From positions 1-64,000 of the forward strand of contig JAIMKP010000011.1 in assembly GCA_020692355.1 (NCBI GenBank): a stretch of DNA of 64,000 nucleotides. Reading direction: 5' to 3'. Origin of the DNA: Desulfosporosinus sp. GTDB taxonomy: Bacteria; Bacillota; Desulfitobacteriia; Desulfitobacteriales; Desulfitobacteriaceae. Made by a program: the position numbers and the translations under genes. The notes beneath the pieces are model-generated. The model saw nothing but the letters and a program-made list of their open reading frames with translations. It did no database searches and was not told the DNA's origin. This document shows, in pieces, positions 1-64,000 of the stretch; within the stretch, counting starts at the first letter, position 1; each line of letters starts with the position of its first letter.

Positions 1-52
1 GAATCGCTATACAGACATTCACAAAAAGCCTATAGTATTTGGCAAATTATTC

Positions 53-61
53 TGGTATAAT
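53..61 (+). promoter_or_regulatory. Extended -10 promoter candidate for tnpA
   Basis: TGG followed by TATAAT (56-61) is a perfect extended -10 element about 35 bases before the tnpA start codon. No good -35 hexamer is seen 16-18 bases upstream, which an extended -10 can tolerate. Assignment rests on sequence only. Confidence 0.4.
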
Positions 62-96
62 AGAATCAGTCGTAGGTATAGTAGAGGGCTGATTAC

Positions 97-501
97 ATGC
101 AGAAACTTGACAACAATAATCATTCAGTATTCTTACTAACTTATCATCTGATCATGGTGGTCAAGTATCGCCGAGAGGTCATTGATGATACGATAGCCAT
201 TCGTATACGGGAGATCGGAGAAATCATCGGTCAGAACTACCACGTTACCTTTCTGGAATACAATCATGATCGAGATCACATCCACATTTTGTTCAAAGCA
301 CATCCTAATTCTGAGCTATCGAAGTACATTAACGCTTTCAAAAGTGCATCATCACGGCTTGTCAAGAAGGAATTCCCTCAAGTTCGGCACCAACTCTGGA
401 AGGAGTATTTCTGGTCTCAAAGCTTTTGTTTGCTAACAACGGGTGGAGCACCCTTAGAAACCCTGAGAAAGTATATTGAATCTCAAGGAGAAAAGAGGTG
501 A
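97..501 (+). CDS. tnpA: IS200/IS605 transposase TnpA (Y1 HUH)
   Basis: This is the single-strand transposase of the element, which cuts and rejoins the top strand at both ends through a 5'-phosphotyrosine link. The 134-residue length is usual for the family. The HUH metal-binding motif is seen as HIHILF (H61, H63), and the catalytic tyrosine is Y126 in RKYIESQG near the C terminus. Residues between these are typical of the IS200 fold. The stop overlaps the region of the tnpB ribosome site, so the two genes are probably co-transcribed from the extended -10 promoter upstream. No damage is visible. Confidence 0.93.
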   Translation: MQKLDNNNHSVFLLTYHLIMVVKYRREVIDDTIAIRIREIGEIIGQNYHVTFLEYNHDRDHIHILFKAHPNSELSKYINAFKSASSRLVKKEFPQVRHQLWKEYFWSQSFCLLTTGGAPLETLRKYIESQGEKR

Positions 502-505
502 GACG

Positions 506-1594
506 ATGCAAATTGTGTACCGATATGGGATATACCCCTCCCGCGAACAGGAACAGAAGATGTTCCATACCCTAAAGCTTTGCCGCCATCTTTATAACGC
601 TGCGTTGGAACAAAGAGAAACTTGTTACCACCAAAGAGGCCGATCCTTGTCCTACACCTCACAACAGAATGAATTGCCAGGGATGAAGAAAGAGTTGCCT
701 GAATACGAAGAAATTCAGAGCCAAGTTTTACAAGACGCGCTGCGTCGATTGGACGATGCTTTCAAACGGTTTTTCAGCGGTCTTGCCGGGTATCCACATT
801 ACAAAGACCGGGACCATTACACCTCATTCAGTTATCCGCAAGTGGATAATGTCAAGAATACGTTCAGTAGACCAGGCTATATTTACTTGTCAAAAATAGG
901 CTTTATCAAGATGAAGGTTCACCGGGAATTCCCGGCAAAAGCCATTTCACGGGTTAATGTCAAATACCACGGCGGCAAGTGGTACGCTAATCTAACCACT
1001 GAAACACCACAGGCCGAGCCGGTAGAGCATGCCACGAAAGCAGTGGGTATCGATCGTGGTATAAACCATTTTGCAGCGCTGTCCGATGGAACATTCATCG
1101 ACAACCCAAGGTATTTCCGGAAAATGGAGAAAAAACTTGCCAAGGAACAACGCAAGCTCTCCCGCAAAAAGAAAGGTTCAAAAAACCGAGGGAAAGCCAA
1201 AGCGAAAGTAGTCAAAGTACACGCCAAAATCGCGAACCAACGCAGGGACTTTCTCCACAAGGCAAGTGCTCAGATCGTCAAGAACTATGACATTATTGTC
1301 ATGGAGGATCTAACGATAAAAAACATGATCCGAAATCACAAACTCGCCAAGAGCATCCAGGATGCCGGATGGGGGGAATTCGGAAACTACATTGAGTACA
1401 AGAGTTTACATCAGGGGAAACGACACGTTCTGGTTGACCCCAAAGGCACATCGCAAACCTGCTTATGCGGAGCGCATGTGCCAAAAGACCTAAGTACCCG
1501 TGTCCATGAGTGCCCAGTTTGCGGATTAGTGATGGATCGAGATCTGGTGAGCGCTAAACTAATCTTGGAGCGTGGCCTTGCGGTCATTGCCTAA
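506..1594 (+). CDS. tnpB: IS605-type accessory nuclease TnpB
   Basis: TnpB is an RNA-guided DNA nuclease related to Cas12 that helps the IS persist. The start at ATG 506 follows AGAGGTGAG and gives 362 residues, with an N-terminal OrfB helix-turn-helix region and a RuvC-like nuclease. The RuvC residues are D183 in GIDRGI, E267 in IIVMEDL and the DRD motif at about 344-346. A zinc ribbon lies at 319-339, with CLC in place of the commoner CxxC, then CPVC. In the last RuvC motif the usual DRDxNAA asparagine is a valine (DRDLVSA), which may weaken cleavage or be tolerated. A longer reading from 476 is less likely because it overlaps tnpA. Confidence 0.93.
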   Translation: MQIVYRYGIYPSREQEQKMFHTLKLCRHLYNAALEQRETCYHQRGRSLSYTSQQNELPGMKKELPEYEEIQSQVLQDALRRLDDAFKRFFSGLAGYPHYKDRDHYTSFSYPQVDNVKNTFSRPGYIYLSKIGFIKMKVHREFPAKAISRVNVKYHGGKWYANLTTETPQAEPVEHATKAVGIDRGINHFAALSDGTFIDNPRYFRKMEKKLAKEQRKLSRKKKGSKNRGKAKAKVVKVHAKIANQRRDFLHKASAQIVKNYDIIVMEDLTIKNMIRNHKLAKSIQDAGWGEFGNYIEYKSLHQGKRHVLVDPKGTSQTCLCGAHVPKDLSTRVHECPVCGLVMDRDLVSAKLILERGLAVIA

Positions 1595-1775
1595 AATAGA
1601 TTCTGTAGGGCGGGAACCGCCCGAAGTTACGCCTGTGAAAATCGTGTAAGACCTGAGGCCAAAGCCGAGGGCAACGGTTGCTGAACCAGGAAACCAATGC
1701 TCAAACTTTGCCGAGAAGCCCTCGCTTCTTAGCGAAGCGTAAGCGGGGGTAGTTCACCTAAGTCTAGTATTTGTT
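1595..1775 (+). ncRNA. Candidate omega-RNA (reRNA) at the IS605 right end, with guide
   Basis: The 163 bases after the tnpB stop are GC-rich, structured and non-coding. They end in a hairpin (GCCCTCGCTT at about 1718-1727 against AAGCGGGGG at 1741-1749) followed by AGTTCAC. In studied TnpB elements the guide RNA overlaps the 3' part of tnpB and the right end, and its guide is the first 16-20 bases after the element. Here that guide would start at 1758 (CTAAGTCTAGTATTTG). The RNA itself is inferred from position and structure. Confidence 0.6.
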
Positions 1776-1829
1776 TACGGACGATGGACATGGGTTCACC
1801 ATCACCTCTTACGTCGTGTGTCATCCATT

Positions 1830-1857
1830 TTGAACGGGTGCTTAACTATATTATACC
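1830..1857 (+). promoter_or_regulatory. Weak promoter candidate before the ABC importer genes
   Basis: TTGAAC (1830-1835) is separated by 16 bases from TATACC (1852-1857). Both hexamers match the sigma-A consensus at four of six positions. Transcripts from here would run into the hairpin at 1880-1906 before reaching the ATPase gene. The remaining bases of 1758-1986 show no gene. Confidence 0.3.
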
Positions 1858-1879
1858 AGTTCTTGGCACGCATAAGTAG

Positions 1880-1906
1880 GCTCCGCTTGCAAGCGGAGCA
1901 TTTTTA
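1880..1906 (+). terminator. Intrinsic terminator (or leader attenuator)
   Basis: A perfect 9-bp stem, GCTCCGCTT against AAGCGGAGC with a GC loop, is followed by ATTTTTA. Flanking GCATAA/TTATGC can extend the pairing. It lies about 80 bases before the ABC ATPase gene and after the IS end. It may simply end upstream transcripts or attenuate the importer operon. Confidence 0.65.
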
Positions 1907-1986
1907 TGCCTTTTTTACTGCCATTAAGTTTCACGCATCCCTGCTTTCCCCAATACACTATTAGAGGCCAAAGACTAAGGGGGGAG

Positions 1987-2769
1987 ATGCCATTGAAAGA
2001 TGTGGTTGAGGTACATAACGTCGGCATGAAGTACCAATCCCTCGATGGAGAAATCACCGCACTGACCGATATCAATTTTGCCGTCCGAGATGGGGAGTTC
2101 ATCAGCATTGTTGGCCCCAGTGGTTGCGGTAAATCCACTTTGCTTTCCATCATTTCCGGGCTGTTGCCTTCGACGTCCGGTTCGGTGTTTCTCAGAGGGG
2201 AAAAGGTCTCCGGGGTTTCGCGGAAAATTGGCTATATGCTCCAGAAAGACCACCTATTTGATTGGCGTACGATTTTTCAAAACGTCATGCTGGGTCTCGA
2301 AATCCGAAAAGCTGTGACCCCTGAGGTGACAGAACGTGCCGTGGAGCTTCTGAAAACCTATGGCCTTTACGAATTCAGGAATAAATACCCGAGTCAGCTC
2401 TCTGGCGGCATGCGACAACGGGTAGCCCTGATCCGAACTCTGATGACGGATCCGGAAATCCTGCTCTTGGATGAGGCCTTTGCGGCCCTGGATTACCAAA
2501 CACGGCTTGCCGTCAATGACGACATCTATGCGATCATCAAGCAAGAGAACAAAACCGCGATCCTCGTCACCCATGATATTGCGGAAAGCATCAGCATGGC
2601 GGATCGGGTCATCGTCTTATCGAAGCGGCCGGGAACTGTAAAAAAAATCTATGACATTGATTTAACCTGTACAGAGCGCACCCCCATGTCTTCACGCGAA
2701 GCACCGGAATTTCGCTATTTTTTCCTAGGGATATGGAAGGAGTTGGACGTCCATGTCGAACTCGCTTAG
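1987..2769 (+). CDS. ABC importer ATP-binding protein (nitrate/sulfonate/taurine type)
   Basis: This is the cytoplasmic ATPase that powers the permease encoded next. It has Walker A GPSGCGKST, a Q-loop region (MLQKDHLFDW), the signature LSGGMRQR, Walker B LLLDEAFAALD and the switch histidine in LVTHDIAES. This is the complete set for the SsuB/TauB/ThiZ-like subfamily, at about 260 residues. The ATG at 1987 sits directly after AAGGGGGGAG, so the in-frame TTG at 1993, with six bases of spacing, may be the real start. The gene overlaps the permease gene by 17 bases, indicating one operon. The substrate cannot be read from the ATPase. Confidence 0.9.
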   Translation: MPLKDVVEVHNVGMKYQSLDGEITALTDINFAVRDGEFISIVGPSGCGKSTLLSIISGLLPSTSGSVFLRGEKVSGVSRKIGYMLQKDHLFDWRTIFQNVMLGLEIRKAVTPEVTERAVELLKTYGLYEFRNKYPSQLSGGMRQRVALIRTLMTDPEILLLDEAFAALDYQTRLAVNDDIYAIIKQENKTAILVTHDIAESISMADRVIVLSKRPGTVKKIYDIDLTCTERTPMSSREAPEFRYFFLGIWKELDVHVELA

Positions 2770-3565
2770 GCTCTCTCCGGAACATAAAGCGTTCCTGCAT
2801 CAAGTCCGCCTGAGCAAAATCCGGATTCGGCTCACCCAACTCTTGATCTTAGTCACGGCCTTCGCCCTCTGGGAATTCTGCGCAGACGCCAAGATCGTCG
2901 ACCCTTTTATCACGAGTCAACCGTCAAGAGTGTTAAAAACCATAATTAGTCTATACGAACAAGGAGTGTTGTTCTACCACATCGGTATTACCTGTTTGGA
3001 AACCGTCGTCGGTTTTCTGCTCGGAACGCTCTTGGGAACCCTGATCGCCATCATCTTATGGTGGTCCGAATTCTTGTCCAAGGTTTTGGAGCCCTACTTG
3101 GTGATCCTCAACAGCTTACCGAAAATCGCGCTCGGACCGGTGTTCATCGTCTGGATCGGGGCAGGTCCGGCGGCTATCATCGTCATGACCTTGGCGATTT
3201 CTCTGATTGTTACGGTGTTAGAGGTAGTCAACGGCTTCTTGGCGATTGATCAGGAAAAGATCAAGCTCGTGCAGACCTTTGGTGCCCGTAAATTGCAGAT
3301 CCTGACTAAAGTGCTTCTTCCTGCCTCCCTGCCGACGATCATCAATGCGCTGAAGATCAATGTGGGACTCTCTTGGGTTGGAGTCATCGTCGGTGAGTTC
3401 CTCGTATCCAAAGCCGGTCTGGGCTATCTCATCGTCTATGGAGGGCAGGTTTTCAAACTCGATCTGGTCATGACCAGTGTGATCATCCTGGGCGTGGCCG
3501 CGTTTGTGATGTATCAGGGGGTGGTATTGCTTGAGATGCTCTTGGTAAGGAGAAAAGCGCACTAG
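2753..3565 (+). CDS. ABC importer permease (SsuC/TauC-like)
   Basis: This is the membrane channel of the importer. The 270 residues contain about six hydrophobic segments, beginning near residue 27 (LLILVTAFALWEFCA). The EAA loop that docks the ATPase is seen as KIKLVQTFGARKLQILTKVL at about residues 165-185. The family is BPD_transp_1 of nitrate/sulfonate/taurine systems. It starts inside the end of the ATPase gene, so translation is probably coupled, and the binding-protein gene follows after 45 bases with its own AAGGAGG site. Confidence 0.9.
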   Translation: MSNSLRLSPEHKAFLHQVRLSKIRIRLTQLLILVTAFALWEFCADAKIVDPFITSQPSRVLKTIISLYEQGVLFYHIGITCLETVVGFLLGTLLGTLIAIILWWSEFLSKVLEPYLVILNSLPKIALGPVFIVWIGAGPAAIIVMTLAISLIVTVLEVVNGFLAIDQEKIKLVQTFGARKLQILTKVLLPASLPTIINALKINVGLSWVGVIVGEFLVSKAGLGYLIVYGGQVFKLDLVMTSVIILGVAAFVMYQGVVLLEMLLVRRKAH

Positions 3566-3610
3566 GTCCACGATCACAAAACACATAGCGAAGCGTAAGG
3601 AGGAAACAGG

Positions 3611-4615
3611 ATGAAACGACTGACCTTGTTACTTATGGTATTGTTCTTAGGGACTTCTCTCATACTCACCGGCTGCGGCATCCAGCAAACTGACCTCACC
3701 AAGGTGAGGCTTTCGGAGGTGACCCACTCCATTTTTTATGCGCCACAATATGTCGCCTTGACCCAAGGGTTCTTTAAAGAGGAAGGCCTTGATATTGAGC
3801 TTTCCAACGGCCAGGGAGCGGATAAAGTCATGACGGCGGTTTTGTCAGGCCAAGTTGACATTGGCTTTGCGGGGCCGGAAGCGAGTGTCTATGTCTATAA
3901 TGAAGGCAAGGAAGATTACAGTGTCGTCTTTGCCCAGCTCACGAACGGCGACGGCACTTTCCTCATGGGCCGTCAGCCTGCACCGAACTTTAAGTGGAGT
4001 GACTTGAAAGGCAAGACCGTTATCGGTGGGCGTAAGGGGGGCATGCCGGCTATTGTCCTCCAGTATGTCTTGAGTAAAACTGGGCTAACGCCGGGGAAAG
4101 ATGTGTCCATCGACACCACGATGCAGTTTGCGGCCATGCCCGGGGCCTTTATAGGGGGCAAAGGGGATTATGTGATCATTTTTGAGCCCACGGCCTCGAG
4201 CATGGAGAAGGAAGGCAAGGCCTATATTGTGGCATCCCTAGGTAAGGAAAGCGGAGAAGTTCCTTACACCGCCTACTTTACTAAAAAGAGTACCATCGCG
4301 AAGAACCCGCAGCTGATCCAGAAGTTCACGAATGCCATCTACAAGGGCCAACGCTGGGTTGACAGCCATTCTTCCGAAGAAATCGCTAAGGCCATCAGGC
4401 CCCAGTTTCCGGATGACAATGAGGCTCTCCTAGTGAGCGCCGTTAAACGCTACAAGGAACAGAACACCTATAAAAAAGACCCGATCCTCCAGGAAAAAGA
4501 CTTTTATCTCCTCCAGCAGATCATTCAAGATGCCGGAGAGCTAAACAAGACGGCTCCCTATGGGAATATCGTGACCACCAAGTTCGCAGAAACGGCCATG
4601 AAGAACCTCAAATAG
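3611..4615 (+). CDS. ABC importer substrate-binding lipoprotein (NMT1/SsuA-like)
   Basis: This is an extracytoplasmic solute-binding protein of 334 residues. The signal sequence ends in the lipobox LTGC, with C22 the predicted lipidated residue, which anchors it to the membrane. The body shows the NMT1/SsuA/ThiY pattern: FYAPQYVALTQGFFKEEGLD, then a GADKVMTAVLSGQVDIGFAG segment. Such proteins bind sulfonates, nitrate, thiamine or riboflavin precursors, or similar small molecules. No thiamine or flavin riboswitch is seen upstream, so the ligand stays open. It is the last gene of the operon and converges with the XRE regulator gene eight bases away. Confidence 0.88.
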   Translation: MKRLTLLLMVLFLGTSLILTGCGIQQTDLTKVRLSEVTHSIFYAPQYVALTQGFFKEEGLDIELSNGQGADKVMTAVLSGQVDIGFAGPEASVYVYNEGKEDYSVVFAQLTNGDGTFLMGRQPAPNFKWSDLKGKTVIGGRKGGMPAIVLQYVLSKTGLTPGKDVSIDTTMQFAAMPGAFIGGKGDYVIIFEPTASSMEKEGKAYIVASLGKESGEVPYTAYFTKKSTIAKNPQLIQKFTNAIYKGQRWVDSHSSEEIAKAIRPQFPDDNEALLVSAVKRYKEQNTYKKDPILQEKDFYLLQQIIQDAGELNKTAPYGNIVTTKFAETAMKNLK

Positions 4616-4623
4616 TTGATGAC

Positions 4624-4950
4624 TCACTTCTCCAACGAGCGGAAATAGGCTTGGGCAACTTCCCGGATGAATCTGACCTGTTGAATTTCTTTGCCGGACA
4701 AAACAGCTGTCAGCTGATCAAGTTCCCGTTCTTTCGCATTGTATGACGTTAGCAATGCTGCGGGCTCCACTGTGAGGCTGGCAGCGATTTTTGCCAGGAG
4801 TTCTAAAGAAGGTCCTTTGCTGCCCCTTTCGATATAGCCTATGTACGCTCCACTGACACCGAGCATCTCGGCCAGCCTTTCCTGCGTAAACCCTTTTGCC
4901 CGGCGACAATTCCTTATGTTATACCCCACGAGCTTTCGTATATTATGCAA
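4624..4950 (-). CDS. XRE-family HTH transcriptional regulator
   Basis: The 108-residue protein has a Cro/CI helix-turn-helix at about residues 8-62: GYNIRNCRRAKGFTQERLAE, then VSGAYIGYIERGSKGPSLE. The C-terminal tail is short and helical (about 70-108) and resembles the SinR/SinI type of dimerisation tail only loosely. The ribosome site GGGAGGTGG lies about ten bases before the ATG. It converges with the importer operon, and its own promoter should lie in 4960-5060. Target genes are unknown; neighbours suggest the importer or itself. Confidence 0.85.
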   Translation of the reverse strand: MHNIRKLVGYNIRNCRRAKGFTQERLAEMLGVSGAYIGYIERGSKGPSLELLAKIAASLTVEPAALLTSYNAKERELDQLTAVLSGKEIQQVRFIREVAQAYFRSLEK

Positions 4951-5166
4951 ATCTCGCCACCTCCCTCTCTATTGTAGATGGAGGTGGGATAAGTGTTTAC
5001 AAACTTTTAGTCGAAAAAATAAGGGAAATTATATACTGTCAGAATCTAACCATTAAGTCGACTAGGTGATACAATATTTAACAATATTATATATAAATTT
5101 TACCTATACTTACATAAAGCTATCTATTTAGACACCATGCCACATCAGTGTAGCATCAAGAGAGAG

Positions 5167-5352
5167 TGAACTCGTTCAACTAAAGTTGAACATCGAGACT
5201 TCGGTGACGAAAGCCTCCAGTGGAGGGTTTCGCCGAAGCAGCTTATCCCAAAAGGATACTTCGCGGCGAAGGGTGGAGTCTACCCCCACCGAAGCAAAGT
5301 ACGAGGTACCACTCCCACTTGTAGAAGTGGGAGTCTCACGATAGGATGAAAA
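5167..5352 (+). repeat. Palindrome-rich IS605-like element, copy A (long form)
   Basis: This is one of five copies of a family in the window. It opens with TGAACTC and the hairpin GTTCAACTAAAGTTGAAC, contains CTTCGGTG...CACCGAAG arms around a variable centre, and closes with GTACGAGGTAC, the hairpin ACTCCCACTT-GTAG-AAGTGGGAGT and TCTCACGAT. Subterminal hairpins at both ends without terminal inverted repeats fit a non-autonomous IS200/IS605 derivative (PATE). Copy A keeps a longer centre (5206-5275) absent from copies B and D. The AT-rich bases 5041-5166 before it hold nothing I can name. Confidence 0.75.
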
Positions 5353-5375
5353 TTCAACAGAATAGATAGATCGCT

Positions 5376-5462
5376 GCTGCGACAAAGGCAAACCCGGCGA
5401 AAGCCGGGGACGCAAAGCCACAGGTCTTCCACTGTAAGGTGATGACGGCTGGGCTACCGAAC
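5376..5462 (+). promoter_or_regulatory. Cyclic di-GMP-I (GEMM) riboswitch
   Basis: The aptamer matches the GEMM-I consensus closely. It has GGCAAACC, then a short stem capped by a GAAA tetraloop, then GGGACGCAAAGCCAC, a second stem with a receptor-like bulge, and GGGCTACCGA. The base before CAAACC is G, as in the Vibrio Vc2 aptamer (G20), which favours cyclic di-GMP over the cGAMP-type variants carrying A there. A terminator follows at 5481-5515, and the downstream gene encodes an HD-GYP phosphodiesterase. Direction of control is not certain from sequence. Confidence 0.92.
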
Positions 5463-5480
5463 AGGGAGTAGTCGGTTAGA

Positions 5481-5515
5481 GCCGCCATACCTTCTGGGTA
5501 TGGCGCTTTGTTTTA
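5481..5515 (+). terminator. Riboswitch expression-platform terminator
   Basis: The stem GCCATACC (5484-5491) pairs with GGTATGGC (5497-5504), followed by GCTTTGTTTT. It lies 20 bases after the aptamer and before the HD-GYP start. The bases AGCCGCC at its foot could instead pair with GACGGCT in the 3' side of the aptamer (one mismatch), giving a possible switch. That alternative pairing is my inference. Confidence 0.75.
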
Positions 5516-5534
5516 AGAAAGGGGTGATGGTGTC

Positions 5535-6638
5535 TTGAAACTGCAGATTGTTCCGATCCAGATTGATACTGTTGCACCGGGTAAGCCTTCACCGTTTGAC
5601 TTGTTTGATCAGGGGGGCTATTTACTTTTGGAGAAAGGGCAGGCAGTTACCGCGCAAGTTTTTGATCTTGCCCACAAAAGAAAGCTCTATTCAGTCAGCT
5701 ATGAATGGAGCGAATTAACGGGACCTAAACGGTTGGTTGGTTTTAAGGATAGTCAGTTAGGGGAGTCTCCCCTTAGGCACATACGCTACGATTCTAATTT
5801 AATCCGGATTGATTATCTTAAGCAGGCGCTACCGATTTTGGTAAGTTCCCTACAAGAATTGGAGAAGTGTCACGGATTTCCCGGCTTCTCCTGGCTGGAT
5901 AACCATGATCGGCATACATATATTCATTCTTTGAATGTGGCTTTGCTGGCTACGATCATCGGTATCTATATGGGGTATGGGATTAAGGAACTGGCCTATT
6001 TGGCAAGTGGCGCTGTGTTGCACGATTGGGGAAAATTATTGGTTCCCCGTGAGATTTTAAACAAACCATCTGCTTTGTCGCCGGAGGAATTTCAACTGAT
6101 AAAGAGCCATCCTGTTCGCGGCGAACTGGTCTTGCGGGATGAGGGCTGGCCGGACGAAGTTTTGCGGGTGATCCGGGAGCACCATGAGCGGTGGGGAGGA
6201 CAAGGCTATCCAAACGGTTTGCGGGAGAGTGAAATTCATCCCAATGCCCAGATTGTAGCGGTAGCGGATGTTTTTGACGCCTTAACTGAAGACCGTCCGT
6301 ACAAAGTTGGGTTGGCTCCTTACCATGCCTTAGAGATGATCTTGAATGGATCAGGTTCAAGCTATGCTCCGGAAGTGGTACGGGCTTTGCGATCTTGTGT
6401 GCTCCTATATCCGGAACATTCCACAGTGACTTTGAGTAGCGGGGAAACGGGCGTAGTTATTGCGCTTGACCCTGTTTTACCCACCCGTCCGGTTGTGCGC
6501 ATTATGGCGGACCGGCAGGGAAGGCCCGTACGGGGAGAAAAAATCATGGACCTAAGAGAAAATCGCACTTTAGCCGTAAGTGCCATTACCTTTGACAGCA
6601 ACAGGCGCTCCCACCCGGGTTTTACGTCCGGAATTTGA
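5535..6638 (+). CDS. HD-GYP domain cyclic di-GMP phosphodiesterase
   Basis: The protein probably hydrolyses cyclic di-GMP. The 367 residues have an undefined N-terminal region (1-110) and an HD-GYP domain (about 115-290) with DNHDRHTYIHSLNVA, the metal pair in LHDWGKLLVP near residue 160, IREHHERWGGQGYP with the GYP triplet near 221, and VADVFDALTEDRPYK. HD-GYP proteins more often read HDIGK; here it is HDWGK, still with both metal ligands. The only in-frame start near the AAAGGGGTG site is TTG 5535. The leader carries a cyclic di-GMP riboswitch and terminator, so the enzyme's product pool likely feeds back on its own expression. Confidence 0.88.
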   Translation: MKLQIVPIQIDTVAPGKPSPFDLFDQGGYLLLEKGQAVTAQVFDLAHKRKLYSVSYEWSELTGPKRLVGFKDSQLGESPLRHIRYDSNLIRIDYLKQALPILVSSLQELEKCHGFPGFSWLDNHDRHTYIHSLNVALLATIIGIYMGYGIKELAYLASGAVLHDWGKLLVPREILNKPSALSPEEFQLIKSHPVRGELVLRDEGWPDEVLRVIREHHERWGGQGYPNGLRESEIHPNAQIVAVADVFDALTEDRPYKVGLAPYHALEMILNGSGSSYAPEVVRALRSCVLLYPEHSTVTLSSGETGVVIALDPVLPTRPVVRIMADRQGRPVRGEKIMDLRENRTLAVSAITFDSNRRSHPGFTSGI

Positions 6639-6674
6639 CCCATCGGCGGGATGTGCGATCCTGGGGATTCAAAA

Positions 6675-7151
6675 ATGGATGTTAGTATCCTCAATCCTTT
6701 TCTCACAGCCATGTTTCAACTTTTAGACAATCTCGAAACCCAGTGTGAAAGGGGCAGTATTCAAGGCATTAAACCACCGGTTCAATTAGAAGGGCTCACG
6801 ATAGATATCGGGGTTATCGGTGATATATCCGGGAAGTTTCTGATTTCGGTCAGCCCTAAAACTGCGCTTTTCCTTGCCAACAGGTTAGGAAAAAGCTATG
6901 GAATGCTCCCGCCGGAAACGTTCGGGCCCATGGAAAAGAGCGCCTTTCAGGAGATATCGAATATCATAGGAGGGTTGGCCTCCAGTATTCTTGCCAATTC
7001 CAACCTTACGGTAAATATCACTCCTCCCACTATTATTGAAGGAAGCACGGTTGATACGGGAGCGTATTCCCGTATGGTGATCAAAATCCCGATCGACATC
7101 AAAGAAGCCCAGGACAGAATGGGCATGAATCTATATGTATCGATTGCCTGA
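6675..7151 (+). CDS. cheX: Chemotaxis phosphatase CheX
   Basis: CheX dephosphorylates phospho-CheY and so resets the flagellar motor signal. The protein (about 158 residues from ATG 6675) has the single catalytic ExxN motif of the family in KSAFQEISNIIGGLASSI, preceded by GVIGDISGKFLISVS. The start at 6675 is preferred because GGGGATT lies eight bases upstream; an in-frame ATG at 6651 lacks such a site. It follows the HD-GYP gene closely, so the riboswitch may govern both. A strong terminator at 7187 ends the unit. Confidence 0.85.
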   Translation: MDVSILNPFLTAMFQLLDNLETQCERGSIQGIKPPVQLEGLTIDIGVIGDISGKFLISVSPKTALFLANRLGKSYGMLPPETFGPMEKSAFQEISNIIGGLASSILANSNLTVNITPPTIIEGSTVDTGAYSRMVIKIPIDIKEAQDRMGMNLYVSIA

Positions 7152-7186
7152 GGTTTGTCTCAAACATTAGTTGAATATGAATCAGA

Positions 7187-7229
7187 GGGGCTGTTCCAAA
7201 GCAAGTTTGCTTTTGGAGCAGCCCTTTTT
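7187..7229 (+). terminator. Intrinsic terminator after cheX
   Basis: GGGCTGTTCCAAA pairs with TTTGGAGCAGCCC across the loop AGCAAGTTTGCT-like region (inner GCAA/TTGC also pairs), and TTTTT follows at 7225-7229. It separates the riboswitch-HD-GYP-cheX unit from the chromate-transporter genes. Confidence 0.9.
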
Positions 7230-7285
7230 GGGAAGAGGAACTTCCAGGATTTCTTGAAAAAATCCGGGTACATCAAAAAAACGTG

Positions 7286-7314
7286 TTTTCAAACGGACGG
7301 CTTTTGAATATAAT
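7286..7314 (+). promoter_or_regulatory. Sigma-A promoter candidate for the chromate-transporter pair
   Basis: TTTTCA (7286-7291) lies 17 bases from a perfect TATAAT (7309-7314). This is about 75 bases before the first transporter gene and after the preceding terminator, which is the expected place. Confidence 0.55.
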
Positions 7315-7388
7315 GGGCTTACAAAAGGAAATTGAGAAGTCGGTTGTCGCCTACTTAATGTAAAAATAGAGCAGGAGGATTAAACAAC

Positions 7389-7916
7389 ATGTTGGAACAT
7401 CTCTGGAATCTGTTCGTCGGTTTCTTTCGGGCGAGCAACTTTGGTTTTGGTGGCGGGCCGGCGACGGTTCCCCTGATGCAGGTTGAGGTGGTGAACAAGT
7501 TCCACTGGCTCACTAACGCCCAGTTTGCCGATGCGGTGGCGGCAGCCAATGCCTTGCCGGGGCCGGTGGGGACGAAGATCCCTGGGTTTGTCGGCTATCA
7601 AATCGCGGGCTGGCCGGGGGCAATCGTCGGGATTCTCGCCTCCATTGGTCCGACGGTCTTAGCGGTGGTCATTTTGGGGAGCGTGCTGATGCGCTTCGCG
7701 AATTCGCCGGGACTGAAGGCGGCCCTGAAAGGAGTGCGCCCCGTGATCGTGGTGCTCATCGCCCAGACCTCGCTGCAGATGGGCATGACCTCTTTTCCGA
7801 ATCTCATGACCTGGGGGATTGCCCTGGCGACGATAGCCCTGCTGTATTACAGCAAAGTCCACCCGGCTTTGATGATTGTTACTTCGATGATGTTTGGATT
7901 AGTGGTGTTTCGGTAA
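7389..7916 (+). CDS. Chromate-transport (CHR) family membrane protein, first of a pair
   Basis: This 175-residue protein is one CHR domain. The family signature is clear: FGFGGGPATVPLMQ near residue 18, then NALPGPVGTKIPGFVGY, followed by about four further hydrophobic segments. Short-chain CHR proteins occur as adjacent pairs that act together in the membrane to export chromate; some relatives act on other oxyanions. The ATG follows AGGAGG by eight bases. The next gene is a close paralogue 60 bases on. The actual anion is not known. Confidence 0.85.
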   Translation: MLEHLWNLFVGFFRASNFGFGGGPATVPLMQVEVVNKFHWLTNAQFADAVAAANALPGPVGTKIPGFVGYQIAGWPGAIVGILASIGPTVLAVVILGSVLMRFANSPGLKAALKGVRPVIVVLIAQTSLQMGMTSFPNLMTWGIALATIALLYYSKVHPALMIVTSMMFGLVVFR

Positions 7917-7976
7917 ATATTCGAACGCATCTCGGGGTTTTCACCGGAACAGTTTATAGGAAAGTAGGGAGTACGG

Positions 7977-8519
7977 ATGTTAAGACGTTTATGGGATGTG
8001 TTCATCGCCTTTACCCGTTCCGCGAATCTTGGTTTTGGCGGGGGCCCAGCGATGATTCCTCTGATGCAAAATGAAGTGGTCAAACGCTACCACTGGATGA
8101 ATGATGAGGAATTCACGGATGCTCTGGCGGTAGGGAATTCTTTGCCGGGGCCGATTGCCACTAAGATGGCTGGGTATATTGGCTATAAGGTGGGAGGTGG
8201 GCTCGGGGCCTTGCTGGCGCTGCTCGGGACAGTCGTTCCTTCACTCTTGGCGGTTATGTTCTTAAGCCATTTGATTACGGTCTATGCCCATTCACCGGAA
8301 TTGAAGGCGATGCTGCAAGCAGTGCGGCCTGTGGTCGTCATTCTCATTGCGCAAACGGCTCTGGGGATGGGTAAGAAAGCTTTCTCCAACAGCGTCACTT
8401 GGGGTATCGCCGCCGTAGCTGCTGTGCTGCTCTATTTCAATGTCCACCCGGCGATCATCATTGTCGCCTCGATGCTGTTTGGGTATGTTGTGTTTAAGAA
8501 TGAGTCGCAGCAGAGGTAG
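7977..8519 (+). CDS. Chromate-transport (CHR) family membrane protein, second of a pair
   Basis: The 180-residue protein is paralogous to the gene before it along its whole length: LGFGGGPAMIPLMQNEVVK, NSLPGPIATKMAGYIGYKVG, and a matching VRPVVVILIAQTALGMGKKA. It is the second half-transporter of a short-chain CHR pair. Both copies keep the GFGGGP and LPGP signatures, so they probably arose by tandem duplication and form a heterodimer. A regulator of the Lrp family follows 74 bases downstream on the same strand. Confidence 0.85.
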   Translation: MLRRLWDVFIAFTRSANLGFGGGPAMIPLMQNEVVKRYHWMNDEEFTDALAVGNSLPGPIATKMAGYIGYKVGGGLGALLALLGTVVPSLLAVMFLSHLITVYAHSPELKAMLQAVRPVVVILIAQTALGMGKKAFSNSVTWGIAAVAAVLLYFNVHPAIIIVASMLFGYVVFKNESQQR

Positions 8520-8593
8520 GAACATTAAGCATAGAGCGTGCTGTAAGGTTCATTCGCTCGTGTTTAAGCATGGATGGAGACGGAGGTAAGTCA

Positions 8594-9079
8594 ATGAATG
8601 AAATTTTTTGTAAGCCAGAAAGCGACAAGCGCTTTCTAGATGACATTGATCGAAGGATTATCGAGATGCTTTTAGAGAACAGCCGCATGTCCTATGTGGA
8701 TATGGGCAGGGAATTAGGCATGACGCGGGTCGCGGTCAGTGAGCGGGTGAAAGCTCTGCAGGATCGGGGGGTGATCGAGGGTTTTACCGTGACCCTCAAT
8801 CTCCAGAAAATCGGAAAACCCATCTCGGCCTTTTTCAGCATTGACGTTGAGACGTATTCGTTTGATGCCATTGCCACGAATCTGGCCGAGGATCCCAATG
8901 TCGTGAGCGTGTACCAGATGACTGGACCGAGCACCTTGCACGTGCATGCCGTGCTCGAAGATATGGGAGCGCTGGAGAAGTTTATTTCAGAGCGCCTCTA
9001 TTCCGTGAAGGGGATAAAAACCGTTGAAAGTCAGATCCTCCTGCGCCGCTTTAAGAGCCGGGGCGGGGTAAGACCGTAA
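8594..9079 (+). CDS. Lrp/AsnC-family transcriptional regulator
   Basis: The 161-residue protein has an N-terminal winged helix (LDDIDRRIIEMLLENSRMSY, then ELGMTRVAVSERVKALQDRG) and a C-terminal RAM ligand-binding domain (about 75-155) with VSVYQMTGPSTLHVHAVLED. ATG 8594 is chosen over an upstream ATG at 8570 because GGAGGT lies nine bases before it. These proteins bind DNA as dimers or octamers and usually sense amino acids. Its place after the CHR pair suggests it controls that pair, which is inference only. Confidence 0.88.
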   Translation: MNEIFCKPESDKRFLDDIDRRIIEMLLENSRMSYVDMGRELGMTRVAVSERVKALQDRGVIEGFTVTLNLQKIGKPISAFFSIDVETYSFDAIATNLAEDPNVVSVYQMTGPSTLHVHAVLEDMGALEKFISERLYSVKGIKTVESQILLRRFKSRGGVRP

Positions 9080-9094
9080 AGTGCTGATAATGCC

Positions 9095-9149
9095 GTAGAC
9101 AGAAAGTAGACAGAAAGTAGACAGAAAGTAGACAGAAAGTAGACAGAAA
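9095..9149 (+). repeat. 11-bp tandem repeat, five units
   Basis: The unit GTAGACAGAAA is repeated five times exactly, ending against the REP-like core GAACCGTCCCC at 9151. The GTAGACAG part equals the left side of the REP-like motif seen elsewhere, so this looks like slippage of one motif half. The rest of 9080-9373 holds no gene I can support. Confidence 0.9.
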
Positions 9150-9166
9150 GAACCGTCCCCGGTGTC
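9139..9166 (+). repeat. REP-like motif, occurrence 1
   Basis: GTAGACAG, GAACCGTCCCC and GGTGTC occur in that order. The outer parts form a short inverted repeat as in other occurrences (AGACA ... TGTCT) around the conserved core. Others are at 16086, 36101, 49635, 54371, 54401 and 56714. Confidence 0.6.
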
Positions 9167-9373
9167 GCGCGGTGTCGCGTCCGATCTAAAAAGAAGTTGC
9201 ACCTTGAAGTCATTTTGGATATGATAAGGCTAGAAGGCTTCCTTGTCAAAGGATGTTTGTGCCTTCGTTGCATCTGATGCAGAATGGTGTGCTTCATTAA
9301 GAATAGGAGGGGACACGGGAAAACTGAATAGGGTTATGTCAGGCATCTTTATCAAAAGGGGCGTGTGTAGAAG

Positions 9374-9562
9374 ATGAAATTTAGTGACTTAGGTCGAGGC
9401 GCCAGGATTGAATTAGCGAAGATGGCCAAACAGCTCGGTATGAAATTTATCGGATATAACCCGGCAGCACAACAGGTATCCCTGGAACACCAGGGCAAAG
9501 GGGTTACTTACGCCTTGGAAGAGTTCGTAGCGCACTATCAGAAGGCGTGGCCAAGCGCCTAA
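9374..9562 (+). CDS. Small protein of unknown function
   Basis: The 62-residue reading frame has no clear ribosome site (only AGAAG just before ATG), but it ends before a strong hairpin and has a sensible composition. Its C-terminal half, with IGYNP, then VTYALEEFVAHYQKAW, resembles the minus-strand neighbour at 9711-9989 (VGYVQEP, then VVSREEFVLHWQAY). The two probably share a small fold. I do not recognise the family. The two genes converge on the shared terminator at 9612. Confidence 0.5.
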   Translation: MKFSDLGRGARIELAKMAKQLGMKFIGYNPAAQQVSLEHQGKGVTYALEEFVAHYQKAWPSA

Positions 9563-9611
9563 ACCATTCCGATCAAGGGTTTTCTAGCGGGTCAATTCAA
9601 TTCAATTCATA

Positions 9612-9647
9612 AAGAATAGGCTCTCACTTCGGTGAGAGCCTATTCTT
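9612..9647. terminator. Bidirectional intrinsic terminator
   Basis: A perfect 16-bp stem with a TTCG tetraloop pairs 9612-9627 with 9632-9647. The stem ends are A/T-rich on both sides, so it can work in both directions for the two convergent small genes. Confidence 0.85.
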
Positions 9648-9710
9648 GAGCGTCGTCATGGATGGCAAGACGCTTGACGTGACCTCAGGTGGAGTAGTGT
9701 CTCCATCTGG

Positions 9711-9989
9711 TTAGGCCGAGCGGCGTTGACGCCGCAGAGTAAAGTTAACCGGAACAACTTGTATAGAGTGCCGAATTTCTAAGGTAATGGGAAGTGGACG
9801 ATATTTATCGAGGTATTGAGCCGCCCGTTCGCTTTCATATTGGCGATAGGCTTGCCAGTGCAGGACAAACTCTTCCCTGGAAACCACGGTTTCCTCTCCC
9901 CCAGCGAGTTGGAACATGTAGCGGTCATGATCGGGTTCTTGGACATAGCCTACGATCAAACGATCTTGGTAAAACAAGAGCAACGCCAC
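9711..9989 (-). CDS. Small protein of unknown function, relative of the 9374 protein
   Basis: This 92-residue protein reads MALLLFYQDRLIVGYVQEPD at its start and later ETVVSREEFVLHWQAYRQYE. It has no membrane segment and a basic C terminus (TLRRQRRSA). Part of it (residues 10-52) lines up with the 62-residue protein encoded convergently upstream. No known domain is recognised. It lies just before cheR on the same strand, so a motility link is possible but unproven. Confidence 0.55.
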   Translation of the reverse strand: MALLLFYQDRLIVGYVQEPDHDRYMFQLAGGEETVVSREEFVLHWQAYRQYESERAAQYLDKYRPLPITLEIRHSIQVVPVNFTLRRQRRSA

Positions 9990-10076
9990 CTTCCTATAGA
10001 TTTTTCGCGCTGGATTACCTTGATTTTGTACTCTGAAGTTTTCTACTAACCCCCTTTGTTAACAAGAACCTGAGAC

Positions 10077-10880
10077 TCAGGCCTGTTTTTGATAAAAAAA
10101 CGAGGACATCGGTTTTAGGCCCAGGTGGTTCATGCCAAAAAGATGCTCGGTGCTCCCCGTGAACAGGATGCCGCCCGGCTTTAAGGATTCAGCAAATTTT
10201 TGGTACAGCATCTCTTTAGCTTCCTCCGTGAAATAAATGACCACATTACGGCAGGCAATAAAATCAAAGCCTGTCTCAAAACGGGCCGTCAGTAGATTCT
10301 GGCGCTGAAAGGAAACCATACGCTTAATAGAATCTTTAATTTGATACCCTTTATCCGTCGGGGTAAAATGTTTTTGCAGGAACGCAGGCGGCGTACTGAC
10401 AAAATCATTCTCTTTATAGATGCCGTCCTTGGCTTGCTTGAGAACATTTTCGTCAATGTCGGTGGCTAGAATCGTCGGGCGCACCTGCGGAAAATGCTCA
10501 GCCATGAGGATCGCCAGAGAATAAGGCTCTTGCCCACCCGAACAGCCCGCACTCCACATTTTCAGGGAGGTTTTCCTTTGGGTTAATTTAGGCAAGATCA
10601 CCTCTTGTAGGGTTTTCCATTGGTTGGTATCACGAAAGAACTGAGACACGTTAATGGTTAAGTGCTTAAAAAAGGCATCGAACAGGGTCTTATCTTCATC
10701 AAGGGCCTTCAGAAACTCCGGGAACCCTTGATAACCATGCGAACTCATAAAACTCATGATCCGGCGTTGCATCTGGTTTTGTTTATAAAAGTTGAGATCA
10801 AGCCCACTGCGAGGATGAAAGGCTTTAACAAATCCTTCGTAAGTATTGGGCACAGAGGAGTAATGCAACGATGAAAGCAC
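10077..10880 (-). CDS. cheR: Chemotaxis protein methyltransferase CheR
   Basis: CheR methylates glutamates of chemoreceptors using S-adenosylmethionine, for adaptation. The 267-residue frame has an N-terminal helical domain (about 12-85, FVKAFHPRSGLDLNFYKQNQ, then HLTINVSQFFRD) and a methyltransferase domain with the SAM loop MWSAGCSGGQEPYSLA near residue 110, TILATDIDENVLKQA and FDFIACRNVVIYF. The frame opens with GTG at 10880, but AGGTG is placed better for the TTG at 10868 (fifth codon). It is separate from the main che operon. Confidence 0.93.
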   Translation of the reverse strand: MLSSLHYSSVPNTYEGFVKAFHPRSGLDLNFYKQNQMQRRIMSFMSSHGYQGFPEFLKALDEDKTLFDAFFKHLTINVSQFFRDTNQWKTLQEVILPKLTQRKTSLKMWSAGCSGGQEPYSLAILMAEHFPQVRPTILATDIDENVLKQAKDGIYKENDFVSTPPAFLQKHFTPTDKGYQIKDSIKRMVSFQRQNLLTARFETGFDFIACRNVVIYFTEEAKEMLYQKFAESLKPGGILFTGSTEHLFGMNHLGLKPMSSFFYQKQA

Positions 10881-10910
10881 CTCATTTCCCGTCCCTAGTT
10901 TAGCCGCTAT

Positions 10911-10959
10911 GGCCTATGGCCTATGGCCTGTTGCCTGTTGCCTGTTGCCTGTTGCCTGC
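10911..10959 (+). repeat. Heptanucleotide tandem array (GGCCTAT / TGCCTGT)
   Basis: Seven 7-base units occur in a row: GGCCTAT twice, GGCCTGT, TGCCTGT three times, TGCCTGC. It stands upstream of cheR in the 499-base gene-free stretch 10881-11379. Confidence 0.9.
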
Positions 10960-11041
10960 CGGTTTCGCAGCAAATGCTACGTGGTAGTGAGGCCTGTTAA
11001 ATATGTATTCGCTCTTCGAACGTGAAACTCCTGCTGATTCA

Positions 11042-11076
11042 GAAGTCGGAAGTCGGAAGTCGGAAGTCGGAAGTCG
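11042..11076 (+). repeat. Heptanucleotide tandem array (GAAGTCG x5)
   Basis: Five exact copies of GAAGTCG are followed by GATGC. Related CAGAAGC units follow at 11147-11163, and CAGAAGTCGGATG recurs near 11256. The stretch 11130-11370 also holds two diverged copies of a roughly 110-base segment (CTTCGAAGGTTTGCTTGA and CTTCGACGGTTTACTTGA). No gene is seen here. Confidence 0.9.
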
Positions 11077-11379
11077 GATGCTAACGAGGGGCGCCGAAGG
11101 GTGGGTTAAGATGCCAAGGGGAAACGGGGTCAGACCTTACTAATTTCAGAAGCCAGAAGCCAGATATTTATGTTGGGCTTCGAAGGTTTGCTTGAGCAAT
11201 TCTCCAGAGCAGGGAATGCGCCACTAGCAACCTAAGAGAACCCTAAATTCAGAGGTCAGAAGTCGGATGCCACAGGTCGGATGTTCAAACGAGGCTTCGA
11301 CGGTTTACTTGAACGAATCTTCAAAGTAGGGGATGGGCAGCGGCTAACCCGCTGAACATCCCGACCCCAGACCGTTTCC

Positions 11380-11820
11380 TCAAGCGAACAAATCCACCAC
11401 GAGCCCCCGAATCTCATCGATCTTCGCCAGCACATCTAAGGGTTTCGCCTGTTCAGCCAGAACGGTGCGCCCAAGTGCTTCGAGGGCCGCATCGATTTGG
11501 GTTACGCGGGCGAACACTTTCGGGCGTCCGCGAAAATCCCAATGGGTCTCCTCCTGCAGGCGGCGGCTTTGGCCCAAGGTCGAGCGCAAAAACCCTTTAA
11601 CCCTGGTCTTGAACTCGGCGAGGTCAGCGAGGGAGAGGGAATGGGCCAGTTTTTGCCCGAGGATATCCAGGTGGGCAAGGAAATCCTGAAATTCCTTTTT
11701 CTGAAGCCTCTGCACCTGATCGAGAGCAGGCCCGAAGCCAAGCGTGCTTTTCTCGACCGAGTTCTGGGTATCCAGGGTTCCAGGGCTGAGACGTTGGTTG
11801 GGGTCAATACGAAAGGCCAT
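11380..11820 (-). CDS. yaaR: YaaR family protein (DUF327)
   Basis: The 146-residue helical protein matches the YaaR/DUF327 pattern, best in its C-terminal half: WDFRGRPKVFARVTQIDAAL, later LDVLAKIDEIRGLVVDLFA. Family function is not established; in Firmicutes it occurs near flagellar or sporulation genes. Start ATG 11820 has GGAGGGAG eight bases upstream. It follows the M28 peptidase gene by 72 bases on the minus strand, so the two may be co-transcribed with motAB. Confidence 0.85.
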   Translation of the reverse strand: MAFRIDPNQRLSPGTLDTQNSVEKSTLGFGPALDQVQRLQKKEFQDFLAHLDILGQKLAHSLSLADLAEFKTRVKGFLRSTLGQSRRLQEETHWDFRGRPKVFARVTQIDAALEALGRTVLAEQAKPLDVLAKIDEIRGLVVDLFA

Positions 11821-11892
11821 ACGATCTCCCTCCAGGAATTTGCATTGATGGCATAAGCAGTAGTGCTTGATGCGATCCGTGATTTTAGCGGA

Positions 11893-12960
11893 TCAGCGTC
11901 CTAAATTCAGCGTCGCCTCATAAACGACCTCACTGGCGAGCTGAATCTGATCCTTGTTGACGAAGTCAGGCACGTCCTTGACCGTGTGATTATTTTCCAG
12001 CCAGGCTCTCGCCATCAAGGTGGCTGCCGGAATGCCGACTTGAGCAAAACTGATCTGATCACTGTTGTGCACACCGCCAGGAACCAGCGGTGCACTCGCT
12101 CCCTGGGTCTTCGCCGCAGCCTGCAGGGCCTTGACGACCGCATTGTTATCATATGCCCAGAGCGCAAAATCTCCCTTTTGACCATTGCCGACGGTATCCA
12201 CATTCAGTACGGCCTTGATATCCACCAAAGGAAGCGGCGGGTTTTGGACGAAGGCCTTTGAGCCCAAGAAACCCATCTCTTCCCCACTCCAAAAGGCGAC
12301 CAGGAGGGTACGCTTCGGAGGGACTTCAGCTTGGAGCAAGCGGCGCAGCACTCGCATGACACAGGCGACCCCGGAGGCGTTATCGTTCGCACCCGGATAG
12401 CGTTCGCCCTCGAAGAGGCCAAGATGATCATAATGGGCCGAAAGGAGCATGATCTCATCCCCCCGCTCACCCGGAAGAAATCCCAAAAGGTTGGCACTGG
12501 GCGCACGGAGCCCTTCTCCCGCCGCCGCACCGGCTTGAAAGGTCAGACGTCCTCCCACTCGTCGCTCTGTCATCGGCGGTAGGGTAAAGGCCTGGATATA
12601 GGAGGCTCCGGTGACAGGTTTGAGCCCCAATTCCCGCATTTCAGCCATGAGATACTGAGCGGCTTTGGCCTCACCGGCGGTTCCCGCTTTACGGCCCTCA
12701 CACTGTGGACTCGCGAGAGCGGCTATGTCGCGCGCGAGCTCGACATGGGCAGCAGAACTTGAACCGGCTGTCGGATGAGCAGCCAGGCCCGAATCGGCTG
12801 TTGGATTAGCGAGCGGAGGCTCGTGCTGCGTCAGATGTACTTTGGCCTCGACTGACCAGGCTGCTAACATCGCTTCCCAATGTTTCGGCCAATGAGTCCA
12901 CGGGAGGAAAAATGCTGAGGCAGCAACCATAGTTTTTAAAAATGTTCTCCGGGTTGACAT
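11893..12960 (-). CDS. Tat-exported M28 family metallopeptidase
   Basis: A zinc aminopeptidase-like protein of 355 residues. The N terminus STRRTFLKTMVAASAFFLPW is a twin-arginine (Tat) signal. The M28 metal ligands are all visible: H in SAHYDHLG, D in GANDNASG, EE in SGEEMGFLGS, D in LNVDTVGN, and a late H in GGVHNSDQIS. A spacer at about residues 48-72 has an imperfect internal repeat (NPTADSG / HPTAGSS) that the DNA also repeats. GAGGTG lies nine bases before ATG 12960. It sits between motB and yaaR, an unusual neighbour for motility genes; its substrate is unknown. Confidence 0.85.
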   Translation of the reverse strand: MSTRRTFLKTMVAASAFFLPWTHWPKHWEAMLAAWSVEAKVHLTQHEPPLANPTADSGLAAHPTAGSSSAAHVELARDIAALASPQCEGRKAGTAGEAKAAQYLMAEMRELGLKPVTGASYIQAFTLPPMTERRVGGRLTFQAGAAAGEGLRAPSANLLGFLPGERGDEIMLLSAHYDHLGLFEGERYPGANDNASGVACVMRVLRRLLQAEVPPKRTLLVAFWSGEEMGFLGSKAFVQNPPLPLVDIKAVLNVDTVGNGQKGDFALWAYDNNAVVKALQAAAKTQGASAPLVPGGVHNSDQISFAQVGIPAATLMARAWLENNHTVKDVPDFVNKDQIQLASEVVYEATLNLGR

Positions 12961-13063
12961 CGGTTAAAACACCTCAAAAGGCAACTGCGCTTCTATATTG
13001 CGTGGCGGGATTCATCGAATCGGTCATGAGGGAGATCGTCAAATCCATTGAACGAGGGGGTAT

Positions 13064-13957
13064 CTATTGACCGATACTGTCCGAATGGATTCCGCTCGTG
13101 ACGCTGCTACTCAGGTTAGGACTGACTACACTGGGTTTGGCCGGCTCCGTCAGATCGTATTTCGAGCGTAAAATGACCAAATCCACGCGGCGGTTGCGGG
13201 CGCGTCCGGCATCAGTGTCATTCGTGGCCACTGGGCGATATTCCCCATAACCCGTGGCAGAAAGGCGTACTGAGGCGATATGCCCTTCACTGATCAGGAG
13301 TTGAACCACATTGGTTGCACGGAGCACAGATAGTTCCCAGTTACTGGGAAATTGCGCTGTTTGAATGGGAACATTATCCGTATGGCCTTCAACTTTAATA
13401 TAGTTGGGGGCGGCGGCGAGTACGGAACTTACCATAGCGAGGATTTCATGGGCGCGAGGGGTAATCTCCGCTTTACCACTGTCAAAGAGGAGCGTATCTC
13501 GGATGCTGACGACCAATCCCCGTTCTTCGATCGAGGAAACGAGGGACGTTTGAATATGGTTGTCTGCCGCGAACTTATCCAACTGGGCCTTGATACCCTC
13601 GATGGTCATATTTTCCTGATTCGCATTACCCTGACCTTGGTTTTTGGCCTGGGAAGCATCTGCAGGGGGCTTATCCTGGTTCTCCGGCCCTGAGGAACTG
13701 CTTTTTGCGGGTGGGTTGCCGGAGACCATCGGCTTGGGCCCGGATATAGAATTTGAGATTTCGATGCGGGCAGGGGTACCTCCCCCTAAGGCTTTACTTA
13801 ACGAATCGGCAATGGCCTGGAACTTATTGGCATCCACTTTGCTGATGGAATAGAGCACAACAAAAAAGATCATCAGTAAAGTGATCAGATCCGCGTAAGT
13901 GAGAAGCCAGCGTTCCCCATTTTCCTTTTCCGCTTCCGCCTCGTGCTTCCTACTCAT
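13064..13957 (-). CDS. motB: Flagellar stator protein MotB
   Basis: MotB anchors the stator to peptidoglycan and carries the proton-channel aspartate. The 297-residue protein has one transmembrane helix (about 16-38) with that aspartate in LLTYADLITLLMIFFVVLYS, a linker rich in S/P/Q (80-130), and an OmpA-like peptidoglycan-binding domain (about 150-270) with VEGHTDNVP and GYGEYRPVATN. The start ATGA overlaps the motA stop by four bases. This is proton-type MotB rather than PomB by overall look, but the coupling ion is not certain. Confidence 0.93.
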   Translation of the reverse strand: MSRKHEAEAEKENGERWLLTYADLITLLMIFFVVLYSISKVDANKFQAIADSLSKALGGGTPARIEISNSISGPKPMVSGNPPAKSSSSGPENQDKPPADASQAKNQGQGNANQENMTIEGIKAQLDKFAADNHIQTSLVSSIEERGLVVSIRDTLLFDSGKAEITPRAHEILAMVSSVLAAAPNYIKVEGHTDNVPIQTAQFPSNWELSVLRATNVVQLLISEGHIASVRLSATGYGEYRPVATNDTDAGRARNRRVDLVILRSKYDLTEPAKPSVVSPNLSSSVTSGIHSDSIGQ

Positions 13958-14769
13958 CGGGTTTCACCGATGGCTGCTCGGCCGCCTGCGCCGATTTCTT
14001 CCTCGGGATTGGGTTTTTCCTCCTCGCTTGCGCCCATATGGGTCTTGAGTTTTTCTTTAAGGATGGAGGGATTTTCACCGGCTTGGATGGAGATGATGCC
14101 ATCGAGGATCATTTCCATGGAGGCGACTTCAGCCTTGTCCTTTTGCTTGAGTTTCGTGGCGATCGGGAGCCAAATCAGGTTGGCTGAGGAGACACCATAC
14201 AAGGTGGCAATGAAAGCAGAGGCAATCGAACCGGAAAGGGAGGCGGGGTCAGCGAGGTTTCCCAACACGTGAACGAGCCCCATTACCGTCCCGATAATAC
14301 CCATGGTCGGCGCATAGCCACCGGCGGCCTCAAAGATACCGATGCCGATTTTATGACGTTTTTCCATGACGGCGATGTTGGATTCCAGGATCTCGCGGGT
14401 AATATCGGGATCCGTACCATCGATCACCAACTGCATGCCTTGACGGGTGAATTTATCAGTCACGCTTTCCAGCTCCTGTTCCAAGCTCAGAAGCCCTTCA
14501 CGGCGGGCCTTTTCAGCAAAGCGTACAAGCGTCTGATAGGCTTCACCTACTCCAAAGGATTGGTTCGTAAAAGCAATTTTAAGGAGCTGTGGCAAATTTT
14601 TCAGGTGTTCTAACGGAAAGCTGGCAGCAACCGCTCCGAGGGTGCCGCCAAAAACAATGATAGCTGCGGATAGCTGGGCAAGGGAACCAATGTTTCCCTT
14701 TTCTAGGACAAAACCGATAAGCAGGGAACCAATTCCGAAAATAATCCCAATCGTTGTTGATAAATCCAT
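13954..14769 (-). CDS. motA: Flagellar stator protein MotA
   Basis: MotA forms the stator ring that couples ion flow to torque. ATG 14769 gives 271 residues starting MDLSTTIGIIFGIGSLLIGF, the usual MotA start; GGAGG lies ten bases upstream. There are four membrane helices, with the last two including GYAPTMGIIGTVMGLVHVLG, and a cytoplasmic loop with RREGLLSLEQEL that contacts FliG. The 11 extra codons to 14802 are unlikely to be used. It leads a minus-strand unit with motB and probably M28 and yaaR. Confidence 0.92.
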   Translation of the reverse strand: MDLSTTIGIIFGIGSLLIGFVLEKGNIGSLAQLSAAIIVFGGTLGAVAASFPLEHLKNLPQLLKIAFTNQSFGVGEAYQTLVRFAEKARREGLLSLEQELESVTDKFTRQGMQLVIDGTDPDITREILESNIAVMEKRHKIGIGIFEAAGGYAPTMGIIGTVMGLVHVLGNLADPASLSGSIASAFIATLYGVSSANLIWLPIATKLKQKDKAEVASMEMILDGIISIQAGENPSILKEKLKTHMGASEEEKPNPEEEIGAGGRAAIGETR

Positions 14770-14841
14770 AGGCAAAATGCCTCCCTTTGCTCTTCTTTTC
14801 ACAGATAGACAAGGAGTGGGCTTGTATGATTTGACACATCT

Positions 14842-14847
14842 ATTATA
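14842..14847 (-). promoter_or_regulatory. -10 element candidate for motAB
   Basis: On the minus strand TATAAT stands about 70 bases before the motA start, preceded by TG. No convincing -35 is seen, and no sigma-28 box (GCCGATA) is present. The rest of 14870-15110 contains nothing I can identify. Confidence 0.3.
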
Positions 14848-15110
14848 CAGGAAAACTTCGCCATTAGGCTAGAAAAATCGCGAATCAGGAGAAATTAGGA
14901 TAAAAGACTCAAACAGATGGGAGGTGTGTCTGCAAAATGTTGATGGCGTTACCTTGTCTTTGCTTGCGTTGGGAGTTCGATAAATATCGGGAAGTGCCGG
15001 TCACTTTGATGAGGTTGAAAAATCCCCTTTAGTTTTAGGCTGAAGTTTTCGATATAGAATTAGAGACGTAAATATTCACAGCTGTCATCTCGCCCCCTCC
15101 CCTCAGAGAA

Positions 15111-15230
15111 TGAACTCGTTCAACTAAAGTTGAACATCGAGACTTCGGTGGGGGAGTCTACCCCCACCGAAGCAAAGTACGAGGTACCACTCCCACTTGT
15201 AGAAGTGGGAGTCTCACGATTGGATGAAAA
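15111..15230 (+). repeat. Palindrome-rich IS605-like element, copy B (short form)
   Basis: The 120-bp copy has three hairpins in order: GTTCAACTAAAGTTGAAC (15118-15135); CTTCGGTGGGGG against CCCCCACCGAAG (15143-15172, 12 bp, six-base loop); and ACTCCCACTT against AAGTGGGAGT (15189-15212). GTACGAGGTAC lies between the last two. Copy D at 36312 is essentially identical. It stands 66 bases before flgM. Confidence 0.8.
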
Positions 15231-15295
15231 TATGCGCGTTGCAAGCGGAAGCGAACGATGACCAAAGCTTAGATTTCGATTTGGAGTGAGCCAAT

Positions 15296-15565
15296 ATGAA
15301 GATTGATGGAACATCGTTATCCCCCGTGGGTGCTGTTCAGGCGGCCACCAGGGTGAGTCAGGTGGAGAAGAAGCCGCCTGAGCTGGGGAAGGATAATCTG
15401 GCGGTATCGGACAAAGCCCAAGTGTATCAGGCTTTGCTCCAGAAAGTCAAAGAAGTGCCGGAGATTCGGGAAGATCGGGTGGCCGATCTCCAGGAGCGGA
15501 TTGCCAAAGGTCAGTTCAAAGTCGATGCCCAGGTTATTGCCGACAAAATGATTCGCGAGGGATAA
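15296..15565 (+). CDS. flgM: Anti-sigma-28 factor FlgM
   Basis: FlgM holds sigma-28 inactive until the hook-basal body is complete and it is exported. The 89-residue protein is intrinsically polar at its N terminus and has the C-terminal sigma-binding helix pattern: VPEIREDRVADLQERIAKGQ, then KVDAQVIADKMIRE. TTTGGAGTGAG precedes the ATG by about seven bases. flgN follows after three bases, so both are in one operon. Its partner sigma factor is encoded at the far end of this window (63604). Confidence 0.92.
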   Translation: MKIDGTSLSPVGAVQAATRVSQVEKKPPELGKDNLAVSDKAQVYQALLQKVKEVPEIREDRVADLQERIAKGQFKVDAQVIADKMIREG

Positions 15566-15568
15566 GCC

Positions 15569-16054
15569 ATGGAAGAAACACTCACCCGTTTAAATGAGAA
15601 CCTAGGCCGACAAGTGCAGCTCTACCGTACGCTGCATGAACTTGCTGGGCTGAAGAAAGAGGCACTGCTTCGTAGCAGCCTCCAGGAACTTGAGCAGATC
15701 ACGGCCCGAGAGGAACGCCTTCTGCTGGAAGCTGCTCGCTTAGAGAAAGAACGCCTGCTTTGGGCGGATGAAATCGGGCAGAAAATGGGAAAGGCGGCTG
15801 AGGAACTAACTCTGGCGGAACTCACTGAGCGATTTCCGGAACTTCAAGGGGTGCGTGCGGAACTCGATCAGGTTATCGGAGATTTGCAGAATGCCCATGA
15901 ACTCAATTCCCAGCTCATCGGCCAAGCCCTGGATGTCATCGACTTTACCGTGAGTATGGTCACGCGGCCGGACGATGCAACCTATGCCCATCCTAAACGC
16001 AACGGACAAAACCCGCCCCCCACGCGCATGCACCTGTTTGACAAAATGATCTAG
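15569..16054 (+). CDS. flgN: Flagellar chaperone FlgN
   Basis: FlgN is the export chaperone for the hook-filament junction proteins FlgK and FlgL, whose genes lie about 7.5 kb downstream. The 161-residue protein is almost all helical, with long heptad-rich stretches (LTRLNENLGRQVQLYRTLHE, then EERLLLEAARLEKERLLWAD). The ribosome site lies in the end of flgM. In related genomes flgN is directly followed by flgK; here two glycosyltransferase genes are placed between them. Confidence 0.88.
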   Translation: MEETLTRLNENLGRQVQLYRTLHELAGLKKEALLRSSLQELEQITAREERLLLEAARLEKERLLWADEIGQKMGKAAEELTLAELTERFPELQGVRAELDQVIGDLQNAHELNSQLIGQALDVIDFTVSMVTRPDDATYAHPKRNGQNPPPTRMHLFDKMI

Positions 16055-16085
16055 TTTGCGCCACGCACATCGGACAAAAAGGGTT

Positions 16086-16110
16086 AGACAAGAGAACCGT
16101 CCGTGCGTCT
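16086..16110 (+). repeat. REP-like motif, occurrence 2 (degenerate)
   Basis: AGACAAGAGAACCGTCC is followed by GTGCGTCT. The core is shortened but the outer AGAC/GTCT inverted repeat remains. It lies between flgN and its terminator. Confidence 0.55.
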
Positions 16111-16129
16111 TTCCCACGTCTTTGACAAA

Positions 16130-16161
16130 AAAACCCCTTCCAAATTCGTGGGAGGGGTTTT
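16130..16161. terminator. Intrinsic terminator after flgM-flgN
   Basis: AAAACCCCTTCC pairs with GGGAGGGGTTTT with an eight-base loop; A-run before and T-run after allow either direction. It separates flgMN from the AT-rich glycosyltransferase gene. Confidence 0.85.
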
Positions 16162-16313
16162 GATGATTCAAGATTCGTTTCTATAACAGATCGGGTAAGA
16201 CGGATGCGCCTCGATGGAGATTTGGAGAGGAGATGGATAAAGGACAAAACGGTTAAACTCGAGGAGAGATTTCAGCAGCAGTATAATCTCAAAGAATAGG
16301 AGGACCCGAATTG

Positions 16314-19300
16314 ATGAAGACCAGCATCGTTATTTTAACGTCTAATAAACTTGGCTATACTCAACAGTGTATCGAAAGTATTCGCAAATACACGGAACCC
16401 AATTCTTATGAGCTAATAGTTGTAGATGATCATTCTAAGGATGGGACTGTGGAATGGTTAAAAGAACAGGATGATATTATTACACTTTTTAGTGAGCAAA
16501 ATGCAACTTTTCCTAGGGGGTATAATCAGGGAATCAAAATTGCATTGGGCGAAAACATTTTACTTTTAAACAATGATACTGTCGTAACAGTTAACTGGTT
16601 AGACAATTTGCTAAAGTGTCTTTATAGTAGCGCTGATATAGGTTTAGTAGGCCCTGTCACAAATAGTTGCTCTTATTATCAAGCTATTAGAACGGATTAT
16701 AGAGACCTGGGTGAGATGAACGAATTTGCATCTAAATATAATTGTTCCAATCCCTTGCTTTGGGAAGAAAGACTGAAATTAGTTGGTTTTTGCGTGTTAA
16801 TTAAAAGAGAAGTCATTAAACAGATTGCACTCTTCGATGAGACCTTTTCACTAGCTGATTTTGGAGATGATGATTATTCTTACAGAGCAAGAAAAGCAGG
16901 TTTCCGATTAATGCTTTGCAAAGACACGTTTATACACCGTTTTGGGAGTATTTCCTCCAAGACAAATAATGAATATGCAAAATTAATCGCGGATAATACA
17001 ATGAAGTTTAAGCAAAAGTGGGGATTCGACGCTTCTTACTCAAGTGTTATACGAAATGAGATTATTGAACTAATGGATACTCCTAAAGACAATTTTATTA
17101 ACGTCCTTGACATAGGGTGTGCCTGTGGTGGAACATTACTAAAAATAAAACATCAATATAAAAATGTTGAACTCTATGGAATTGAACTTAACGAAAATGC
17201 TGCGGAGATTGCCAGTCAGTTTGCTACTGTTATTTCAGAAAACATTGAAACAAGCGAGCTTAGATATCCAGAAGTTTTTTTTGATTATATTATTTTTGCT
17301 GATGTTCTGGAACATTTAAATGATCCGTGGAAAATATTGCAAAAACTAAGCAAATATCTTAAATTAGATGGTAAAATATTAGCCAGCATTCCTAATGTGA
17401 TGCATTATACGGTTCTAAAAGACCTAATTAATGGAAAATGGAATTATGAAGATTCTGGTATTTTAGATAAAACTCACCTTCGGTTTTTTACTATGAGTAC
17501 TGCTAATCAAATGTTTCTGGATGCAGGTTACATTAATATTAAAGTGAATATTTTACCGAAAGCTGATGAAGAAGATCATAAATTTGTCGAAGAATTATGT
17601 CGGCTAAGTGATTCTGAGCAAATAACACAGTTCTTGGCATATCAATATTTGTTTAAAGCTTATAAAGCAACCAACCAGCCAAAAAAGATTTTGGATGATC
17701 CTATTTTGACGAAACCTTCAGAGGATTATCGTAGAAATATAAGCAGCGGTACAAAAACTAAAGGCGTGGACGTAGATTATGCTTACGCTAAACAAATGGT
17801 AGTTCTATCCCAAGAAAGAAAGGTGCAACCAAGCTTGTCAGTTAATGTTAAGCGGGATGCTAGGTTCATTTATCTAACGAGTGGGGCGCCTGAGCCTTTT
17901 TTAAATATAGACACCTCGATAATAGAAGCTTTTAATTGCTTGAATTTGGACTTTAAAATTTTCAATTTGAGACAATTTTCTTCAGATGTTAATGAATTTA
18001 TTAGTCTTATCAACAATTACAATCCGGACTTTATTTTAACAGTGTTTGGACAATTAATACCAGCTGATTACTTAAAAGTACTTACATCAATAAATAAATT
18101 GACTGTTTTATGGACCTTAGACGATCCTCATAATTTGGAATTAGCTCAACATTACGTACCACTTTTTGACCTAGTTTTTACGAATGACCTGAGTTGTTTA
18201 CCCATTTTCAAATATTTAGGGACCAAGGATGTACATGTGTTGTCGGGGGGAGCAGACATAAATAAATATCGCCCTCTCGTTCTCGAAGATAAGCAATATT
18301 CATCGGACATCTTATTAATAGGTAGTTCATTTGAGAAGCGTGTTCATTACATGAAGAGAATAATTGATGAGTTTGGTGACCGTGCGAAAATACTTATAGT
18401 TGGTCCCGGCTGGGGACAAAAACTTGGCAAAGTTTATTCCAGTAAAGTTGTAATATCGGAAACCTGGCTAAGCCCTGAGGAGACTGCTAAATACTATTCT
18501 AACACCAAAGTTAATTTAAATATCCATAGAGCTTCTGATGATACTTATTTGGTTCGTAATGTTGGTAATGTTCCGGTATGGGGTCCTAATCCACGTACTT
18601 TTGAAATCGCTGCTTGTAAATCGTTTCAACTTATAGATGCCTTAGAAGACTTGGGAAATTCATTTCGAATCGGTGAAGAAATTATTACATTTAATTCTTT
18701 GGATAATTTAGTGTCACGATTACATTATTATCTTGCAGAAGATGAGGAAAGAGAACAAATTGCTACAGCAGCATACAAAAAGGTATTAGGGCAGCATACT
18801 ATTGATCACCGTATTCAAAAAATGATCGAGATTCTTAGCGCTAAGTTATTTTTAAAAGAAGTAAATAACCCTAAACAGATACTGATGAAAGAGCCAAAAG
18901 TTTCGATAGTTATCCCTGTCTACAATAATGTAGAACTTACAAAACAATGCCTAGAATCGGTTTTTAAATATACTACCGAACTTGATTATGAGGTAATAGT
19001 AATTGATAACGGTTCTATCGATAATACGGAAAATTTTTTGAGTAGTTTGCAGGACCAAATAATAATTATTAGTAACGATACTAATTTAGGATTTGCAAAG
19101 GCTTGTAATCAAGGTGCAAATTTGGCTAAGGGTAAATATTTGCTCTTTTTAAATAATGATACTGTTTTAACTAAAGAATGGCTAATTAGGATGTTAGAGC
19201 CTATTGAAAACGATAATTCAATTGGTATTGTAGGGTGTAAGTTGCTTTATCCTAATAATAGTATACAGCATGCGGGAATTGGATTTACCGATATACACGG

Positions 19301-20942
19301 TAATTATGAGCCAGTTCATGTATATCAAGGATATTCCCGGTACTCGGAAAATGTAATGTTTTCTAAAGAAGTTCAAGCAGTTACTGGTGCATGTTTATTG
19401 ATAAAACATAATTTGTATTTTGATGTAGAGATGATGGATGAAGGATATGTAAATGGTCTTGAAGATATTGATTTATGCCTTAAGGTTAGAACTAAAGGTT
19501 ATAAGGTTTTTTATGAGTCTGCTGCTGAAGTGTATCATCTTGAATCTCAATCTGTCGGACGATTTAAATATGTATATGAAAATATTAATCTTTTTTTAAT
19601 AAAGTGGTCTCAGCTTGGATTAATTAAAATTGATACAGAGGAAATAAACGGTAAATTTTCCTGGATGAATAATAACACGGGTGTTTTTAAGTATGGCACT
19701 AATGTTAACAATTTAATTTTAATTGAAGAAAGAGTAAGCATTATAGTGTTAACTTTGAATAATTTGGATTATACAAAGCTTTGTATTGAATCAATAATCA
19801 ATAATACACACGGACAGTATGAATTAATCATCGTAGATAATGGCTCTACAGACGGGACTAAAGAATATTTTGAAGGAATCCAACAAGACTACCCAAATCT
19901 TCGCCTCATCTTTAATGATAAAAATGAAGGGTACGCTTATGCCTGTAATCAAGGAGCCGCATTGGGCACGGGCGAATATTTGGTGTTTTTAAATAATGAC
20001 GTTATTGTTCCACCTAATTGGTTGTCCGCTTTGTTAAGCACGTTTGCCCCAGACCTAAGAATAGGAATAGTAGGGCCTTGTACCAATAATTGTGCTGGGC
20101 CACAAAAAGTTGAAGGAATTGAATATAAACTTGAAAATTATCTAGCATATGCTGAGAATTGGCAAAGGAAAAATAAGGGAAGGGTTACTGAGACCAGTAT
20201 GGTTATAGGTTTCTGTATGGCAGTTAGAAAAGGCGTTTTAGATATTATCGGTGGTTTCGATTCAGAATATGGGATCGGAAATTTCGAAGATAATGATTTT
20301 TGTTTACGGGCAAGGATAATTGGGTTCAAAATTGCAATTCGGCATGATGTTTTAATACATCATTTTGGCAGTAGAACCTTTATCAATGAAAAGATAGATT
20401 ATGAGGCTTTGATGGAAAAGAATAAATTGATTTTTGATACTAAATGGCAAAGCTTTAACGACAAGATAAGTGAAGATGAAAAACTCACCTGCATATATGT
20501 ACCCTTGGACTATAATGTCATGTTTAATCGGGAGGTTCCTCCTATAAAGATTAATATGCAAAATAGCAAGAGCATTTTAGCGATTCCAGATTGGGATGAT
20601 CAAGCTACATGGTACTCATTGATTGATAAATTTCTGCAATTATTAAAAATTGAGCCAGAGATTTGCATGGTACTCAGAGTAGATCCTCCGGCTGATGAGG
20701 AATTCCAATCTGTCCTGGAACACCTGGAGATTTTTATGCGGGATTTGGGGATTCAAGATATCCCCAATATCATTTTAGAAGGTACACATTTAAGTCCTTT
20801 CCAGCGTGGCGGCCTTTATACTGCTTGTGAGTATTTTGTAGATTTACCGCAGCAACGGGGCTTCCTCTATCGCCGTGCGGCTGTAGCCTGTGGGTGTAAA
20901 ATTATTACACTAGACAATATCGAAAAGGTCTTTGCTGGTTGA
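16314..20942 (+). CDS. Giant multidomain glycosyltransferase (GT2-methyltransferase-CgeB-GT2-GT2)
   Basis: A single 1542-residue protein with five recognisable parts. Residues 1-230 are a GT2 domain (SIVILTSNKLGYTQQCIESI, VVDDHSKDGT, LLNNDTVV). About 250-410 is a SAM methyltransferase (NVLDIGCACGGTL, then FADVLEHLNDPW). About 515-840 is a CgeB/DUF3880-like glycosyltransferase (LWTLDDPHN, VHVLSGGADINKYRP). About 860-1130 and 1139-1380 are two more GT2 domains (VIDNGSIDNTE, FLNNDTVLT; VDNGSTDGTKE, FLNNDVIVP). A tail of about 160 residues follows. AATAGGAGGA precedes ATG 16314 by nine bases. The gene is clearly AT-rich against its neighbours, suggesting transfer. Position between flgN and flgK suggests flagellin glycosylation. 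Confidence 0.85.
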   Translation: MKTSIVILTSNKLGYTQQCIESIRKYTEPNSYELIVVDDHSKDGTVEWLKEQDDIITLFSEQNATFPRGYNQGIKIALGENILLLNNDTVVTVNWLDNLLKCLYSSADIGLVGPVTNSCSYYQAIRTDYRDLGEMNEFASKYNCSNPLLWEERLKLVGFCVLIKREVIKQIALFDETFSLADFGDDDYSYRARKAGFRLMLCKDTFIHRFGSISSKTNNEYAKLIADNTMKFKQKWGFDASYSSVIRNEIIELMDTPKDNFINVLDIGCACGGTLLKIKHQYKNVELYGIELNENAAEIASQFATVISENIETSELRYPEVFFDYIIFADVLEHLNDPWKILQKLSKYLKLDGKILASIPNVMHYTVLKDLINGKWNYEDSGILDKTHLRFFTMSTANQMFLDAGYINIKVNILPKADEEDHKFVEELCRLSDSEQITQFLAYQYLFKAYKATNQPKKILDDPILTKPSEDYRRNISSGTKTKGVDVDYAYAKQMVVLSQERKVQPSLSVNVKRDARFIYLTSGAPEPFLNIDTSIIEAFNCLNLDFKIFNLRQFSSDVNEFISLINNYNPDFILTVFGQLIPADYLKVLTSINKLTVLWTLDDPHNLELAQHYVPLFDLVFTNDLSCLPIFKYLGTKDVHVLSGGADINKYRPLVLEDKQYSSDILLIGSSFEKRVHYMKRIIDEFGDRAKILIVGPGWGQKLGKVYSSKVVISETWLSPEETAKYYSNTKVNLNIHRASDDTYLVRNVGNVPVWGPNPRTFEIAACKSFQLIDALEDLGNSFRIGEEIITFNSLDNLVSRLHYYLAEDEEREQIATAAYKKVLGQHTIDHRIQKMIEILSAKLFLKEVNNPKQILMKEPKVSIVIPVYNNVELTKQCLESVFKYTTELDYEVIVIDNGSIDNTENFLSSLQDQIIIISNDTNLGFAKACNQGANLAKGKYLLFLNNDTVLTKEWLIRMLEPIENDNSIGIVGCKLLYPNNSIQHAGIGFTDIHGNYEPVHVYQGYSRYSENVMFSKEVQAVTGACLLIKHNLYFDVEMMDEGYVNGLEDIDLCLKVRTKGYKVFYESAAEVYHLESQSVGRFKYVYENINLFLIKWSQLGLIKIDTEEINGKFSWMNNNTGVFKYGTNVNNLILIEERVSIIVLTLNNLDYTKLCIESIINNTHGQYELIIVDNGSTDGTKEYFEGIQQDYPNLRLIFNDKNEGYAYACNQGAALGTGEYLVFLNNDVIVPPNWLSALLSTFAPDLRIGIVGPCTNNCAGPQKVEGIEYKLENYLAYAENWQRKNKGRVTETSMVIGFCMAVRKGVLDIIGGFDSEYGIGNFEDNDFCLRARIIGFKIAIRHDVLIHHFGSRTFINEKIDYEALMEKNKLIFDTKWQSFNDKISEDEKLTCIYVPLDYNVMFNREVPPIKINMQNSKSILAIPDWDDQATWYSLIDKFLQLLKIEPEICMVLRVDPPADEEFQSVLEHLEIFMRDLGIQDIPNIILEGTHLSPFQRGGLYTACEYFVDLPQQRGFLYRRAAVACGCKIITLDNIEKVFAG

Positions 20943-20982
20943 TAATGTTAGAAAGTCAGGCGAGAAATGGGAGGCAGAGCGA

Positions 20983-23571
20983 ATGAAACGAAACGCGCAA
21001 GAGCATGAATACTTGCGGGATCTATTGTATATTGAACGGCACAATGCTGCGACGGAGAAGCTTTTTAGCATAGACGAGGAAGTCTTGAACTTCTACCAAG
21101 GTGTGCAGGACTTCTTGGACGGGCCTCCTGGACTGTTGCCGCAGCCGGGATTTTCCATTTTGCCCGCAGACTGTGAGGCCGATGAGCGTTTTCGGGTATG
21201 GCGTGAACCGTTTTCCAGCCCAGTGGGGCATACCCCGATCCAGATCGCCGTCTTGACGGATGAAGGGGGTGTGCCGGAGGATCTTTCTGCATTGCTAGCA
21301 CAGAATGGGTTCCAGGTCACCGTCCTGGGGAAAGGGGAGCATTTCCTTGCGTTTGAGGGGGAGGAAGGGATGCAGATCGTGCGGCTGCGGGAAAACGACA
21401 GCCTGGAGCGAGCCATTCCCGCAGGGACGGATCTCGTCCTTTGTACGGCCTTGGGGCAAGTGGTCGAGGCTTTTGAACAGGAAAAAGGGAAGATCCTTTA
21501 TTGGGTTTCGGAATCCGATCGTTACCTCCAAGATGAGATTTTCCTTCAGGCTGTGCAGAAGTTGCCCATCTTCCTCGTAGGAAGGCCGGAGCGTGAACGG
21601 GAGGAGCGCGCGGGCCGGTTCGAAGGGTTGTTTCCCGGACGCCGGATCCATGGACTCTCTTCCCCCGCGGAATTTGCCGCGGAGCTGTCCTCTCTTGCCG
21701 CTCTCCCGCCGATCCCATGTGCTTCCCGGATCCAGGCACAGAAGCTCAGCATCTGCATGATTGTGAAAAATGAAGCGGAAAATTTAAGACGTTGCCTGCC
21801 GGAAGCCATGACGTTTGCCGATGAGATCATTGTCGTAGATACCGGTTCGGAGGATGATACGCGGGAAGTTGCCCGCGGTTTTGGGGCTAAGGTCTCCGAC
21901 ATGGTCTGGAGCGGCGATTTCGCTGCGGCGCGCAATGAGAGCCTGCGCCTGGCTACCGGAGAGTGGATCCTGGTGCTTGACGCGGATGAAGTGCTGGCGG
22001 TAGAAAAGGGGCTGGCCTTGAAGGGATTTATCCGACGGGCGCTGGGGCATGTGTATAAAGTCAGCATCTACAATATGGCGACCTTGGCTTACACCAGCCT
22101 GGTGAATCAGATGGTTAGGCTCTTCCGCAACGGACGGGGGTATCGTTATGAGGGGACGATCCACGAACAGCTCATGGGCGAGGAGTACCCTATTCTGAAT
22201 ATTTTTGAGAGTGAGTTGCTGATCTTTCACTATGGTTACCTGCCGGATCATGTGGATAAAAAGGAAAAACACGCGCGTAACCTGGAGATCCTGGAGAGTT
22301 ACCTGGCCAATAATCCGGAAGATCATTTTTACATCTTTAACTATGCGGTGGAGTTGATGGCCCAACAGCGCTGGGAAGAGGCCTTGCACTATTTTCAGGA
22401 TTCCTTTCGTCATTCGGGCGGTGTGCGCATGCACCATCCACTTCTGCTAAATTATATGGCAGCCTGCCTTATGACGCTTTCCCGTTTTTCAGAGGCGGAA
22501 CGGGTATTGAAGGATGCTGCGGCCGTCTACCCGCGCTATCCGGATTTTTATTATCTCTTGGGCGAAATCTATTTTGGACAGAAACGTTTCGCTGAGGCTA
22601 AGAAGGCATTGCATAAGGCCATGCAGGTCGGGGAAGCTTACGGGAAAACCACGAGTTATTATGGCCGGGGAAGCTTTTTGAACGTCTACTTCCTGGCCCG
22701 GATCGCCGAAGGCGAGGGGCGCTGGGCAGACGGTTTGGCCTTGCTTGAGCAGTGGATGCCGGAGTTCACGTTGCCCCAGGGAAAGCACCTTTGGGCTGAT
22801 TGGGCTGTCCAGTATTTGAGCGAAGCGGAGATCGGTGAACACCTGACCAGCAGATTTTGGCGTACGTCCATAAATCTGTACGAACTTTATTTCTTCCTGG
22901 TCGGGGCGTTTTTGAAACATTTCCGCCAGGAGGCCGCGGTGAAGCTCCTGGCTCAAATGCCGGAGACGCTCAAGTCATGGGATGTCTGGCATCTCTACCG
23001 GGGGTGGGTGGAATTTCGGGAGGAACGGTTTACTGCGGCCTGGGAGCAGTGGGGAGAAATCCAGGATGATTCAAACCAAAAAGTCGGGCTTGTGCTGGGT
23101 TTTGCGCATTGGGTAGAGGGTCGGCCGGAGATGGCCGATAGTTTGAACTCAAAGGTACGGGCCTTTTTTAGCGGGGAAAGACTCGATGAGGATGAGGGCG
23201 ATCTTCTTCTGCGGGAAGCCCTTCTTTACCGCAATGTGAACCTTGATGAGGTGGTCTGGGGGTATCCTCAGACGGAGGTCCTGGCAAAGATTTTTTTTGA
23301 ATTGAAACGTCCGGATTTGGAACTGCAGGCTCTCAGCCTTGGATTTGAGCGTGGCACACTGGAGGCGGAGGGATTTACCCGTTTAGGGGATCTGAGCGCG
23401 GAACAGGGATTTTGGGAAGAAGCAGAAAACTTTTGGCACGAGGGATTGAAGAAAAAGCCAACAGATTGGAGCCTTTATACCCGTCTTCTGAGCCAGTATC
23501 AGCACTTTGGGGAGAAAGAAAAAAGCAATGAACTGGTGCGAAGGCGCAGGGAAGTTTTTTTTCGCAGCTAA
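20983..23571 (+). CDS. GT2 glycosyltransferase with TPR repeats
   Basis: The 862-residue protein has an N-terminal region of unclear type (1-250), a GT2 domain at about 255-470 (KLSICMIVKNEAENLRRCLP, VVDTGSEDDTREVA, VLDADEVL with the metal-binding DAD), then tetratricopeptide repeats to the C terminus (for example YPDFYYLLGEIYFGQKRFAE). The GT2-TPR layout resembles SunS-like and flagellin O-glycosylating enzymes. ATG 20983 is chosen because TGGGAGG lies eight bases before it; a TTG at 20932 overlaps the previous gene. Base composition returns to that of the host here, unlike the AT-rich gene before it. Confidence 0.85.
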   Translation: MKRNAQEHEYLRDLLYIERHNAATEKLFSIDEEVLNFYQGVQDFLDGPPGLLPQPGFSILPADCEADERFRVWREPFSSPVGHTPIQIAVLTDEGGVPEDLSALLAQNGFQVTVLGKGEHFLAFEGEEGMQIVRLRENDSLERAIPAGTDLVLCTALGQVVEAFEQEKGKILYWVSESDRYLQDEIFLQAVQKLPIFLVGRPEREREERAGRFEGLFPGRRIHGLSSPAEFAAELSSLAALPPIPCASRIQAQKLSICMIVKNEAENLRRCLPEAMTFADEIIVVDTGSEDDTREVARGFGAKVSDMVWSGDFAAARNESLRLATGEWILVLDADEVLAVEKGLALKGFIRRALGHVYKVSIYNMATLAYTSLVNQMVRLFRNGRGYRYEGTIHEQLMGEEYPILNIFESELLIFHYGYLPDHVDKKEKHARNLEILESYLANNPEDHFYIFNYAVELMAQQRWEEALHYFQDSFRHSGGVRMHHPLLLNYMAACLMTLSRFSEAERVLKDAAAVYPRYPDFYYLLGEIYFGQKRFAEAKKALHKAMQVGEAYGKTTSYYGRGSFLNVYFLARIAEGEGRWADGLALLEQWMPEFTLPQGKHLWADWAVQYLSEAEIGEHLTSRFWRTSINLYELYFFLVGAFLKHFRQEAAVKLLAQMPETLKSWDVWHLYRGWVEFREERFTAAWEQWGEIQDDSNQKVGLVLGFAHWVEGRPEMADSLNSKVRAFFSGERLDEDEGDLLLREALLYRNVNLDEVVWGYPQTEVLAKIFFELKRPDLELQALSLGFERGTLEAEGFTRLGDLSAEQGFWEEAENFWHEGLKKKPTDWSLYTRLLSQYQHFGEKEKSNELVRRRREVFFRS

Positions 23572-23596
23572 AGTTTTCTCGTTTTTATGCCGATAA
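23569..23596 (+). promoter_or_regulatory. Sigma-28 promoter for flgK
   Basis: TAAA (23569-23572) is followed after 16 bases by a perfect GCCGATAA (23589-23596), matching the sigma-28/SigD consensus. The -35 box includes the stop codon of the glycosyltransferase gene. The expected transcript starts near 23603, about 45 bases before flgK. Confidence 0.85.
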
Positions 23597-23648
23597 CGAT
23601 CATAAGGTGGCAAGTTGCCGCTTATGACGGTAAACGTGAGGTGAGGGC

Positions 23649-25136
23649 ATGCCTTCGACATTTTTTGGTCTTGAACTGGGCCGTCGGGCTTTGATGGCTC
23701 AGCAGATGGCCCTCGATGTAACAGGACATAATATCAGCAATGCCAGTACGGAGGGCTATACTCGGCAAGTGGCGAATTTGGCTGCGCCTCAGCCTTATTC
23801 CGTTTGGAACTTTGGGCATGCTGTGACCCTGGGTGCCGGGGTGGACTTATCCTCCGTCACCCGTGCTAGGGATGCGTTTGTGGATATGCAATACCGGAAC
23901 CAGACGTCTCTTCAGGCTTACTGGACGGATCGTCAGGATGGGATGCAGAAAGTTCAGGGGGCGATGAACGAGCCTTCGGCCAATAGCTTGCACGGTGATA
24001 TGGATGCCTTTTGGGCTTCTTTTGGCGATCTGGCCAACAATCCCGAGAATGCTGGAGCGCGATCGGTGGTGACCGAACGCGCTTCGGCCTTAACGGAAGG
24101 GTTTCATCAAGTGGTGAACCAGCTCAACGGGATCAAACAGAGCTTTCAGGATGCAGCCAAGGTCAGTGTGGATCAGGTGAACGTGACCGCTAAACAGATT
24201 GCGGAACTCAATCAACAGATTCGAACTGCAGAAGTGAATGGAGACAACCCGAATGATCTGCGCGACCAGCGCGATTACTTAGTGGATCAACTTTCTAAGT
24301 ATTTCAATGTTATGGTGAGCGAAAGCAAGGATCCGAACTTCACCGATCGCAGTGTGAATATCTACAACGTCATGGTGGGACAGCACGCGCTGATCAATGA
24401 TACGATTGCGGATAGCCTGCAAGCACCGGACTTCAGCACATCCCCTCCGACGCTGAACTGGAGCAACGGGATTCCTGTCCAGGCGGGAGATGGCAACAAT
24501 GGGAATGTGGGCAGTGTCAAGGCCAGCTTTGATATGTTGAGTTACCTCTCGACCTTGAAAGTAAAATATGACTCTTTGGCTCAAGGGATCGTCGATGCAG
24601 TCAACGTCATCCACCAGCAGGGGTATGATTTAAATGGCAATCCGGGGGTAGCCTTCTTCACCTACACCGCCGGAGATGCTGCGGCGACGATGGACATTAC
24701 CTCAGCGCTGAAAGGCAACCCGAGTCTGATCGCGGCTGCCGGTACGGCTCCCTCGGGAGGGGGGAACACCGCCGCCGACGGGGCCAATGCGTTGAAACTG
24801 GCCGCTTTTAAAGACGGGTTTAGCGGGATAGCGGTGGGGAGCGCTCCGTTTGATACGCCGACATTTACCCAAGCCTCCTCATTTTCTGACTATTATGGCG
24901 CGACGGTGGCGGGTGTCGGGGTGGACGGGCAGGAGGCCGACCGCATGACAGCCAGCACCGCGGTTCTGGTGAATCACCTCTCCAACCAGAGACAGTCCCT
25001 TTCCGGGGTGTCTCTCGATGAGGAGATGACGAATTTGGTGCGCTTTCAAAAGAACTATGCTGCGGCGGCGCGGATGGTGACGATGATGGATGATATGTTG
25101 GATACCATTGTCAATCGCTTAGGCATGACACGATAG
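23649..25136 (+). CDS. flgK: Flagellar hook-filament junction protein FlgK
   Basis: FlgK (HAP1) joins hook to filament and is exported by the flagellar machinery. The 495-residue protein has the conserved N terminus STFFGLELGRRALMAQQMAL, then ISNASTEGYTRQVANL, and a C-terminal coiled coil ending VSLDEEMTNLVRFQKNYAAA. GTGAGGTGAGGGC precedes ATG 23649. It heads a sigma-28 dependent unit flgK-flgL-yviE-fliW-csrA, with only 12 bases to flgL. Confidence 0.95.
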   Translation: MPSTFFGLELGRRALMAQQMALDVTGHNISNASTEGYTRQVANLAAPQPYSVWNFGHAVTLGAGVDLSSVTRARDAFVDMQYRNQTSLQAYWTDRQDGMQKVQGAMNEPSANSLHGDMDAFWASFGDLANNPENAGARSVVTERASALTEGFHQVVNQLNGIKQSFQDAAKVSVDQVNVTAKQIAELNQQIRTAEVNGDNPNDLRDQRDYLVDQLSKYFNVMVSESKDPNFTDRSVNIYNVMVGQHALINDTIADSLQAPDFSTSPPTLNWSNGIPVQAGDGNNGNVGSVKASFDMLSYLSTLKVKYDSLAQGIVDAVNVIHQQGYDLNGNPGVAFFTYTAGDAAATMDITSALKGNPSLIAAAGTAPSGGGNTAADGANALKLAAFKDGFSGIAVGSAPFDTPTFTQASSFSDYYGATVAGVGVDGQEADRMTASTAVLVNHLSNQRQSLSGVSLDEEMTNLVRFQKNYAAAARMVTMMDDMLDTIVNRLGMTR

Positions 25137-25148
25137 GAGGAAAGCGAG

Positions 25149-26030
25149 ATGCGCATAACGAACCAAATGTTGGGGCAGAATCTGATGTTGAACTTGACCA
25201 CCGTGCAGGATAAACTCAATACCGACCAAAATCAGTTGTCCTCCGGACACCGAATCTTTCTTCCGTCCGATGATCCGGTGGGCATTGAGTCGGCGCTCCG
25301 GATCGAGAGTACGCTCACCGCAGTCCATAGTTGGCGGGCCAATGCGGATCAGGGGCTTTCTTTCCTACAGACTACAGACGGAGCTTTGAATAACGTCATG
25401 ACCATGCTGCAGCGGGCCCGCGAGTTGGCGGTACAGGGAGCGAGCGACACGATCGGGGCTCAGGGCCGGGCGGATATTGCCAAAGAAGCGCAGCAGATCC
25501 TCGAGCAGACGGGGGTTGTGGCCAACACGAAATTCGGTTCCAAGTACCTGTTTGGGGGGACCAATACGAACCAGCCTTGGGATGCTGCCACCAGCACCTG
25601 GAACGGAAATTCGGGAGCCATTAATTATGAGATTGGAAGTCAGTCTTTTGTTCAGATCAACACGGATGGTCAGCAACTTTTTCAACCCACGAGTGGACAG
25701 GGAGTCTTTCAGACCCTGCAGAATTTCGTCAGTCACTTAAATAATAATCAGCAGGATTTGATCAGTCAGGATATAGGAGCGTTGGATAGTCAGCTGCAAA
25801 ATGTCATGGCTGTGCGCTCAGAGGTGGGAGCACGCAGCAACCGGATGCAGACCATTCAGACTCAGCTAGATGCCATGAATACGGAACTTACCCGCAATTT
25901 GTCCAAGATTCAGGATGTCGATGTCTCCAAAGTGGTGATCGACCTGAACAATCAGGAAAATGTCTACCGGGCTGCTCTGTCCGTGGGGGCACGCATTATC
26001 CAGCCATCCCTGGTGGACTTCATGAGGTAG
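25149..26030 (+). CDS. flgL: Flagellar hook-filament junction protein FlgL
   Basis: FlgL (HAP3) is the second junction protein, a flagellin-like protein of 293 residues. The N terminus (RITNQMLGQNLMLNLTTVQD, then LSSGHRIFLPSDDPVGIESA) and the C-terminal helix (LSKIQDVDVSKVVIDLNNQE) are those of the family. AGGAGGAAAGCG lies before the ATG. It follows flgK by 12 bases and precedes the YviE-like gene by seven. Confidence 0.95.
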   Translation: MRITNQMLGQNLMLNLTTVQDKLNTDQNQLSSGHRIFLPSDDPVGIESALRIESTLTAVHSWRANADQGLSFLQTTDGALNNVMTMLQRARELAVQGASDTIGAQGRADIAKEAQQILEQTGVVANTKFGSKYLFGGTNTNQPWDAATSTWNGNSGAINYEIGSQSFVQINTDGQQLFQPTSGQGVFQTLQNFVSHLNNNQQDLISQDIGALDSQLQNVMAVRSEVGARSNRMQTIQTQLDAMNTELTRNLSKIQDVDVSKVVIDLNNQENVYRAALSVGARIIQPSLVDFMR

Positions 26031-26037
26031 ACGAGCT

Positions 26038-26454
26038 ATGAATAACACGCTCAGAGGCGTCTATGCGAGCATCAGCACGTCTTGGGATATGTTGCAGGTT
26101 CCGGCTGATATCACGATGCGACAGGTACCTCCGGTGGTGAACATCGATTACAGGGCTGCCCGAGCTTCGATTGGGTATGAAGAGCCTCTCGCTTTTCAGG
26201 TATCCTTTTCGCATCAGGCCTTGGAGGCCGCGCAAAAAGGGATCGAACGGCGAACGTGGGAAGGGCTATTCTTGGAAAATTCCCGCGCGGGCAAGGCGGT
26301 CTTTGCTGAGTTGGTGCAACAGGAAGATAAAAAGGACGTCGGAACGGTCGTCCTTGCTTTTGTGGAGTCAGTTCGGATTATAGCCCGTCCACAGCCTGTG
26401 CAGTTTAGGGTGGAGACTGGCGGGGTAAGGCTCAAAGTGGATGTGCAGATCTAG
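26038..26454 (+). CDS. yviE: YviE-like protein (DUF6470)
   Basis: A 138-residue protein between flgL and fliW, the place held by yviE in Bacillus subtilis. It contains the motif PPVVNIDYRAARASIGYEEP and a C-terminal beta-rich end (PVQFRVETGGVRLKVDVQI) typical of this poorly studied family. There is no signal or membrane segment. Its role is unknown; constant linkage to flgL and fliW argues for a filament-assembly function. Confidence 0.75.
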   Translation: MNNTLRGVYASISTSWDMLQVPADITMRQVPPVVNIDYRAARASIGYEEPLAFQVSFSHQALEAAQKGIERRTWEGLFLENSRAGKAVFAELVQQEDKKDVGTVVLAFVESVRIIARPQPVQFRVETGGVRLKVDVQI

Positions 26455-26469
26455 GAAGGATGAGGCGAA

Positions 26470-26880
26470 GTGAACAGCGTCCAAAGCGGGAACGGAGAAA
26501 TTCGTTTTGAGGACGGGGAGGTTTATGTTTTTTCGACTGGAATTCCCGGTTTTGAGAATCTGAAACGTTGGCTTGTCCGGGCGAGTGGGGAGAGCGGCTT
26601 CAGTTGGCTCCTCGCAGTGGAACGTCCGGAGATCGCCTTTGTACTTTGGCATGTACGGGAGTTCATTGCCGATTATGAAGTGGTGGGCTATCCGCTGACA
26701 CCGGAGCATCAGGTATTCAGCATCCTCACCATGCAGCGCACAGCGGAGGGCTTGACGGTGACGGCCAATCTCTTGGCCCCGGTTATCTTGGAGCCGAAGA
26801 CGCATACCGGAGTGCAGTTTGTCATGAATGATTCCGACTATTCCACGCGCACACCGCTCCTGCAAAGGGGGGAAGAGTGA
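26470..26880 (+). CDS. fliW: Flagellar assembly factor FliW
   Basis: FliW binds either newly made flagellin or CsrA. When flagellin is exported, freed FliW sequesters CsrA and flagellin translation resumes. The 136-residue protein reads IRFEDGEVYVFSTGIPGFEN, then WHVREFIADYEVVGYPLTPE, and has the family's usual length. It starts at GTG 26470 after GGAAGGATGAGG. Its stop overlaps the csrA start by one base (TGATG), so the two partners are translationally coupled. Confidence 0.93.
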   Translation: MNSVQSGNGEIRFEDGEVYVFSTGIPGFENLKRWLVRASGESGFSWLLAVERPEIAFVLWHVREFIADYEVVGYPLTPEHQVFSILTMQRTAEGLTVTANLLAPVILEPKTHTGVQFVMNDSDYSTRTPLLQRGEE

Positions 26881-27137
26881 TGCTGGTTCTCACGCGGAAG
26901 CCGAAACAGGTCGTGCGCATCGGTCAGGATATTTATGTCGAAGTCTTGAGTGTGAATGGCGAGAACGTGAAACTCGGGATCGTCGCCCCGGCTGAGGTGG
27001 CCATCCTTCGTGAGGAAGTCTACCAAAGCGTGGGTGCCCAGAACCGGGAAGCGGTGGCCAGGGCGGCAGAAACGAATCCCCTCACCTTTCTAAAAACAGC
27101 CCAGTTAAGCCTTAAACAAGAGAAAACACAAGATTAG
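26880..27137 (+). CDS. csrA: Carbon storage / translational regulator CsrA
   Basis: CsrA is an RNA-binding dimer that blocks translation by binding GGA in hairpin loops. The first 60 residues are typical: MLVLTRKPKQVVRIGQDIYV, then GIVAPAEVAILREEVY. The protein is 85 residues, about 15-25 longer than common CsrA, with a polar C-terminal tail. A fitting binding site stands in the fliC leader at 27256-27271. The gene is coupled to fliW and followed by a weak terminator. Confidence 0.94.
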   Translation: MLVLTRKPKQVVRIGQDIYVEVLSVNGENVKLGIVAPAEVAILREEVYQSVGAQNREAVARAAETNPLTFLKTAQLSLKQEKTQD

Positions 27138-27143
27138 AAAGCA

Positions 27144-27190
27144 TAAAGCCAGAAAAAACGCGATAGAAACGATTTTTCCGGCTTTATCTT
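27144..27190 (+). terminator. Weak terminator after csrA
   Basis: ATAAAGCC and GAAAAA (27144-27158) pair with TTTTTC and GGCTTTAT (27174-27188) with one bulged mismatch, followed by CTTTTCT. The stem is A/T-rich and the loop long, so some read-through into fliC is likely. Confidence 0.5.
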
Positions 27191-27210
27191 TTCTGGCCGT
27201 CAGCCGATAG
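27183..27210 (+). promoter_or_regulatory. Sigma-28 promoter candidate for fliC
   Basis: GCCGATAG (27203-27210) matches the sigma-28 -10 box at seven of eight positions, at the expected distance from fliC (leader of about 80 bases). The -35 region has TTTA rather than TAAA, overlapping the csrA terminator, so this half is poor. Confidence 0.5.
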
Positions 27211-27226
27211 ACTCAGTGTAAGAACC

Positions 27227-27287
27227 GAACACACTCCGGCCGGAGCATGTTCAGGGCCACAAGGATGTGGCTTATGATTCTAAGGAG
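27227..27287 (+). promoter_or_regulatory. fliC 5' leader with CsrA-binding hairpin
   Basis: GCCACA-AGGA-TGTGGC (27256-27271) is a perfect six-base-pair stem presenting GGA in a four-base loop, the classic CsrA site. A second GGA lies in the ribosome site AAGGAGGGG (27282-27290), matching the two-site layout of the Bacillus subtilis hag leader. Just upstream GAACA...CTCCGG against CCGGAG...TGTTC (27227-27252) can form another hairpin. Confidence 0.75.
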
Positions 27288-27295
27288 GGGAAAAA

Positions 27296-28120
27296 ATGAT
27301 CATCAACACCAACATCTCAGCACTCAATGCGTACAACAACCTGACCAACACAAACAACTCCCTGCAAAAATCGTTGGAGAAACTCTCTTCAGGCTTCCGG
27401 ATCAACCGGGCTGCCGATGATGCCGCCGGACTGGCCATCTCGGAAACTATGCGGGCTCAGATCAAAGGCTTGAACCAAGCCCAGCGCAACTCCCAGGACG
27501 GGATCTCGCTCATCCAAACGGCTGAAGGTGGCTTAAACGAGATTCAAAGCATGCTGCAGCGGATGCGTGAGCTCACGGTGCAAGCTTCCAACGGGACATA
27601 CAGCGCCAGTGACATCGCTAACATTCAAGCGGAAATGAACCAATTAAGTTCGGAAATCGATCATATTTCGGGCACGAAGTTTAACGGAGTTTCTTTGTTA
27701 AACGACAGTAATCTTGTTACTGTACAAACCGGGGCCAACAGCACTGACCAGCTCGTTCTCAACATGTCCAACGTTCTTGCAACTACTTTAGCATTAAAAG
27801 TGGATGGTGCCGACATCCAACTCTCTGCAATCAGTTCGGCCAGCAATGTTGCCGTATTAGCTAACATTGATGCTGCTCTTTCAAAAGTTTCCGGCTCGCG
27901 TGCTTACCTCGGGGCCAACCAAAACCGCCTGGAGCACACGATCAACAATCTGACCACGACCTCCGAGAACCTGACTTCGGCAGAAGCGCGGATTCGCGAC
28001 GTGGATATGGCTAAAGAAATGTCCACCTTCACCCGCGATCAAATCCTTGCTCAGGCTGGCACGGCGATGCTTGCCCAGGCCAACCAACAACCCCAATCCG
28101 TGCTCAAATTGTTAGGCTAA
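27296..28120 (+). CDS. fliC: Flagellin
   Basis: This is the filament subunit, exported by the flagellar system. The 274-residue protein is of the short type, with conserved N-terminal ([40 protein letters not shown]) and C-terminal helices ([17 protein letters not shown]) and only a small central variable region (about 130-190) rich in S/T/N. Those Ser/Thr residues would be the likely sites for the proposed glycosylation. The leader contains a CsrA site. A strong terminator follows, so fliC is probably a single-gene transcript. Confidence 0.96.
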
Positions 28121-28137
28121 GCCGTAGCCTGACTCGC

Positions 28138-28169
28138 GGAAAAAGCCGGCTTGCCAGCCGGCTTTTTCC
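28138..28169 (+). terminator. Strong intrinsic terminator after fliC
   Basis: GGAAAAAGCCGGCT (28138-28151) pairs perfectly with AGCCGGCTTTTTCC (28156-28169); the T-run lies in the 3' arm. It is 17 bases after the fliC stop. Confidence 0.9.
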
Positions 28170-28174
28170 CTAAG

Positions 28175-28360
28175 TGAACTCGTTCAGCTAAAGCTGAACA
28201 TCGAGACTTCGGTGGGGGAGTCTACCTCCGTCGCCGCTAAGTGTTTCTATTGGGAAAGGCGGCTCGGCGATACTCTCCACTGGAGACTATCGTCACCGAA
28301 GCAGAGAACAGAATTCCCACTCCCACTTATAGAAGTGGGAGTCTTAAACGCTTGGATAAA
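28175..28360 (+). repeat. Palindrome-rich IS605-like element, copy C (diverged, long)
   Basis: This is the most diverged copy. The left hairpin reads GTTCAGCTAAAGCTGAAC, where both arms changed together and pairing is kept. The centre is long and differs (TACCTCCGTCGCCGC ... GTCACCGAAGC). The right hairpin TCCCACTTATAGAAGTGGGA has a changed loop, and the end reads TCTTAAACG in place of TCTCACGAT. It lies between the fliC terminator and flaG. Confidence 0.75.
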
Positions 28361-28446
28361 CGAGAAATAGCAGCCTCAACAACAAGAGGCGTTCAAGGAT
28401 AAAGCTGAACCAAACCGCCAAGAGATATCCGAAGGGGGGCAAAGAC

Positions 28447-28842
28447 ATGAGTCTGGACCGTATATATCCTCTCTCCCCGCCTCAGGTACCGCAGGCTATC
28501 CAACTGAACCTGGCCGGGGATGAGCAAAAGGTGGTCTCGCCCGAAACGGGCCGCAAGGCCGTGAGCCGCCAGGATGAGACGGCGAAGAGCGGACAGGACG
28601 CTAAAGAACAGGAATTAAACAAGCAAGAGGTGGAAAAGCTCGCGGAGCGCCTGAATCGCGTCATGGGCCTGATTGAAAAACGCCTGCAATTCAAGGTGCA
28701 CGATAAGAGCAAGATGATTCAAGTCAAAGTGATCGACCAGCAAACCGGAGAAGTGATCGATGAGATCCCGCCCAAGCGCTTGCTGGATCTCATGAGTTCC
28801 TTTCAGAACGTAACCGGTTTGTTCGTGGACCACAAAGCCTAA
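28447..28842 (+). CDS. flaG: FlaG family flagellar protein
   Basis: The 131-residue protein ends in the FlaG domain (about 70-128: LNRVMGLIEKRLQFKVHDKS, then VKVIDQQTGEVIDEIPPKRL). FlaG (YvyC in Bacillus) is linked to filament length control; the mechanism is not settled. The N-terminal half is polar and probably disordered. CGAAGGGGGGC precedes ATG 28447. It starts the flaG-fliD-fliS-fliT run. A heptamer array separates it from fliD. Confidence 0.88.
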   Translation: MSLDRIYPLSPPQVPQAIQLNLAGDEQKVVSPETGRKAVSRQDETAKSGQDAKEQELNKQEVEKLAERLNRVMGLIEKRLQFKVHDKSKMIQVKVIDQQTGEVIDEIPPKRLLDLMSSFQNVTGLFVDHKA

Positions 28843-28845
28843 ACG

Positions 28846-28887
28846 ATGTTCGATATTCGATATTTGAGGCTTGAGGTTCGAACTGCG
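28846..28887 (-). repeat. Heptanucleotide array between flaG and fliD
   Basis: Six 7-base units run ATGTTCG, ATATTCG, ATATTTG, AGGCTTG, AGGTTCG, AACTGCG. Read on the minus strand these are CGAACAT, CGAATAT, CAAATAT, CAAGCCT, CGAACCT and CGCAGTT, the same unit type as elsewhere in the opposite direction. Confidence 0.8.
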
Positions 28888-28923
28888 AGGTTTTAGTTTT
28901 GGTGGGTTAGGAGGTAATGTGTG

Positions 28924-30384
28924 ATGTCGATCGGATCCCTTTCTTCCGTAGGGCAACCGATGTTCCAATTGGGCGGGCTGGCCACCGGCTTAAATACGAG
29001 TGATATCATCTCCAAACTGGTGCAGGCGGAACGCATCCCGGAGACGCAGATGCAGACCCAGCAGGATAAGCTCAACCGCCAGAAAAGCGCCTGGATGCAA
29101 ATCAACACGTTCATGTCCGCATTTGATACTTCAGCGTTGAAGCTGAAAGACCTGGCGACCTGGAGTACAACCAAAGCGACGTCGAGCAATACCTCGGTTC
29201 TGGGGGTTACCGGCTCGAGTTCGGTGACCGGGAGTTATGCCATCACGGTCAACAATCTGGCCACGCAAAGCGCCTACTCGGTGACCGGAGCCTCTTCCGC
29301 GACGGCGGCTCTTTCTTCCCTGGGCATCAGCGGTAATCTGACCGTCACGACCCTGGACTCAACCGGGGTATCCCATTCCCTGACGCTTAATCTCGGGGGG
29401 ACGGATCTGAATGCCTCCGGAAATACGTTAAACGATATCGCAGCCGCGATCAACAACCCTGCCAACGGACTGACCTATGGTGTGACCGCCGGCGTGGTCC
29501 AAGTGAGCGGCGGCTATGCCCTCACGATCACGACCAATCAGTCCGGGGCTTCGGCTGCGGTGAACCAAGGGACGAACACCTCGGTGTCCACGACCAGTGC
29601 CCAGATGACGGTTGCCAAAACGCAGTCCGCCCTCGATGCCAGCCTGCTGGTGAACGGTCTCACAGTGACCAGTGCTTCAAATACGGTTAACGGGGTGATT
29701 CCGGGGGTATCGTTGAACCTGCAGAATGCCGGGACTTCCACGGTGAGTTTGACCACCGATACTTCTATCTCTCAGAATGCTGTTCAGGATATGGTGACCA
29801 AGTACAATGCGCTAATGGATACCATCGCTCAGGAATTGTCTTATGATGCCACCAAGAAGACCGCCGGAGACCTGTTCGGGGATCCGACCCTGCAGACCCT
29901 GCAGAGTCAACTGCGCACCATGATGGGCAACACCCTCACCAATCCGACCTTGCCCTACAACACCCTGGCGGCGATCGGGATAACCACTTCCAGCACCAAT
30001 TTCGGGCAAAGCGCGGACCTCACCTTTGATACCGCCAAGTTTGCCACGGCGATGGCCACCAACCCTCAAAGCGTGGCGAATCTATTCGGTTCGCCGGTCG
30101 GGTTGGGAACGAGCACCATGACAACCGGTCTGGCGCAGTCCCTGGATACCTTTATGCAGCCATATATTCAATACGGTGGGATGTTTGCCACCCAGACAGC
30201 CGATCTCACCAGCCAGATTAATGACTTGCAGGATCGCATCAACGCCTGGGAAGAGCATGTGCAGAGCTACCAGCAAACCCTGACCCAACAGTTTACTGCC
30301 ATGGAATTGGCGGTTCAGCAGATGCAGAGTCAGAACAGCCAGTTTATGGCCCAGTTCTCCAGTCTACAAAGTCAAAGCAAATGA
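28924..30384 (+). CDS. fliD: Flagellar filament cap protein FliD
   Basis: FliD (HAP2) caps the filament tip and helps flagellin fold into place. The 486-residue protein has the N-terminal domain FQLGGLATGLNTSDIISKLV, a Ser/Thr/Gly-rich middle, and the C-terminal coiled coil TADLTSQINDLQDRINAWEE. ATG 28924 follows AGGAGG by nine bases. The protein is exported without a cleaved signal. fliS follows 10 bases after the stop. Confidence 0.95.
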   Translation: MSIGSLSSVGQPMFQLGGLATGLNTSDIISKLVQAERIPETQMQTQQDKLNRQKSAWMQINTFMSAFDTSALKLKDLATWSTTKATSSNTSVLGVTGSSSVTGSYAITVNNLATQSAYSVTGASSATAALSSLGISGNLTVTTLDSTGVSHSLTLNLGGTDLNASGNTLNDIAAAINNPANGLTYGVTAGVVQVSGGYALTITTNQSGASAAVNQGTNTSVSTTSAQMTVAKTQSALDASLLVNGLTVTSASNTVNGVIPGVSLNLQNAGTSTVSLTTDTSISQNAVQDMVTKYNALMDTIAQELSYDATKKTAGDLFGDPTLQTLQSQLRTMMGNTLTNPTLPYNTLAAIGITTSSTNFGQSADLTFDTAKFATAMATNPQSVANLFGSPVGLGTSTMTTGLAQSLDTFMQPYIQYGGMFATQTADLTSQINDLQDRINAWEEHVQSYQQTLTQQFTAMELAVQQMQSQNSQFMAQFSSLQSQSK

Positions 30385-30394
30385 GGGATAAATA

Positions 30395-30781
30395 ATGAGC
30401 GTAGCCTTACAAAACCCCTATGAGCGTTACAAACACGCGTCGGTCGAGACGGCTCCCCCGGAGCGTCTCTTGATCATGCTCTATGATGGCGCGATCAAAT
30501 TTACGATTCAGACCCAGCAGGCCTTAGAAACGAAGAATTATGAAGAGGCCAATCGTTACAACCTGCGGGTTCAGGATATTCTTGCGGAACTGAACCATAC
30601 ACTTGATCAAAGTTTTGGTGAAATTCCCCTGCGCCTGAGCCGACTCTATGATTTTTATCAGAGACAGATGATCCTTGCAAACCTGAAGAAGGATCCACAG
30701 CTCTTACAGCCGGTTCTGACCTTCCTGCAAGATTTCCGCACGGTGTGGGAAAAGGCGGCTCTTTTGAGCAAGCAGGGTTAA
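30395..30781 (+). CDS. fliS: Flagellin export chaperone FliS
   Basis: FliS binds the C terminus of flagellin in the cytoplasm and prevents early assembly. The 128-residue helical protein has the typical YERYKHASVETAPPERLLIM and LYDGAIKFTIQTQQALETKN. It sits between fliD and fliT, as in other Firmicutes, with three bases to the next start. Confidence 0.94.
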   Translation: MSVALQNPYERYKHASVETAPPERLLIMLYDGAIKFTIQTQQALETKNYEEANRYNLRVQDILAELNHTLDQSFGEIPLRLSRLYDFYQRQMILANLKKDPQLLQPVLTFLQDFRTVWEKAALLSKQG

Positions 30782-30783
30782 GT

Positions 30784-31266
30784 ATGGAGACGGTGGCGCT
30801 AGTTATTCAGGATTTAGCTGGAATTGAAGCGCGTTATGGAGAGATTTTCGAGGCTACGATGATGATACAACAAGCCTTGGAGCACAAGCGGCCAGAGGAT
30901 GTGTTGACGGCTTTGGCTCAGCGGGAAACGCTGCTGCACTCTCTTGAAGAACAGTGGATCCTGCTCAGACAGCATGAAGCGGATCTTCTCACCGCCTGCG
31001 GTTGTGGGAGAGAAGAGTTTAATCTATCTCTGCTCAAACGGCATTTGCCAAAGGCAGAATACCACAGTCTCACACTTCGACTCAGCCGGATCGAGGAAGT
31101 GCTAGTGCAAGTCCTAGCAGCGGACGAAGCTAACCAGGAGAACTCGACTCTACTGCAGGAAGGGATCAAGCTAGAACTTAGCCGACTGCAGTCGGTGAAA
31201 ACGGTCATACGAGCTTATGGCAGCTTCGCTGGGGCTGAACCCCGTTTTATCGACAAGAACAGATAA
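30784..31266 (+). CDS. fliT: FliT-like flagellar chaperone
   Basis: The 160-residue helical protein follows fliS directly, the usual place of fliT, a chaperone or regulator for FliD. Sequence matches to FliT are weak, so the call depends on position, size and helical character. ATG 30784 begins just after the FliS stop; an in-frame start inside fliS (30745) is unlikely. A terminator follows. Confidence 0.65.
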   Translation: METVALVIQDLAGIEARYGEIFEATMMIQQALEHKRPEDVLTALAQRETLLHSLEEQWILLRQHEADLLTACGCGREEFNLSLLKRHLPKAEYHSLTLRLSRIEEVLVQVLAADEANQENSTLLQEGIKLELSRLQSVKTVIRAYGSFAGAEPRFIDKNR

Positions 31267-31276
31267 CCGATTTGAT

Positions 31277-31298
31277 AGGGTGCTGAGGACAGCACCCT
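31277..31298 (+). terminator. Hairpin terminator after fliT
   Basis: AGGGTGCTG pairs perfectly with CAGCACCCT around AGGA. The following TAGAATTTCC is a poor T-run, so it may be a weak terminator or an mRNA end-stabilising hairpin. Confidence 0.6.
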
Positions 31299-31373
31299 TA
31301 GAATTTCCTGACGGAGCCCGATAAGGGATATAAAAATGGATTCTGTTTAGAGAGAAAAATGGAGGAAGACAGC

Positions 31374-32507
31374 TTGAAAACATGGCTTGTCACCGGTGGA
31401 GCCGGTTTTATCGGAAGCAACTTTGTGAGATTCATGCTTCAAAACGTGGAGGTTCAGATCGTGAATCTGGACAAGCTGACTTATGCAGGTAATTTGGATT
31501 CCTTAACAGATGTCTTAGAACATCCTCGGTACACGTTTATCCATGGGGATATTGCTAATCGTGCTTTGGTGGGTGGTTTGTTAAAAAAGTATCAACCGCA
31601 AGCGGTGATCAATTTTGCGGCGGAATCCCATGTTGATCGGTCGATTGATGGGCCGGGAGAGTTTATCCAGACGAATATTGTGGGGACATTTAACCTGCTG
31701 GAAGCGGTGCGCAGTTATTGGAACGAGACGAAAGAGCGCCTGGAACATGGGAATGGTTCGAATGAGCCTCTGGAACATTCAAACGGCGCGACAGCCTACC
31801 TGGATGCAGAGCGTGCGGAAGGAGCCTTCAGGTTTTTGCACGTTTCCACAGATGAGGTCTATGGCTCTTTAGGCTCGACCGGATATTTTACCGAAGAGAC
31901 GCCCTATGCGCCCAATTCACCCTACTCGGCCTCCAAGGCGGCATCCGACCATCTGGTGCGCGCTTATTTCCATACCTATGGGGTACCCACCTTAACGACG
32001 AATTGCTCCAATAACTATGGGCCGTTTCAGTTTCCCGAGAAACTCATTCCTTTAATGATTTTGAATGCGTTAGACGGCAAGCCTTTACCGGTTTACGGGG
32101 ATGGACAGAACATCCGGGACTGGCTCTACGTTCTGGATCATTGCCGGGCCATCCAGACGTTGGTTGAGAAGGGGACGATCGGTGAAACGTACAACATCGG
32201 GGGAAATAACGAGAAAAGCAATCTGGAAGTGGTGTATACCCTCTGTGACCTGCTGGATGAACGCTCTCCACGGACGGACGGGGAGAGCTACCGACAGCAA
32301 ATCGTCTTTGTCAAAGATCGGCCGGGTCACGACCGACGCTACGCGATTGATTCTTCGAAACTGCAAAGGGCCTTAGGCTGGAAGCCTCAGGAGACGTTTG
32401 CGACCGGGCTTGGCCAAACGGTGGACTGGTATCTGGCGAACCGGGAGTGGTGCCGGAGAGTCAGTGATGGCAGTTACCGCCGGGAACGGCTGGGGCTGGG
32501 GGAGTAG
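31374..32507 (+). CDS. rfbB: dTDP-glucose 4,6-dehydratase
   Basis: RfbB (RmlB) makes dTDP-4-keto-6-deoxyglucose, the second step to dTDP-rhamnose. The SDR motifs are [15 protein letters not shown] at the start (NAD binding), [21 protein letters not shown], and [14 protein letters not shown] with the catalytic YxxxK. TTG 31374 is preferred because GGAGG lies nine bases upstream and the ATG at 31359 overlaps it. An extra hydrophilic stretch at about residues 118-147 ([17 protein letters not shown]) interrupts the fold before [10 protein letters not shown] and looks like inserted repeat DNA. Confidence 0.94.
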
Positions 32508-32613
32508 GGTTTGTTTCGTGGTTTTCTCTGGGGAAGAATGGTAAGAGTTGTTGGAAGGATGAAGAAAAAAGATTAGGGAGAGAAAAAGAGAGAAGAGAAT
32601 AAGAGGGGGAAGA

Positions 32614-33504
32614 ATGAAAAAGATAAAAAAAGGTATTATCTTGGCGGGGGGCTCGGGTACTCGGCTCTATCCGCTTACGCTGGCCGTGAGTAAGCAGCTC
32701 ATGCCTATCTACAACAAACCGATGATCTATTACCCGCTGACAACCTTGATGTTGGCAGGCATTACTGAGATCTTGGTGATCACAACTCCCCAGGATCAAG
32801 CGCTGTTCCAAGGGGTGCTGCAAGACGGCAGTCAGTGGGGGATCGATATCCAATATGCCATCCAGCCTCGACCGGAAGGGTTAGCGCAGGCTTTTATTAT
32901 CGGGCGGGAGTTCATCGGTACCGACCGTTGTGCTCTCATATTAGGCGACAATATCTTCTATGGACATAGTCTGACCGAGCATCTGGCACGGGCCGTGCAG
33001 CAGGAGAGCGGTGCGACGGTCTTTGCCTATTGGGTAAAGGATCCGGAGCGTTACGGGGTGGTTGAGTTCGACTCGACCGGACAGGCCATCCGCATCGAGG
33101 AAAAGCCCAAAGCGCCTCAATCCAATTACGCCCTGACCGGACTTTATTTTTATGATCAGCAAGTAGTGAATATTGCAGAGAATCTTAAGCCCTCAGCCCG
33201 AGGGGAACTGGAAATCACCGATGTGAATAAGGTGTACCTGGAACGCGGGCAATTGCGGGTGGAGATTTTGGGCCGCGGTTATGCCTGGCTCGATACAGGC
33301 ACGCATGAATCGCTCCTGCAGGCGTCGAATTTTATTCAGACGGTGGAAGAACGGCAGGGGTTGATGGTGGCCTGCCCGGAAGAAATCGCTTACCGCTGGG
33401 GATATATTAATGCTGAGCAGGTGCTGAGACTCGCCGAACCGCTCACCAAGAATAGTTATGGGCAGTACCTTTTGAATCTGGTCAGGGACGGTGCGCCGCG
33501 ATGA
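32614..33504 (+). CDS. rfbA: Glucose-1-phosphate thymidylyltransferase
   Basis: RfbA (RmlA) joins glucose-1-phosphate and dTTP, the first step of dTDP-rhamnose synthesis. The 296-residue protein begins with the nucleotidyl-transferase motif [20 protein letters not shown] and has [15 protein letters not shown] and [32 protein letters not shown] precedes ATG 32614. The upstream gap (32508-32613) is purine-rich and holds no gene. The stop overlaps the rfbC start by four bases. Confidence 0.96.
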
Positions 33505-34100
33505 AGATCAGCGAAACCAAGCTGCCCGGCGTGATGGTGATTGAGCCAAAGGTATTCGGGGATGTCCGGGGTTTCTTCATGGAGACCTGGAATCAAGCCC
33601 GTTATGCCGACATGGGACTGCCGATGAACTTCGTGCAGGATAATCTGTCGTTTTCACAACGCGGAGTGCTGCGGGGACTGCATTTTCAGAATCCCTATGC
33701 CCAGGGGAAATTGGTGTATGTTTTACAAGGCGAGGTTTTTGATGTCGCGGTGGATATTCAGGTGGGCTCGCCGACGTTTGGCCAGTGGACGGGAGTGAGG
33801 CTCTCCGGGGAGAACAAGCGTCAATTCTATATCCCGGAAGGGTTTGCCCACGGTTTTTGCGTGCTCAGTGAAACTGCCCTTTTCGCCTACAAGTGTACGG
33901 AATCCTATCAGCCCCAGGCGGAACAGGGTGTGATCTGGAATGATCCGGATCTGAAGATAGACTGGCCTGTCGAGCAGCCGCTTTTGTCGGAAAAGGATAA
34001 GGCGTATCCACGGTTGAAGGAGATCGAGAGAGGAAGATTGCCCCAATACACGGAGGGAAGAGTGCAAAATCGGAATGGTGCGCCCCAAGATGGAGGTTGA
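33501..34100 (+). CDS. rfbC: dTDP-4-dehydrorhamnose 3,5-epimerase
   Basis: RfbC (RmlC) epimerises the keto sugar at C3 and C5. The 199-residue cupin has [20 protein letters not shown], the active-site region [20 protein letters not shown] with the catalytic histidine, [20 protein letters not shown], and the late Tyr in [11 protein letters not shown]. It overlaps rfbA by four bases. The last 20 residues run past the usual end of the family. Confidence 0.95.
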
Positions 34101-34105
34101 TCTAG

Positions 34106-34554
34106 ATGGGACAAGATGAGATGCGGATTTTGTTAGCTGTTATGATCGGTGTCGGTTTGTTTTCCTTACTCTGGCTTTTGAAAAAGAAGCTTTACGGACG
34201 TTCAAGGAGTTTTTCGCTAATCTATCAAGAGAAGAGTATCATGGAAAAGTGTTGGTTACCAAAACATTAGCCTATCTTGCAGCGTCTTTCCAAGATGCAG
34301 TAGATTATTTAGATTTAAGTGTTAACGTTTCAGAGCAAGCGCAGGATATTGTGGGTCAGTGGATCAGCAAGTGTGTTAGGACCTTTGTTTATACCGTTTC
34401 TAACTTAGACACAGATAACCGTTTAAGTGCCTTGGAACAGTTTGATCAAATTCTGGAGGATGCGCGTGGTGTTTTTGAAGCTCATAAAATCTCAAACCTC
34501 TCTGGTGAGCGTTGGATTATGAATGTCACCGCTCACCAGTTCAAGGTATCCTAA
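34106..34554 (+). pseudogene. Frameshifted small membrane-anchored protein gene
   Basis: ATG 34106 opens a frame coding for an N terminus with one membrane helix (ILLAVMIGVGLFSLLWLL), ending at a TAG near 34266. The remaining sensible sequence is in another frame: it is open back to 34120 and reads LRTFKEFFANLSREEYHGKV, then TLAYLAASFQDAVDYLDLSV, through to 34554. The best joining point is the A-rich stretch GAAAAAGAAG near 34180-34190. So one gene of about 145 residues is broken by a one-base shift, by real mutation, slippage or sequencing error. No family recognised. It lies between rfbC and rfbD. Confidence 0.55.
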
Positions 34555-34608
34555 TATGATTGACACAATGGAAGAGAAGTATGCACTGGACGATAGGAGA
34601 CTGTGAGG

Positions 34609-35457
34609 ATGAAAATACTGATTACAGGCGGGCAAGGCCAGCTTGGCCGGGAAATGAGCCTTTTTTTGCAAGAAAAACGGGAGTATGCCGTCAATGCACC
34701 CGGACACGCGGAATTGGATATTTTGAACGCAGATGAAGTGACCACTCAGTTAAAAGCTTGGCATCCTGATGTTATCATCCATACCGCGGCGTATACGAAG
34801 GTGGATCAAGCGGAAGCGGAACCGGATGAAGCGTGGAGAGTCAATGCGTTGGGAAGCCGGAATATTGCGGTGGCTGCCGAAGAGGTGGGAGCAAGGTTTG
34901 TCTTCCTCTCTACGGACTATGTCTTCGATGGGAAAAAAGGCACCTCCTATGATGAATGGGATGGGCCAAATCCTGAGAGTGTATATGGGCGTTCAAAACT
35001 GGCTGGGGAAGAGTTGGTGCGGATGGTTTCCCGGCGCTTTTTTATTGTACGGACTTCCTGGGTGTATGGGCCGTATGGAGGAAATTTCGTCAAGACGATG
35101 TTAGGGCTAGCCCGGGCCGGGAAGGCAGTCAGAGTCGTTGCCGACCAAGTGGGATCACCGACCTATACCTATGATCTGGCAAGATTTCTGGAAAGGTTAC
35201 TGCGGACGGAGGCTTATGGGGTGTATCATGCGACAAACGCCGGTTTCTGTAGTTGGTACGAGTTTGCGCAGGCTATCTTTGAGGAGGCGGGTATCGCGGC
35301 TCATTTGGAGCCGTGTACAACGGAAGAGTTTCCACGACCGGCCAAACGGCCACAATATTCAGTGTTAGAACACAAGGCGATTCGTTTAAACGGGTGGGAG
35401 GATCTTCGGCCTTGGCGCGAGGGGTTGAGAGATTATCTGCGGAGAAGCAATTCTTAG
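34609..35457 (+). CDS. rfbD: dTDP-4-dehydrorhamnose reductase
   Basis: RfbD (RmlD) reduces the last intermediate to dTDP-L-rhamnose with NADPH. The 282-residue protein begins MKILITGGQGQLGREMS and has DVIIHTAAYTKVDQAEAEPD, FLSTDYVFDGKKG, and the catalytic YGRSKLAGEELV. ATG 34609 follows AGGAG by eight bases. With rfbB, rfbA and rfbC it completes the pathway, so this cluster alone can supply dTDP-rhamnose, probably for flagellin glycosylation or surface polysaccharide. Confidence 0.95.
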   Translation: MKILITGGQGQLGREMSLFLQEKREYAVNAPGHAELDILNADEVTTQLKAWHPDVIIHTAAYTKVDQAEAEPDEAWRVNALGSRNIAVAAEEVGARFVFLSTDYVFDGKKGTSYDEWDGPNPESVYGRSKLAGEELVRMVSRRFFIVRTSWVYGPYGGNFVKTMLGLARAGKAVRVVADQVGSPTYTYDLARFLERLLRTEAYGVYHATNAGFCSWYEFAQAIFEEAGIAAHLEPCTTEEFPRPAKRPQYSVLEHKAIRLNGWEDLRPWREGLRDYLRRSNS

Positions 35458-35619
35458 TGGGACGCTAGCCCGGACATTGGCTGACTCAGCACGCCCTGTT
35501 CCTTCCCCCTACCAATTTCTTGGTCTGTCGTGACTAATATCTAACTGTTTAGCTTTACTCGTAATGTGTCCACATGGCTTATATTAGTATCACTTTTTCT
35601 TCCTTCCTAATTGAGTAAA

Positions 35620-35952
35620 CTAATCGATGCTGAATGTTAATCTTACGTCGTTCTGAGTATCTTCAGGTATTTTGCAGATATAATCCGCTCCCATAACTCT
35701 CCAATCCAGACTTCTGATTTGATCGGATAAAACCAACTCCGTTTACAGGTAGTCCATCAAGTAGCTCAATCTCAAATAGATATCCTTTTGTCTGGCGTGT
35801 AACTGGACAAACTATCACAAGTCCTGCTATCTCGTTATATGACATTGGAGATAATACCAGAGCCGGTCTGCGTCCGGTTTGTTCGTATCCAGCCTGTAGA
35901 TTAAGTGAAGCCAGATGATATCACCTCTATTGGGTACATAAAAATCTACCAT
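35620..35952 (-). pseudogene. mazF: MazF/PemK-type toxin, broken by two frameshifts
   Basis: On the minus strand three frames together spell a full MazF of about 110 residues. Frame 1 is MVDFYVPNRGDIIWLHL (35952 to about 35903). Frame 2 is LQAGYEQTGRRPALVLSP, then SYNEIAGLVIVCPVTRQTKG and GLPVNGV (to about 35737). Frame 3 is VLSDQIRSLDWRVMGADYIC, then KIPEDTQNDV, to TAG at 35620. MazF is an mRNA interferase toxin. One base appears lost near 35901-35906 and one gained near 35731-35737, so the gene is inactive unless the reads are wrong. Confidence 0.85.
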
Positions 35953-36048
35953 ATTTTACCACCAACCGGTTTGCCCTATTCAACTTCGGCATGCTTGTTT
36001 TCCGGTTTTATCCCCGATACTAACTCTTCCGGCTTGTGCCCAGCTTCA
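35946..36048 (-). pseudogene. mazE: MazE-like antitoxin remnant
   Basis: Directly upstream of mazF the minus strand reads LFEAGHKPEELVSGIKPENK, then HAEVE-stop-GKPVGGKIW and the natural stop overlapping the mazF start. Living MazE relatives commonly end HGEVDWGKPVGxEVW, so the internal TAG is most simply a tryptophan codon (TGG) turned to stop. The N-terminal DNA-binding half is absent; a hairpin and a REP-like motif stand in its place. Confidence 0.7.
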
Positions 36049-36059
36049 AAAAGACACAC

Positions 36060-36090
36060 CGAGCGAGAAGAATTCCTTACCTCTCGCTCG
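36060..36090. repeat. Inverted repeat hairpin at the mazE break
   Basis: CGAGCGAGA (36060-36068) pairs with TCTCGCTCG (36082-36090) around a 13-base loop. It marks the point where mazE homology ends and the REP-like motif begins. Confidence 0.6.
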
Positions 36091-36100
36091 AATTACCCCA

Positions 36101-36127
36101 AGACACCGAGAACCGTCCCCTGTGTCT
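36101..36127 (+). repeat. REP-like motif, occurrence 3
   Basis: AGACACC, GAGAACCGTCCCC and TGTGTCT follow one another. The outer AGACAC/GTGTCT form an exact inverted repeat around the conserved core. Confidence 0.7.
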
Positions 36128-36203
36128 GCCCGGATTAAGTTGCAATGATTACAAATTGAGAGCATAATAACAGTGAAAGGGAAAGAAAGCCAAGGAGGTT
36201 TTG

Positions 36204-36296
36204 ATGATGAAAAAAGCTGCATTTGAAGATATCCCGGATGATTGGGTCTGCCCGGTGTGCGGGGTGGGAAAAGCTGATTTTGAGGTGAGCGAATAG
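36204..36296 (+). CDS. Half-rubredoxin (C-terminal knuckle only)
   Basis: The 30-residue frame reads [20 protein letters not shown], then [10 protein letters not shown]. This is the second half of a rubredoxin, which normally has about 52 residues and two CxxC knuckles binding one iron. The first knuckle (usually KYVCxxCGY) is missing, so iron binding would need two chains or another partner. A good AAGGAGG site precedes the ATG, so it may be translated. It lies just before fprA, whose product takes electrons from rubredoxin. It is either an internally deleted gene or a very small working protein. Confidence 0.65.
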
Positions 36297-36315
36297 AGGT
36301 TAGCACATCAGTGAA
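36290..36315 (+). repeat. 26-bp direct repeat, left copy, flanking element copy D
   Basis: CGAATAGAGGTTAGCACATC and the next six bases recur at 36432-36457 with two mismatches. The left copy carries the half-rubredoxin stop codon. The right copy carries the ribosome site and start codon of fprA. Confidence 0.85.
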
Positions 36316-36430
36316 CTCGTTCAACTAAAGTTGAACATCGAGACTTCGGTGGGGGAGTCTACCCCCACCGAAGCAAAGTACGAGGTACCACTCCCACTTG
36401 TAGAAGTGGGAGTCTCACGATTGGATGAAA
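36312..36430 (+). repeat. Palindrome-rich IS605-like element, copy D (short form)
   Basis: It is essentially identical to copy B at 15111, with the same three hairpins and TCTCACGATTGGATGAAAA end. It lies between the half-rubredoxin and fprA and is flanked by a 26-bp direct repeat (36290-36315, 36432-36457), unlike the other copies. Near-identity of B and D points to recent movement. Confidence 0.8.
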
Positions 36431-36452
36431 ACGAATAGAGGTGAGCACATCA

Positions 36453-37625
36453 ATGAAACCGATTAAGCTCAAGGAAGGTATTTATTGGGTTGGCGGGATC
36501 GACTGGGATATCCGTAATTTTCATGGCTATCTGACCCAGCGGGGTACAACCTATAATGCCTATCTGATTGTGGATGAAAAAGTCACTTTGATTGATACGG
36601 TGAAACACTATTTATTTGAGGAAATGATGGAGCGGATTTCTGCCATCATCGATCCGGCAAAAATTGATTATATTGTAGCGAATCATGTGGAGATGGACCA
36701 TTCAGGGGGTCTTCCCCGCCTTCTCGAAGTGGCTAAGAATGCTGGAATTTACACATCTCCGAATGGAGAAAAAGGGTTAAAAGCACATTATAAGAAGGAT
36801 TGGAAATTTCATGTAGTGAAGTCCGGCGATTCCCTGAATATTGGCCGCTATAACCTGACCTTTGTGCAAACGCCCATGGTGCATTGGCCGGATAATATGG
36901 TGACTTATCTGCCGGAAGAACAGATCCTTTTTTCCAATGATGCCTTTGGCCAGCATATTGCTTCGGCAGAACGGTTTGATGACGAGTTTCCACGAGACAT
37001 TATGTTGGATGAGGCCGCCAAATACTATGCGAATATTGTCATGCCCTATGGGGCTCAGGTTCAAAAAACCTTGGATAGTCTCAAACACTTGGATGTTGGC
37101 ATGATTGCTCCTAGCCATGGCATCATCTGGCGTTCCCGCATCCCTGAGATTTTGAGCGAGTACAAGACTTGGTCGAACAATGAACCAACGGAGAAAGCAG
37201 CCATCGTGTATGATAGTATGTGGGGTTCAACGGAACACGTTGCTTATGCGATCCAAAATGCGTTTGAAAACCGAGGGATTCCGGCAAGACTCATGAATCT
37301 AAGGACAAATCATATTTCCGATATTATGACTTATATTTTGACAGCCAAATACATCTGTGTCGGTTCCCCAACGCTAAATAGCAACATGCTTCCGACCGTT
37401 GCGGGTTTCTTGGCCTATCTCAAGGGATTATCTCCCAAAAAGCGTATTGCCTTGGCCTTCGGTTCCTATGGCTGGGGTGGGCAAAGCATAGGGCAAATCG
37501 AAGGAACCTTAAAAGAATGTGACTTTCAACTCCTGGAGATGGTGCGAATTTTATACGTTCCGGATGACGGTCAACTCCAGGAAGTGACGGCAAAATTGGA
37601 GCAAGAAATCATCGCGATAAACTAA
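36453..37625 (+). CDS. fprA: Flavodiiron protein FprA (A-type flavoprotein)
   Basis: The enzyme reduces oxygen to water, or nitric oxide, and protects anaerobes. The 390-residue protein has an N-terminal metallo-beta-lactamase-like diiron domain with the ligand set in NHVEMDHSGGLPRLLE, later MVHWPDNMVTYLP, FSNDAFGQH, and SHGIIW, and a C-terminal flavodoxin domain (from about 250) with the FMN loop YDSMWGSTEHVA and GSPTLNSNMLP. ATG 36453 has GAGGTGAG seven bases upstream; GTG 36441 is possible but less good. Electrons normally come from rubredoxin, which upstream exists only as a half gene. Confidence 0.95.
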   Translation: MKPIKLKEGIYWVGGIDWDIRNFHGYLTQRGTTYNAYLIVDEKVTLIDTVKHYLFEEMMERISAIIDPAKIDYIVANHVEMDHSGGLPRLLEVAKNAGIYTSPNGEKGLKAHYKKDWKFHVVKSGDSLNIGRYNLTFVQTPMVHWPDNMVTYLPEEQILFSNDAFGQHIASAERFDDEFPRDIMLDEAAKYYANIVMPYGAQVQKTLDSLKHLDVGMIAPSHGIIWRSRIPEILSEYKTWSNNEPTEKAAIVYDSMWGSTEHVAYAIQNAFENRGIPARLMNLRTNHISDIMTYILTAKYICVGSPTLNSNMLPTVAGFLAYLKGLSPKKRIALAFGSYGWGGQSIGQIEGTLKECDFQLLEMVRILYVPDDGQLQEVTAKLEQEIIAIN

Positions 37626-37634
37626 CTCTCTATC

Positions 37635-37656
37635 GGGGACCTTCGGGTTCCTTTTA
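37635..37656 (+). terminator. Small terminator after fprA
   Basis: GGGGACC and GGGTTCC pair (with one G-T) around TTC and are followed by TTTT. It is short but well placed ten bases after the fprA stop. Confidence 0.55.
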
Positions 37657-37675
37657 ATCGTTGGGGGATGAAGAC

Positions 37676-38521
37676 ATGCCTGATAGGTCGGATAAGGGTA
37701 AAATTCAAAGCAAGGAACAAGATTCAGCTTTGCGACTCCTAGACGAGAGCAAGACGTTGTTTGTTACTGAACAAAAGGAAGCGTTGACTCGAGCCATGTT
37801 TGATTTGTTGGCGTACCGTTTAGAGCAGAACGTGGAACACGCAACGAAACTTGAGAATTATTTCCATGCGCTGCATGGAAGTGCTGCTACGTTGGGATTT
37901 ATGGCCTTGGCTAAATCGGGAGCGGATTATGAAGCTTATGTCCATCGAGTCAAGAAAAACAGCAGTCTGCTGGACGGAGTTTTTTCCGGGCTGCTGATGG
38001 GGTTGGCTGAAATACACAAAGACTTGGAGCGATTGAGGCAGCCCCCTCTAGCTGACGAAAAGCCTGCTGGGAATTTAGACGAACCAATTGACTCGGAGAA
38101 AAGGGATTCTTTAAATCATGATGAACAAGGAATTGATCCTAACGTACAAAGCTCTATTCCGAGAAAGAAGGTTCTATTGGTAGAGGATACTGATTTTATG
38201 TCTCATATTGTCCTGGGAAAGTTGCAGGTTATGAACTTGGCGGTGACGAGTGCTAAAGATGGGGAAGAGGGGGTTAGAAAAGGTCAATTAGAACGGCCCG
38301 ATCTGATGATTGTCGACTTGATGCTGCCGAAAATGGATGGATTTGAAGTGTGTCGGCAGATAAGAGCTAACCCAAAAACAAAAGACGTTAAAATCATGAT
38401 TATGTCTGCTAGAAAAAGCAAAGACGATGTGCTTAGATGTTATAGTTTGGGGATCGATGATTATATCGTCAAACCGTTTACACTCGATGATTTGGAGCAA
38501 AGAATCAAGCGATTGCTTTAA
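37676..38521 (+). CDS. Hpt domain-response regulator fusion
   Basis: A phosphorelay protein of 281 residues. The N-terminal Hpt domain (about 20-120) has the phosphorylated histidine in YFHALHGSAATLGFMALAKS. A polar linker (125-160) leads to a receiver domain (about 163-280) with VLLVEDTDFM, the phosphoacceptor in LMIVDLMLPKMDGFE, MSARK and VKPF. There is no output domain, so it probably moves phosphate or acts by protein contact. ATG 37676 follows GGGGG by five bases. It lies between fprA and cheA without a matching kinase nearby except CheA itself. Confidence 0.85.
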   Translation: MPDRSDKGKIQSKEQDSALRLLDESKTLFVTEQKEALTRAMFDLLAYRLEQNVEHATKLENYFHALHGSAATLGFMALAKSGADYEAYVHRVKKNSSLLDGVFSGLLMGLAEIHKDLERLRQPPLADEKPAGNLDEPIDSEKRDSLNHDEQGIDPNVQSSIPRKKVLLVEDTDFMSHIVLGKLQVMNLAVTSAKDGEEGVRKGQLERPDLMIVDLMLPKMDGFEVCRQIRANPKTKDVKIMIMSARKSKDDVLRCYSLGIDDYIVKPFTLDDLEQRIKRLL

Positions 38522-38985
38522 TGAGCTGTGGGTCGTGAGGAAGAATGTTACTCATATGAAGACGGAATTGCGATATATATGGTTGGACATTAAACGGTTG
38601 GACGTGATGGTTCAAGAAAAGGCTCGCTTGTATTGGCGCAGTCTTTTTTTTGCCTAAAAGTCCCAAGAGAATTGCCCATAAGTCTATGTGTTTAGGGGCG
38701 TGGGAGTATTTACAAGTATCTTGTCGCAATGTTAGCATCAAATAGTAAATGTTACTAGTATCCGCGAAGGAAAATCCAAATGAGTGGCGAATAGATAAAC
38801 TAGGTTTTTTATGCCATTTATTATTGTAGAGGAATATGACGTTATTCCACGAAAGAAACAACGATATAGGAAAAACCATGTCGAAGCTTCTGGGATTGTA
38901 TGTTGGAATATAACAGGGAGCAAGAACAAAGGATGAAGTTCCATTTGGATAAAGGTCAGGTATCAAAGAGATAGGGGTGTGGATT
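38522..38985. other. Gene-free stretch before cheA
   Basis: These 464 bases show no credible gene. A 33-codon frame from ATG 38557 has no clear ribosome site and no recognisable product. A run of T at 38643-38650 follows a weak stem and could end the Hpt gene transcript. Shortly before cheA, TAAA and GATAG stand 15-18 bases apart, but too close to the start codon to be a convincing sigma-28 promoter. Confidence 0.5.
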
Positions 38986-41277
38986 ATGGGCCAAGACGAC
39001 AAGAAGAATCAGGGGGTCGATCTGGAGGAATTCCTGGAGTTTTATCTTTTGGATTCCCAGGAGCAGATCGATAAGCTGGGGACAGGCCTATTGCAACTGG
39101 AAAAGGGAGGAAGCAATATTGGGCTTATTAATGACCTTTTCCGTTCAGCCCACAGTTTGAAAGGTGCGTCGGGCACCATGGGGTTTACGCCTATTGTGGC
39201 GCTAACCCATGCGGCAGAAGATTTGCTCGATCGTCTGCGCCAGGGGAAGATAGAGGTGACCCTGACGATGATCGATATACTTTTGGATGTCACGGATCGG
39301 GTCAAGGCGATGCTTTCCCAAGTTGAACAGCGTCAAGCGATCAACGTGGAATATGAGGATTTGGTGAAGGCGATGAAAGACTTGGTGAGTGGCAAGCTTC
39401 CGCTGGAACAGGGGGCTGGCTCTCAGGCTTTCGCGAACGGGACAGAGCCCGGAGAACAGGCTGGGGGGGCTGAACACGGGGGCGAGACCGAGATTGCATT
39501 TGACAAAGAAGACGGTTTCGTGCCTTTTGATTTTCAATTAAGTAACGCGGAATGGAAAAAACTTGGGGATGCCCAAAATATGGGGCATGGGATTTATCAG
39601 GTGGATGTGGCTTTAGCTCCGAATACTTTGATGAAGGCGGTTCGGGCCGTGATGGCAGTACAACGGGTTGAGAACCTGGGAGCGGTTGTCAAACTTTTGC
39701 CGACGGTTGAGGATTTGGAAATTGGCAATGGTGATGGCTTTTTCCTGTTGGTGATCAGTGATGAGGCTCCGGAAGAGATTATGGAGGAGATTCTTGGAGT
39801 TTCTGAGATCGCCAAAGTGATGGTTCACGCCTATCCGGCGACACCGGAGGACATGAAGGCCCAAGGAGAAGGAACCATGGGAGGCAAGGAAGCGGCGGCT
39901 GGTGCAGCGATTTTAGAGGGAGTACTGGCTCGGGTTTCCCAGCCGGAGGTGAACGTGGCGAAGGAAAACCGGTTAGTGGGCGCTCCGGCTCAGGCGACTT
40001 CCCAGGGAAGGGCTCAGGTGGGAGGAACTGCCCCGGCTGGAAATGCATCCGCCCAAGCCGGAAATGACGGGGGCGAAGGGAATACCCAGGTCCATACGAT
40101 CCGGGTGGATACGGCTCGTATGGACAACCTGATTAATTTAGTCGGCGAAATGGTGATCACGCGAACCCGATTGGTTCAGGTGGGGCTTGACCTTAAATCA
40201 GCTTATAAAATGGATCCGCTCGTGAGCAACTTGATTGAGACGAATGTTTATCTGGGTCGCTTGATGAACGATCTTCAAGAGAGCGTTATGCGGCTGAGGA
40301 TGGTGCCGATTGGTACGGTGTTTAACCGTTTCCCCCGTTTAGTTCGGGACTTGGCGCGCAAGACGAACAAAGAGATAGATCTGGTTCTCCAAGGGGAAGA
40401 TACCGAACTCGATAAGACAGTCGTGGAAGTGATCGGGGATCCTTTGATGCACCTGATTCGGAATTCAGTGGATCATGGGATTGAATCTCCCGAAGAGCGG
40501 CAGGCGGCAGGGAAACCTGTGGTGGGGAAAATCACCCTGGATGCCTACCACGAAGGGAATCACATTGCTATTTTGGTTTCGGATGATGGGGCAGGGCTGC
40601 CGTTGGCAAGTATTCGCCGTAAAGCGATTGAGCGGGGGTGGATCGGGGAACGGGAAGAACTGTCTGACCGGGATATTGCGAATTTGATCTTTTTGCCAGG
40701 TTTGAGTACCGCTGAGATGGTGACCGATATCTCCGGTCGGGGCGTGGGGATGGATGTTGTCAAGAAGGCTTTGAACAACCTGGGTGGGATGATCGATATC
40801 GACACACGCCAGGGTCAAGGCACCACGTTTATTATTCGGTTGCCGCTCACGCTCGCGATCATTCAGGCCCTGCTCGTCGAGGTTGGGGCAGAGATTTATG
40901 CCGTGCCGCTTTCCTCCGTGCTGGAGACCCTGCTGGTGAATCGGACGGATATTAAGACGGTGGGCGGTTTGCCCATGGTGCAGTTGCGGGGGAATACCCT
41001 GCCGCTTATTTCTCTGCAGGAAAAATTCGAATTGCCAGCTCCTGAGGTTCCGTCAGAGGAAGTGTTTGTCGTCGTCGTCGGTCTGGGGGATAAAGCCTTG
41101 GGCTTGGTGGTTGACACCTTGCGCGGGCAGCAGGAGATCGTCATCAAGTCTCTGGGTGATATGCTCAACAACCTACCGGGTATCGCTGGGGCGACCATCC
41201 TCGGTGACGGGAAAGTGACCTTGATTCTGGATATTGGCTCCCTCATTCAGGACGTTCTAGTCACGCGGAAAAGTTAA
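38986..41277 (+). CDS. cheA: Chemotaxis histidine kinase CheA
   Basis: CheA phosphorylates CheY and CheB in response to chemoreceptors. The 763-residue protein has P1 with the phosphorylated H56 in FRSAHSLKGASGTMGF, P2 (about 180-270, CheY binding), a Gly/Ala-rich linker (about 290-365), the P3 dimerisation helices, P4 ATPase (DPLMHLIRNSVDHGIESPEE, VSDDGAGLPL, GRGVGMDVVKKAL) and P5 (about 620-763). ATG 38986 follows AGGGG by eight bases. It leads the main chemotaxis/flagellar operon. Confidence 0.96.
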   Translation: MGQDDKKNQGVDLEEFLEFYLLDSQEQIDKLGTGLLQLEKGGSNIGLINDLFRSAHSLKGASGTMGFTPIVALTHAAEDLLDRLRQGKIEVTLTMIDILLDVTDRVKAMLSQVEQRQAINVEYEDLVKAMKDLVSGKLPLEQGAGSQAFANGTEPGEQAGGAEHGGETEIAFDKEDGFVPFDFQLSNAEWKKLGDAQNMGHGIYQVDVALAPNTLMKAVRAVMAVQRVENLGAVVKLLPTVEDLEIGNGDGFFLLVISDEAPEEIMEEILGVSEIAKVMVHAYPATPEDMKAQGEGTMGGKEAAAGAAILEGVLARVSQPEVNVAKENRLVGAPAQATSQGRAQVGGTAPAGNASAQAGNDGGEGNTQVHTIRVDTARMDNLINLVGEMVITRTRLVQVGLDLKSAYKMDPLVSNLIETNVYLGRLMNDLQESVMRLRMVPIGTVFNRFPRLVRDLARKTNKEIDLVLQGEDTELDKTVVEVIGDPLMHLIRNSVDHGIESPEERQAAGKPVVGKITLDAYHEGNHIAILVSDDGAGLPLASIRRKAIERGWIGEREELSDRDIANLIFLPGLSTAEMVTDISGRGVGMDVVKKALNNLGGMIDIDTRQGQGTTFIIRLPLTLAIIQALLVEVGAEIYAVPLSSVLETLLVNRTDIKTVGGLPMVQLRGNTLPLISLQEKFELPAPEVPSEEVFVVVVGLGDKALGLVVDTLRGQQEIVIKSLGDMLNNLPGIAGATILGDGKVTLILDIGSLIQDVLVTRKS

Positions 41278-41363
41278 CTTCGAGTATTGAAACACAAAGC
41301 GAAAAATGCAAAATCCGAATATTTTGCAGCGGCGCTATTCCAAATTACCGCGGTTTTGGACCT

Positions 41364-41405
41364 CGAACCTCGAATATCGAATATCGAATATCGAATATCG
41401 AACAG
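41364..41405 (+). repeat. Heptanucleotide array (CGAATAT) between cheA and cheW
   Basis: Six 7-base units are present: CGAACCT, CGAATAT four times, CGAACAG. The array ends directly against the cheW ribosome site. Confidence 0.92.
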
Positions 41406-41416
41406 GGGGTATGGAT

Positions 41417-41863
41417 ATGGCGGAAGAACAGCTGGTGACATTTGGCCTGGGCACGGAAGAGTTTGGTGTGGACATCATGCGAGTACAGGAAATTATTCGG
41501 ATCCCGCCGATTACGCGGGTGCCGAAGGCTCCGGTGTATGTGGAGGGGGTCATCAATCTGCGTGGGAATGTGATCCCGGTGGTCAGCCTGCGCACGCGCT
41601 TTGGTATGGATAAGGTGGAGGAGACGGATCTCAGCCGGATCATTGTTTTGCAGGTACAAAAAAAGGTGTTTGGCATCCGGGTCGATGCCGTGACCGAGGT
41701 GCTGCGGCTGGATACGGCTGCGATTGAACCCCCGCCTCCGGTGGCTTTGGGGATGGATTCGCAGTTTATCCGCGGGGTAGGGAAAATCGGCGAGCGTTTA
41801 CTTATTCTCCTCGATTTGGATCATATCATGGGTGGGGAGACGAGTCATGAGTTCAGTGCCTAA
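41417..41863 (+). CDS. cheW: Chemotaxis coupling protein CheW
   Basis: CheW couples receptors to CheA. The 148-residue protein has the usual SH3-like fold pattern: LVTFGLGTEEFGVDIMRVQE, VEGVINLRGNVIPVVSLRTR and a C-terminal GVGKIGERLLILLDLDHIMG. ATG 41417 follows AGGGGG by seven bases. The open frame upstream to 41306 translates the CGAATAT array into repeated EYRIS/NIEYR-like peptide and is not taken as coding. The end overlaps cheB by 17 bases. Confidence 0.95.
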   Translation: MAEEQLVTFGLGTEEFGVDIMRVQEIIRIPPITRVPKAPVYVEGVINLRGNVIPVVSLRTRFGMDKVEETDLSRIIVLQVQKKVFGIRVDAVTEVLRLDTAAIEPPPPVALGMDSQFIRGVGKIGERLLILLDLDHIMGGETSHEFSA

Positions 41864-43100
41864 CCCGATTACCGTCTTGGTTGTGGATGATTCTCCCTTT
41901 ATGCGTCTGATGATCCAGAAGATTCTCAGCCAAAATGCGGGGATTAAGGTCGTCGATACGGCCAGGGATGGTCGGGAAGGGATTCATAAACTGCAGGCTC
42001 TGCGGCCTCAGGTGGTGACCATGGATGTGGAGATGCCGGTGATGGACGGGCTGCAGGCTTTGGATGAAATCATGCGCTGGCAACCTACCCCGGTGATTAT
42101 CCTCAGCGCCGTGACCACGGAAGGAGCGCAGGCGACGCTTAAGGCCTTAGATTTGGGTGCGTTTGACGTGGTTGCTAAGCCATCCGGCGGACCGGGGGCG
42201 GATCTCCTGGCGTTGAGCCGTGATCTGGTGGAGAAAGTCAGGGCAGCGGCGGGTGTGGATATGCGCCGTTTGAAGCAGCCTTCGGGTTATGAGGTCGTTT
42301 GGCCTAGGACAGGATCGTCCGGGCCCGGACGGGCTCAGGGAACTCAAGGGACTCAGGGAACTCAAGGGACTCAGGGAACTCAAGGGACTCAGGGAACTCA
42401 AGGAACTTCGAGTACAGCGGCTACCAAGGGGAGTTTGGACAGCAAGGGTGCGGGCTTAGCATTAGCACCGTGGCTGATGGGAAGAACCAAAGGAGCCGGG
42501 CTGGGCGCATTGCCCAAGCATCCAGTCGAAGTCGTTGCCATCGGCACGTCTACGGGCGGGCCCACGGCGTTGCAGGCTGTGCTGCCACAGTTGCCGGCGA
42601 ATTTCCCGGTTCCGGTGCTCGTGGCTCAACACATGCCACTGGGGTTTACCGGGCCTTTAGCCCAGCGGCTAAACAGCCTTTGTCACTTAGAGGTGCGGGA
42701 AGGGGTTCACAATGAAGCGCTACGGCCAGGAACGGTCTATGTTGCGCCAGCTGGGAAGCAACTGCAGGTGCTGCGCAGGGGTTCGGTTCTCTACCTTAAT
42801 ATAGGGGATGAGGCCCCGATCACGACGCTGTATCACCCCTCGGTGGATGTGCTCTTTCTCTCCCTGGCTAAGGAAGTTGGCAAGGGAGCACTTGGAGTGG
42901 TGATGACTGGCATGGGCCATGACGGAGCGAAGGGGATGCGGGAAATCAAGGCGGCGCAAGGGTTTAGTATCGCGGAAGCGGAGGAGACTTGTGTGGTTTA
43001 CGGGATGCCCCGGGCTGTGGTTGAAGCAGGACTGGCTGACCGGATTACGCCGCTTGGGGAGATCGGCAGAGCTATCGTTGAGTGTGTTATGAGGAGGTAG
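41847..43100 (+). CDS. cheB: Chemotaxis glutamate methylesterase CheB
   Basis: CheB removes methyl groups from receptors when its receiver is phosphorylated by CheA. The 417-residue protein has a receiver (1-120: VLVVDDSPFMRLMIQ, VVTMDVEMPVMDGLQ), a linker, and the esterase domain (about 225-415) with the catalytic Ser in AIGTSTGGPTALQ, His in VAQHMPLGFT and Asp in VMTGMGHDGAKGM. The linker at residues 164-187 is eight exact Gln-Gly-Thr units from a DNA minisatellite. ATG 41847 follows GGGGAG by seven bases. Confidence 0.96.
   Translation: MSSVPNPITVLVVDDSPFMRLMIQKILSQNAGIKVVDTARDGREGIHKLQALRPQVVTMDVEMPVMDGLQALDEIMRWQPTPVIILSAVTTEGAQATLKALDLGAFDVVAKPSGGPGADLLALSRDLVEKVRAAAGVDMRRLKQPSGYEVVWPRTGSSGPGRAQGTQGTQGTQGTQGTQGTQGTQGTSSTAATKGSLDSKGAGLALAPWLMGRTKGAGLGALPKHPVEVVAIGTSTGGPTALQAVLPQLPANFPVPVLVAQHMPLGFTGPLAQRLNSLCHLEVREGVHNEALRPGTVYVAPAGKQLQVLRRGSVLYLNIGDEAPITTLYHPSVDVLFLSLAKEVGKGALGVVMTGMGHDGAKGMREIKAAQGFSIAEAEETCVVYGMPRAVVEAGLADRITPLGEIGRAIVECVMRR
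42336..42407 (+). repeat. 9-bp minisatellite in the cheB linker
   Basis: Eight in-frame 9-base units (CAGGGAACT and CAAGGGACT alternating, an 18-base higher period) encode eight Gln-Gly-Thr repeats. Unit changes keep the frame and would lengthen or shorten the linker. Confidence 0.95.
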
Positions 43101-43105
43101 GGAAT

Positions 43106-43645
43106 ATGGGGATGTTTCAAGGGATCGATATCAGTGCTTCTGGGCTGACGGCTCAGCGCCTGCGGCTTGACCTGATTGCGAACAATATCGCGAATGTGAA
43201 TACCACCCGGACCGGGCGAACAACCGCTGCAGGGAACCCGATTCCCTACGCCCGGCAGATAGCGGTGTTCGTGCCGAGCCCCCCAGAAGCGAATTTTGCC
43301 CGGACACTTGGACAAGCTTTGGCTTCCTCTCCCGGCTCGAACGGGAAAGTAGCGGGTAGCAGGGGTACAACGGGGTTATCCGCATGGGTCGGAACCGGGG
43401 TTCAGGTAGGGGCGATTGTGGAGGATAGAACCACTCCGTTTCAGCTGGAGTACAACCCGGATTCGCCGGATGCGGCCACGGTTGCGGAAAACGGGGTTCC
43501 GGTCGATTATGTGCGTAAGCCCAATGTCAATATGGTGACCGAGATGGTGGATATGATCTCGGCTTCAAGGGCGTATGAAGCGAACGTTACCGCGCTCAAT
43601 GCCAGCAAGTCGATGTTTAATAAAGCTCTGGAAATTGGAAGATAG
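43106..43645 (+). CDS. flgC: Flagellar proximal rod protein FlgC
   Basis: FlgC is a rod subunit exported by the flagellar system. The 179-residue protein has the N-terminal rod motif GIDISASGLTAQRLRLDLIA, NNIANVNTTRTG, and the C-terminal NMVTEMVDMISASRAYEANV. GGAGG lies eight bases before ATG 43106. FlgC is usually preceded by flgB; here it follows cheB and flgB is not in the window. Confidence 0.94.
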   Translation: MGMFQGIDISASGLTAQRLRLDLIANNIANVNTTRTGRTTAAGNPIPYARQIAVFVPSPPEANFARTLGQALASSPGSNGKVAGSRGTTGLSAWVGTGVQVGAIVEDRTTPFQLEYNPDSPDAATVAENGVPVDYVRKPNVNMVTEMVDMISASRAYEANVTALNASKSMFNKALEIGR

Positions 43646-43676
43646 AATTTTGAAAATCGGAAGGGGGTAATGTTCA

Positions 43677-44027
43677 TTGGCTATAAACGCAATACCACCG
43701 CTGGCACCCCTCCCTTCGCTGCAATTCACAAATCCGGTCAATGCGAGTGGACAAACTCAAGAGGTGGTTTCCGGAAGCGCGGGAGCTAACGGGGCAGCCA
43801 AAGTGGGCGCGGACTTTAGTCAGTTCCTCGCGGATGCCTTGCAGCAAGTTAATGCCATTCAGCAGCAAGGAGAGGCAGCCAGTGCGGCTCTGACGACGGG
43901 GCAGGTACAGGATGTGCATACCGTGATGCTCGCTGTGGAAAAAGCGAGCTTGTCGCTGGGCCTCACGGTTGAAGTGCGCAACAAGGTGCTCGATGCCTAT
44001 CACGAAGTGATGAGGATGCAGATCTAG
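43677..44027 (+). CDS. fliE: Flagellar hook-basal body protein FliE
   Basis: FliE joins the MS ring to the rod. The 116-residue protein has the family's C-terminal helices: ADFSQFLADALQQVNAIQQQ, VHTVMLAVEKASLSLGLTVE and VRNKVLDAYHEVMRMQI. The start is TTG 43677, eight bases after AAGGGGGT. It lies between flgC and fliF as in other Firmicutes, but a 318-base gene-free stretch now separates it from fliF. Confidence 0.93.
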   Translation: MAINAIPPLAPLPSLQFTNPVNASGQTQEVVSGSAGANGAAKVGADFSQFLADALQQVNAIQQQGEAASAALTTGQVQDVHTVMLAVEKASLSLGLTVEVRNKVLDAYHEVMRMQI

Positions 44028-44299
44028 GCGCTGGGGTCGCTTGGGTCGGGGATGCCCCACGGCACCACGCTCACCCATGTCGCGCGCAGACCAAACTTGC
44101 TACGCTAGGCTCGGTAACGGGTCGGAGGGGTAAATTGCCAAATTCGCCCTCCATGGCTCAGTTGGCAACACTACGCATCCGGCGCAGCGCCCCTCGGCTT
44201 TTAAGTTCGAGCCTATCCTGCTTGTTTTAGGGTTCACTCAGGTGCTCGCGTGACATCCCCTGCTCTGGGGTTTTTGCCTGAGCAGCGTCGCTTGTGCCT
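44028..44299. other. Gene-free insert between fliE and fliF
   Basis: No frame here looks coding. A D-arm-like TGGCTCAGTTGGCA (44153-44166) and a T-loop-like AGTTCGAGCC (44203-44212) recall a tRNA, but the stems do not pair. The stretch ends in a heptamer array at 44300. In related operons fliE and fliF are nearly adjacent, so this is extra DNA. Confidence 0.6.
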
Positions 44300-44327
44300 C
44301 GAACCACGAACATCGAACATCGATTAG
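44300..44327 (+). repeat. Heptanucleotide array before fliF
   Basis: Four units are present: CGAACCA, CGAACAT, CGAACAT and CGATTAG, directly before the fliF ribosome site AAAGGGGGG. Confidence 0.85.
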
Positions 44328-44345
44328 AAAGGGGGGACGGTAATA

Positions 44346-45950
44346 ATGAATGGATCATGGGCGGCGCTTAAGGAGTCGGTGCGTAAGTATTGGGCGAAGT
44401 TGACTCGAGCCCAAAAAGTGATTACCATTGCGGCACCGCTGTTGGTAGCCATCGCATTTATAACTTTGATTCTTTGGGCGAGCCGTCCCCAGTACACGCC
44501 CCTGTTCACAAAAATGAGTGAAGCCAATGCGGCCGCTGTGCGTAATAAATTAGTAGAATTAAAAATCCCTTATCAACTGGCTGATGGGGGGGCGACCATT
44601 TCAGTTCCCGCTGCGCAGGCGAATGAAGCACGGCTGCAATTGGCGAGTGCCGGGGTGCCGCAAGGGAGCAAATTTAGTTTTGATAGCCTCAATCAGCTGC
44701 ATTTAGGTGAAACCGATGCGGATCGGAAACTGCGTTATGTTCTCGGACTACAGGACGAACTGGCGGGTACCCTCAAGACCCTGACAGGGGTGCAGGAAGC
44801 GCTTGTGCATATTGTCATGCCAGAACCGTCCCTGTTTGTGGAAAAAGAGAAAGCGGCGACGGCGGGTGTGACCTTAAAATTAGTACCAGGGACAAAAATG
44901 ACGGACGAGCAGGTCAGGGGGGTAGCGAACCTTTTGTCAGCTTCTGTCGAAGGGCTGCAGCCGGAGAATGTAACGATTTTGGATACCTCGGGAAATGTGC
45001 TTTCCGATGGGATAGCGAAGCAAAATGACCCCAGCCATTTGACGGGGAGCCAGCTCGAATTACAGCAGGCGGTTGAAGACAAAACTCGGAAATCCGTACA
45101 GAGTATGCTCGATCAGGCATTAGGGGCGGGAAGCACGATCGTGCGGGCCAATGCCAGCCTTAATTTTGATCAGGTGAAAGAGGTCTCGGAACTGCACGGG
45201 CCCGGGGCGACCGTGAGCAAGCAGGCGACGGATGAGACGGCGACGAATGGCACAGCCCAGGGGGGGGTGCCAGGAACGACACCCAATACCGGCAATGCGG
45301 CGACCTATCAACAGGTTGGCGGGGCTATGACTTCCAATTCGACGAAGAAGAGTAGCACAGAAAATTTTGTTCCGGACAAAACCCAAACAGAGAAGGTTGT
45401 GGCTCCGGGAGCGGTTAAACGGCTCTCCATCTCGGTGATGGCGGATCAAAACCGGGTGAATCAGGCGCAGTTGGATCAGATCAAGGGTATTGTGGCTTCG
45501 GCGGCGGGGATTGATGCTGCCCGAGGAGACACCATTCAAGTTGCGGCCATTCCCTTTGATACCACTGCGGTTCAGGCCCAAAAAGCGGCGTTAGCAAAAA
45601 TGGAACAAAACCGACGTAATCTTCAATACGCGGAAATAGGGGTCGCCGTACTGGGAGGGCTATTCCTTCTCTTGTTTGTTTTGCGTTCCCGTTCCAAACG
45701 CAAGCGGGCGGCGCAGGGCCTTGCACTGAATCAGACGGGGGATCCTTTGCCATTTGATACCGCCGCAGAGATTCTGATGGCTCAACAGAGGGCTGAAGCA
45801 GAGGCTCAGGCGAAATTGGAAAAGAAAAAGGCAAAAACGGCCGTTGAGATCGAAAAACAGAAGATCAAAGAATCGGTTGAAGTGTATACACGCAACAATT
45901 CAGATGAAGTGGCGCGTTTATTGAAGACATGGCTGTCAGAGGAGCGATAA
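44346..45950 (+). CDS. fliF: Flagellar MS-ring protein FliF
   Basis: FliF forms the membrane ring on which the flagellum is built. The 534-residue protein has two membrane helices, at about 24-44 (VITIAAPLLVAIAFITLILW) and about 425-442 (GVAVLGGLFLLLFVL), with ring-building motifs between (QYTPLFTKMSEANAAAVRNK, RYVLGLQDELAGTLKTLTGV). The cytoplasmic C terminus contacts FliG. AGGGGGG lies before ATG 44346, and fliG follows after one base. Confidence 0.95.
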   Translation: MNGSWAALKESVRKYWAKLTRAQKVITIAAPLLVAIAFITLILWASRPQYTPLFTKMSEANAAAVRNKLVELKIPYQLADGGATISVPAAQANEARLQLASAGVPQGSKFSFDSLNQLHLGETDADRKLRYVLGLQDELAGTLKTLTGVQEALVHIVMPEPSLFVEKEKAATAGVTLKLVPGTKMTDEQVRGVANLLSASVEGLQPENVTILDTSGNVLSDGIAKQNDPSHLTGSQLELQQAVEDKTRKSVQSMLDQALGAGSTIVRANASLNFDQVKEVSELHGPGATVSKQATDETATNGTAQGGVPGTTPNTGNAATYQQVGGAMTSNSTKKSSTENFVPDKTQTEKVVAPGAVKRLSISVMADQNRVNQAQLDQIKGIVASAAGIDAARGDTIQVAAIPFDTTAVQAQKAALAKMEQNRRNLQYAEIGVAVLGGLFLLLFVLRSRSKRKRAAQGLALNQTGDPLPFDTAAEILMAQQRAEAEAQAKLEKKKAKTAVEIEKQKIKESVEVYTRNNSDEVARLLKTWLSEER

Positions 45951-45951
45951 G

Positions 45952-46962
45952 ATGGCACAGACGGCGGTACTGAACGGCTTGCAGAAAGCCGCGATCTTGA
46001 TGATCGCTTTGGGTCCGGAGCATTCGGCCCGTGTTGTTCAGCATTTGAGTGAAGCGGAGATCGAGCAGTTAACGCTGGAAATGGCTAACCTGCGCAAGAT
46101 TTCGTCAGACCAGCGGGATTTGGTGCTGGAAGAATTTCATCAGATGTGTATTGCCAACGATTATATCGCCCAGGGCGGGATCGAATATGCGCGGGATGTT
46201 TTGGAACGGGCGTTGGGAGAGCAGCGGGCGTTTGAAATCATTACCCGGCTCTCATCGTCTTTGAAAATGCGTCCGTTTGATCTCGTCCGGCGTACGGATC
46301 CCAAGCAGCTGTTGTCGTTTATCCAAGGCGAGCACCCGCAAACGGTGGCCCTGATCATGACGCATTTGGTGCCGGAGAAGGCAGCGATCCTCTTGTCGAG
46401 TCTGCCACAGGATAGGCAGGCTGATGTGACCCGACGGATTGCCCTGATGGGGCGGACGAGTCCGGATGTTCTGAAAGAAATTGAAAAAGTGCTGGAACGC
46501 AAAATTTCCAGCCTCGCTCCCATCGATTATACGACATCCGGCGGGATTCAAAGTGTGGTGGATGTGCTCAATCGGGCAGATCCATCGACGTTAAAAAATG
46601 TCATGGATGCCTTGGAGATGGATGATCCCGAATTGGCGGAACAGATCAAGCGCCAGATGTTTGTCTTTGAAGATATGGTCATTCTGGATGACCGTGGGGT
46701 ACAGCTTGTTTTGCGCGAAGTGGAGACCAAGGATTTAGCGGTGGCGCTCAAGGGTTCAGGCCCGGAAGTCCTGCAGAAAATCCTGGCCAATATGTCGGCG
46801 CGGGCGAGCCAGATGCTCAAAGAGGATATGGAATTCATGGGTCCGGTGCGGCTGCGTGATGTGGAAGAGGCGCAGCAGCGGGTTGTTAAGGTGATTCGCA
46901 AGTTAGAGGAAAGCGGAGCCATCGTGATTTCGCGAGGAGGTAGCGATGAACTCATTTATTAG
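45952..46962 (+). CDS. fliG: Flagellar motor switch protein FliG
   Basis: FliG is the torque-generating C-ring protein that faces MotA. The 336-residue protein has the three armadillo-like domains, with IMTHLVPEKAAILLSSLPQD in the middle and the charged C-terminal helix ALKGSGPEVLQKILANMSAR, MFVFEDMVILDDRGVQ, and FMGPVRLRDVEEAQQRVVKV. It overlaps fliH by 17 bases. Confidence 0.96.
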   Translation: MAQTAVLNGLQKAAILMIALGPEHSARVVQHLSEAEIEQLTLEMANLRKISSDQRDLVLEEFHQMCIANDYIAQGGIEYARDVLERALGEQRAFEIITRLSSSLKMRPFDLVRRTDPKQLLSFIQGEHPQTVALIMTHLVPEKAAILLSSLPQDRQADVTRRIALMGRTSPDVLKEIEKVLERKISSLAPIDYTTSGGIQSVVDVLNRADPSTLKNVMDALEMDDPELAEQIKRQMFVFEDMVILDDRGVQLVLREVETKDLAVALKGSGPEVLQKILANMSARASQMLKEDMEFMGPVRLRDVEEAQQRVVKVIRKLEESGAIVISRGGSDELIY

Positions 46963-47821
46963 GCAGAAGGTTGTCAAAAGTTATGCAGTTGAAGTGGCAG
47001 GTCCGTGTTTGGTTGACTGCCAGTTTGAGGAGTTTCAGATGCTCACGAAGCATTTGACGATCTTGGCACCGACGGAGAGCCCACCGTCACCCCCCGCTTC
47101 CTGGCAGCGGGCCGGAGCAGGGGAAGTCGGATCGGGTGGAGAGGATCGTAGCGAGAGCGAAGTCTGGATGGCAGGCAAGGCTGCGGGTCTACTGGAGAAG
47201 GCTGAGGAAGAAGCCAAGGCCATTTTGGCAGAGGCAAGGCAAGAGGCTGAACGGATCCGGCAGGGGGCACAGGAAGAGGCAGCACGCGCGCGCACCACGT
47301 TGGAGGCCGCGCTCCGTGCCGAGGTGATGCCACTCGCCCAGGAGGAAGGGTTCCGGGCGGGCTTTGCCCAAGGAGAGGCAAAAGTCCAGGCCAGACAACA
47401 GGAGGCTGAACGGTTGTTGCGGCTGGCAGAGGCTGCGGTGGGTTCTGAGTATGCGCGAGTGGATGCGGACCTTTTGCAGCTGGCGCTGAAAATGGCCGAA
47501 CGAATGGTGAGGGGGGTTCTGGGGATTGAACCCCAGCGGCTGTTGGACATCGCCCGCTCCTTGGTACTCCTGCCACAGGAGCGCGAACACTCCGTGTTGC
47601 ATGTAGCAGCGGAGGATGGGGTTTGGCTGAGTTCTTTGGAGCAGGAGTTGGTGCCCTGCCCTTGGCTGGTTGATGACACCCTGAGGCCTGGAGAATGTTT
47701 TCTGGAATGCGAGGAAGGGATTTTCGATGCCCGTTTAGACGTTCAGTTGGAGAAATTAGAAAAGGCCCTGCGAGAGGAGTTGCAACATGGGCGATTGGAG
47801 CCGGATGGCCCGGAAAGTTGA
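46946..47821 (+). CDS. fliH: Flagellar export ATPase regulator FliH
   Basis: FliH dimers bind and restrain the ATPase FliI at the export gate. The 291-residue protein has a Pro/Gly-rich N terminus, a long helical middle with GxxxG-like and EA-rich repeats (AEEEAKAILAEARQEAERIR), and a C-terminal domain (EVMPLAQEEGFRAGFAQGEA, then LALKMAERMVRGV). It lies between fliG and fliI and overlaps both. A long minus-strand frame here (47043-47921) is a shadow. Confidence 0.9.
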   Translation: MNSFIRQKVVKSYAVEVAGPCLVDCQFEEFQMLTKHLTILAPTESPPSPPASWQRAGAGEVGSGGEDRSESEVWMAGKAAGLLEKAEEEAKAILAEARQEAERIRQGAQEEAARARTTLEAALRAEVMPLAQEEGFRAGFAQGEAKVQARQQEAERLLRLAEAAVGSEYARVDADLLQLALKMAERMVRGVLGIEPQRLLDIARSLVLLPQEREHSVLHVAAEDGVWLSSLEQELVPCPWLVDDTLRPGECFLECEEGIFDARLDVQLEKLEKALREELQHGRLEPDGPES

Positions 47822-49091
47822 AATGCTGGATCCGGTGAGTGCCACGGGGCTGGTGCAAAAGCTGGTGGGTTTGATGATTGAGAGTGCCGGTCCGCGGGTG
47901 AGTGCCGGGGAATACTGCCATATCCTGACGCGGAATGGCCGCAGGGTTCCCGCTGAAGTCGTAGGCTTTCGCGGCTCGACGACGTTGCTCCTACCGCTGG
48001 CTGAACTGGAGGGGATAGCTCCGGGCGATCGGGTTCTGCCGCAAGAGGAGAAACTGCGGGTCGGAGTAGGGCAGAGCCTACTCGGTCGGATCTTGGATGG
48101 GCTAGGCCAGCCCCTAGACGGGTTGCCGCTGGACACAAAAGAGAGTTATCCGCTGCAGAGTCGCCCTCCGAATGCCTATCTGCGTCCTCGGATTCGGGAT
48201 ACCTTGAGTGTGGGGGTGCGGGCCATTGATGGCCTTTTAACGATTGGCCGCGGGCAACGGATGGGGATTTTTGCCGGGTCAGGGGTGGGCAAGAGTACGT
48301 TGCTCGGGATGATGGCCCGCAATACCAGTGCCTCGGTCAATGTGATCGCCCTGGTCGGCGAACGGGGACGGGAACTGCGGGAGTTTGTGGAGAAAGATTT
48401 AGGGTCTGAGGGAATGAAACGCTCCGTTATCGTCGTGGCGACCTCGGATCAACCCGCACTCGTACGTTTGAAAGCGGCCTTTACGGCGACGGCCATAGCG
48501 GAGTATTTCCGGGACCAGGGGCAGGATGTCCTATTCATGATGGATTCTCTCACCCGGTTTGCGATGGCTCAGCGTGAGGTGGGCCTGACCGCCGGAGAGC
48601 CACCGGCGACGCGGGGTTATCCTCCCTCGGTATTTGCGCTCTTGCCCAAGCTCTTAGAACGCTCCGGCATGTCGGAGAAAGGCAGCATCACAGGCATTTA
48701 CTCGGTGTTGGTGGATGGGGATGATCACAATGAACCGATTGCCGACGCGGTGCGAGGGATTCTGGACGGGCATATTGTCCTGACGCGAGAACTGGCGGTG
48801 CAGAACCATTATCCTTCGATTGACGTGTTACAGTCGGTGAGCCGGGTGATGTCCGATGTCATAAATCCTGAGCACAAGGAACTGGCGGGGAGGCTCAGGG
48901 AGTATCTGGCGGTTTATCAGGATGCCAAGGATCTGATCGACATCGGAGCCTATGTCCAAGGGAGCAACCCGCGCATTGATGCCGCTTTAAGCCATTTGGA
49001 GGGGATACGCGCCTTTCTCCGGCAAGCGGTGGAAGAAGCTTCGGGCTTTGAGGAAACCTTACAGGGACTGCGGGGGATATTTTCTTCCTGA
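47787..49091 (+). CDS. fliI: Flagellum-specific ATPase FliI
   Basis: FliI energises protein export and is related to F1-beta. The 434-residue protein has Walker A GIFAGSGVGKSTLLGMM, Walker B VLFMMDSLTRFAMAQREVGL, and the DGDDHNEPIADAVRGILDGH segment typical of FliI. ATG 47787 lies 35 bases inside fliH. A 76-base gap follows before fliJ. Confidence 0.96.
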   Translation: MGDWSRMARKVEMLDPVSATGLVQKLVGLMIESAGPRVSAGEYCHILTRNGRRVPAEVVGFRGSTTLLLPLAELEGIAPGDRVLPQEEKLRVGVGQSLLGRILDGLGQPLDGLPLDTKESYPLQSRPPNAYLRPRIRDTLSVGVRAIDGLLTIGRGQRMGIFAGSGVGKSTLLGMMARNTSASVNVIALVGERGRELREFVEKDLGSEGMKRSVIVVATSDQPALVRLKAAFTATAIAEYFRDQGQDVLFMMDSLTRFAMAQREVGLTAGEPPATRGYPPSVFALLPKLLERSGMSEKGSITGIYSVLVDGDDHNEPIADAVRGILDGHIVLTRELAVQNHYPSIDVLQSVSRVMSDVINPEHKELAGRLREYLAVYQDAKDLIDIGAYVQGSNPRIDAALSHLEGIRAFLRQAVEEASGFEETLQGLRGIFSS

Positions 49092-49167
49092 GGCTGAGGA
49101 GGGATAAAGGGATGCTGCCGTTGAGCGACAAACTACCGCTCAGCCCGTGGCGATGGGGGAGTTGCAC

Positions 49168-49713
49168 ATGTCACGCTTTCGTTTTCGTTTAGAAGCCAGT
49201 CTGCGCTTGGCTGAGCAGGTTCTGGATCAAGCGCGCATCCAGTTGGCGCAAGAAACTGAACGCTATCTTGCCTGTCTGAAGGCGAGGGATGTGCAGCAGG
49301 GATCCTGGCAGGAGGCCGTACACGGCCAACGCGAGGCAGGAAGCCGGGAGCCGGAATACTTAAGCCTCTGGAGGGCCTATACGGAGAAAATGGTTGCAAT
49401 CCTAAAAATCCGGGAACAGGAACTGTTGGCACAGACCGAATGCCAGGAGAAAGCGCGCCTGGCCGTCATCGAGGCCCATCGTGAAGTGGAGAAGCTGAAG
49501 CGACTCAAGGAAAAACAGCGGGAGGCGTTTGAACGCGAAGCCTTACGGCAGGAGCAAAAGGTTCTGGATGAGACGGGGCAGGTGCTTTATCAGCGCCTAC
49601 AGATTGCGAACAACGAACATCGAACATGGACAGTAGACAGGAGAACCGTCCCCGTGTCTACCTCAGGATTGCGAACCACGAACCACGAACCACGAACATC
49701 GAATATCGAATAG
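49168..49713 (+). CDS. fliJ: Flagellar export protein FliJ
   Basis: FliJ is a coiled-coil chaperone escort of the export gate. The protein (181 residues) starts at ATG 49168 after GGGGGAG with FRFRLEASLRLAEQVLDQAR and continues as helix to about residue 145 (LYQRLQIAN). From residue 147 on it translates two heptamer arrays and a REP-like motif (for example RTTNHEPRTSNIE), which is not a normal FliJ end. The true FliJ part is about 147 residues, the usual length, so the tail is a result of repeat DNA removing the original stop. Confidence 0.8.
   Translation: MSRFRFRLEASLRLAEQVLDQARIQLAQETERYLACLKARDVQQGSWQEAVHGQREAGSREPEYLSLWRAYTEKMVAILKIREQELLAQTECQEKARLAVIEAHREVEKLKRLKEKQREAFEREALRQEQKVLDETGQVLYQRLQIANNEHRTWTVDRRTVPVSTSGLRTTNHEPRTSNIE
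49607..49713 (+). repeat. Composite repeat: two heptamer arrays around a REP-like motif
   Basis: CGAACAA, CGAACAT, CGAACAT (49607-49627) are followed by AGACAGGAGAACCGTCCCCG and TGTCT (49635-49659). Then come CGAACCA three times, CGAACAT, CGAATAT and CGAATAG (49672-49713). The block lies at the fliJ-flbD junction, where related operons carry motE, fliK, flgD and flgE. Confidence 0.9.
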
Positions 49714-49725
49714 GGGTGAACCCGA

Positions 49726-49947
49726 TTGATTATCGTGACTCGGTTAAATGGAAAGACCTTTTATCTGAATCCGGATTTGATCGAAACGATGGAAACAACC
49801 CCGGACACCGTGCTGACGCTGACGGGTGGAAATAAATATGTGGTGACAGAGATTCCAAGTGAGTTGATCGAACGGATCACCCGTTTCAGGAGGCGCTGTC
49901 ATCCAGAGTATTTGGAATCAGAGGAGAGACACACACATGAGTCGTAA
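49726..49947 (+). CDS. flbD: FlbD family flagellar protein
   Basis: The 73-residue protein (IIVTRLNGKTFYLNPDLIET, then LTGGNKYVVTEIPSELIERI) matches the small FlbD/YlzI family usually found between flgE and fliL. Function is unknown. It starts at TTG 49726 after AGGGGTGAA and overlaps fliL by 11 bases. It is the first gene after the missing hook block. Confidence 0.88.
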   Translation: MIIVTRLNGKTFYLNPDLIETMETTPDTVLTLTGGNKYVVTEIPSELIERITRFRRRCHPEYLESEERHTHES

Positions 49948-50371
49948 GAGCATCATGATTACCGTCGCGATCGGAGTGGTCTGTGTCGGTCTTGGGGTGG
50001 GGGGAACCCTGGCTGCCCAAAAGTTCATCTTCAAGACAACGGGGACTGCGCCGGTGGTGGCCCAGGCTAAGGTGAAAGAACCAGGCCCGATCGTGTCGAT
50101 TGGAGATTTTATGGTGAATCTTCAAGGCGGGGCTTATCTAAAAACGTCGATTAGCCTGGAAGCAACGGATGTGAAGGCTGAAGCTGCTTTGAAAGCGAAG
50201 GATGCGTTTTTGAAGGATAAGGTTAATGTCGTGCTTTCCAATAAGGCACTCACGGATGTTCAGACGCCGGAAGCCCGAGAAAAGCTGCGTCAGGAATTGC
50301 TGAAGCAGTTAAACGTTGTGGCCGATGGCAAGATTCAAAATGTGCTTTTCTTATCGTTTATCTATCAGTAG
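49937..50371 (+). CDS. fliL: Flagellar basal body-associated protein FliL
   Basis: FliL surrounds and supports the stator. The 144-residue protein has one N-terminal membrane helix (about 7-27: IMITVAIGVVCVGLGVGGTL) and a periplasmic-type stomatin-like domain (GPIVSIGDFMVNLQGGAYLK, then KLRQELLKQLNVVADGKIQN). The start lies inside the end of flbD after AGAGGAGAG. fliM follows. Confidence 0.93.
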   Translation: MSRKSIMITVAIGVVCVGLGVGGTLAAQKFIFKTTGTAPVVAQAKVKEPGPIVSIGDFMVNLQGGAYLKTSISLEATDVKAEAALKAKDAFLKDKVNVVLSNKALTDVQTPEAREKLRQELLKQLNVVADGKIQNVLFLSFIYQ

Positions 50372-50412
50372 GAGCGAGCACTAAGAAGAGTTTCGGTGAA
50401 AGGGGGGATTCG

Positions 50413-51408
50413 ATGGGTGATGTCTTGTCCCAAGCGGAAATTGATGCCCTGCTCAGTGCCCTCTCTGAGGGGCAAGTCGATGCAGAGGAAATCAAGACCA
50501 CGAAGACACAAAAGAAAATCCGTGTTTATGATTTTAAAAGGCCGAATAAGTTTTCCAAAGATCAGATTCATTCGCTGCAAAATATTCATGATAATTTCTG
50601 CCGGGCTTTGACAACCTACTTTTCCGCCCACCTCCATTCGGTGATTGAAACCCACGTTCTTTCCATCGAGCAGATTACCTATGATGAGTTCATTCGTTCG
50701 CTGCCTAATCCCACGATTTTGGGCGTTTTTACGTTAGAACCGTTAGAGGGAACCCTGCTTTTGGAAATCAGTCCCTCCTTGGTCTTTACGATCATCGATC
50801 GACTGTTAGGAGGTTTGGGCCAGGGGACGGAGAAAAACCGGGACTTGACGGAGATCGAGCGCACCATTGTGGAACGACGCATCTCCCAGATGATTTCGCT
50901 CTTTGGTGAAGCCTGGGATGAAGTGTATAAACTGAATCCTCAATTTGTGGCTTTAGAGACCAACCCCCAATTTACGCAGATTGTAGCGCCCAATGAAATG
51001 ATTGTCCTGGTGACGTTGGAAATCAAGATTGGGGAGACCATGGGCATGATCAATGTCTGCCTGCCATTTTTGGTGTTAGAACCCATCCTGGACAAATTGA
51101 GCACGTATTTTCTGTTTTCGACTCAGGCTAAAGCGACGACACCTGAGCAGACGGAAGCGATACGCCGAAAGATCGAATGGGCGAAAGTGGATTTAACGGC
51201 CTTTCTCGGCCAAGCGGAGATTGCGGTGCGAGAACTTCTGGATTTGACTCCAGGGGATGTGATTCCGTTGAATCAAGGGGTCAAGTCAGCCTTACCCGTT
51301 TATGTGGGTAATTTTATGAAGTTTCGAGGGGTTCCCGGGCTGCATGGAGAACATCTCGCGATAAAACTCACGGACATCGTCGAGGAAGGAAGGGATCAAG
51401 ATGGGTAA
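50413..51408 (+). CDS. fliM: Flagellar motor switch protein FliM
   Basis: FliM is the C-ring protein that binds phospho-CheY. The 331-residue protein has the N-terminal CheY-binding motif VLSQAEIDALLSAL, a CheC-like middle domain, and a SpoA domain at the C terminus (DLTPGDVIPLNQGV). AAGGGGGG precedes ATG 50413. It overlaps fliY by eight bases. Confidence 0.96.
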   Translation: MGDVLSQAEIDALLSALSEGQVDAEEIKTTKTQKKIRVYDFKRPNKFSKDQIHSLQNIHDNFCRALTTYFSAHLHSVIETHVLSIEQITYDEFIRSLPNPTILGVFTLEPLEGTLLLEISPSLVFTIIDRLLGGLGQGTEKNRDLTEIERTIVERRISQMISLFGEAWDEVYKLNPQFVALETNPQFTQIVAPNEMIVLVTLEIKIGETMGMINVCLPFLVLEPILDKLSTYFLFSTQAKATTPEQTEAIRRKIEWAKVDLTAFLGQAEIAVRELLDLTPGDVIPLNQGVKSALPVYVGNFMKFRGVPGLHGEHLAIKLTDIVEEGRDQDG

Positions 51409-52681
51409 CGGGATGCTCTCTCAGGAAGAGATCGATGCGCTACTCCGGGGGACATTTGAACCGGATCCGCCTGCGGTCGAGGAGACAGCGGGTGCAGAAT
51501 TTGGTGATATGGAAAAGGATGCCATCGGAGAGATTGCGAATATCTCTATGGGGACGGCGGCCACAACCTTGTCCCTTTTATTGGGCAGAAAAGTCGAGAT
51601 TACGACACCCAGAGTGGATCTGGTGTCAGTCGAGCAGATTCGGGAGGATTATCCGATTCCATCGGTGATTGTGGATGTTAAATACAAAGCGGGGATTGAA
51701 GGGTCAAACCTGCTGATTCTATCCCAGCGCGATGGGGCGGTGATTGTGGATCTCATGATGGGTGGGGATGGTACGAATCCATCCTCCGAACTGAATGAAC
51801 TGCAAATCAGTGGGATTTCCGAAGCGATGAATCAGATGATGGGTTCGGCTGCCACCTCGATGTCGACCATGTTTCATTCGATGGTTGATATTACTCCGCC
51901 CAATCTGGTGTTGAATGATTTGTCAAAGGAACAAAATGTTTTGGTGGGCTTGCTGAATGCGGACGAGCCGTTGGTGCGCATCTCCTTTCGGATGGTCGTC
52001 GAAACGGTGATTGACAGTATCCTGGTTCAGGTTATTCCCCTTTCAGTCGCCAAAGGGATGGTTGCGAAACTCCTAGGCGGGGTCAACACAGCTCCAGTGG
52101 CGGCAGCGGCAGAACTTGGCGCTGAGCATTCTAGCCTTGGAGAAGGGGCAAGTTCTACAGCGGCAAGTCTAAATATGAGTACTAAAACGGGTTGGGCAGG
52201 TCAGGGTGGCGCGTCCTCCGGGGGATCCGGAATGCCGAATATTCCAGGACTTGATTACGGCATCGGAAACGGTGGAACTCCAGTCTATGGAGCACCGTCG
52301 AACGGAGCTTATCCGCCGGGAACGCCGCCGCACGGAGGAGCTATGTACGGGGTACGCCAGCCCACATCCGTCCAACCGGTTCAGTTTGCTCCGCTTCAAT
52401 CAGGGCAAGTTTCCGGTCAGCCAACGAATCTCGGGCTTATTTTGGATGTTCCGCTCCAGGTGAGCGTAGAGTTAGGCAAAGCTAAAAAGACCATTAAGGA
52501 AATCCTGGAAATGGGTCCTGGCTCAGTGATTGAGTTGGACCGCCTGGCAGGAGAGCCGGTAGACATGATTGTCAACGGCAAGCTCATTGCCAAGTGTGAA
52601 GTGGTTGTCATCAACGAGACCTTTGGGATCCGGATCACGGACATTGTTCAGCCAGCCGAGCGCATGCAAAGCATTGGCTAA
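51401..52681 (+). CDS. fliY: Flagellar motor switch phosphatase FliY
   Basis: FliY is the Firmicute switch protein that also removes phosphate from CheY. The 426-residue protein has a FliM-like start LSQEEIDALLRGTF, two CheC-type phosphatase motifs (MEKDAIGEIANISMGTAATT and ISGISEAMNQMMGSAATSMS, each with ExxN), a long Gly/Ser/Pro-rich linker (about 230-340), and a FliN/SpoA domain (VPLQVSVELGKAKKTIKEIL). The linker makes it longer than the 378 residues of the Bacillus protein. Confidence 0.95.
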   Translation: MGNGMLSQEEIDALLRGTFEPDPPAVEETAGAEFGDMEKDAIGEIANISMGTAATTLSLLLGRKVEITTPRVDLVSVEQIREDYPIPSVIVDVKYKAGIEGSNLLILSQRDGAVIVDLMMGGDGTNPSSELNELQISGISEAMNQMMGSAATSMSTMFHSMVDITPPNLVLNDLSKEQNVLVGLLNADEPLVRISFRMVVETVIDSILVQVIPLSVAKGMVAKLLGGVNTAPVAAAAELGAEHSSLGEGASSTAASLNMSTKTGWAGQGGASSGGSGMPNIPGLDYGIGNGGTPVYGAPSNGAYPPGTPPHGGAMYGVRQPTSVQPVQFAPLQSGQVSGQPTNLGLILDVPLQVSVELGKAKKTIKEILEMGPGSVIELDRLAGEPVDMIVNGKLIAKCEVVVINETFGIRITDIVQPAERMQSIG

Positions 52682-52740
52682 TGGTCAAAGGAAAATGTTT
52701 ACTTAAAATTAAGTACCATGAGTATTAAGGAGGATGAATT

Positions 52741-53103
52741 GTGGGAGCTAGCGTAATGATCGTCGATGATGCTGCATTCATGCGCATGATGTTGAAGGAC
52801 ATTCTGACCAAGAATGGTTATACGGTTGTGGGGGAGGCAGAGAACGGAGCGGTCTCCGTGGATAAGTACATGGATCTGAAGCCGAACCTCACCATTATGG
52901 ATATCACGATGCCGGAGATGGATGGGCTGCAGGCGGTGAAGGAGATCCGCAAACGGGATTCTCAGGCGCGCATTATCATGTGCAGTGCGATGGGTCAACA
53001 GGCGATGGTTATCGAGGCGATTCAATCGGGGGCGAAGGATTTTGTGGTGAAACCGTTCCAAGCAGAACGGGTGATCGAGGCTGTAACAAAGGCGCTGAAG
53101 TAA
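52741..53103 (+). CDS. cheY: Chemotaxis response regulator CheY
   Basis: CheY-phosphate binds the motor switch. The 120-residue single receiver has VMIVDDAAFMRMMLKDIL, the phosphorylated aspartate in LTIMDITMPEMDGLQA, CSAMGQQ and the lysine in FVVKPF. It starts at GTG 52741 after AAGGAGGATG and lies between fliY and fliO, as in Bacillus. Confidence 0.96.
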   Translation: MGASVMIVDDAAFMRMMLKDILTKNGYTVVGEAENGAVSVDKYMDLKPNLTIMDITMPEMDGLQAVKEIRKRDSQARIIMCSAMGQQAMVIEAIQSGAKDFVVKPFQAERVIEAVTKALK

Positions 53104-53104
53104 A

Positions 53105-53569
53105 ATGACCACAAGTATTGAAGACCAACCGTTTGCCGCTGCGGCTACTGGAACCGCTGTGAATGCGCCCTTCTCGTGGTGGGGGCTTGTCAGCACGCTA
53201 ATCATCTTTCTTCTCATCCTGGGGGTTGCCTTATGGATGATTCGGCGCTTGAACCGTTCCGCCCTGCGCGGAATGAGTTCCCCCTGGGCCCGGGTGCTGG
53301 ATCGCCAGCTGTTAGGGGGCCAGCAGGTGCTCTATTTAGTGGAAGTGGCTGGAAGACTACAAGTTTTAGCTGGTTCTGATCACTATCTAACGAAACTCCA
53401 GGAAATAGAGGATCCGGACTTAGTAGCTGAGATTCTCGATGAAATCGCGCATCGACCGACCGAACGGGTGGAGGGGGTTCTGTCTAGACTTCGACGGTGG
53501 GACAGGCCGAAGAAACGCAAGGCGTTTGCTAAAGAATTAGCCAACTACCTCGAGGAGGTGGATCGATGA
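53105..53569 (+). CDS. fliO: Flagellar biosynthesis protein FliO (FliZ-like)
   Basis: FliO assists assembly of FliP in the export gate. The 154-residue protein has one membrane helix (about 22-45: [20 protein letters not shown]) and a small cytoplasmic domain ([40 protein letters not shown]). Its position between cheY and fliP supports the call. It overlaps fliP by four bases. Confidence 0.88.
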
Positions 53570-54321
53570 ACCGCAGCAATACGGGGCGTTGGCTGGGGTT
53601 ACTGGCCCTAAGTCTTGGAGCTTTTCTCCTCTTTCCGGCCAAAACGGTGGTTGCTGCGGGCTTGACGCTCGATTTGGGAAACACAGCGGGACAACAGTTG
53701 ACGACCTCTCTACAGCTGTTTCTCTTGCTGACGGTGTTGTCCATCGCGCCGGCAATTTTGGTTTTGATGACCTCCTTTACGCGGATCATTGTTGTGCTGT
53801 CTTTTGTGCGCAATGCCTTGGGAACCCAGCAGCTTCCCCCCAATCAGGTGCTCATCGGACTATCCCTTATCCTCACCTTCTTTGTGATGGCTCCGACCTG
53901 GAATGAAGTGAATACCAAGGCTCTGCAACCGTATCTGAATAGCCAGATCAGCCAGAGCGAGGCCTTAACTCAAGCGGAAGAACCCATGCGTACCTTCATG
54001 TTCAAGCAGACGCGGGAAAAGGATTTGCAGCTTTTCGTGAGCTTGGCCAAAATGGACAAGCCAAAAACCTATCGGGATATTCCCACTTATGTCCTCATTC
54101 CTTCATTTATTATTAGTGAATTAAAGACGGCGTTTCAAATGGGATTTGCTGTCTTTATCCCCTTTATGGTCATTGATATGATTGTCTCGAGCACATTGAT
54201 GTCTATGGGGATGATGATGCTCCCGCCGATGATGATCTCGCTGCCTTTCAAACTGCTGCTGTTCGTCCTGGCCGATGGTTGGCATCTGGTGGTGCAGTCG
54301 CTAGTGACCAGCTTTCGCTAA
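53566..54321 (+). CDS. fliP: Flagellar export gate protein FliP
   Basis: FliP forms the core pore of the export gate with FliQ and FliR. The 251-residue protein has an N-terminal signal-like helix, [40 protein letters not shown], and the C-terminal signature [26 protein letters not shown]. Related genomes have fliQ directly after; here 227 bases with two REP-like motifs intervene. Confidence 0.95.
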
Positions 54322-54370
54322 AGCAAAGCGAAAGCGTTGACGGAAAGACACAAGACGCGAGACAAGGGGC

Positions 54371-54428
54371 GAGACAAGGGGGACGGTTCTGTTTGTCTCA
54401 GGAGACAAGGGGGACGGTTCTGCTGTCT
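54371..54428 (-). repeat. Two REP-like motifs in tandem between fliP and fliQ
   Basis: GAGACAAGGGGGACGGTTCT followed by GTTTGTCTC (54371-54399) and GGAGACAAGGGGGACGGTTC followed by TGCTGTCT (54401-54428) are two copies on the minus strand. Outer GAGACAA/TTGTCTC pairing is exact in the first. Only a GC-rich leader remains in the other bases of 54322-54548. Confidence 0.75.
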
Positions 54429-54548
54429 GTGTGTTGTCTGTGCATGAATTGTGACAGGGGGAAGGGCAGGGGGCGAATAAGAAGGAAGTTCTCTTGCCTT
54501 TGGAAGAGATTGTGATAAGCAGAAGAAATGTAGAATGGGGCGCAAATC

Positions 54549-54821
54549 ATGAGCCAAAACCAAGTGTTATATTTGGCGAAAGAAGCGTTGGGAACCGCAT
54601 TGCTGGTCGGTGGGCCGATTCTCGGGATCGGGCTTTTAGTCGGGCTTGTGGTGAGCGTCTTTCAAGCGATGACCCAGATCCAGGAGCAAACCCTGGCCTT
54701 CATCCCTAAGATCCTGGCCATCGTGGTGGTGATGCTGCTTCTCGGGCCGTGGATGCTCAATGTGCTGACGGCATACACGACGAATCTCCTGAGTCAGTTG
54801 GGGACGTTCGCGAGGTTCTAG
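54549..54821 (+). CDS. fliQ: Flagellar export gate protein FliQ
   Basis: FliQ is a 90-residue two-helix protein of the export gate core. It shows VLYLAKEALGTALLVGGPIL, then VFQAMTQIQEQTLAFIPKIL, both typical. fliR follows by 19 bases. Size and order match Bacillus. Confidence 0.95.
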   Translation: MSQNQVLYLAKEALGTALLVGGPILGIGLLVGLVVSVFQAMTQIQEQTLAFIPKILAIVVVMLLLGPWMLNVLTAYTTNLLSQLGTFARF

Positions 54822-54840
54822 GCATGGTCGGAGGGATGGG

Positions 54841-55632
54841 GTGCATGATATGTCGCTCGCTCAAATTTTACAATGGAATATCTCTTTGTTTTTGTTGGTT
54901 TTATCGCGCTGGGCGGGGATGGTGATGCTGGCTCCGGTGTTTGGGGCGCGCGGGGTGCCTGGGATGGTGAAGCTGGGGTTGGCGGTGAGCATTTCAATTC
55001 TGCTTTATCCGCTGGTGCTGGGTTCTCAGCCGAATATCCCCCAGGAGCTTTTGCCCTATGTGGGGATTCTGGTGAAAGAGGTTTTAGTGGGGTTAGTGAT
55101 CGGGTTCGTGGTCTATGCCCTTACGGCGATTCTAGAAGGAGCGGGCCAGTTGATTGATTTCCAGATGGGGTTTACGATGGGGAATTCCCTCGATCCGGTG
55201 TATGGAATGCAGAGCCCGATGATGGGCAATTTTCAAATGGTCTTAGCTACGATGCTTCTATTGGCGACCAATGCCCATCATTATCTGATCGCAGCCTTGG
55301 TCAAGAGTTATGCCTATGTTCCGATTAACCCGTCGGCTTTGCCGATGGGGATCGCTTTTTATACCAGACTGGTCAGCCATATCTTTGCTTTATCGGTTCA
55401 GTTAGCCCTGCCGGTGTTTGGAGCGCTGGTTTTGGCGGATTTAGGGGTGGGGCTTTTGTCACGAACGGTGCCCCAACTCAATGTGTTTTCCATCGTCTTC
55501 GGGGTCAAGATTATCTTCGGCTTCGTGCTCTTGCTGATGGCGGTTCCCCTCTTTGGGGAGTCGGTCTCGCATTTGTTTAATCAGAGTATGTCTTGGATTT
55601 TAGAGTTGTACCGGGGGTGGAAGGGTGAGTGA
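54841..55632 (+). CDS. fliR: Flagellar export gate protein FliR
   Basis: FliR completes the FliPQR pore. The 263-residue protein has about six membrane segments, with LVLSRWAGMVMLAPVFGARG near the start and FQMGFTMGNSLDPVYGMQSP in the middle. GTG 54841 is five bases after GGAGGG; an ATG at 54850 is too far. It overlaps flhB by eight bases. Confidence 0.94.
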   Translation: MHDMSLAQILQWNISLFLLVLSRWAGMVMLAPVFGARGVPGMVKLGLAVSISILLYPLVLGSQPNIPQELLPYVGILVKEVLVGLVIGFVVYALTAILEGAGQLIDFQMGFTMGNSLDPVYGMQSPMMGNFQMVLATMLLLATNAHHYLIAALVKSYAYVPINPSALPMGIAFYTRLVSHIFALSVQLALPVFGALVLADLGVGLLSRTVPQLNVFSIVFGVKIIFGFVLLLMAVPLFGESVSHLFNQSMSWILELYRGWKGE

Positions 55633-56680
55633 GAAGCAGTTTCCCGCCACACCCAAACGCAGACAGGAAGCACGCAAAAAAGGGCAGGTTCTGAAGAGTC
55701 AAGAATTGGTATCGGCCTTGATGCTGCTCGGGTTTGTGGCGGTACTGAAGTTTTGGCTTCCAGCGATGCTTGGGCGGATGCAAAGTCTATTTCCCTATGT
55801 TTGGGGGCTGCCGACAGATTGGACAGGGCGAACTGTGGCGAGTCTCATGCTCAATCTGCTTTGGTTTTCGGTGCAGATCATCGCGCCGATTTTCGGGGTG
55901 GCGATTCTCATTGGGGTGGCCGGGAACTACCTGCAGGTGCGCTTCTTGTTTACCCTGGAGCCCTTAAAGCCTGATCTTTCCCGGATGAATCCGATGAATG
56001 GCTTGAAGCGGATGTTCGGGGTGAGGGCCTGGGTCGAGCTGGCGAAGTCGCTGTTCAAGGTTATTCTGATTGGGTATTTCCTCTACGCGAGCATTCGGGA
56101 TAATTTTCGCGTGTTCCCGGCTTTGCAGCAACTCAGTGTTGGGCAAGGGGCGGTATTCCTGGGCCAGGCCATTCTGGACTTGGGCTGGCGGATCGCGATT
56201 GCTTTCTTGGTTTTGGCGGTAGCCGATTTTCTCTACCAGTGGTGGGAATTTGAAAAGAATTTGCGCATGTCGCAGGAGGAATTAAAGGAAGAATTTAAAC
56301 AAACAGAAGGGAATCCGCAGTTGCGTTCCGAAATAAAGAAGAGACAGCGGGCTATCGCCATGCGCCGTATGATGCAGGATTTGAAACAGGCGGATGTGGT
56401 GGTGACCAACCCGACGCACTATGCGGTGGCTTTGCGGTATGAACCCAAAGAAAAATCTGCCCCCTATGTGGTGGCGAAAGGTCAAGATGAGGTGGCCAAA
56501 CGGATCCGGGAACTGGCCCGTGAGTATGATATCCTAGTGATGGAAAACAAGCCGCTGGCGCGCGCCCTTTATAGCCAGGTCGAGATCGGGCAGATCGTTC
56601 CAGCGGATCTCTATAAAGCGGTGGCTGAGGTCTTAGCCTTTGTGTATCGCTTAAAAAAGAAACGGCGGGCGATCTATTAG
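55625..56680 (+). CDS. flhB: Flagellar export specificity switch FlhB
   Basis: FlhB changes export from rod/hook to filament proteins. The 351-residue protein starts KQFPATPKRRQEARKKGQVL, has four membrane helices, and the cytoplasmic domain with the self-cleavage site in VVVTNPTHYAVALRYEP (between N and P). It starts at GTG 55625. The partner ruler protein FliK is not encoded in this window. Repeat DNA follows the stop directly. Confidence 0.96.
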   Translation: MSEKQFPATPKRRQEARKKGQVLKSQELVSALMLLGFVAVLKFWLPAMLGRMQSLFPYVWGLPTDWTGRTVASLMLNLLWFSVQIIAPIFGVAILIGVAGNYLQVRFLFTLEPLKPDLSRMNPMNGLKRMFGVRAWVELAKSLFKVILIGYFLYASIRDNFRVFPALQQLSVGQGAVFLGQAILDLGWRIAIAFLVLAVADFLYQWWEFEKNLRMSQEELKEEFKQTEGNPQLRSEIKKRQRAIAMRRMMQDLKQADVVVTNPTHYAVALRYEPKEKSAPYVVAKGQDEVAKRIRELAREYDILVMENKPLARALYSQVEIGQIVPADLYKAVAEVLAFVYRLKKKRRAIY

Positions 56681-56796
56681 GAAGTCGGAGGTCGGAGGTC
56701 GGAGGCGGAAGTTGAGGAACCGTCCCCGTGCTCCCAAAGAACCGTCCCTCGTGTCTCGGGTCGAACCACGAACCGCGAATATCGAACCACGAAAAG
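56681..56796 (+). repeat. Composite repeat block between flhB and flhA
   Basis: GAAGTCG, GAGGTCG, GAGGTCG (56681-56701) is followed by two REP-like cores (GAACCGTCCCC at about 56717 and GAACCGTCCCT at about 56739), then CGAACCA, CGAACCG, CGAATAT, CGAACCA, CGAAAAG (56762-56796). It fills the whole gap and ends at the flhA ribosome site. Confidence 0.9.
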
Positions 56797-56808
56797 GGGG
56801 TGTAGTCA

Positions 56809-58872
56809 TTGGCGACAACGCTGCAGCGGCGGCTGCTGGCACATACGGACATTTTAGCAGCTTTGGGGCTGGTTGGGATTATCGTGATGATGGTTATCCC
56901 TTTGCCGCCAGGCCTGCTGGATATTTTGATTACGCTGAATATTACGGGTTCGGTGCTGACGCTGATGATGGCCTTCTTTTTGACGGAGCCCTTGGAGTTT
57001 TCGGTGCTGCCATCCTTACTGTTGATGATGACGCTGTTCCGTTTGTCCTTAAATATTTCGACGACGCGGCTCGTGCTTTTGGATGGGTATGCGGGACAGG
57101 TTATTCAACAGTTCGGGCAGTTTGTCATCCGGGGAAATCCAGTGGTCGGTTTTATCGTGTTCGTAATTCTGGTGATTGTACAATTTATCGTGATTACTAA
57201 AGGGGCGGAGCGGGTTTCGGAAGTGGCTGCCCGCTTTACGTTGGATGCGATGCCGGGAAAACAGATGGCGATTGACGCAGATCTGAATGCAGGGATGATC
57301 AACGAACAGCAGGCTCGGGATCGGCGGAAAACGATCCAGCGGGAAGCCGATTTTTATGGGGCGATGGATGGTTCCAGCAAGTTTGTCAAAGGGGATGCAA
57401 TTGCCGCTATTATTATCCTTTTTATCAATATTGTCGGTGGGTTTATCATGGGGGCTATGGGGGGTCTGCCTATTTTGGATGCCCTGCATAAGTATACCTT
57501 GCTGACGATCGGGGATGGGCTGGTTTCGCAAATCCCAGCGCTTCTGATCTCGACGGCGACGGGTTTGGTGGTGACGCGGGCCGCGTCTGAGACTAATTTG
57601 GGTAGGGATTTGTCCCGCCAGCTCTTCCGGGCTCCGAAGGCAATGTTTATCACGGCAGGGGTTTTGGTGCTCCTCGCCCTCTTGGGACTGCCGAAACTTC
57701 CGATGTTGTTGGTGGCGGCGGTACTGGTGGGAGCTGGTATCTTCTTGGAGCGAAACAGCCGGGTGGAAGTGGTGCAAGAAACGGCGGCTGCCCGTGACAG
57801 CGCGATCGAAGAGAGCAAGAAACCAGAGAATGTCCTTGGACTTTTGCAGGTCGATCATATGGAATTGGAACTGGGGTATGCTTTGATCGCCTTGGTTGAT
57901 GCCGGGCAGGGCGGGGATCTTTTGGATCGGGTGGTGCTTATCCGGCGGCAGATCGCCAGTGAGATGGGTTTCATTGTGCCTGTGATTCGGATTCGGGATA
58001 ATATGAATCTACAGCCGAACCAGTATGTGATTAAAATCCGGGGGGCGGAGATAACCAGCGGCGAATTGATGGCAGACCATTATTTGGCGATGGCCAGCGG
58101 TTTCGGCGAAGACACGATTCCGGGAACGCCGACCAAGGAGCCTGCCTTTGGCCTGGAGGCGAAATGGATTCATGCCATGCACCGGGAGCAGGCTGAACTC
58201 TCCGGGTATACGGTCGTGGATGCGCCCACGGTGTTAGCCACGCATTTGACGGAAGTGATTAAGAGCCAGGCCTGGGAGATCCTCAGCCGCCAAGATGTCA
58301 AGACACTGATGGATCACGCGAAGGAACAGGCTCCGGCGGTGGTGGAGGAGATTGGGGAGAACCTGAATTTAGGACAGATTCAGAAGATCCTCAGCAATCT
58401 CCTGCGAGAGCGGGTTTCGATTCGGGATATGGTGACGATCTTAGAGACCCTGGCGGATTATGCTCCGGGAACCAAGGATTTAGATCGTCTGACAGAGCAT
58501 GTGCGTCAGGCTTTGGCGCGGTCGATCCTGCAGCCGCTGTTGGGGCCGGATAAGTCGCTCCCGGTGCTCACCTTAGATCCCAAGGTGGAGCAGCAGATCC
58601 TGGACAGTGTCCAGCCTTCAGACTATGGCTCCTACCTGACTCTGGATCCGAGGGTGCTGCAGGAATTGATGCAGAGTTTAAACCGGGAAGTGGAAAAGAT
58701 GGTGCTCAAAGGGTATTCCCCCGTATTGGTGTGTGCGCCGATTGTGCGAATTCATCTGAAACGGGTGACGGAACGGCAACTGCCACAGCTCGTCATCCTT
58801 TCGTATAATGAATTGGTTCCGGGGGTTCAAGTACAAGCATTAGGGATGGTGGTGGCCGATCATGCGGGTTAA
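56809..58872 (+). CDS. flhA: Flagellar export gate protein FlhA
   Basis: FlhA is the large nonameric export component that receives substrates. The 687-residue protein has eight membrane helices in the first 320 residues, the FHIPEP-like segment (FTLDAMPGKQMAIDADLNAG), and a large cytoplasmic domain (VPVIRIRDNMNLQPNQYVIK, LTEVIKSQAWEILSRQDVKT). It starts at TTG 56809 after AAAGGGGGTG. It overlaps flhF by 11 bases. Confidence 0.96.
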   Translation: MATTLQRRLLAHTDILAALGLVGIIVMMVIPLPPGLLDILITLNITGSVLTLMMAFFLTEPLEFSVLPSLLLMMTLFRLSLNISTTRLVLLDGYAGQVIQQFGQFVIRGNPVVGFIVFVILVIVQFIVITKGAERVSEVAARFTLDAMPGKQMAIDADLNAGMINEQQARDRRKTIQREADFYGAMDGSSKFVKGDAIAAIIILFINIVGGFIMGAMGGLPILDALHKYTLLTIGDGLVSQIPALLISTATGLVVTRAASETNLGRDLSRQLFRAPKAMFITAGVLVLLALLGLPKLPMLLVAAVLVGAGIFLERNSRVEVVQETAAARDSAIEESKKPENVLGLLQVDHMELELGYALIALVDAGQGGDLLDRVVLIRRQIASEMGFIVPVIRIRDNMNLQPNQYVIKIRGAEITSGELMADHYLAMASGFGEDTIPGTPTKEPAFGLEAKWIHAMHREQAELSGYTVVDAPTVLATHLTEVIKSQAWEILSRQDVKTLMDHAKEQAPAVVEEIGENLNLGQIQKILSNLLRERVSIRDMVTILETLADYAPGTKDLDRLTEHVRQALARSILQPLLGPDKSLPVLTLDPKVEQQILDSVQPSDYGSYLTLDPRVLQELMQSLNREVEKMVLKGYSPVLVCAPIVRIHLKRVTERQLPQLVILSYNELVPGVQVQALGMVVADHAG

Positions 58873-60112
58873 GCGTTTCGTGGGCGAGAATGTCGCGGAA
58901 ACGATGGGCAAAGTGAAAAGAGAATTGGGATCCGAGGCGGTGATTTTGCAGACCCGCCAGTTTAAAGAAGGCGGATTCTTGGGTTTCTTCGGTAAGATGA
59001 AGGTGGAGATCACGGCGGCGATTGAGGACCGCCCAGCGACCAAGCGGGTTTCTCCTGCTTCGATGGAGGCTTATGTTGCAGCGGCTCGCAGCTATTCGGG
59101 CTATATGGAGCGTGAAACACAAGAGCATCAAGCCATGTCCGCCGGGGTGAGCGGCGGGGTCGGGATTTCCGCCGGAAATCGCGTGTTGGGCGGGACACCA
59201 GGGATGACCGCTGATGCCGGAGATTCTTTGCTGCAACAGGAACTGCGGCAGATGCAGAGCATGCTCCTGCAGATGAATAAACAGCTGACAACGCTGGGCC
59301 AGGAGAACGTGGTTTGGCCAGGAGCGCTCCAAGCCTGGGCTGAGCGGTTGCGGGAACGTGGAATTCAGGAGCCGCTGGTAAGGCGTTTGCTGCGCCAGGT
59401 GCAGCAAAGTCTATCTGAGCCGGAACGGGAGGAGTCTGAGGCGGTCTGGGCGAATATACAAGACAGTGTGCGCCGGATGTGTGCCCAAACGGCTGTGATC
59501 CAGCCAGGGGTGCAAAAACCGCGGATCGTGGCCTTGGTCGGCCCGACCGGTGTGGGGAAGACCACTACGATTGGCAAGCTGGCGGCAGGGTTTAGTATCG
59601 TCGACAAGCGCAAAGTGGCCTTGATCACGGCAGATACCTATCGGGTCGCGGCGGTGGAACAATTGAAGACTTTCGGGGAAATTATCGGGGTGCCGGTGGA
59701 CGTGGTGATGACTCCATCTGGCCTACGGGAAGCGCTCTCTCAGCATGCGGATAAAGAACTTATTTTTATTGATACGGCGGGGCGCAGTCCCCAGCATGAA
59801 CTCCATATGTCTGAACTCAGGGCTTTCTTGGATCGGGCCCAAGCGGATCTGACGCTGCTCGCCATGAGTGCGACCACGAACACCGCCGATCAGATCCGGG
59901 TGTTGAACCGCTTTGCACCCTTGGCGACGCATTTGATTTTCACGAAGCTGGATGAGACGATGAGTCCCGGGAACCTGCTCAATGTCATCGATCAAACATC
60001 CTTGCCTGTGGCCTATTTAACAACCGGGCAAAATGTCCCCGATGATATTGAGGCAGCGACTCCTGCACGCTTGACCCGTTATATCTTGGGGGAGGGATCA
60101 GCCCATGCTTGA
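58862..60112 (+). CDS. flhF: Flagellar SRP-like GTPase FlhF
   Basis: FlhF sets the place and number of flagella. The 416-residue protein has the N-terminal B region, then the SRP GTPase with GPTGVGKTTTIGKLAAGF, the DTAGRSPQHE motif and FTKLDET. Residues 60-130 are a variable linker. It overlaps flhG by eight bases, and the two act together. Confidence 0.95.
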   Translation: MRVKRFVGENVAETMGKVKRELGSEAVILQTRQFKEGGFLGFFGKMKVEITAAIEDRPATKRVSPASMEAYVAAARSYSGYMERETQEHQAMSAGVSGGVGISAGNRVLGGTPGMTADAGDSLLQQELRQMQSMLLQMNKQLTTLGQENVVWPGALQAWAERLRERGIQEPLVRRLLRQVQQSLSEPEREESEAVWANIQDSVRRMCAQTAVIQPGVQKPRIVALVGPTGVGKTTTIGKLAAGFSIVDKRKVALITADTYRVAAVEQLKTFGEIIGVPVDVVMTPSGLREALSQHADKELIFIDTAGRSPQHELHMSELRAFLDRAQADLTLLAMSATTNTADQIRVLNRFAPLATHLIFTKLDETMSPGNLLNVIDQTSLPVAYLTTGQNVPDDIEAATPARLTRYILGEGSAHA

Positions 60113-60965
60113 CCAAGCAACAGTGCTCCGGGAACTGGCCTTCCGTAAGGAGAAGGGCCTACATAAAATGCGCGTGATCGCCGTGACGAGCGGTAAGGGC
60201 GGGGTCGGGAAAACAAACTTTACTGTGAATTTGGCCTTGGCCTTAATCGAATACGGTCATCGGGTCTTGATCCTGGATGGGGACTTAGGATTGGCCAATG
60301 TGGATGTGGCTTGTGGGATCACTCCTCGATATACGATGGAACATTTACTCTCAGGGGAAAAGACCATCGAGGAGATCATTGTCCAGGGTCCCAGAGGATT
60401 GGGGATTTTGCCTGGGGGCTCCGGCGTGCTGGAGCTGGCAAATCTGGAACGCGCCCGCTTGGTGCATGTGCTTTCGAACCTCGGCCGACTGGAAAAATTG
60501 GCTGATATGCTCCTGATCGATACGGGCGCAGGGCTCAACCATACCGTGCTTAACTTTCTCAAGGCTTCTGATGATATTATTGTGCTCACGACGCCGGAAC
60601 CGACGGCTTTGACGGATGCCTATGCCCTCTTGAAAGCCGTGAAACGGGAGGGAGGCACCCCGATCAATGTCGTGGTCAATCGTGTCAGACAGGAAGCAGA
60701 AGCCCGGGGGACCTTTGAACGCCTGGAAACTGCGGTACAGAAATTCCTTCACGGTTCGCTCAACCTCCTCGGCTGGGTATACGATGATCCGTTGGTCTCG
60801 CGCGCGGTGATGCAGCAGGAGCCTTTAGCGCTGGCTTATCCTGAAAGTTCTGCGTATCATTGCATACAATGGATTGCAGGAACCGTTTCAGGATTGTACT
60901 TACAGCCGCCGCGCCAAGCCCGAGGGATCAGAGGGTTTCTAGGGCAGATGTTACGAGCATTTTAG
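60105..60965 (+). CDS. flhG: Flagellar number ATPase FlhG (MinD-like)
   Basis: FlhG restrains FlhF and helps C-ring assembly. The 286-residue MinD-type protein has the deviant Walker A VTSGKGGVGKTNFTVNLALA, LILDGDLGLANVDV, and VVVNRVRQEAEA. The N-terminal 20 residues (MLDQATVLRELAFRKEK) contain the DQA motif that stimulates FlhF. The C terminus is short. A heptamer array follows before the PilZ gene. Confidence 0.94.
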   Translation: MLDQATVLRELAFRKEKGLHKMRVIAVTSGKGGVGKTNFTVNLALALIEYGHRVLILDGDLGLANVDVACGITPRYTMEHLLSGEKTIEEIIVQGPRGLGILPGGSGVLELANLERARLVHVLSNLGRLEKLADMLLIDTGAGLNHTVLNFLKASDDIIVLTTPEPTALTDAYALLKAVKREGGTPINVVVNRVRQEAEARGTFERLETAVQKFLHGSLNLLGWVYDDPLVSRAVMQQEPLALAYPESSAYHCIQWIAGTVSGLYLQPPRQARGIRGFLGQMLRAF

Positions 60966-61009
60966 CTTTTTGATGATCTTCAACTGCATCCAACATCCGA
61001 CCTCTGGCA

Positions 61010-61037
61010 TCTGATTTCTGACTTCTGACTTCTGATT
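61010..61037 (+). repeat. Heptanucleotide array (TCTGACT) before the PilZ gene
   Basis: TCTGATT, TCTGACT, TCTGACT and TCTGATT follow CCAACATCCGACCTCTGGCA. On the minus strand the unit reads AGTCAGA, close to the CAGAAGTC type upstream of cheR. It ends eight bases before the ribosome site AAGGGGTG. Confidence 0.85.
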
Positions 61038-61054
61038 TGAAGGGGTGATTCCTG

Positions 61055-61699
61055 TTGAGCTATAAGAAGATATTAAAACCGGGTCTTTCGGTGGAGCTTG
61101 TTGTTTCCGAAGGGGATTATGCAGGGCGATACCGCACCCGAGTTGATGAAGTCGGACAACGGCTCATGTCGGTTGAAGCCCCATTTATCGAGCGACAGGT
61201 CATTCCCTTGGCGGAAGGGATGGTGGTAGAGATCACATTCTGGGATGACATCTCAGCTTATAGCTTTGACGCGAAAATCCTGCAGCGGATTGCTGTACCG
61301 GTGCCACTCTTCATACTGGAGTTTCCAGACGAGGTGCACAAAGTGCAGCGCCGTAACTTTGTGAGGGTTCCTGCTTTCTATGCCATCACCTTTCGCAGGG
61401 TGACGCGTGAAGGACTAAGCGACATGAAAAAGGCCAACATGTTGGATCTGAGCGGGGGCGGCATGCGTTTTCGTGCGAAGGAGTCTGTGGAAAATCAGGC
61501 GCTTCTTTATACACAGCTGTTTTTACCGACTGGAGAGATTCAAACGCCAGCCCGCATCTGCCGGGTCGATAAGACGGAGGATGAGAAAGCCTATATCATC
61601 TCAGTCGAATTTTACGAGATCTCAGAGAGAGAACGAGACAAGATCATTCGCTGTGTTTTTGATTTACAAAGGGCGATGCGCAAGAAAGGACTGGTTTAA
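61055..61699 (+). CDS. PilZ domain flagellar brake protein (YcgR/YpfA-like)
   Basis: It binds cyclic di-GMP and is expected to slow the motor. The 214-residue protein has an N-terminal YcgR-type domain (LKPGLSVELVVSEGDYAGRY) and a C-terminal PilZ domain with the ligand motifs QRRNFVRVPAFY (RxxxR) and LDLSGGGMRFR ([D/N]xSxxG). TTG 61055 follows AAGGGGTG by seven bases. Neighbours are flhG and cheC; B. subtilis ypfA is elsewhere, but many Clostridia keep it here. Confidence 0.9.
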   Translation: MSYKKILKPGLSVELVVSEGDYAGRYRTRVDEVGQRLMSVEAPFIERQVIPLAEGMVVEITFWDDISAYSFDAKILQRIAVPVPLFILEFPDEVHKVQRRNFVRVPAFYAITFRRVTREGLSDMKKANMLDLSGGGMRFRAKESVENQALLYTQLFLPTGEIQTPARICRVDKTEDEKAYIISVEFYEISERERDKIIRCVFDLQRAMRKKGLV

Positions 61700-62296
61700 G
61701 TGGATGTCAACCAAATTCAACTTGATGCCCTAAAGGAAATCGGGAATATTGGGTCAGGACATGCGGCGACGGCGTTGTCGATCTTGCTGCAGCGGAGGAT
61801 TGGCATGTCGGTTCCCGAGGTTTGGGCGGTGAGTTTTGAACAGGTGGCTGGAATTATTGGCCAGTTGGATGCACCGCAAGCCGTGGTGTATGTAAAAGTC
61901 GAAGGAGACGCTCCGGGAAAGGCTGTATTCTTTTTTCCGATTCCAAGTGCAGAGATTATGGTACAGGCCTTGTTTCAAACCGAGGAGTCCCTTGATCTAT
62001 TTTCGGACGAGATGGCTCAGTCGGCACTGAAAGAAGTGGGCAATATTATGGTGAGTTCCTTTTTGATTGCCTTGACTCAGTTTTCAGGGATTCCTCTGCA
62101 GCCTTCCGTGCCCGCGTTAGCCGTGGACATGGCGGGGGCAATCTTAGATGCGATCCTGATTGAGGAAGGGACTCTGGATGACCATGTTTTATTTATTGAT
62201 ACGCAAATAACAGGGATTCCTCAGATCGAGGGACAGTTCATTTTTCTGCCGGATGAGGGGTCTCTGGAAAAACTGTTAGGAGCACTTGGCGTATGA
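61700..62296 (+). CDS. cheC: Chemotaxis phosphatase CheC
   Basis: CheC dephosphorylates CheY and, with CheD, links CheY-phosphate to receptor state. The 198-residue protein has both ExxN sites: DALKEIGNIGSGHAATALSI and QSALKEVGNIMVSSFLIALT. It starts at GTG 61700 immediately after the PilZ stop and overlaps cheD by four bases. Confidence 0.95.
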   Translation: MDVNQIQLDALKEIGNIGSGHAATALSILLQRRIGMSVPEVWAVSFEQVAGIIGQLDAPQAVVYVKVEGDAPGKAVFFFPIPSAEIMVQALFQTEESLDLFSDEMAQSALKEVGNIMVSSFLIALTQFSGIPLQPSVPALAVDMAGAILDAILIEEGTLDDHVLFIDTQITGIPQIEGQFIFLPDEGSLEKLLGALGV

Positions 62297-62775
62297 GTAC
62301 AGTGATCAATGTGGGTATGGCCGATTACAAAACGGCAAGAACGCCGGACATTCTAATGACCGCTGGTTTGGGTTCCTGCATTGGAATCTGCATCCATGAC
62401 CCAGTGGTCAAAGTCGGGGGTCTGGCGCACATTATGCTGCCAACGGCCAACGGCAATCCCAGTGGGAATTTGTATAAATATGCGGATACAGCCATCAAGA
62501 TGATGTTGAATGAGATTCTCTCTTTGGGTGCGAGCAAAATGCGGCTGAAGGCCAAGATGGCCGGAGGTTCGCAGATGTTTTCCTTTCCCGGTAAGCCGCC
62601 GATTCTCAAAATCGGGGATCGTAATGCCGAGGCAGTGGAACAGGAATTAAAGCGGATAGGGATTCCTTTGATGATTGCCGATGTGGGGGGGAGTTTTGGC
62701 CGCACGATCCATTTCGATGTGAGTACGGGCGAACTGAAAATACGCACGATTCATCACGGCGAAAAGGTGATTTGA
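62293..62775 (+). CDS. cheD: Chemoreceptor glutamine deamidase CheD
   Basis: CheD deamidates receptor glutamines and binds CheC. The 160-residue protein has the catalytic cysteine and histidine in TAGLGSCIGICIHDPVVKVG followed by GLAHIMLP, and MAGGSQMFSFPGKPPILKIG. The start overlaps the cheC stop (ATGA), and the next gene begins after one base. Confidence 0.95.
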   Translation: MSTVINVGMADYKTARTPDILMTAGLGSCIGICIHDPVVKVGGLAHIMLPTANGNPSGNLYKYADTAIKMMLNEILSLGASKMRLKAKMAGGSQMFSFPGKPPILKIGDRNAEAVEQELKRIGIPLMIADVGGSFGRTIHFDVSTGELKIRTIHHGEKVI

Positions 62776-62776
62776 G

Positions 62777-63277
62777 GTGGAGACATTTGACCGTGAGGTG
62801 CTCAAAGTTTGGATTTGGCGTTTGGCCGTTGTGACTGCTCTTTCTGTGGGTGTGTTAAGCTGGCTCGGTGGAGTTCCGCTGCTCATTTTGGTGCTAAGGA
62901 TGGGATTGGCGTTTGCTCTCATGTATGGCTTAAGTGTGGTAGGCCTTGTTTTATTCGAACAGGGCGGAGCGCAGGTAGAGGCAGCGCCGGATGGCGAGCG
63001 AGGAAAAGGAAGCCTGATCGATATCGCGGTGGGAGAGTATGCTACGACTCAATCTGAAGATCGAGCAAACGGGAACGTTTTGGCAGGGCAAGACGCTGAC
63101 GCGGGGTCTGAGGCGAGGTTGAAGGCGGAGAGAGGCCCGGAGGCGTCTCACAAACAGGGGCCGTTGGAAGGCTTGCCTGGTCAGGTACAACCCGGTTTGC
63201 AGAGAGGCCTGCCGGACACCGAGACCCAGGCCGATATGGTTCGACGTATGGGTTGGGGGGATTTAAATGATACATAG
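62777..63277 (+). CDS. Membrane protein of unknown function between cheD and sigma-28
   Basis: The 166-residue protein begins at GTG 62777 with two hydrophobic segments (about 16-32 and 34-60), then a long polar Gly/Glu/Gln-rich tail that is likely cytoplasmic and disordered. The C terminus VRRMGWGDLNDT may be a short conserved tip. It holds the place near sigD where B. subtilis has ylxL/swrB, but sequence gives no real match. It is probably in the che operon. Confidence 0.7.
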   Translation: METFDREVLKVWIWRLAVVTALSVGVLSWLGGVPLLILVLRMGLAFALMYGLSVVGLVLFEQGGAQVEAAPDGERGKGSLIDIAVGEYATTQSEDRANGNVLAGQDADAGSEARLKAERGPEASHKQGPLEGLPGQVQPGLQRGLPDTETQADMVRRMGWGDLNDT

Positions 63278-63300
63278 AACTGGGCCCTTGATGCCAGGAA

Positions 63301-63551
63301 TTCATTCAATCGTGAGACTCCCACTTCTACAAGTGGGAGTGGTACCTCGTACTTTGCTTCGGTGGGGGTAGACTCCTCCGTCGCCGCAAAGTCTTCTTCT
63401 TGGGGTTGGCGGCTTTGGCGAAACCCATCCTCAGCCGTGAGGTCATCCTTTGACAGTTGGCGGCTTCGGCGTTAGTGTCCACAGGACACTAACGTCACTG
63501 GAGGCTTTCGTCACCGAAGTCTCGATGTTCAACTTTAGTTGAACGAGTTCA
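63301..63551 (-). repeat. Palindrome-rich IS605-like element, copy E (longest form, inverted)
   Basis: It is on the minus strand relative to copies A-D. The same ends are present (GTTCAACTAAAGTTGAAC and ACTCCCACTT/AAGTGGGAGT with TCTCACGATTG). Its centre is the longest and has an extra perfect hairpin CGTTAGTGTCC-TGT-GGACACTAACG (63471-63495) and repeated GGCGGC-type arms. It shares CACTGGAGGCTTTCGTCACC with the centre of copy A. It sits just before the sigma-28 gene. Confidence 0.8.
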
Positions 63552-63553
63552 CT

Positions 63554-63581
63554 CGAACCTCGTGCATCGGACCTTGAATCT
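63554..63581 (+). repeat. Heptanucleotide array before the sigma-28 gene
   Basis: Four diverged units are present: CGAACCT, CGTGCAT, CGGACCT and TGAATCT, followed by CGATTTTTAGGGGG, which holds the ribosome site. Confidence 0.65.
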
Positions 63582-63603
63582 CGATTTTTAGGGGGTGGAG
63601 TGT

Positions 63604-64000
63604 TTGACCAGCGGCTCTTTTACAGCAAATCCTTACGAGCAGACGCGTGGGGGATGGAATACGGAGCACATCGAAACGTATTTACCCTTGGTGAAACGGG
63701 TAGCCGGACGACTCTCTATCGCGCTCCCCCCGCATGTGGATGAAGATGATTTGGTTGGCTACGGCGTATTCGGACTAATGGACGCGGTGGAGAAGTTTGA
63801 CCCGGCACGGGGGGTTAAATTTGAAACGTATGCCAGTTTAAGAATTCGAGGGGCGATTCTCGATGGGTTGAGGACGATGGACTGGGTGCCGCATTCAGCT
63901 CGGCAGCGGGTACGCCAGGTCCAGGATGCGTTTACGGCTTTGGAAGGTCGGTTGGGCCGACCTGCGAACGTCGAGGAGGTCGCCGCATTTTTGCAGATGA
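63604..64000 (+). CDS. sigD: Flagellar sigma factor sigma-28 (SigD/FliA), 5' part
   Basis: The frame runs off the window after 132 codons. It begins at TTG 63604 after AGGGGGTGGAG and shows region 2 of sigma-28: YLPLVKRVAGRLSIALPPHV, DLVGYGVFGLMDAVEKFDPA, KFETYASLRIRGAILDGLRT, MDWVPHSARQ, then the start of region 3 (AFTALEGRLGRPANVEEVAA). It directs promoters such as TAAA-N16-GCCGATAA before flgK and is held by FlgM. Copy E of the repeat element lies between it and the che operon. Confidence 0.94.
   Translation, partial: MTSGSFTANPYEQTRGGWNTEHIETYLPLVKRVAGRLSIALPPHVDEDDLVGYGVFGLMDAVEKFDPARGVKFETYASLRIRGAILDGLRTMDWVPHSARQRVRQVQDAFTALEGRLGRPANVEEVAAFLQM

Follow-up and report, generated by a model that had tools for sequence, protein, structure and literature searches.

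The analyzed window, a 64,000-nucleotide stretch of the Desulfosporosinus sp. genome, contains a flagellar gene cluster that includes two glycosyltransferase genes, P0001 and P0002. The gene order is flgM-flgN-[P0001]-[P0002]-flgK-flgL, with flagellin further downstream. The features of the cluster are the following.

15296-15565, plus strand: flgM, anti-sigma-28 factor (PF04316)
15569-16054, plus strand: flgN, flagellar chaperone (PF05130)
16129-16162, plus strand: strong hairpin 3' of flgN, probable terminator (13-bp stem, T-rich tail)
16314-20942, plus strand: P0001, AT-rich multidomain glycosyltransferase/methyltransferase (1542 aa)
20983-23571, plus strand: P0002, GT2-TPR protein with a GmaR/SunS-type catalytic domain, proposed flagellin-priming transferase
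23649-25136, plus strand: flgK, hook-associated protein (PF22638)
27296-28120, plus strand: flagellin, the sole flagellin gene found in the genome and the proposed substrate
at 28447: FlaG-like ORF
31359-35457, plus strand: rfbB, rfbA, rfbC and rfbD, dTDP-L-rhamnose pathway, host-like GC, proposed donor supply

The gap between flgN and flgK is 7.6 kb, while it did not exceed 170 bp in 73 of the 76 gene pairs compared. Neither gene was present in the 83%-complete assembly G001 of the same genus. The Pfam assignments of the flanking genes agree with a first-pass annotation of this DNA, which had placed P0001 between flgN and flgK, with a GT2-TPR gene next to it and dTDP-rhamnose genes later. The hairpin (-25.1 kcal/mol over a 61-nt stretch, z -4.3) probably is a terminator parting flgMN from P0001. 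Predicted sigma-70 promoters were not in excess of those in shuffled sequences (23 vs 20.7), and none was called between 16162 and 16314.

The P0001 frame runs from the ATG at 16314 to the stop codon at 20942 without internal stops, and a good ribosome site (AGGAGG) is located about 10 nt 5' of the ATG. The encoded protein is composed of six domains.

16314-17033, plus strand: GT2 domain a (residues 1-240; motifs NNDTV, GDDDY)
17049-17663, plus strand: SAM methyltransferase domain (residues ~246-450; Methyltransf_23/12/11)
17844-18878, plus strand: GT-B type PF13524 domain, "CgeB-like", weak DUF3880 (residues ~511-855)
18879-19673, plus strand: GT2 domain b (residues ~856-1120; motifs NNDTV, EDIDL)
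19719-20468, plus strand: GT2 domain c (residues ~1136-1385; motifs NNDVI, EDNDF; predicted GT-A fold)
20469-20939, plus strand: C-terminal domain without a Pfam family (residues ~1386-1542)

The Pfam search matched PF00535 at three stretches (E=8e-83), Methyltransf_23 at residues 252-409 (E=9e-17) and PF13524 (Glyco_trans_1_2) at residues 690-838, with 113.1 bits against a gathering cut-off of 25. The label "CgeB-like" denotes this last profile match alone and not a comparison with CgeB. The catalytic motifs were intact in all three GT2 domains. GT2 sequence is not diagnostic of donor or acceptor. The three GT2 domains, the methyltransferase and the CgeB-like part of the first-pass annotation were thus recovered. 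The stated length and five domains also stood, but not the domain count, which had missed the sixth, C-terminal domain. This domain shows alternating strands and helices resembling a GT-B lobe, and is common to P0001 and the flagellar-locus megachains L168, L170 and L172-L176. Foldseek matches to the predicted structure of GT2 domain c plus the C-terminal domain (mean pLDDT 66.7) were GT-A enzymes, and in this model the C-terminal domain had no match of its own.

The base composition of P0001 differs sharply from its surroundings, as the first-pass annotation had also noticed. The GC content was 33.9% within the gene vs 49.9% and 53.0% in the flanks, and GC3 was 0.29 compared with 0.53-0.71 in neighbouring genes. 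By maximum likelihood, change points were placed at 16330 (support range 16110-16355) and at 20800 (20645-20960), in agreement with the ends of the ORF. The low GC was confined to this single gene and did not form a multi-gene island; the rfb genes and P0002 had host composition. Judged from sequence, horizontal acquisition from an AT-rich source is supported by the composition and the unusual insertion between flgN and flgK. The acquisition had further been called recent, and here only the horizontal origin could be upheld. A recent date is plausible, but low GC recurs in the genes of several relatives (28-35% in G012, G026, G074 and G076), therefore composition alone cannot date the event.

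A phage or plasmid origin was not supported, as none of the 50,697 phage and 72,556 plasmid records searched reached 80% coverage; the best plasmid matches had approximately 50-70% coverage and 30-36% identity. The last ~90 codons were less AT-rich (GC 44-46%). A native 3' end retained after gene replacement is not claimed, because the support range of the second change point takes in the stop codon. As for insertion repeats flanking P0001, the pairs detected were all short and imperfect (for example 16155/20740, 20 nt, 85%) and did not stand out among the pairs of this region. The foreign composition and GC3, and the splitting of an otherwise contiguous flgN-flgK pair, could also mean that P0001 was inserted recently and now does little or nothing in the host. 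We consider this very unlikely, given that the 4.6-kb frame is fully open and preceded by a good ribosome site, the GT2 motifs have been kept, and a matching partner and rhamnose genes occur in the same cluster.

The partner P0002 more likely starts at the ATG at 20983, which has GGGAGG upstream, than at the TTG at 20932. It matched the glycosyltransferase structure of GmaR (E=2e-38) and that of SunS (5e-25), and contains TPR repeats. Its score of 87 is below the NCBIfam SunS equivalog cut-off of 350, therefore P0002 is not SunS itself. GmaR of Listeria and SunS of Bacillus phage SPbeta likewise combine a GT2 catalytic domain with a TPR or TPR-like tail, but P0002 has an extra N-terminal extension of ~250 residues. 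GmaR attaches GlcNAc to flagellin (PMC9638930), and in Clostridium glycosyltransferases without TPR were judged improbable as the flagellin-attaching enzyme (PMC13317340). No TPR match was obtained for P0001 in the Pfam search, nor any other known flagellin-recognition module, thus initiation is better assigned to P0002.

This bears on the earlier proposal that P0001 is an all-in-one assembler, carrying out both flagellin priming and the assembly of the entire glycan by itself. Four glycosyltransferase domains and a methyltransferase are indeed held in one chain, and fused chains including the GT2-TPR exist elsewhere. However, the TPR/GmaR-type domain resides here in the separate protein P0002, a separate GT2-TPR is recurrent, and P0001 does not encode nucleotide-sugar synthesis, whose genes are separate. 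We therefore consider the proposal very unlikely. P0001 may nevertheless build and methylate a whole glycan.

The genomic context of relatives was analyzed in 20 loci picked solely as top sequence matches to P0001. Filament genes were located within ~10 kb in 12 loci, all of which also encoded a P0002-like GT2-TPR (Fisher p=7e-4), and at least two dTDP-rhamnose (rfb) genes were detected in seven of the 20. The linkage was significant even with an assumed background of 2% (binomial p=4e-16). The first-pass annotation had suggested searching for the same domain order elsewhere. Near-complete architectural relatives were found at the flagellin loci L168 and L170 (MT-GT4-GT2-GT2-GT2-C-term, 1718 and 1730 aa) and L175/L176 (MT-GT2-GT4-GT2-C-term), but the exact combination is new. 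In L165/L166, rfbA,C,B,D adjoin flagellin together with a stand-alone homologue of the PF13524 domain (34%) and a single chain arranged as GT2-MT-GT2-TPR. In L035-L037, which are actinobacterial or unplaced contigs, a single chain of ~1700 aa was arranged as GT2-GT4-MT-GT2-TPR; its gene lies directly 3' of flagellin in L036/L037 and upstream of FlaG-FliD-FliS in L035. The closest sequences to GT2 domain a were from L160, L161 and L163 (56-61%), and those to domain b adjoined rfb genes in L071/L072 (53-55%).

Some observations count against a role in flagellin modification. The L071 and L072 contigs have rfb genes and no filament genes, and P0001-like GT2-MT genes occurred without filament genes in the stretch in L161, L162, L164, L167, L171 and L178. 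The relatives' genes are usually 3' of flagellin, unlike P0001. A second rmlA homologue (46%) is encoded on contig C6, so rhamnose could feed another polymer. P0001 might then make a different rhamnose surface polymer, such as a cell-wall rhamnan, S-layer glycan or exopolysaccharide, with its flagellar placement being accidental. Multimodule MT-GT-GT rhamnose polymerases are known from O-antigen synthesis: ORF6 of Klebsiella O7 resembles P0001 in joining a methyltransferase and two dTDP-rhamnose-dependent GT modules in one chain, but its product is a lipid-linked O-antigen, a coiled-coil and a methyltransferase-kinase are also present, and the system is not flagellar (PMC11231755). We regard this explanation as rather unlikely, since the filament-gene loci always carried the GmaR-type GT2-TPR, fusion chains lie directly 3' of flagellin, and the ORFs from flgM to the rfb genes are all flagellar except the two glycosyltransferase genes, with no polymer exporter recognizable among them.

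The role in flagellin glycosylation suggested by the first-pass annotation is thus supported by comparative genomics, because of the location, the filament-gene linkage of distant relatives, the GT2-TPR fusion and the rhamnose-gene linkage. It is quite probable that P0001 is the horizontally acquired elongation-and-decoration enzyme of a cytoplasmic flagellin O-glycosylation pathway. By homology to GmaR, P0002 would bind flagellin and put the first sugar, probably GlcNAc, on Ser/Thr. The GT2 domains of P0001 would then lengthen the glycan, at least partly with L-rhamnose from the dTDP-rhamnose of rfbBACD, as suggested by the repeated rfb linkage and the precedent of Clostridium difficile type B. 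The PF13524 domain may contribute one more sugar, and the methyltransferase would methylate a sugar, by which the chain may be capped. The C-terminal domain could be a non-catalytic GT-B-like lobe, perhaps serving in docking.

In the C. difficile type B system, GlcNAc is transferred by GT1 and two rhamnoses by GT2 (GT2+MT), to which their methylation is also attributed; rml genes are located nearby (PMC5207246). The best reading is that P0002 primes and P0001 elongates, probably with rhamnose, and methylates in the manner of this GT1/GT2 pair. The C. difficile GT2 (CDR20291_0242) is likewise a single protein combining GT2 with a SAM methyltransferase, flagellin is primed there by a partner glycosyltransferase, and rmlABCD is near the flagellar genes; here, the GmaR-like P0002 is adjacent to P0001 and rfbBACD is in the flagellar cluster. 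Compared by description only, P0001 additionally has two GT2 domains, the PF13524 glycosyltransferase and the C-terminal domain. It also precedes its partner between flgN and flgK, whereas the C. difficile GT2 follows flagellin.

Features of flagellin glycosylation islands were also found, namely glycosyltransferase genes within the flagellar cluster, sugar-nucleotide genes (rfbBACD) in the cluster and, for P0001 only, low GC (33.9% vs 50-53% in the flanks). The islands of Geobacillus similarly comprise low-GC, horizontally acquired genes within the flagellar cluster, including GT2, methyltransferase and, in type V, rhamnose genes; however, they hold 11-23 genes between flaA2 and flaG (PMC5109656), in contrast to one AT-rich gene between flgN and flgK here. 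Glycosyltransferases with methyltransferase domains also occur in enterobacterial flagellin islands, some with rhamnose genes, but the accessible part of that account describes mostly GT41-MT, one GT2-MT and no three-GT2 chain (PMC4875605).

Flagellin sugar loci are well known, while the exact combination of parts in P0001 and its position are new. Flagellin glycans influence motility and adhesion, and to our knowledge few have been solved in Gram-positive bacteria. Tentatively, single-chain flagellin-glycan assemblers may be widespread, each a modular line in which the order and number of modules set glycan length and the methyltransferase caps, with lineages reshuffling the modules and, in the extreme case, fusing them to the GT2-TPR that primes flagellin; we consider this possible rather than likely. 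The class would comprise a methyltransferase, a GT-B module, two or three GT2 modules and the shared unnamed C-terminal domain. If true, glycan length and methyl capping would be predictable from module order (here three GT2, one GT-B and one methyltransferase), and the chain variants in distant lineages would form a natural series for testing such predictions.

The gene at 16314-20942 (+) was an intact ORF encoding a protein of 1542 residues (P0001), in which Pfam searches identified the following domains:

residues ~1-240, first GT2 domain (GT2 a)
residues 252-409, methyltransferase (MT)
residues 600-672, DUF3880, a weak match
residues 690-838, PF13524 glycosyltransferase
residues ~864-1090, second GT2 domain (GT2 b)
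residues ~1140-1370, third GT2 domain (GT2 c)

The three GT2 domains displayed 32-36% pairwise identity and each contained NND and (E/G)D.D motifs; the predicted model of GT2 c resembled GT-A enzymes by structure matching. Residues 1386-1542 (Cterm) matched no named Pfam family. Homologues of this region were detected in a phylum-wide search, the strongest being long chains at flagellin loci, and an AlphaFold model of moderate confidence displayed strands alternating with helices, similar to a GT-B lobe.

The downstream genes considered here were:

20983-23571 (+), GT2-TPR protein (P0002) with a GmaR/SunS-type catalytic domain
27296-28120 (+), flagellin
31359-35457 (+), rfbBACD, dTDP-L-rhamnose pathway

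The first-pass annotation had claimed a sharp base-composition change and a placement between flgN and flgK, and both were borne out. The main gene had a GC content of 33.9% and a GC3 of 0.29, compared with 0.53-0.71 in neighbouring genes including those of P0002 and rfb. Maximum-likelihood change points at 16330 and 20800 coincided with the ORF, whose ends were inside their support ranges. Among 76 flgN-flgK pairs located on one contig, 73 were separated by 8-170 bp, and the three wide gaps were those of this genome (7597 bp), G003 (13.6 kb) and G075 (2.4 kb). The low GC, the change points and the unusual gap therefore indicate that a foreign gene plus its host-like partner separates flgN from flgK. 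A strong hairpin (16129-16162) followed by a T-rich stretch was located downstream of flgN. No convincing flanking repeats were found around the main gene, and none of the window ORFs examined was recognisable as a transposase. The gap of G003 held other flagellar and sugar genes, apparently an independent rearrangement at the same spot; at this locus (L058/L184) flagellin, FliD and a 667-aa PF13524-like/methyltransferase protein were encoded between flgN and flgK.

Among relatives in this family, order and class, glycosylation genes were usually located after flagellin, in the order flagellin, P0002-like GT2-TPR and a ~500-850-aa GT2-MT protein (G012, G026, G074 and G076, with the GT2-MT gene a few genes further on in G074). 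In G051 the GT2-TPR/GT2-MT pair was located after csrA. From across the phylum, 20 of the top matches to P0001 were surveyed irrespective of location. Filament genes occurred at 12 of these 20 loci (11/19 counted by genus, G411 and G449 sharing one), all 12 of which also encoded a protein resembling P0002 (Fisher p=7e-4). At least two rfb genes were present at seven of the 20. The binomial p of 4e-16 for linkage assumes a 2% background and independence and is a guide only.

The same domain order was sought in 101 relatives and 398 phylum genomes (partly overlapping sets). Among the matches listed, the exact order GT2-MT-PF13524-GT2-GT2-Cterm occurred only in the window. Related architectures were found at other loci:

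L168/L170, MT-GT4-GT2-GT2-GT2-Cterm
L172, MT-GT2-GT2-GT2-Cterm
L175/L176, MT-GT2-GT4-GT2-Cterm
L165/L166, GT2-MT-GT2-TPR, with PF13524 as a separate protein

A ~1700-aa chain uniting GT2, GT4, MT and GT2-TPR was encoded on three contigs, immediately after flagellin on two and before FlaG-FliD-FliS on the third; Actinomycetota or Actinomycetes was the label of two of the three. GT2 a was nearest to L160/L161/L163 (56-61%), GT2 b to the rfb-linked L071/L072 (53-55%) and PF13524 to L165/L180 (34%). Because the nearest matches differ domain by domain, P0001 looks assembled from modules of differing histories, as judged by best sequence matches rather than a tree.

P0002 matched the GmaR glycosyltransferase structure with E=2e-38 and SunS with 5e-25. 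In Listeria, GmaR modifies flagellin with GlcNAc, and its TPR is the proposed flagellin-recognising part (PMC9638930). The genome encoded a single flagellin, with 11 Ser/Thr in its variable centre of 49 residues. In the type B system of C. difficile, GT1 adds GlcNAc, and a protein combining GT2 with a methyltransferase transfers two rhamnoses; their methylation is also credited to this protein, an assignment partly inferred from the domain, and rml genes are close by (PMC5207246). By analogy, P0002 may prime flagellin and P0001 would then elongate and methylate the glycan; all of the catalytic steps assigned to P0001 are ones that we infer. Flagellin glycosylation islands of low GC (PMC5109656) have been described, as have GT-methyltransferase fusions in such islands (PMC4875605) and rhamnose polymerases of multimodule type (PMC11231755). 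No description of the megachain class at flagellin loci was found in the open-access literature, which does not prove absence.

Further GT2-TPR genes were located on a contig other than that of the flagellar locus (L085, C31, 5965-16634), where a CgeB-like gene was followed by three consecutive GmaR/SunS-like copies, as also in L084 (G001, C213). Such multi-copy sets recurred in many genomes of the family, and the cluster might possibly, as a guess, serve spore-surface glycosylation. The rfbB-like protein contained an unusual 34-residue insert (~31600-31780) resembling an in-frame repeat expansion. At 11893-12960, beside motAB, was an M28 family peptidase gene, a position conserved in most relatives examined. 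The short interspersed repeat AGAACCGTCCCCGTGTC occurred at 16093, 44822, 49642 and 56716, with 16 genomic copies at no more than 2 mismatches versus 0 for the reversed control; a degraded copy was located directly upstream of the main gene, with flgN on one side and the hairpin on the other. Perfect 7-bp tandem arrays with differing units (GCCTGTT, GAAGTCG, TCGAATA, CGAACCA) were present at 10926-10958, 11042-11078, 41370-41402 (within ORF 41306-41863, in its 5' part) and 49672-49697 (close to the 3' end of ORF 49147-49713), and an 11-bp array at 9095. A 9/18-bp repeat (42334-42407) encoded the GTQGTQ... linker of a CheB-like protein (41832-43100).
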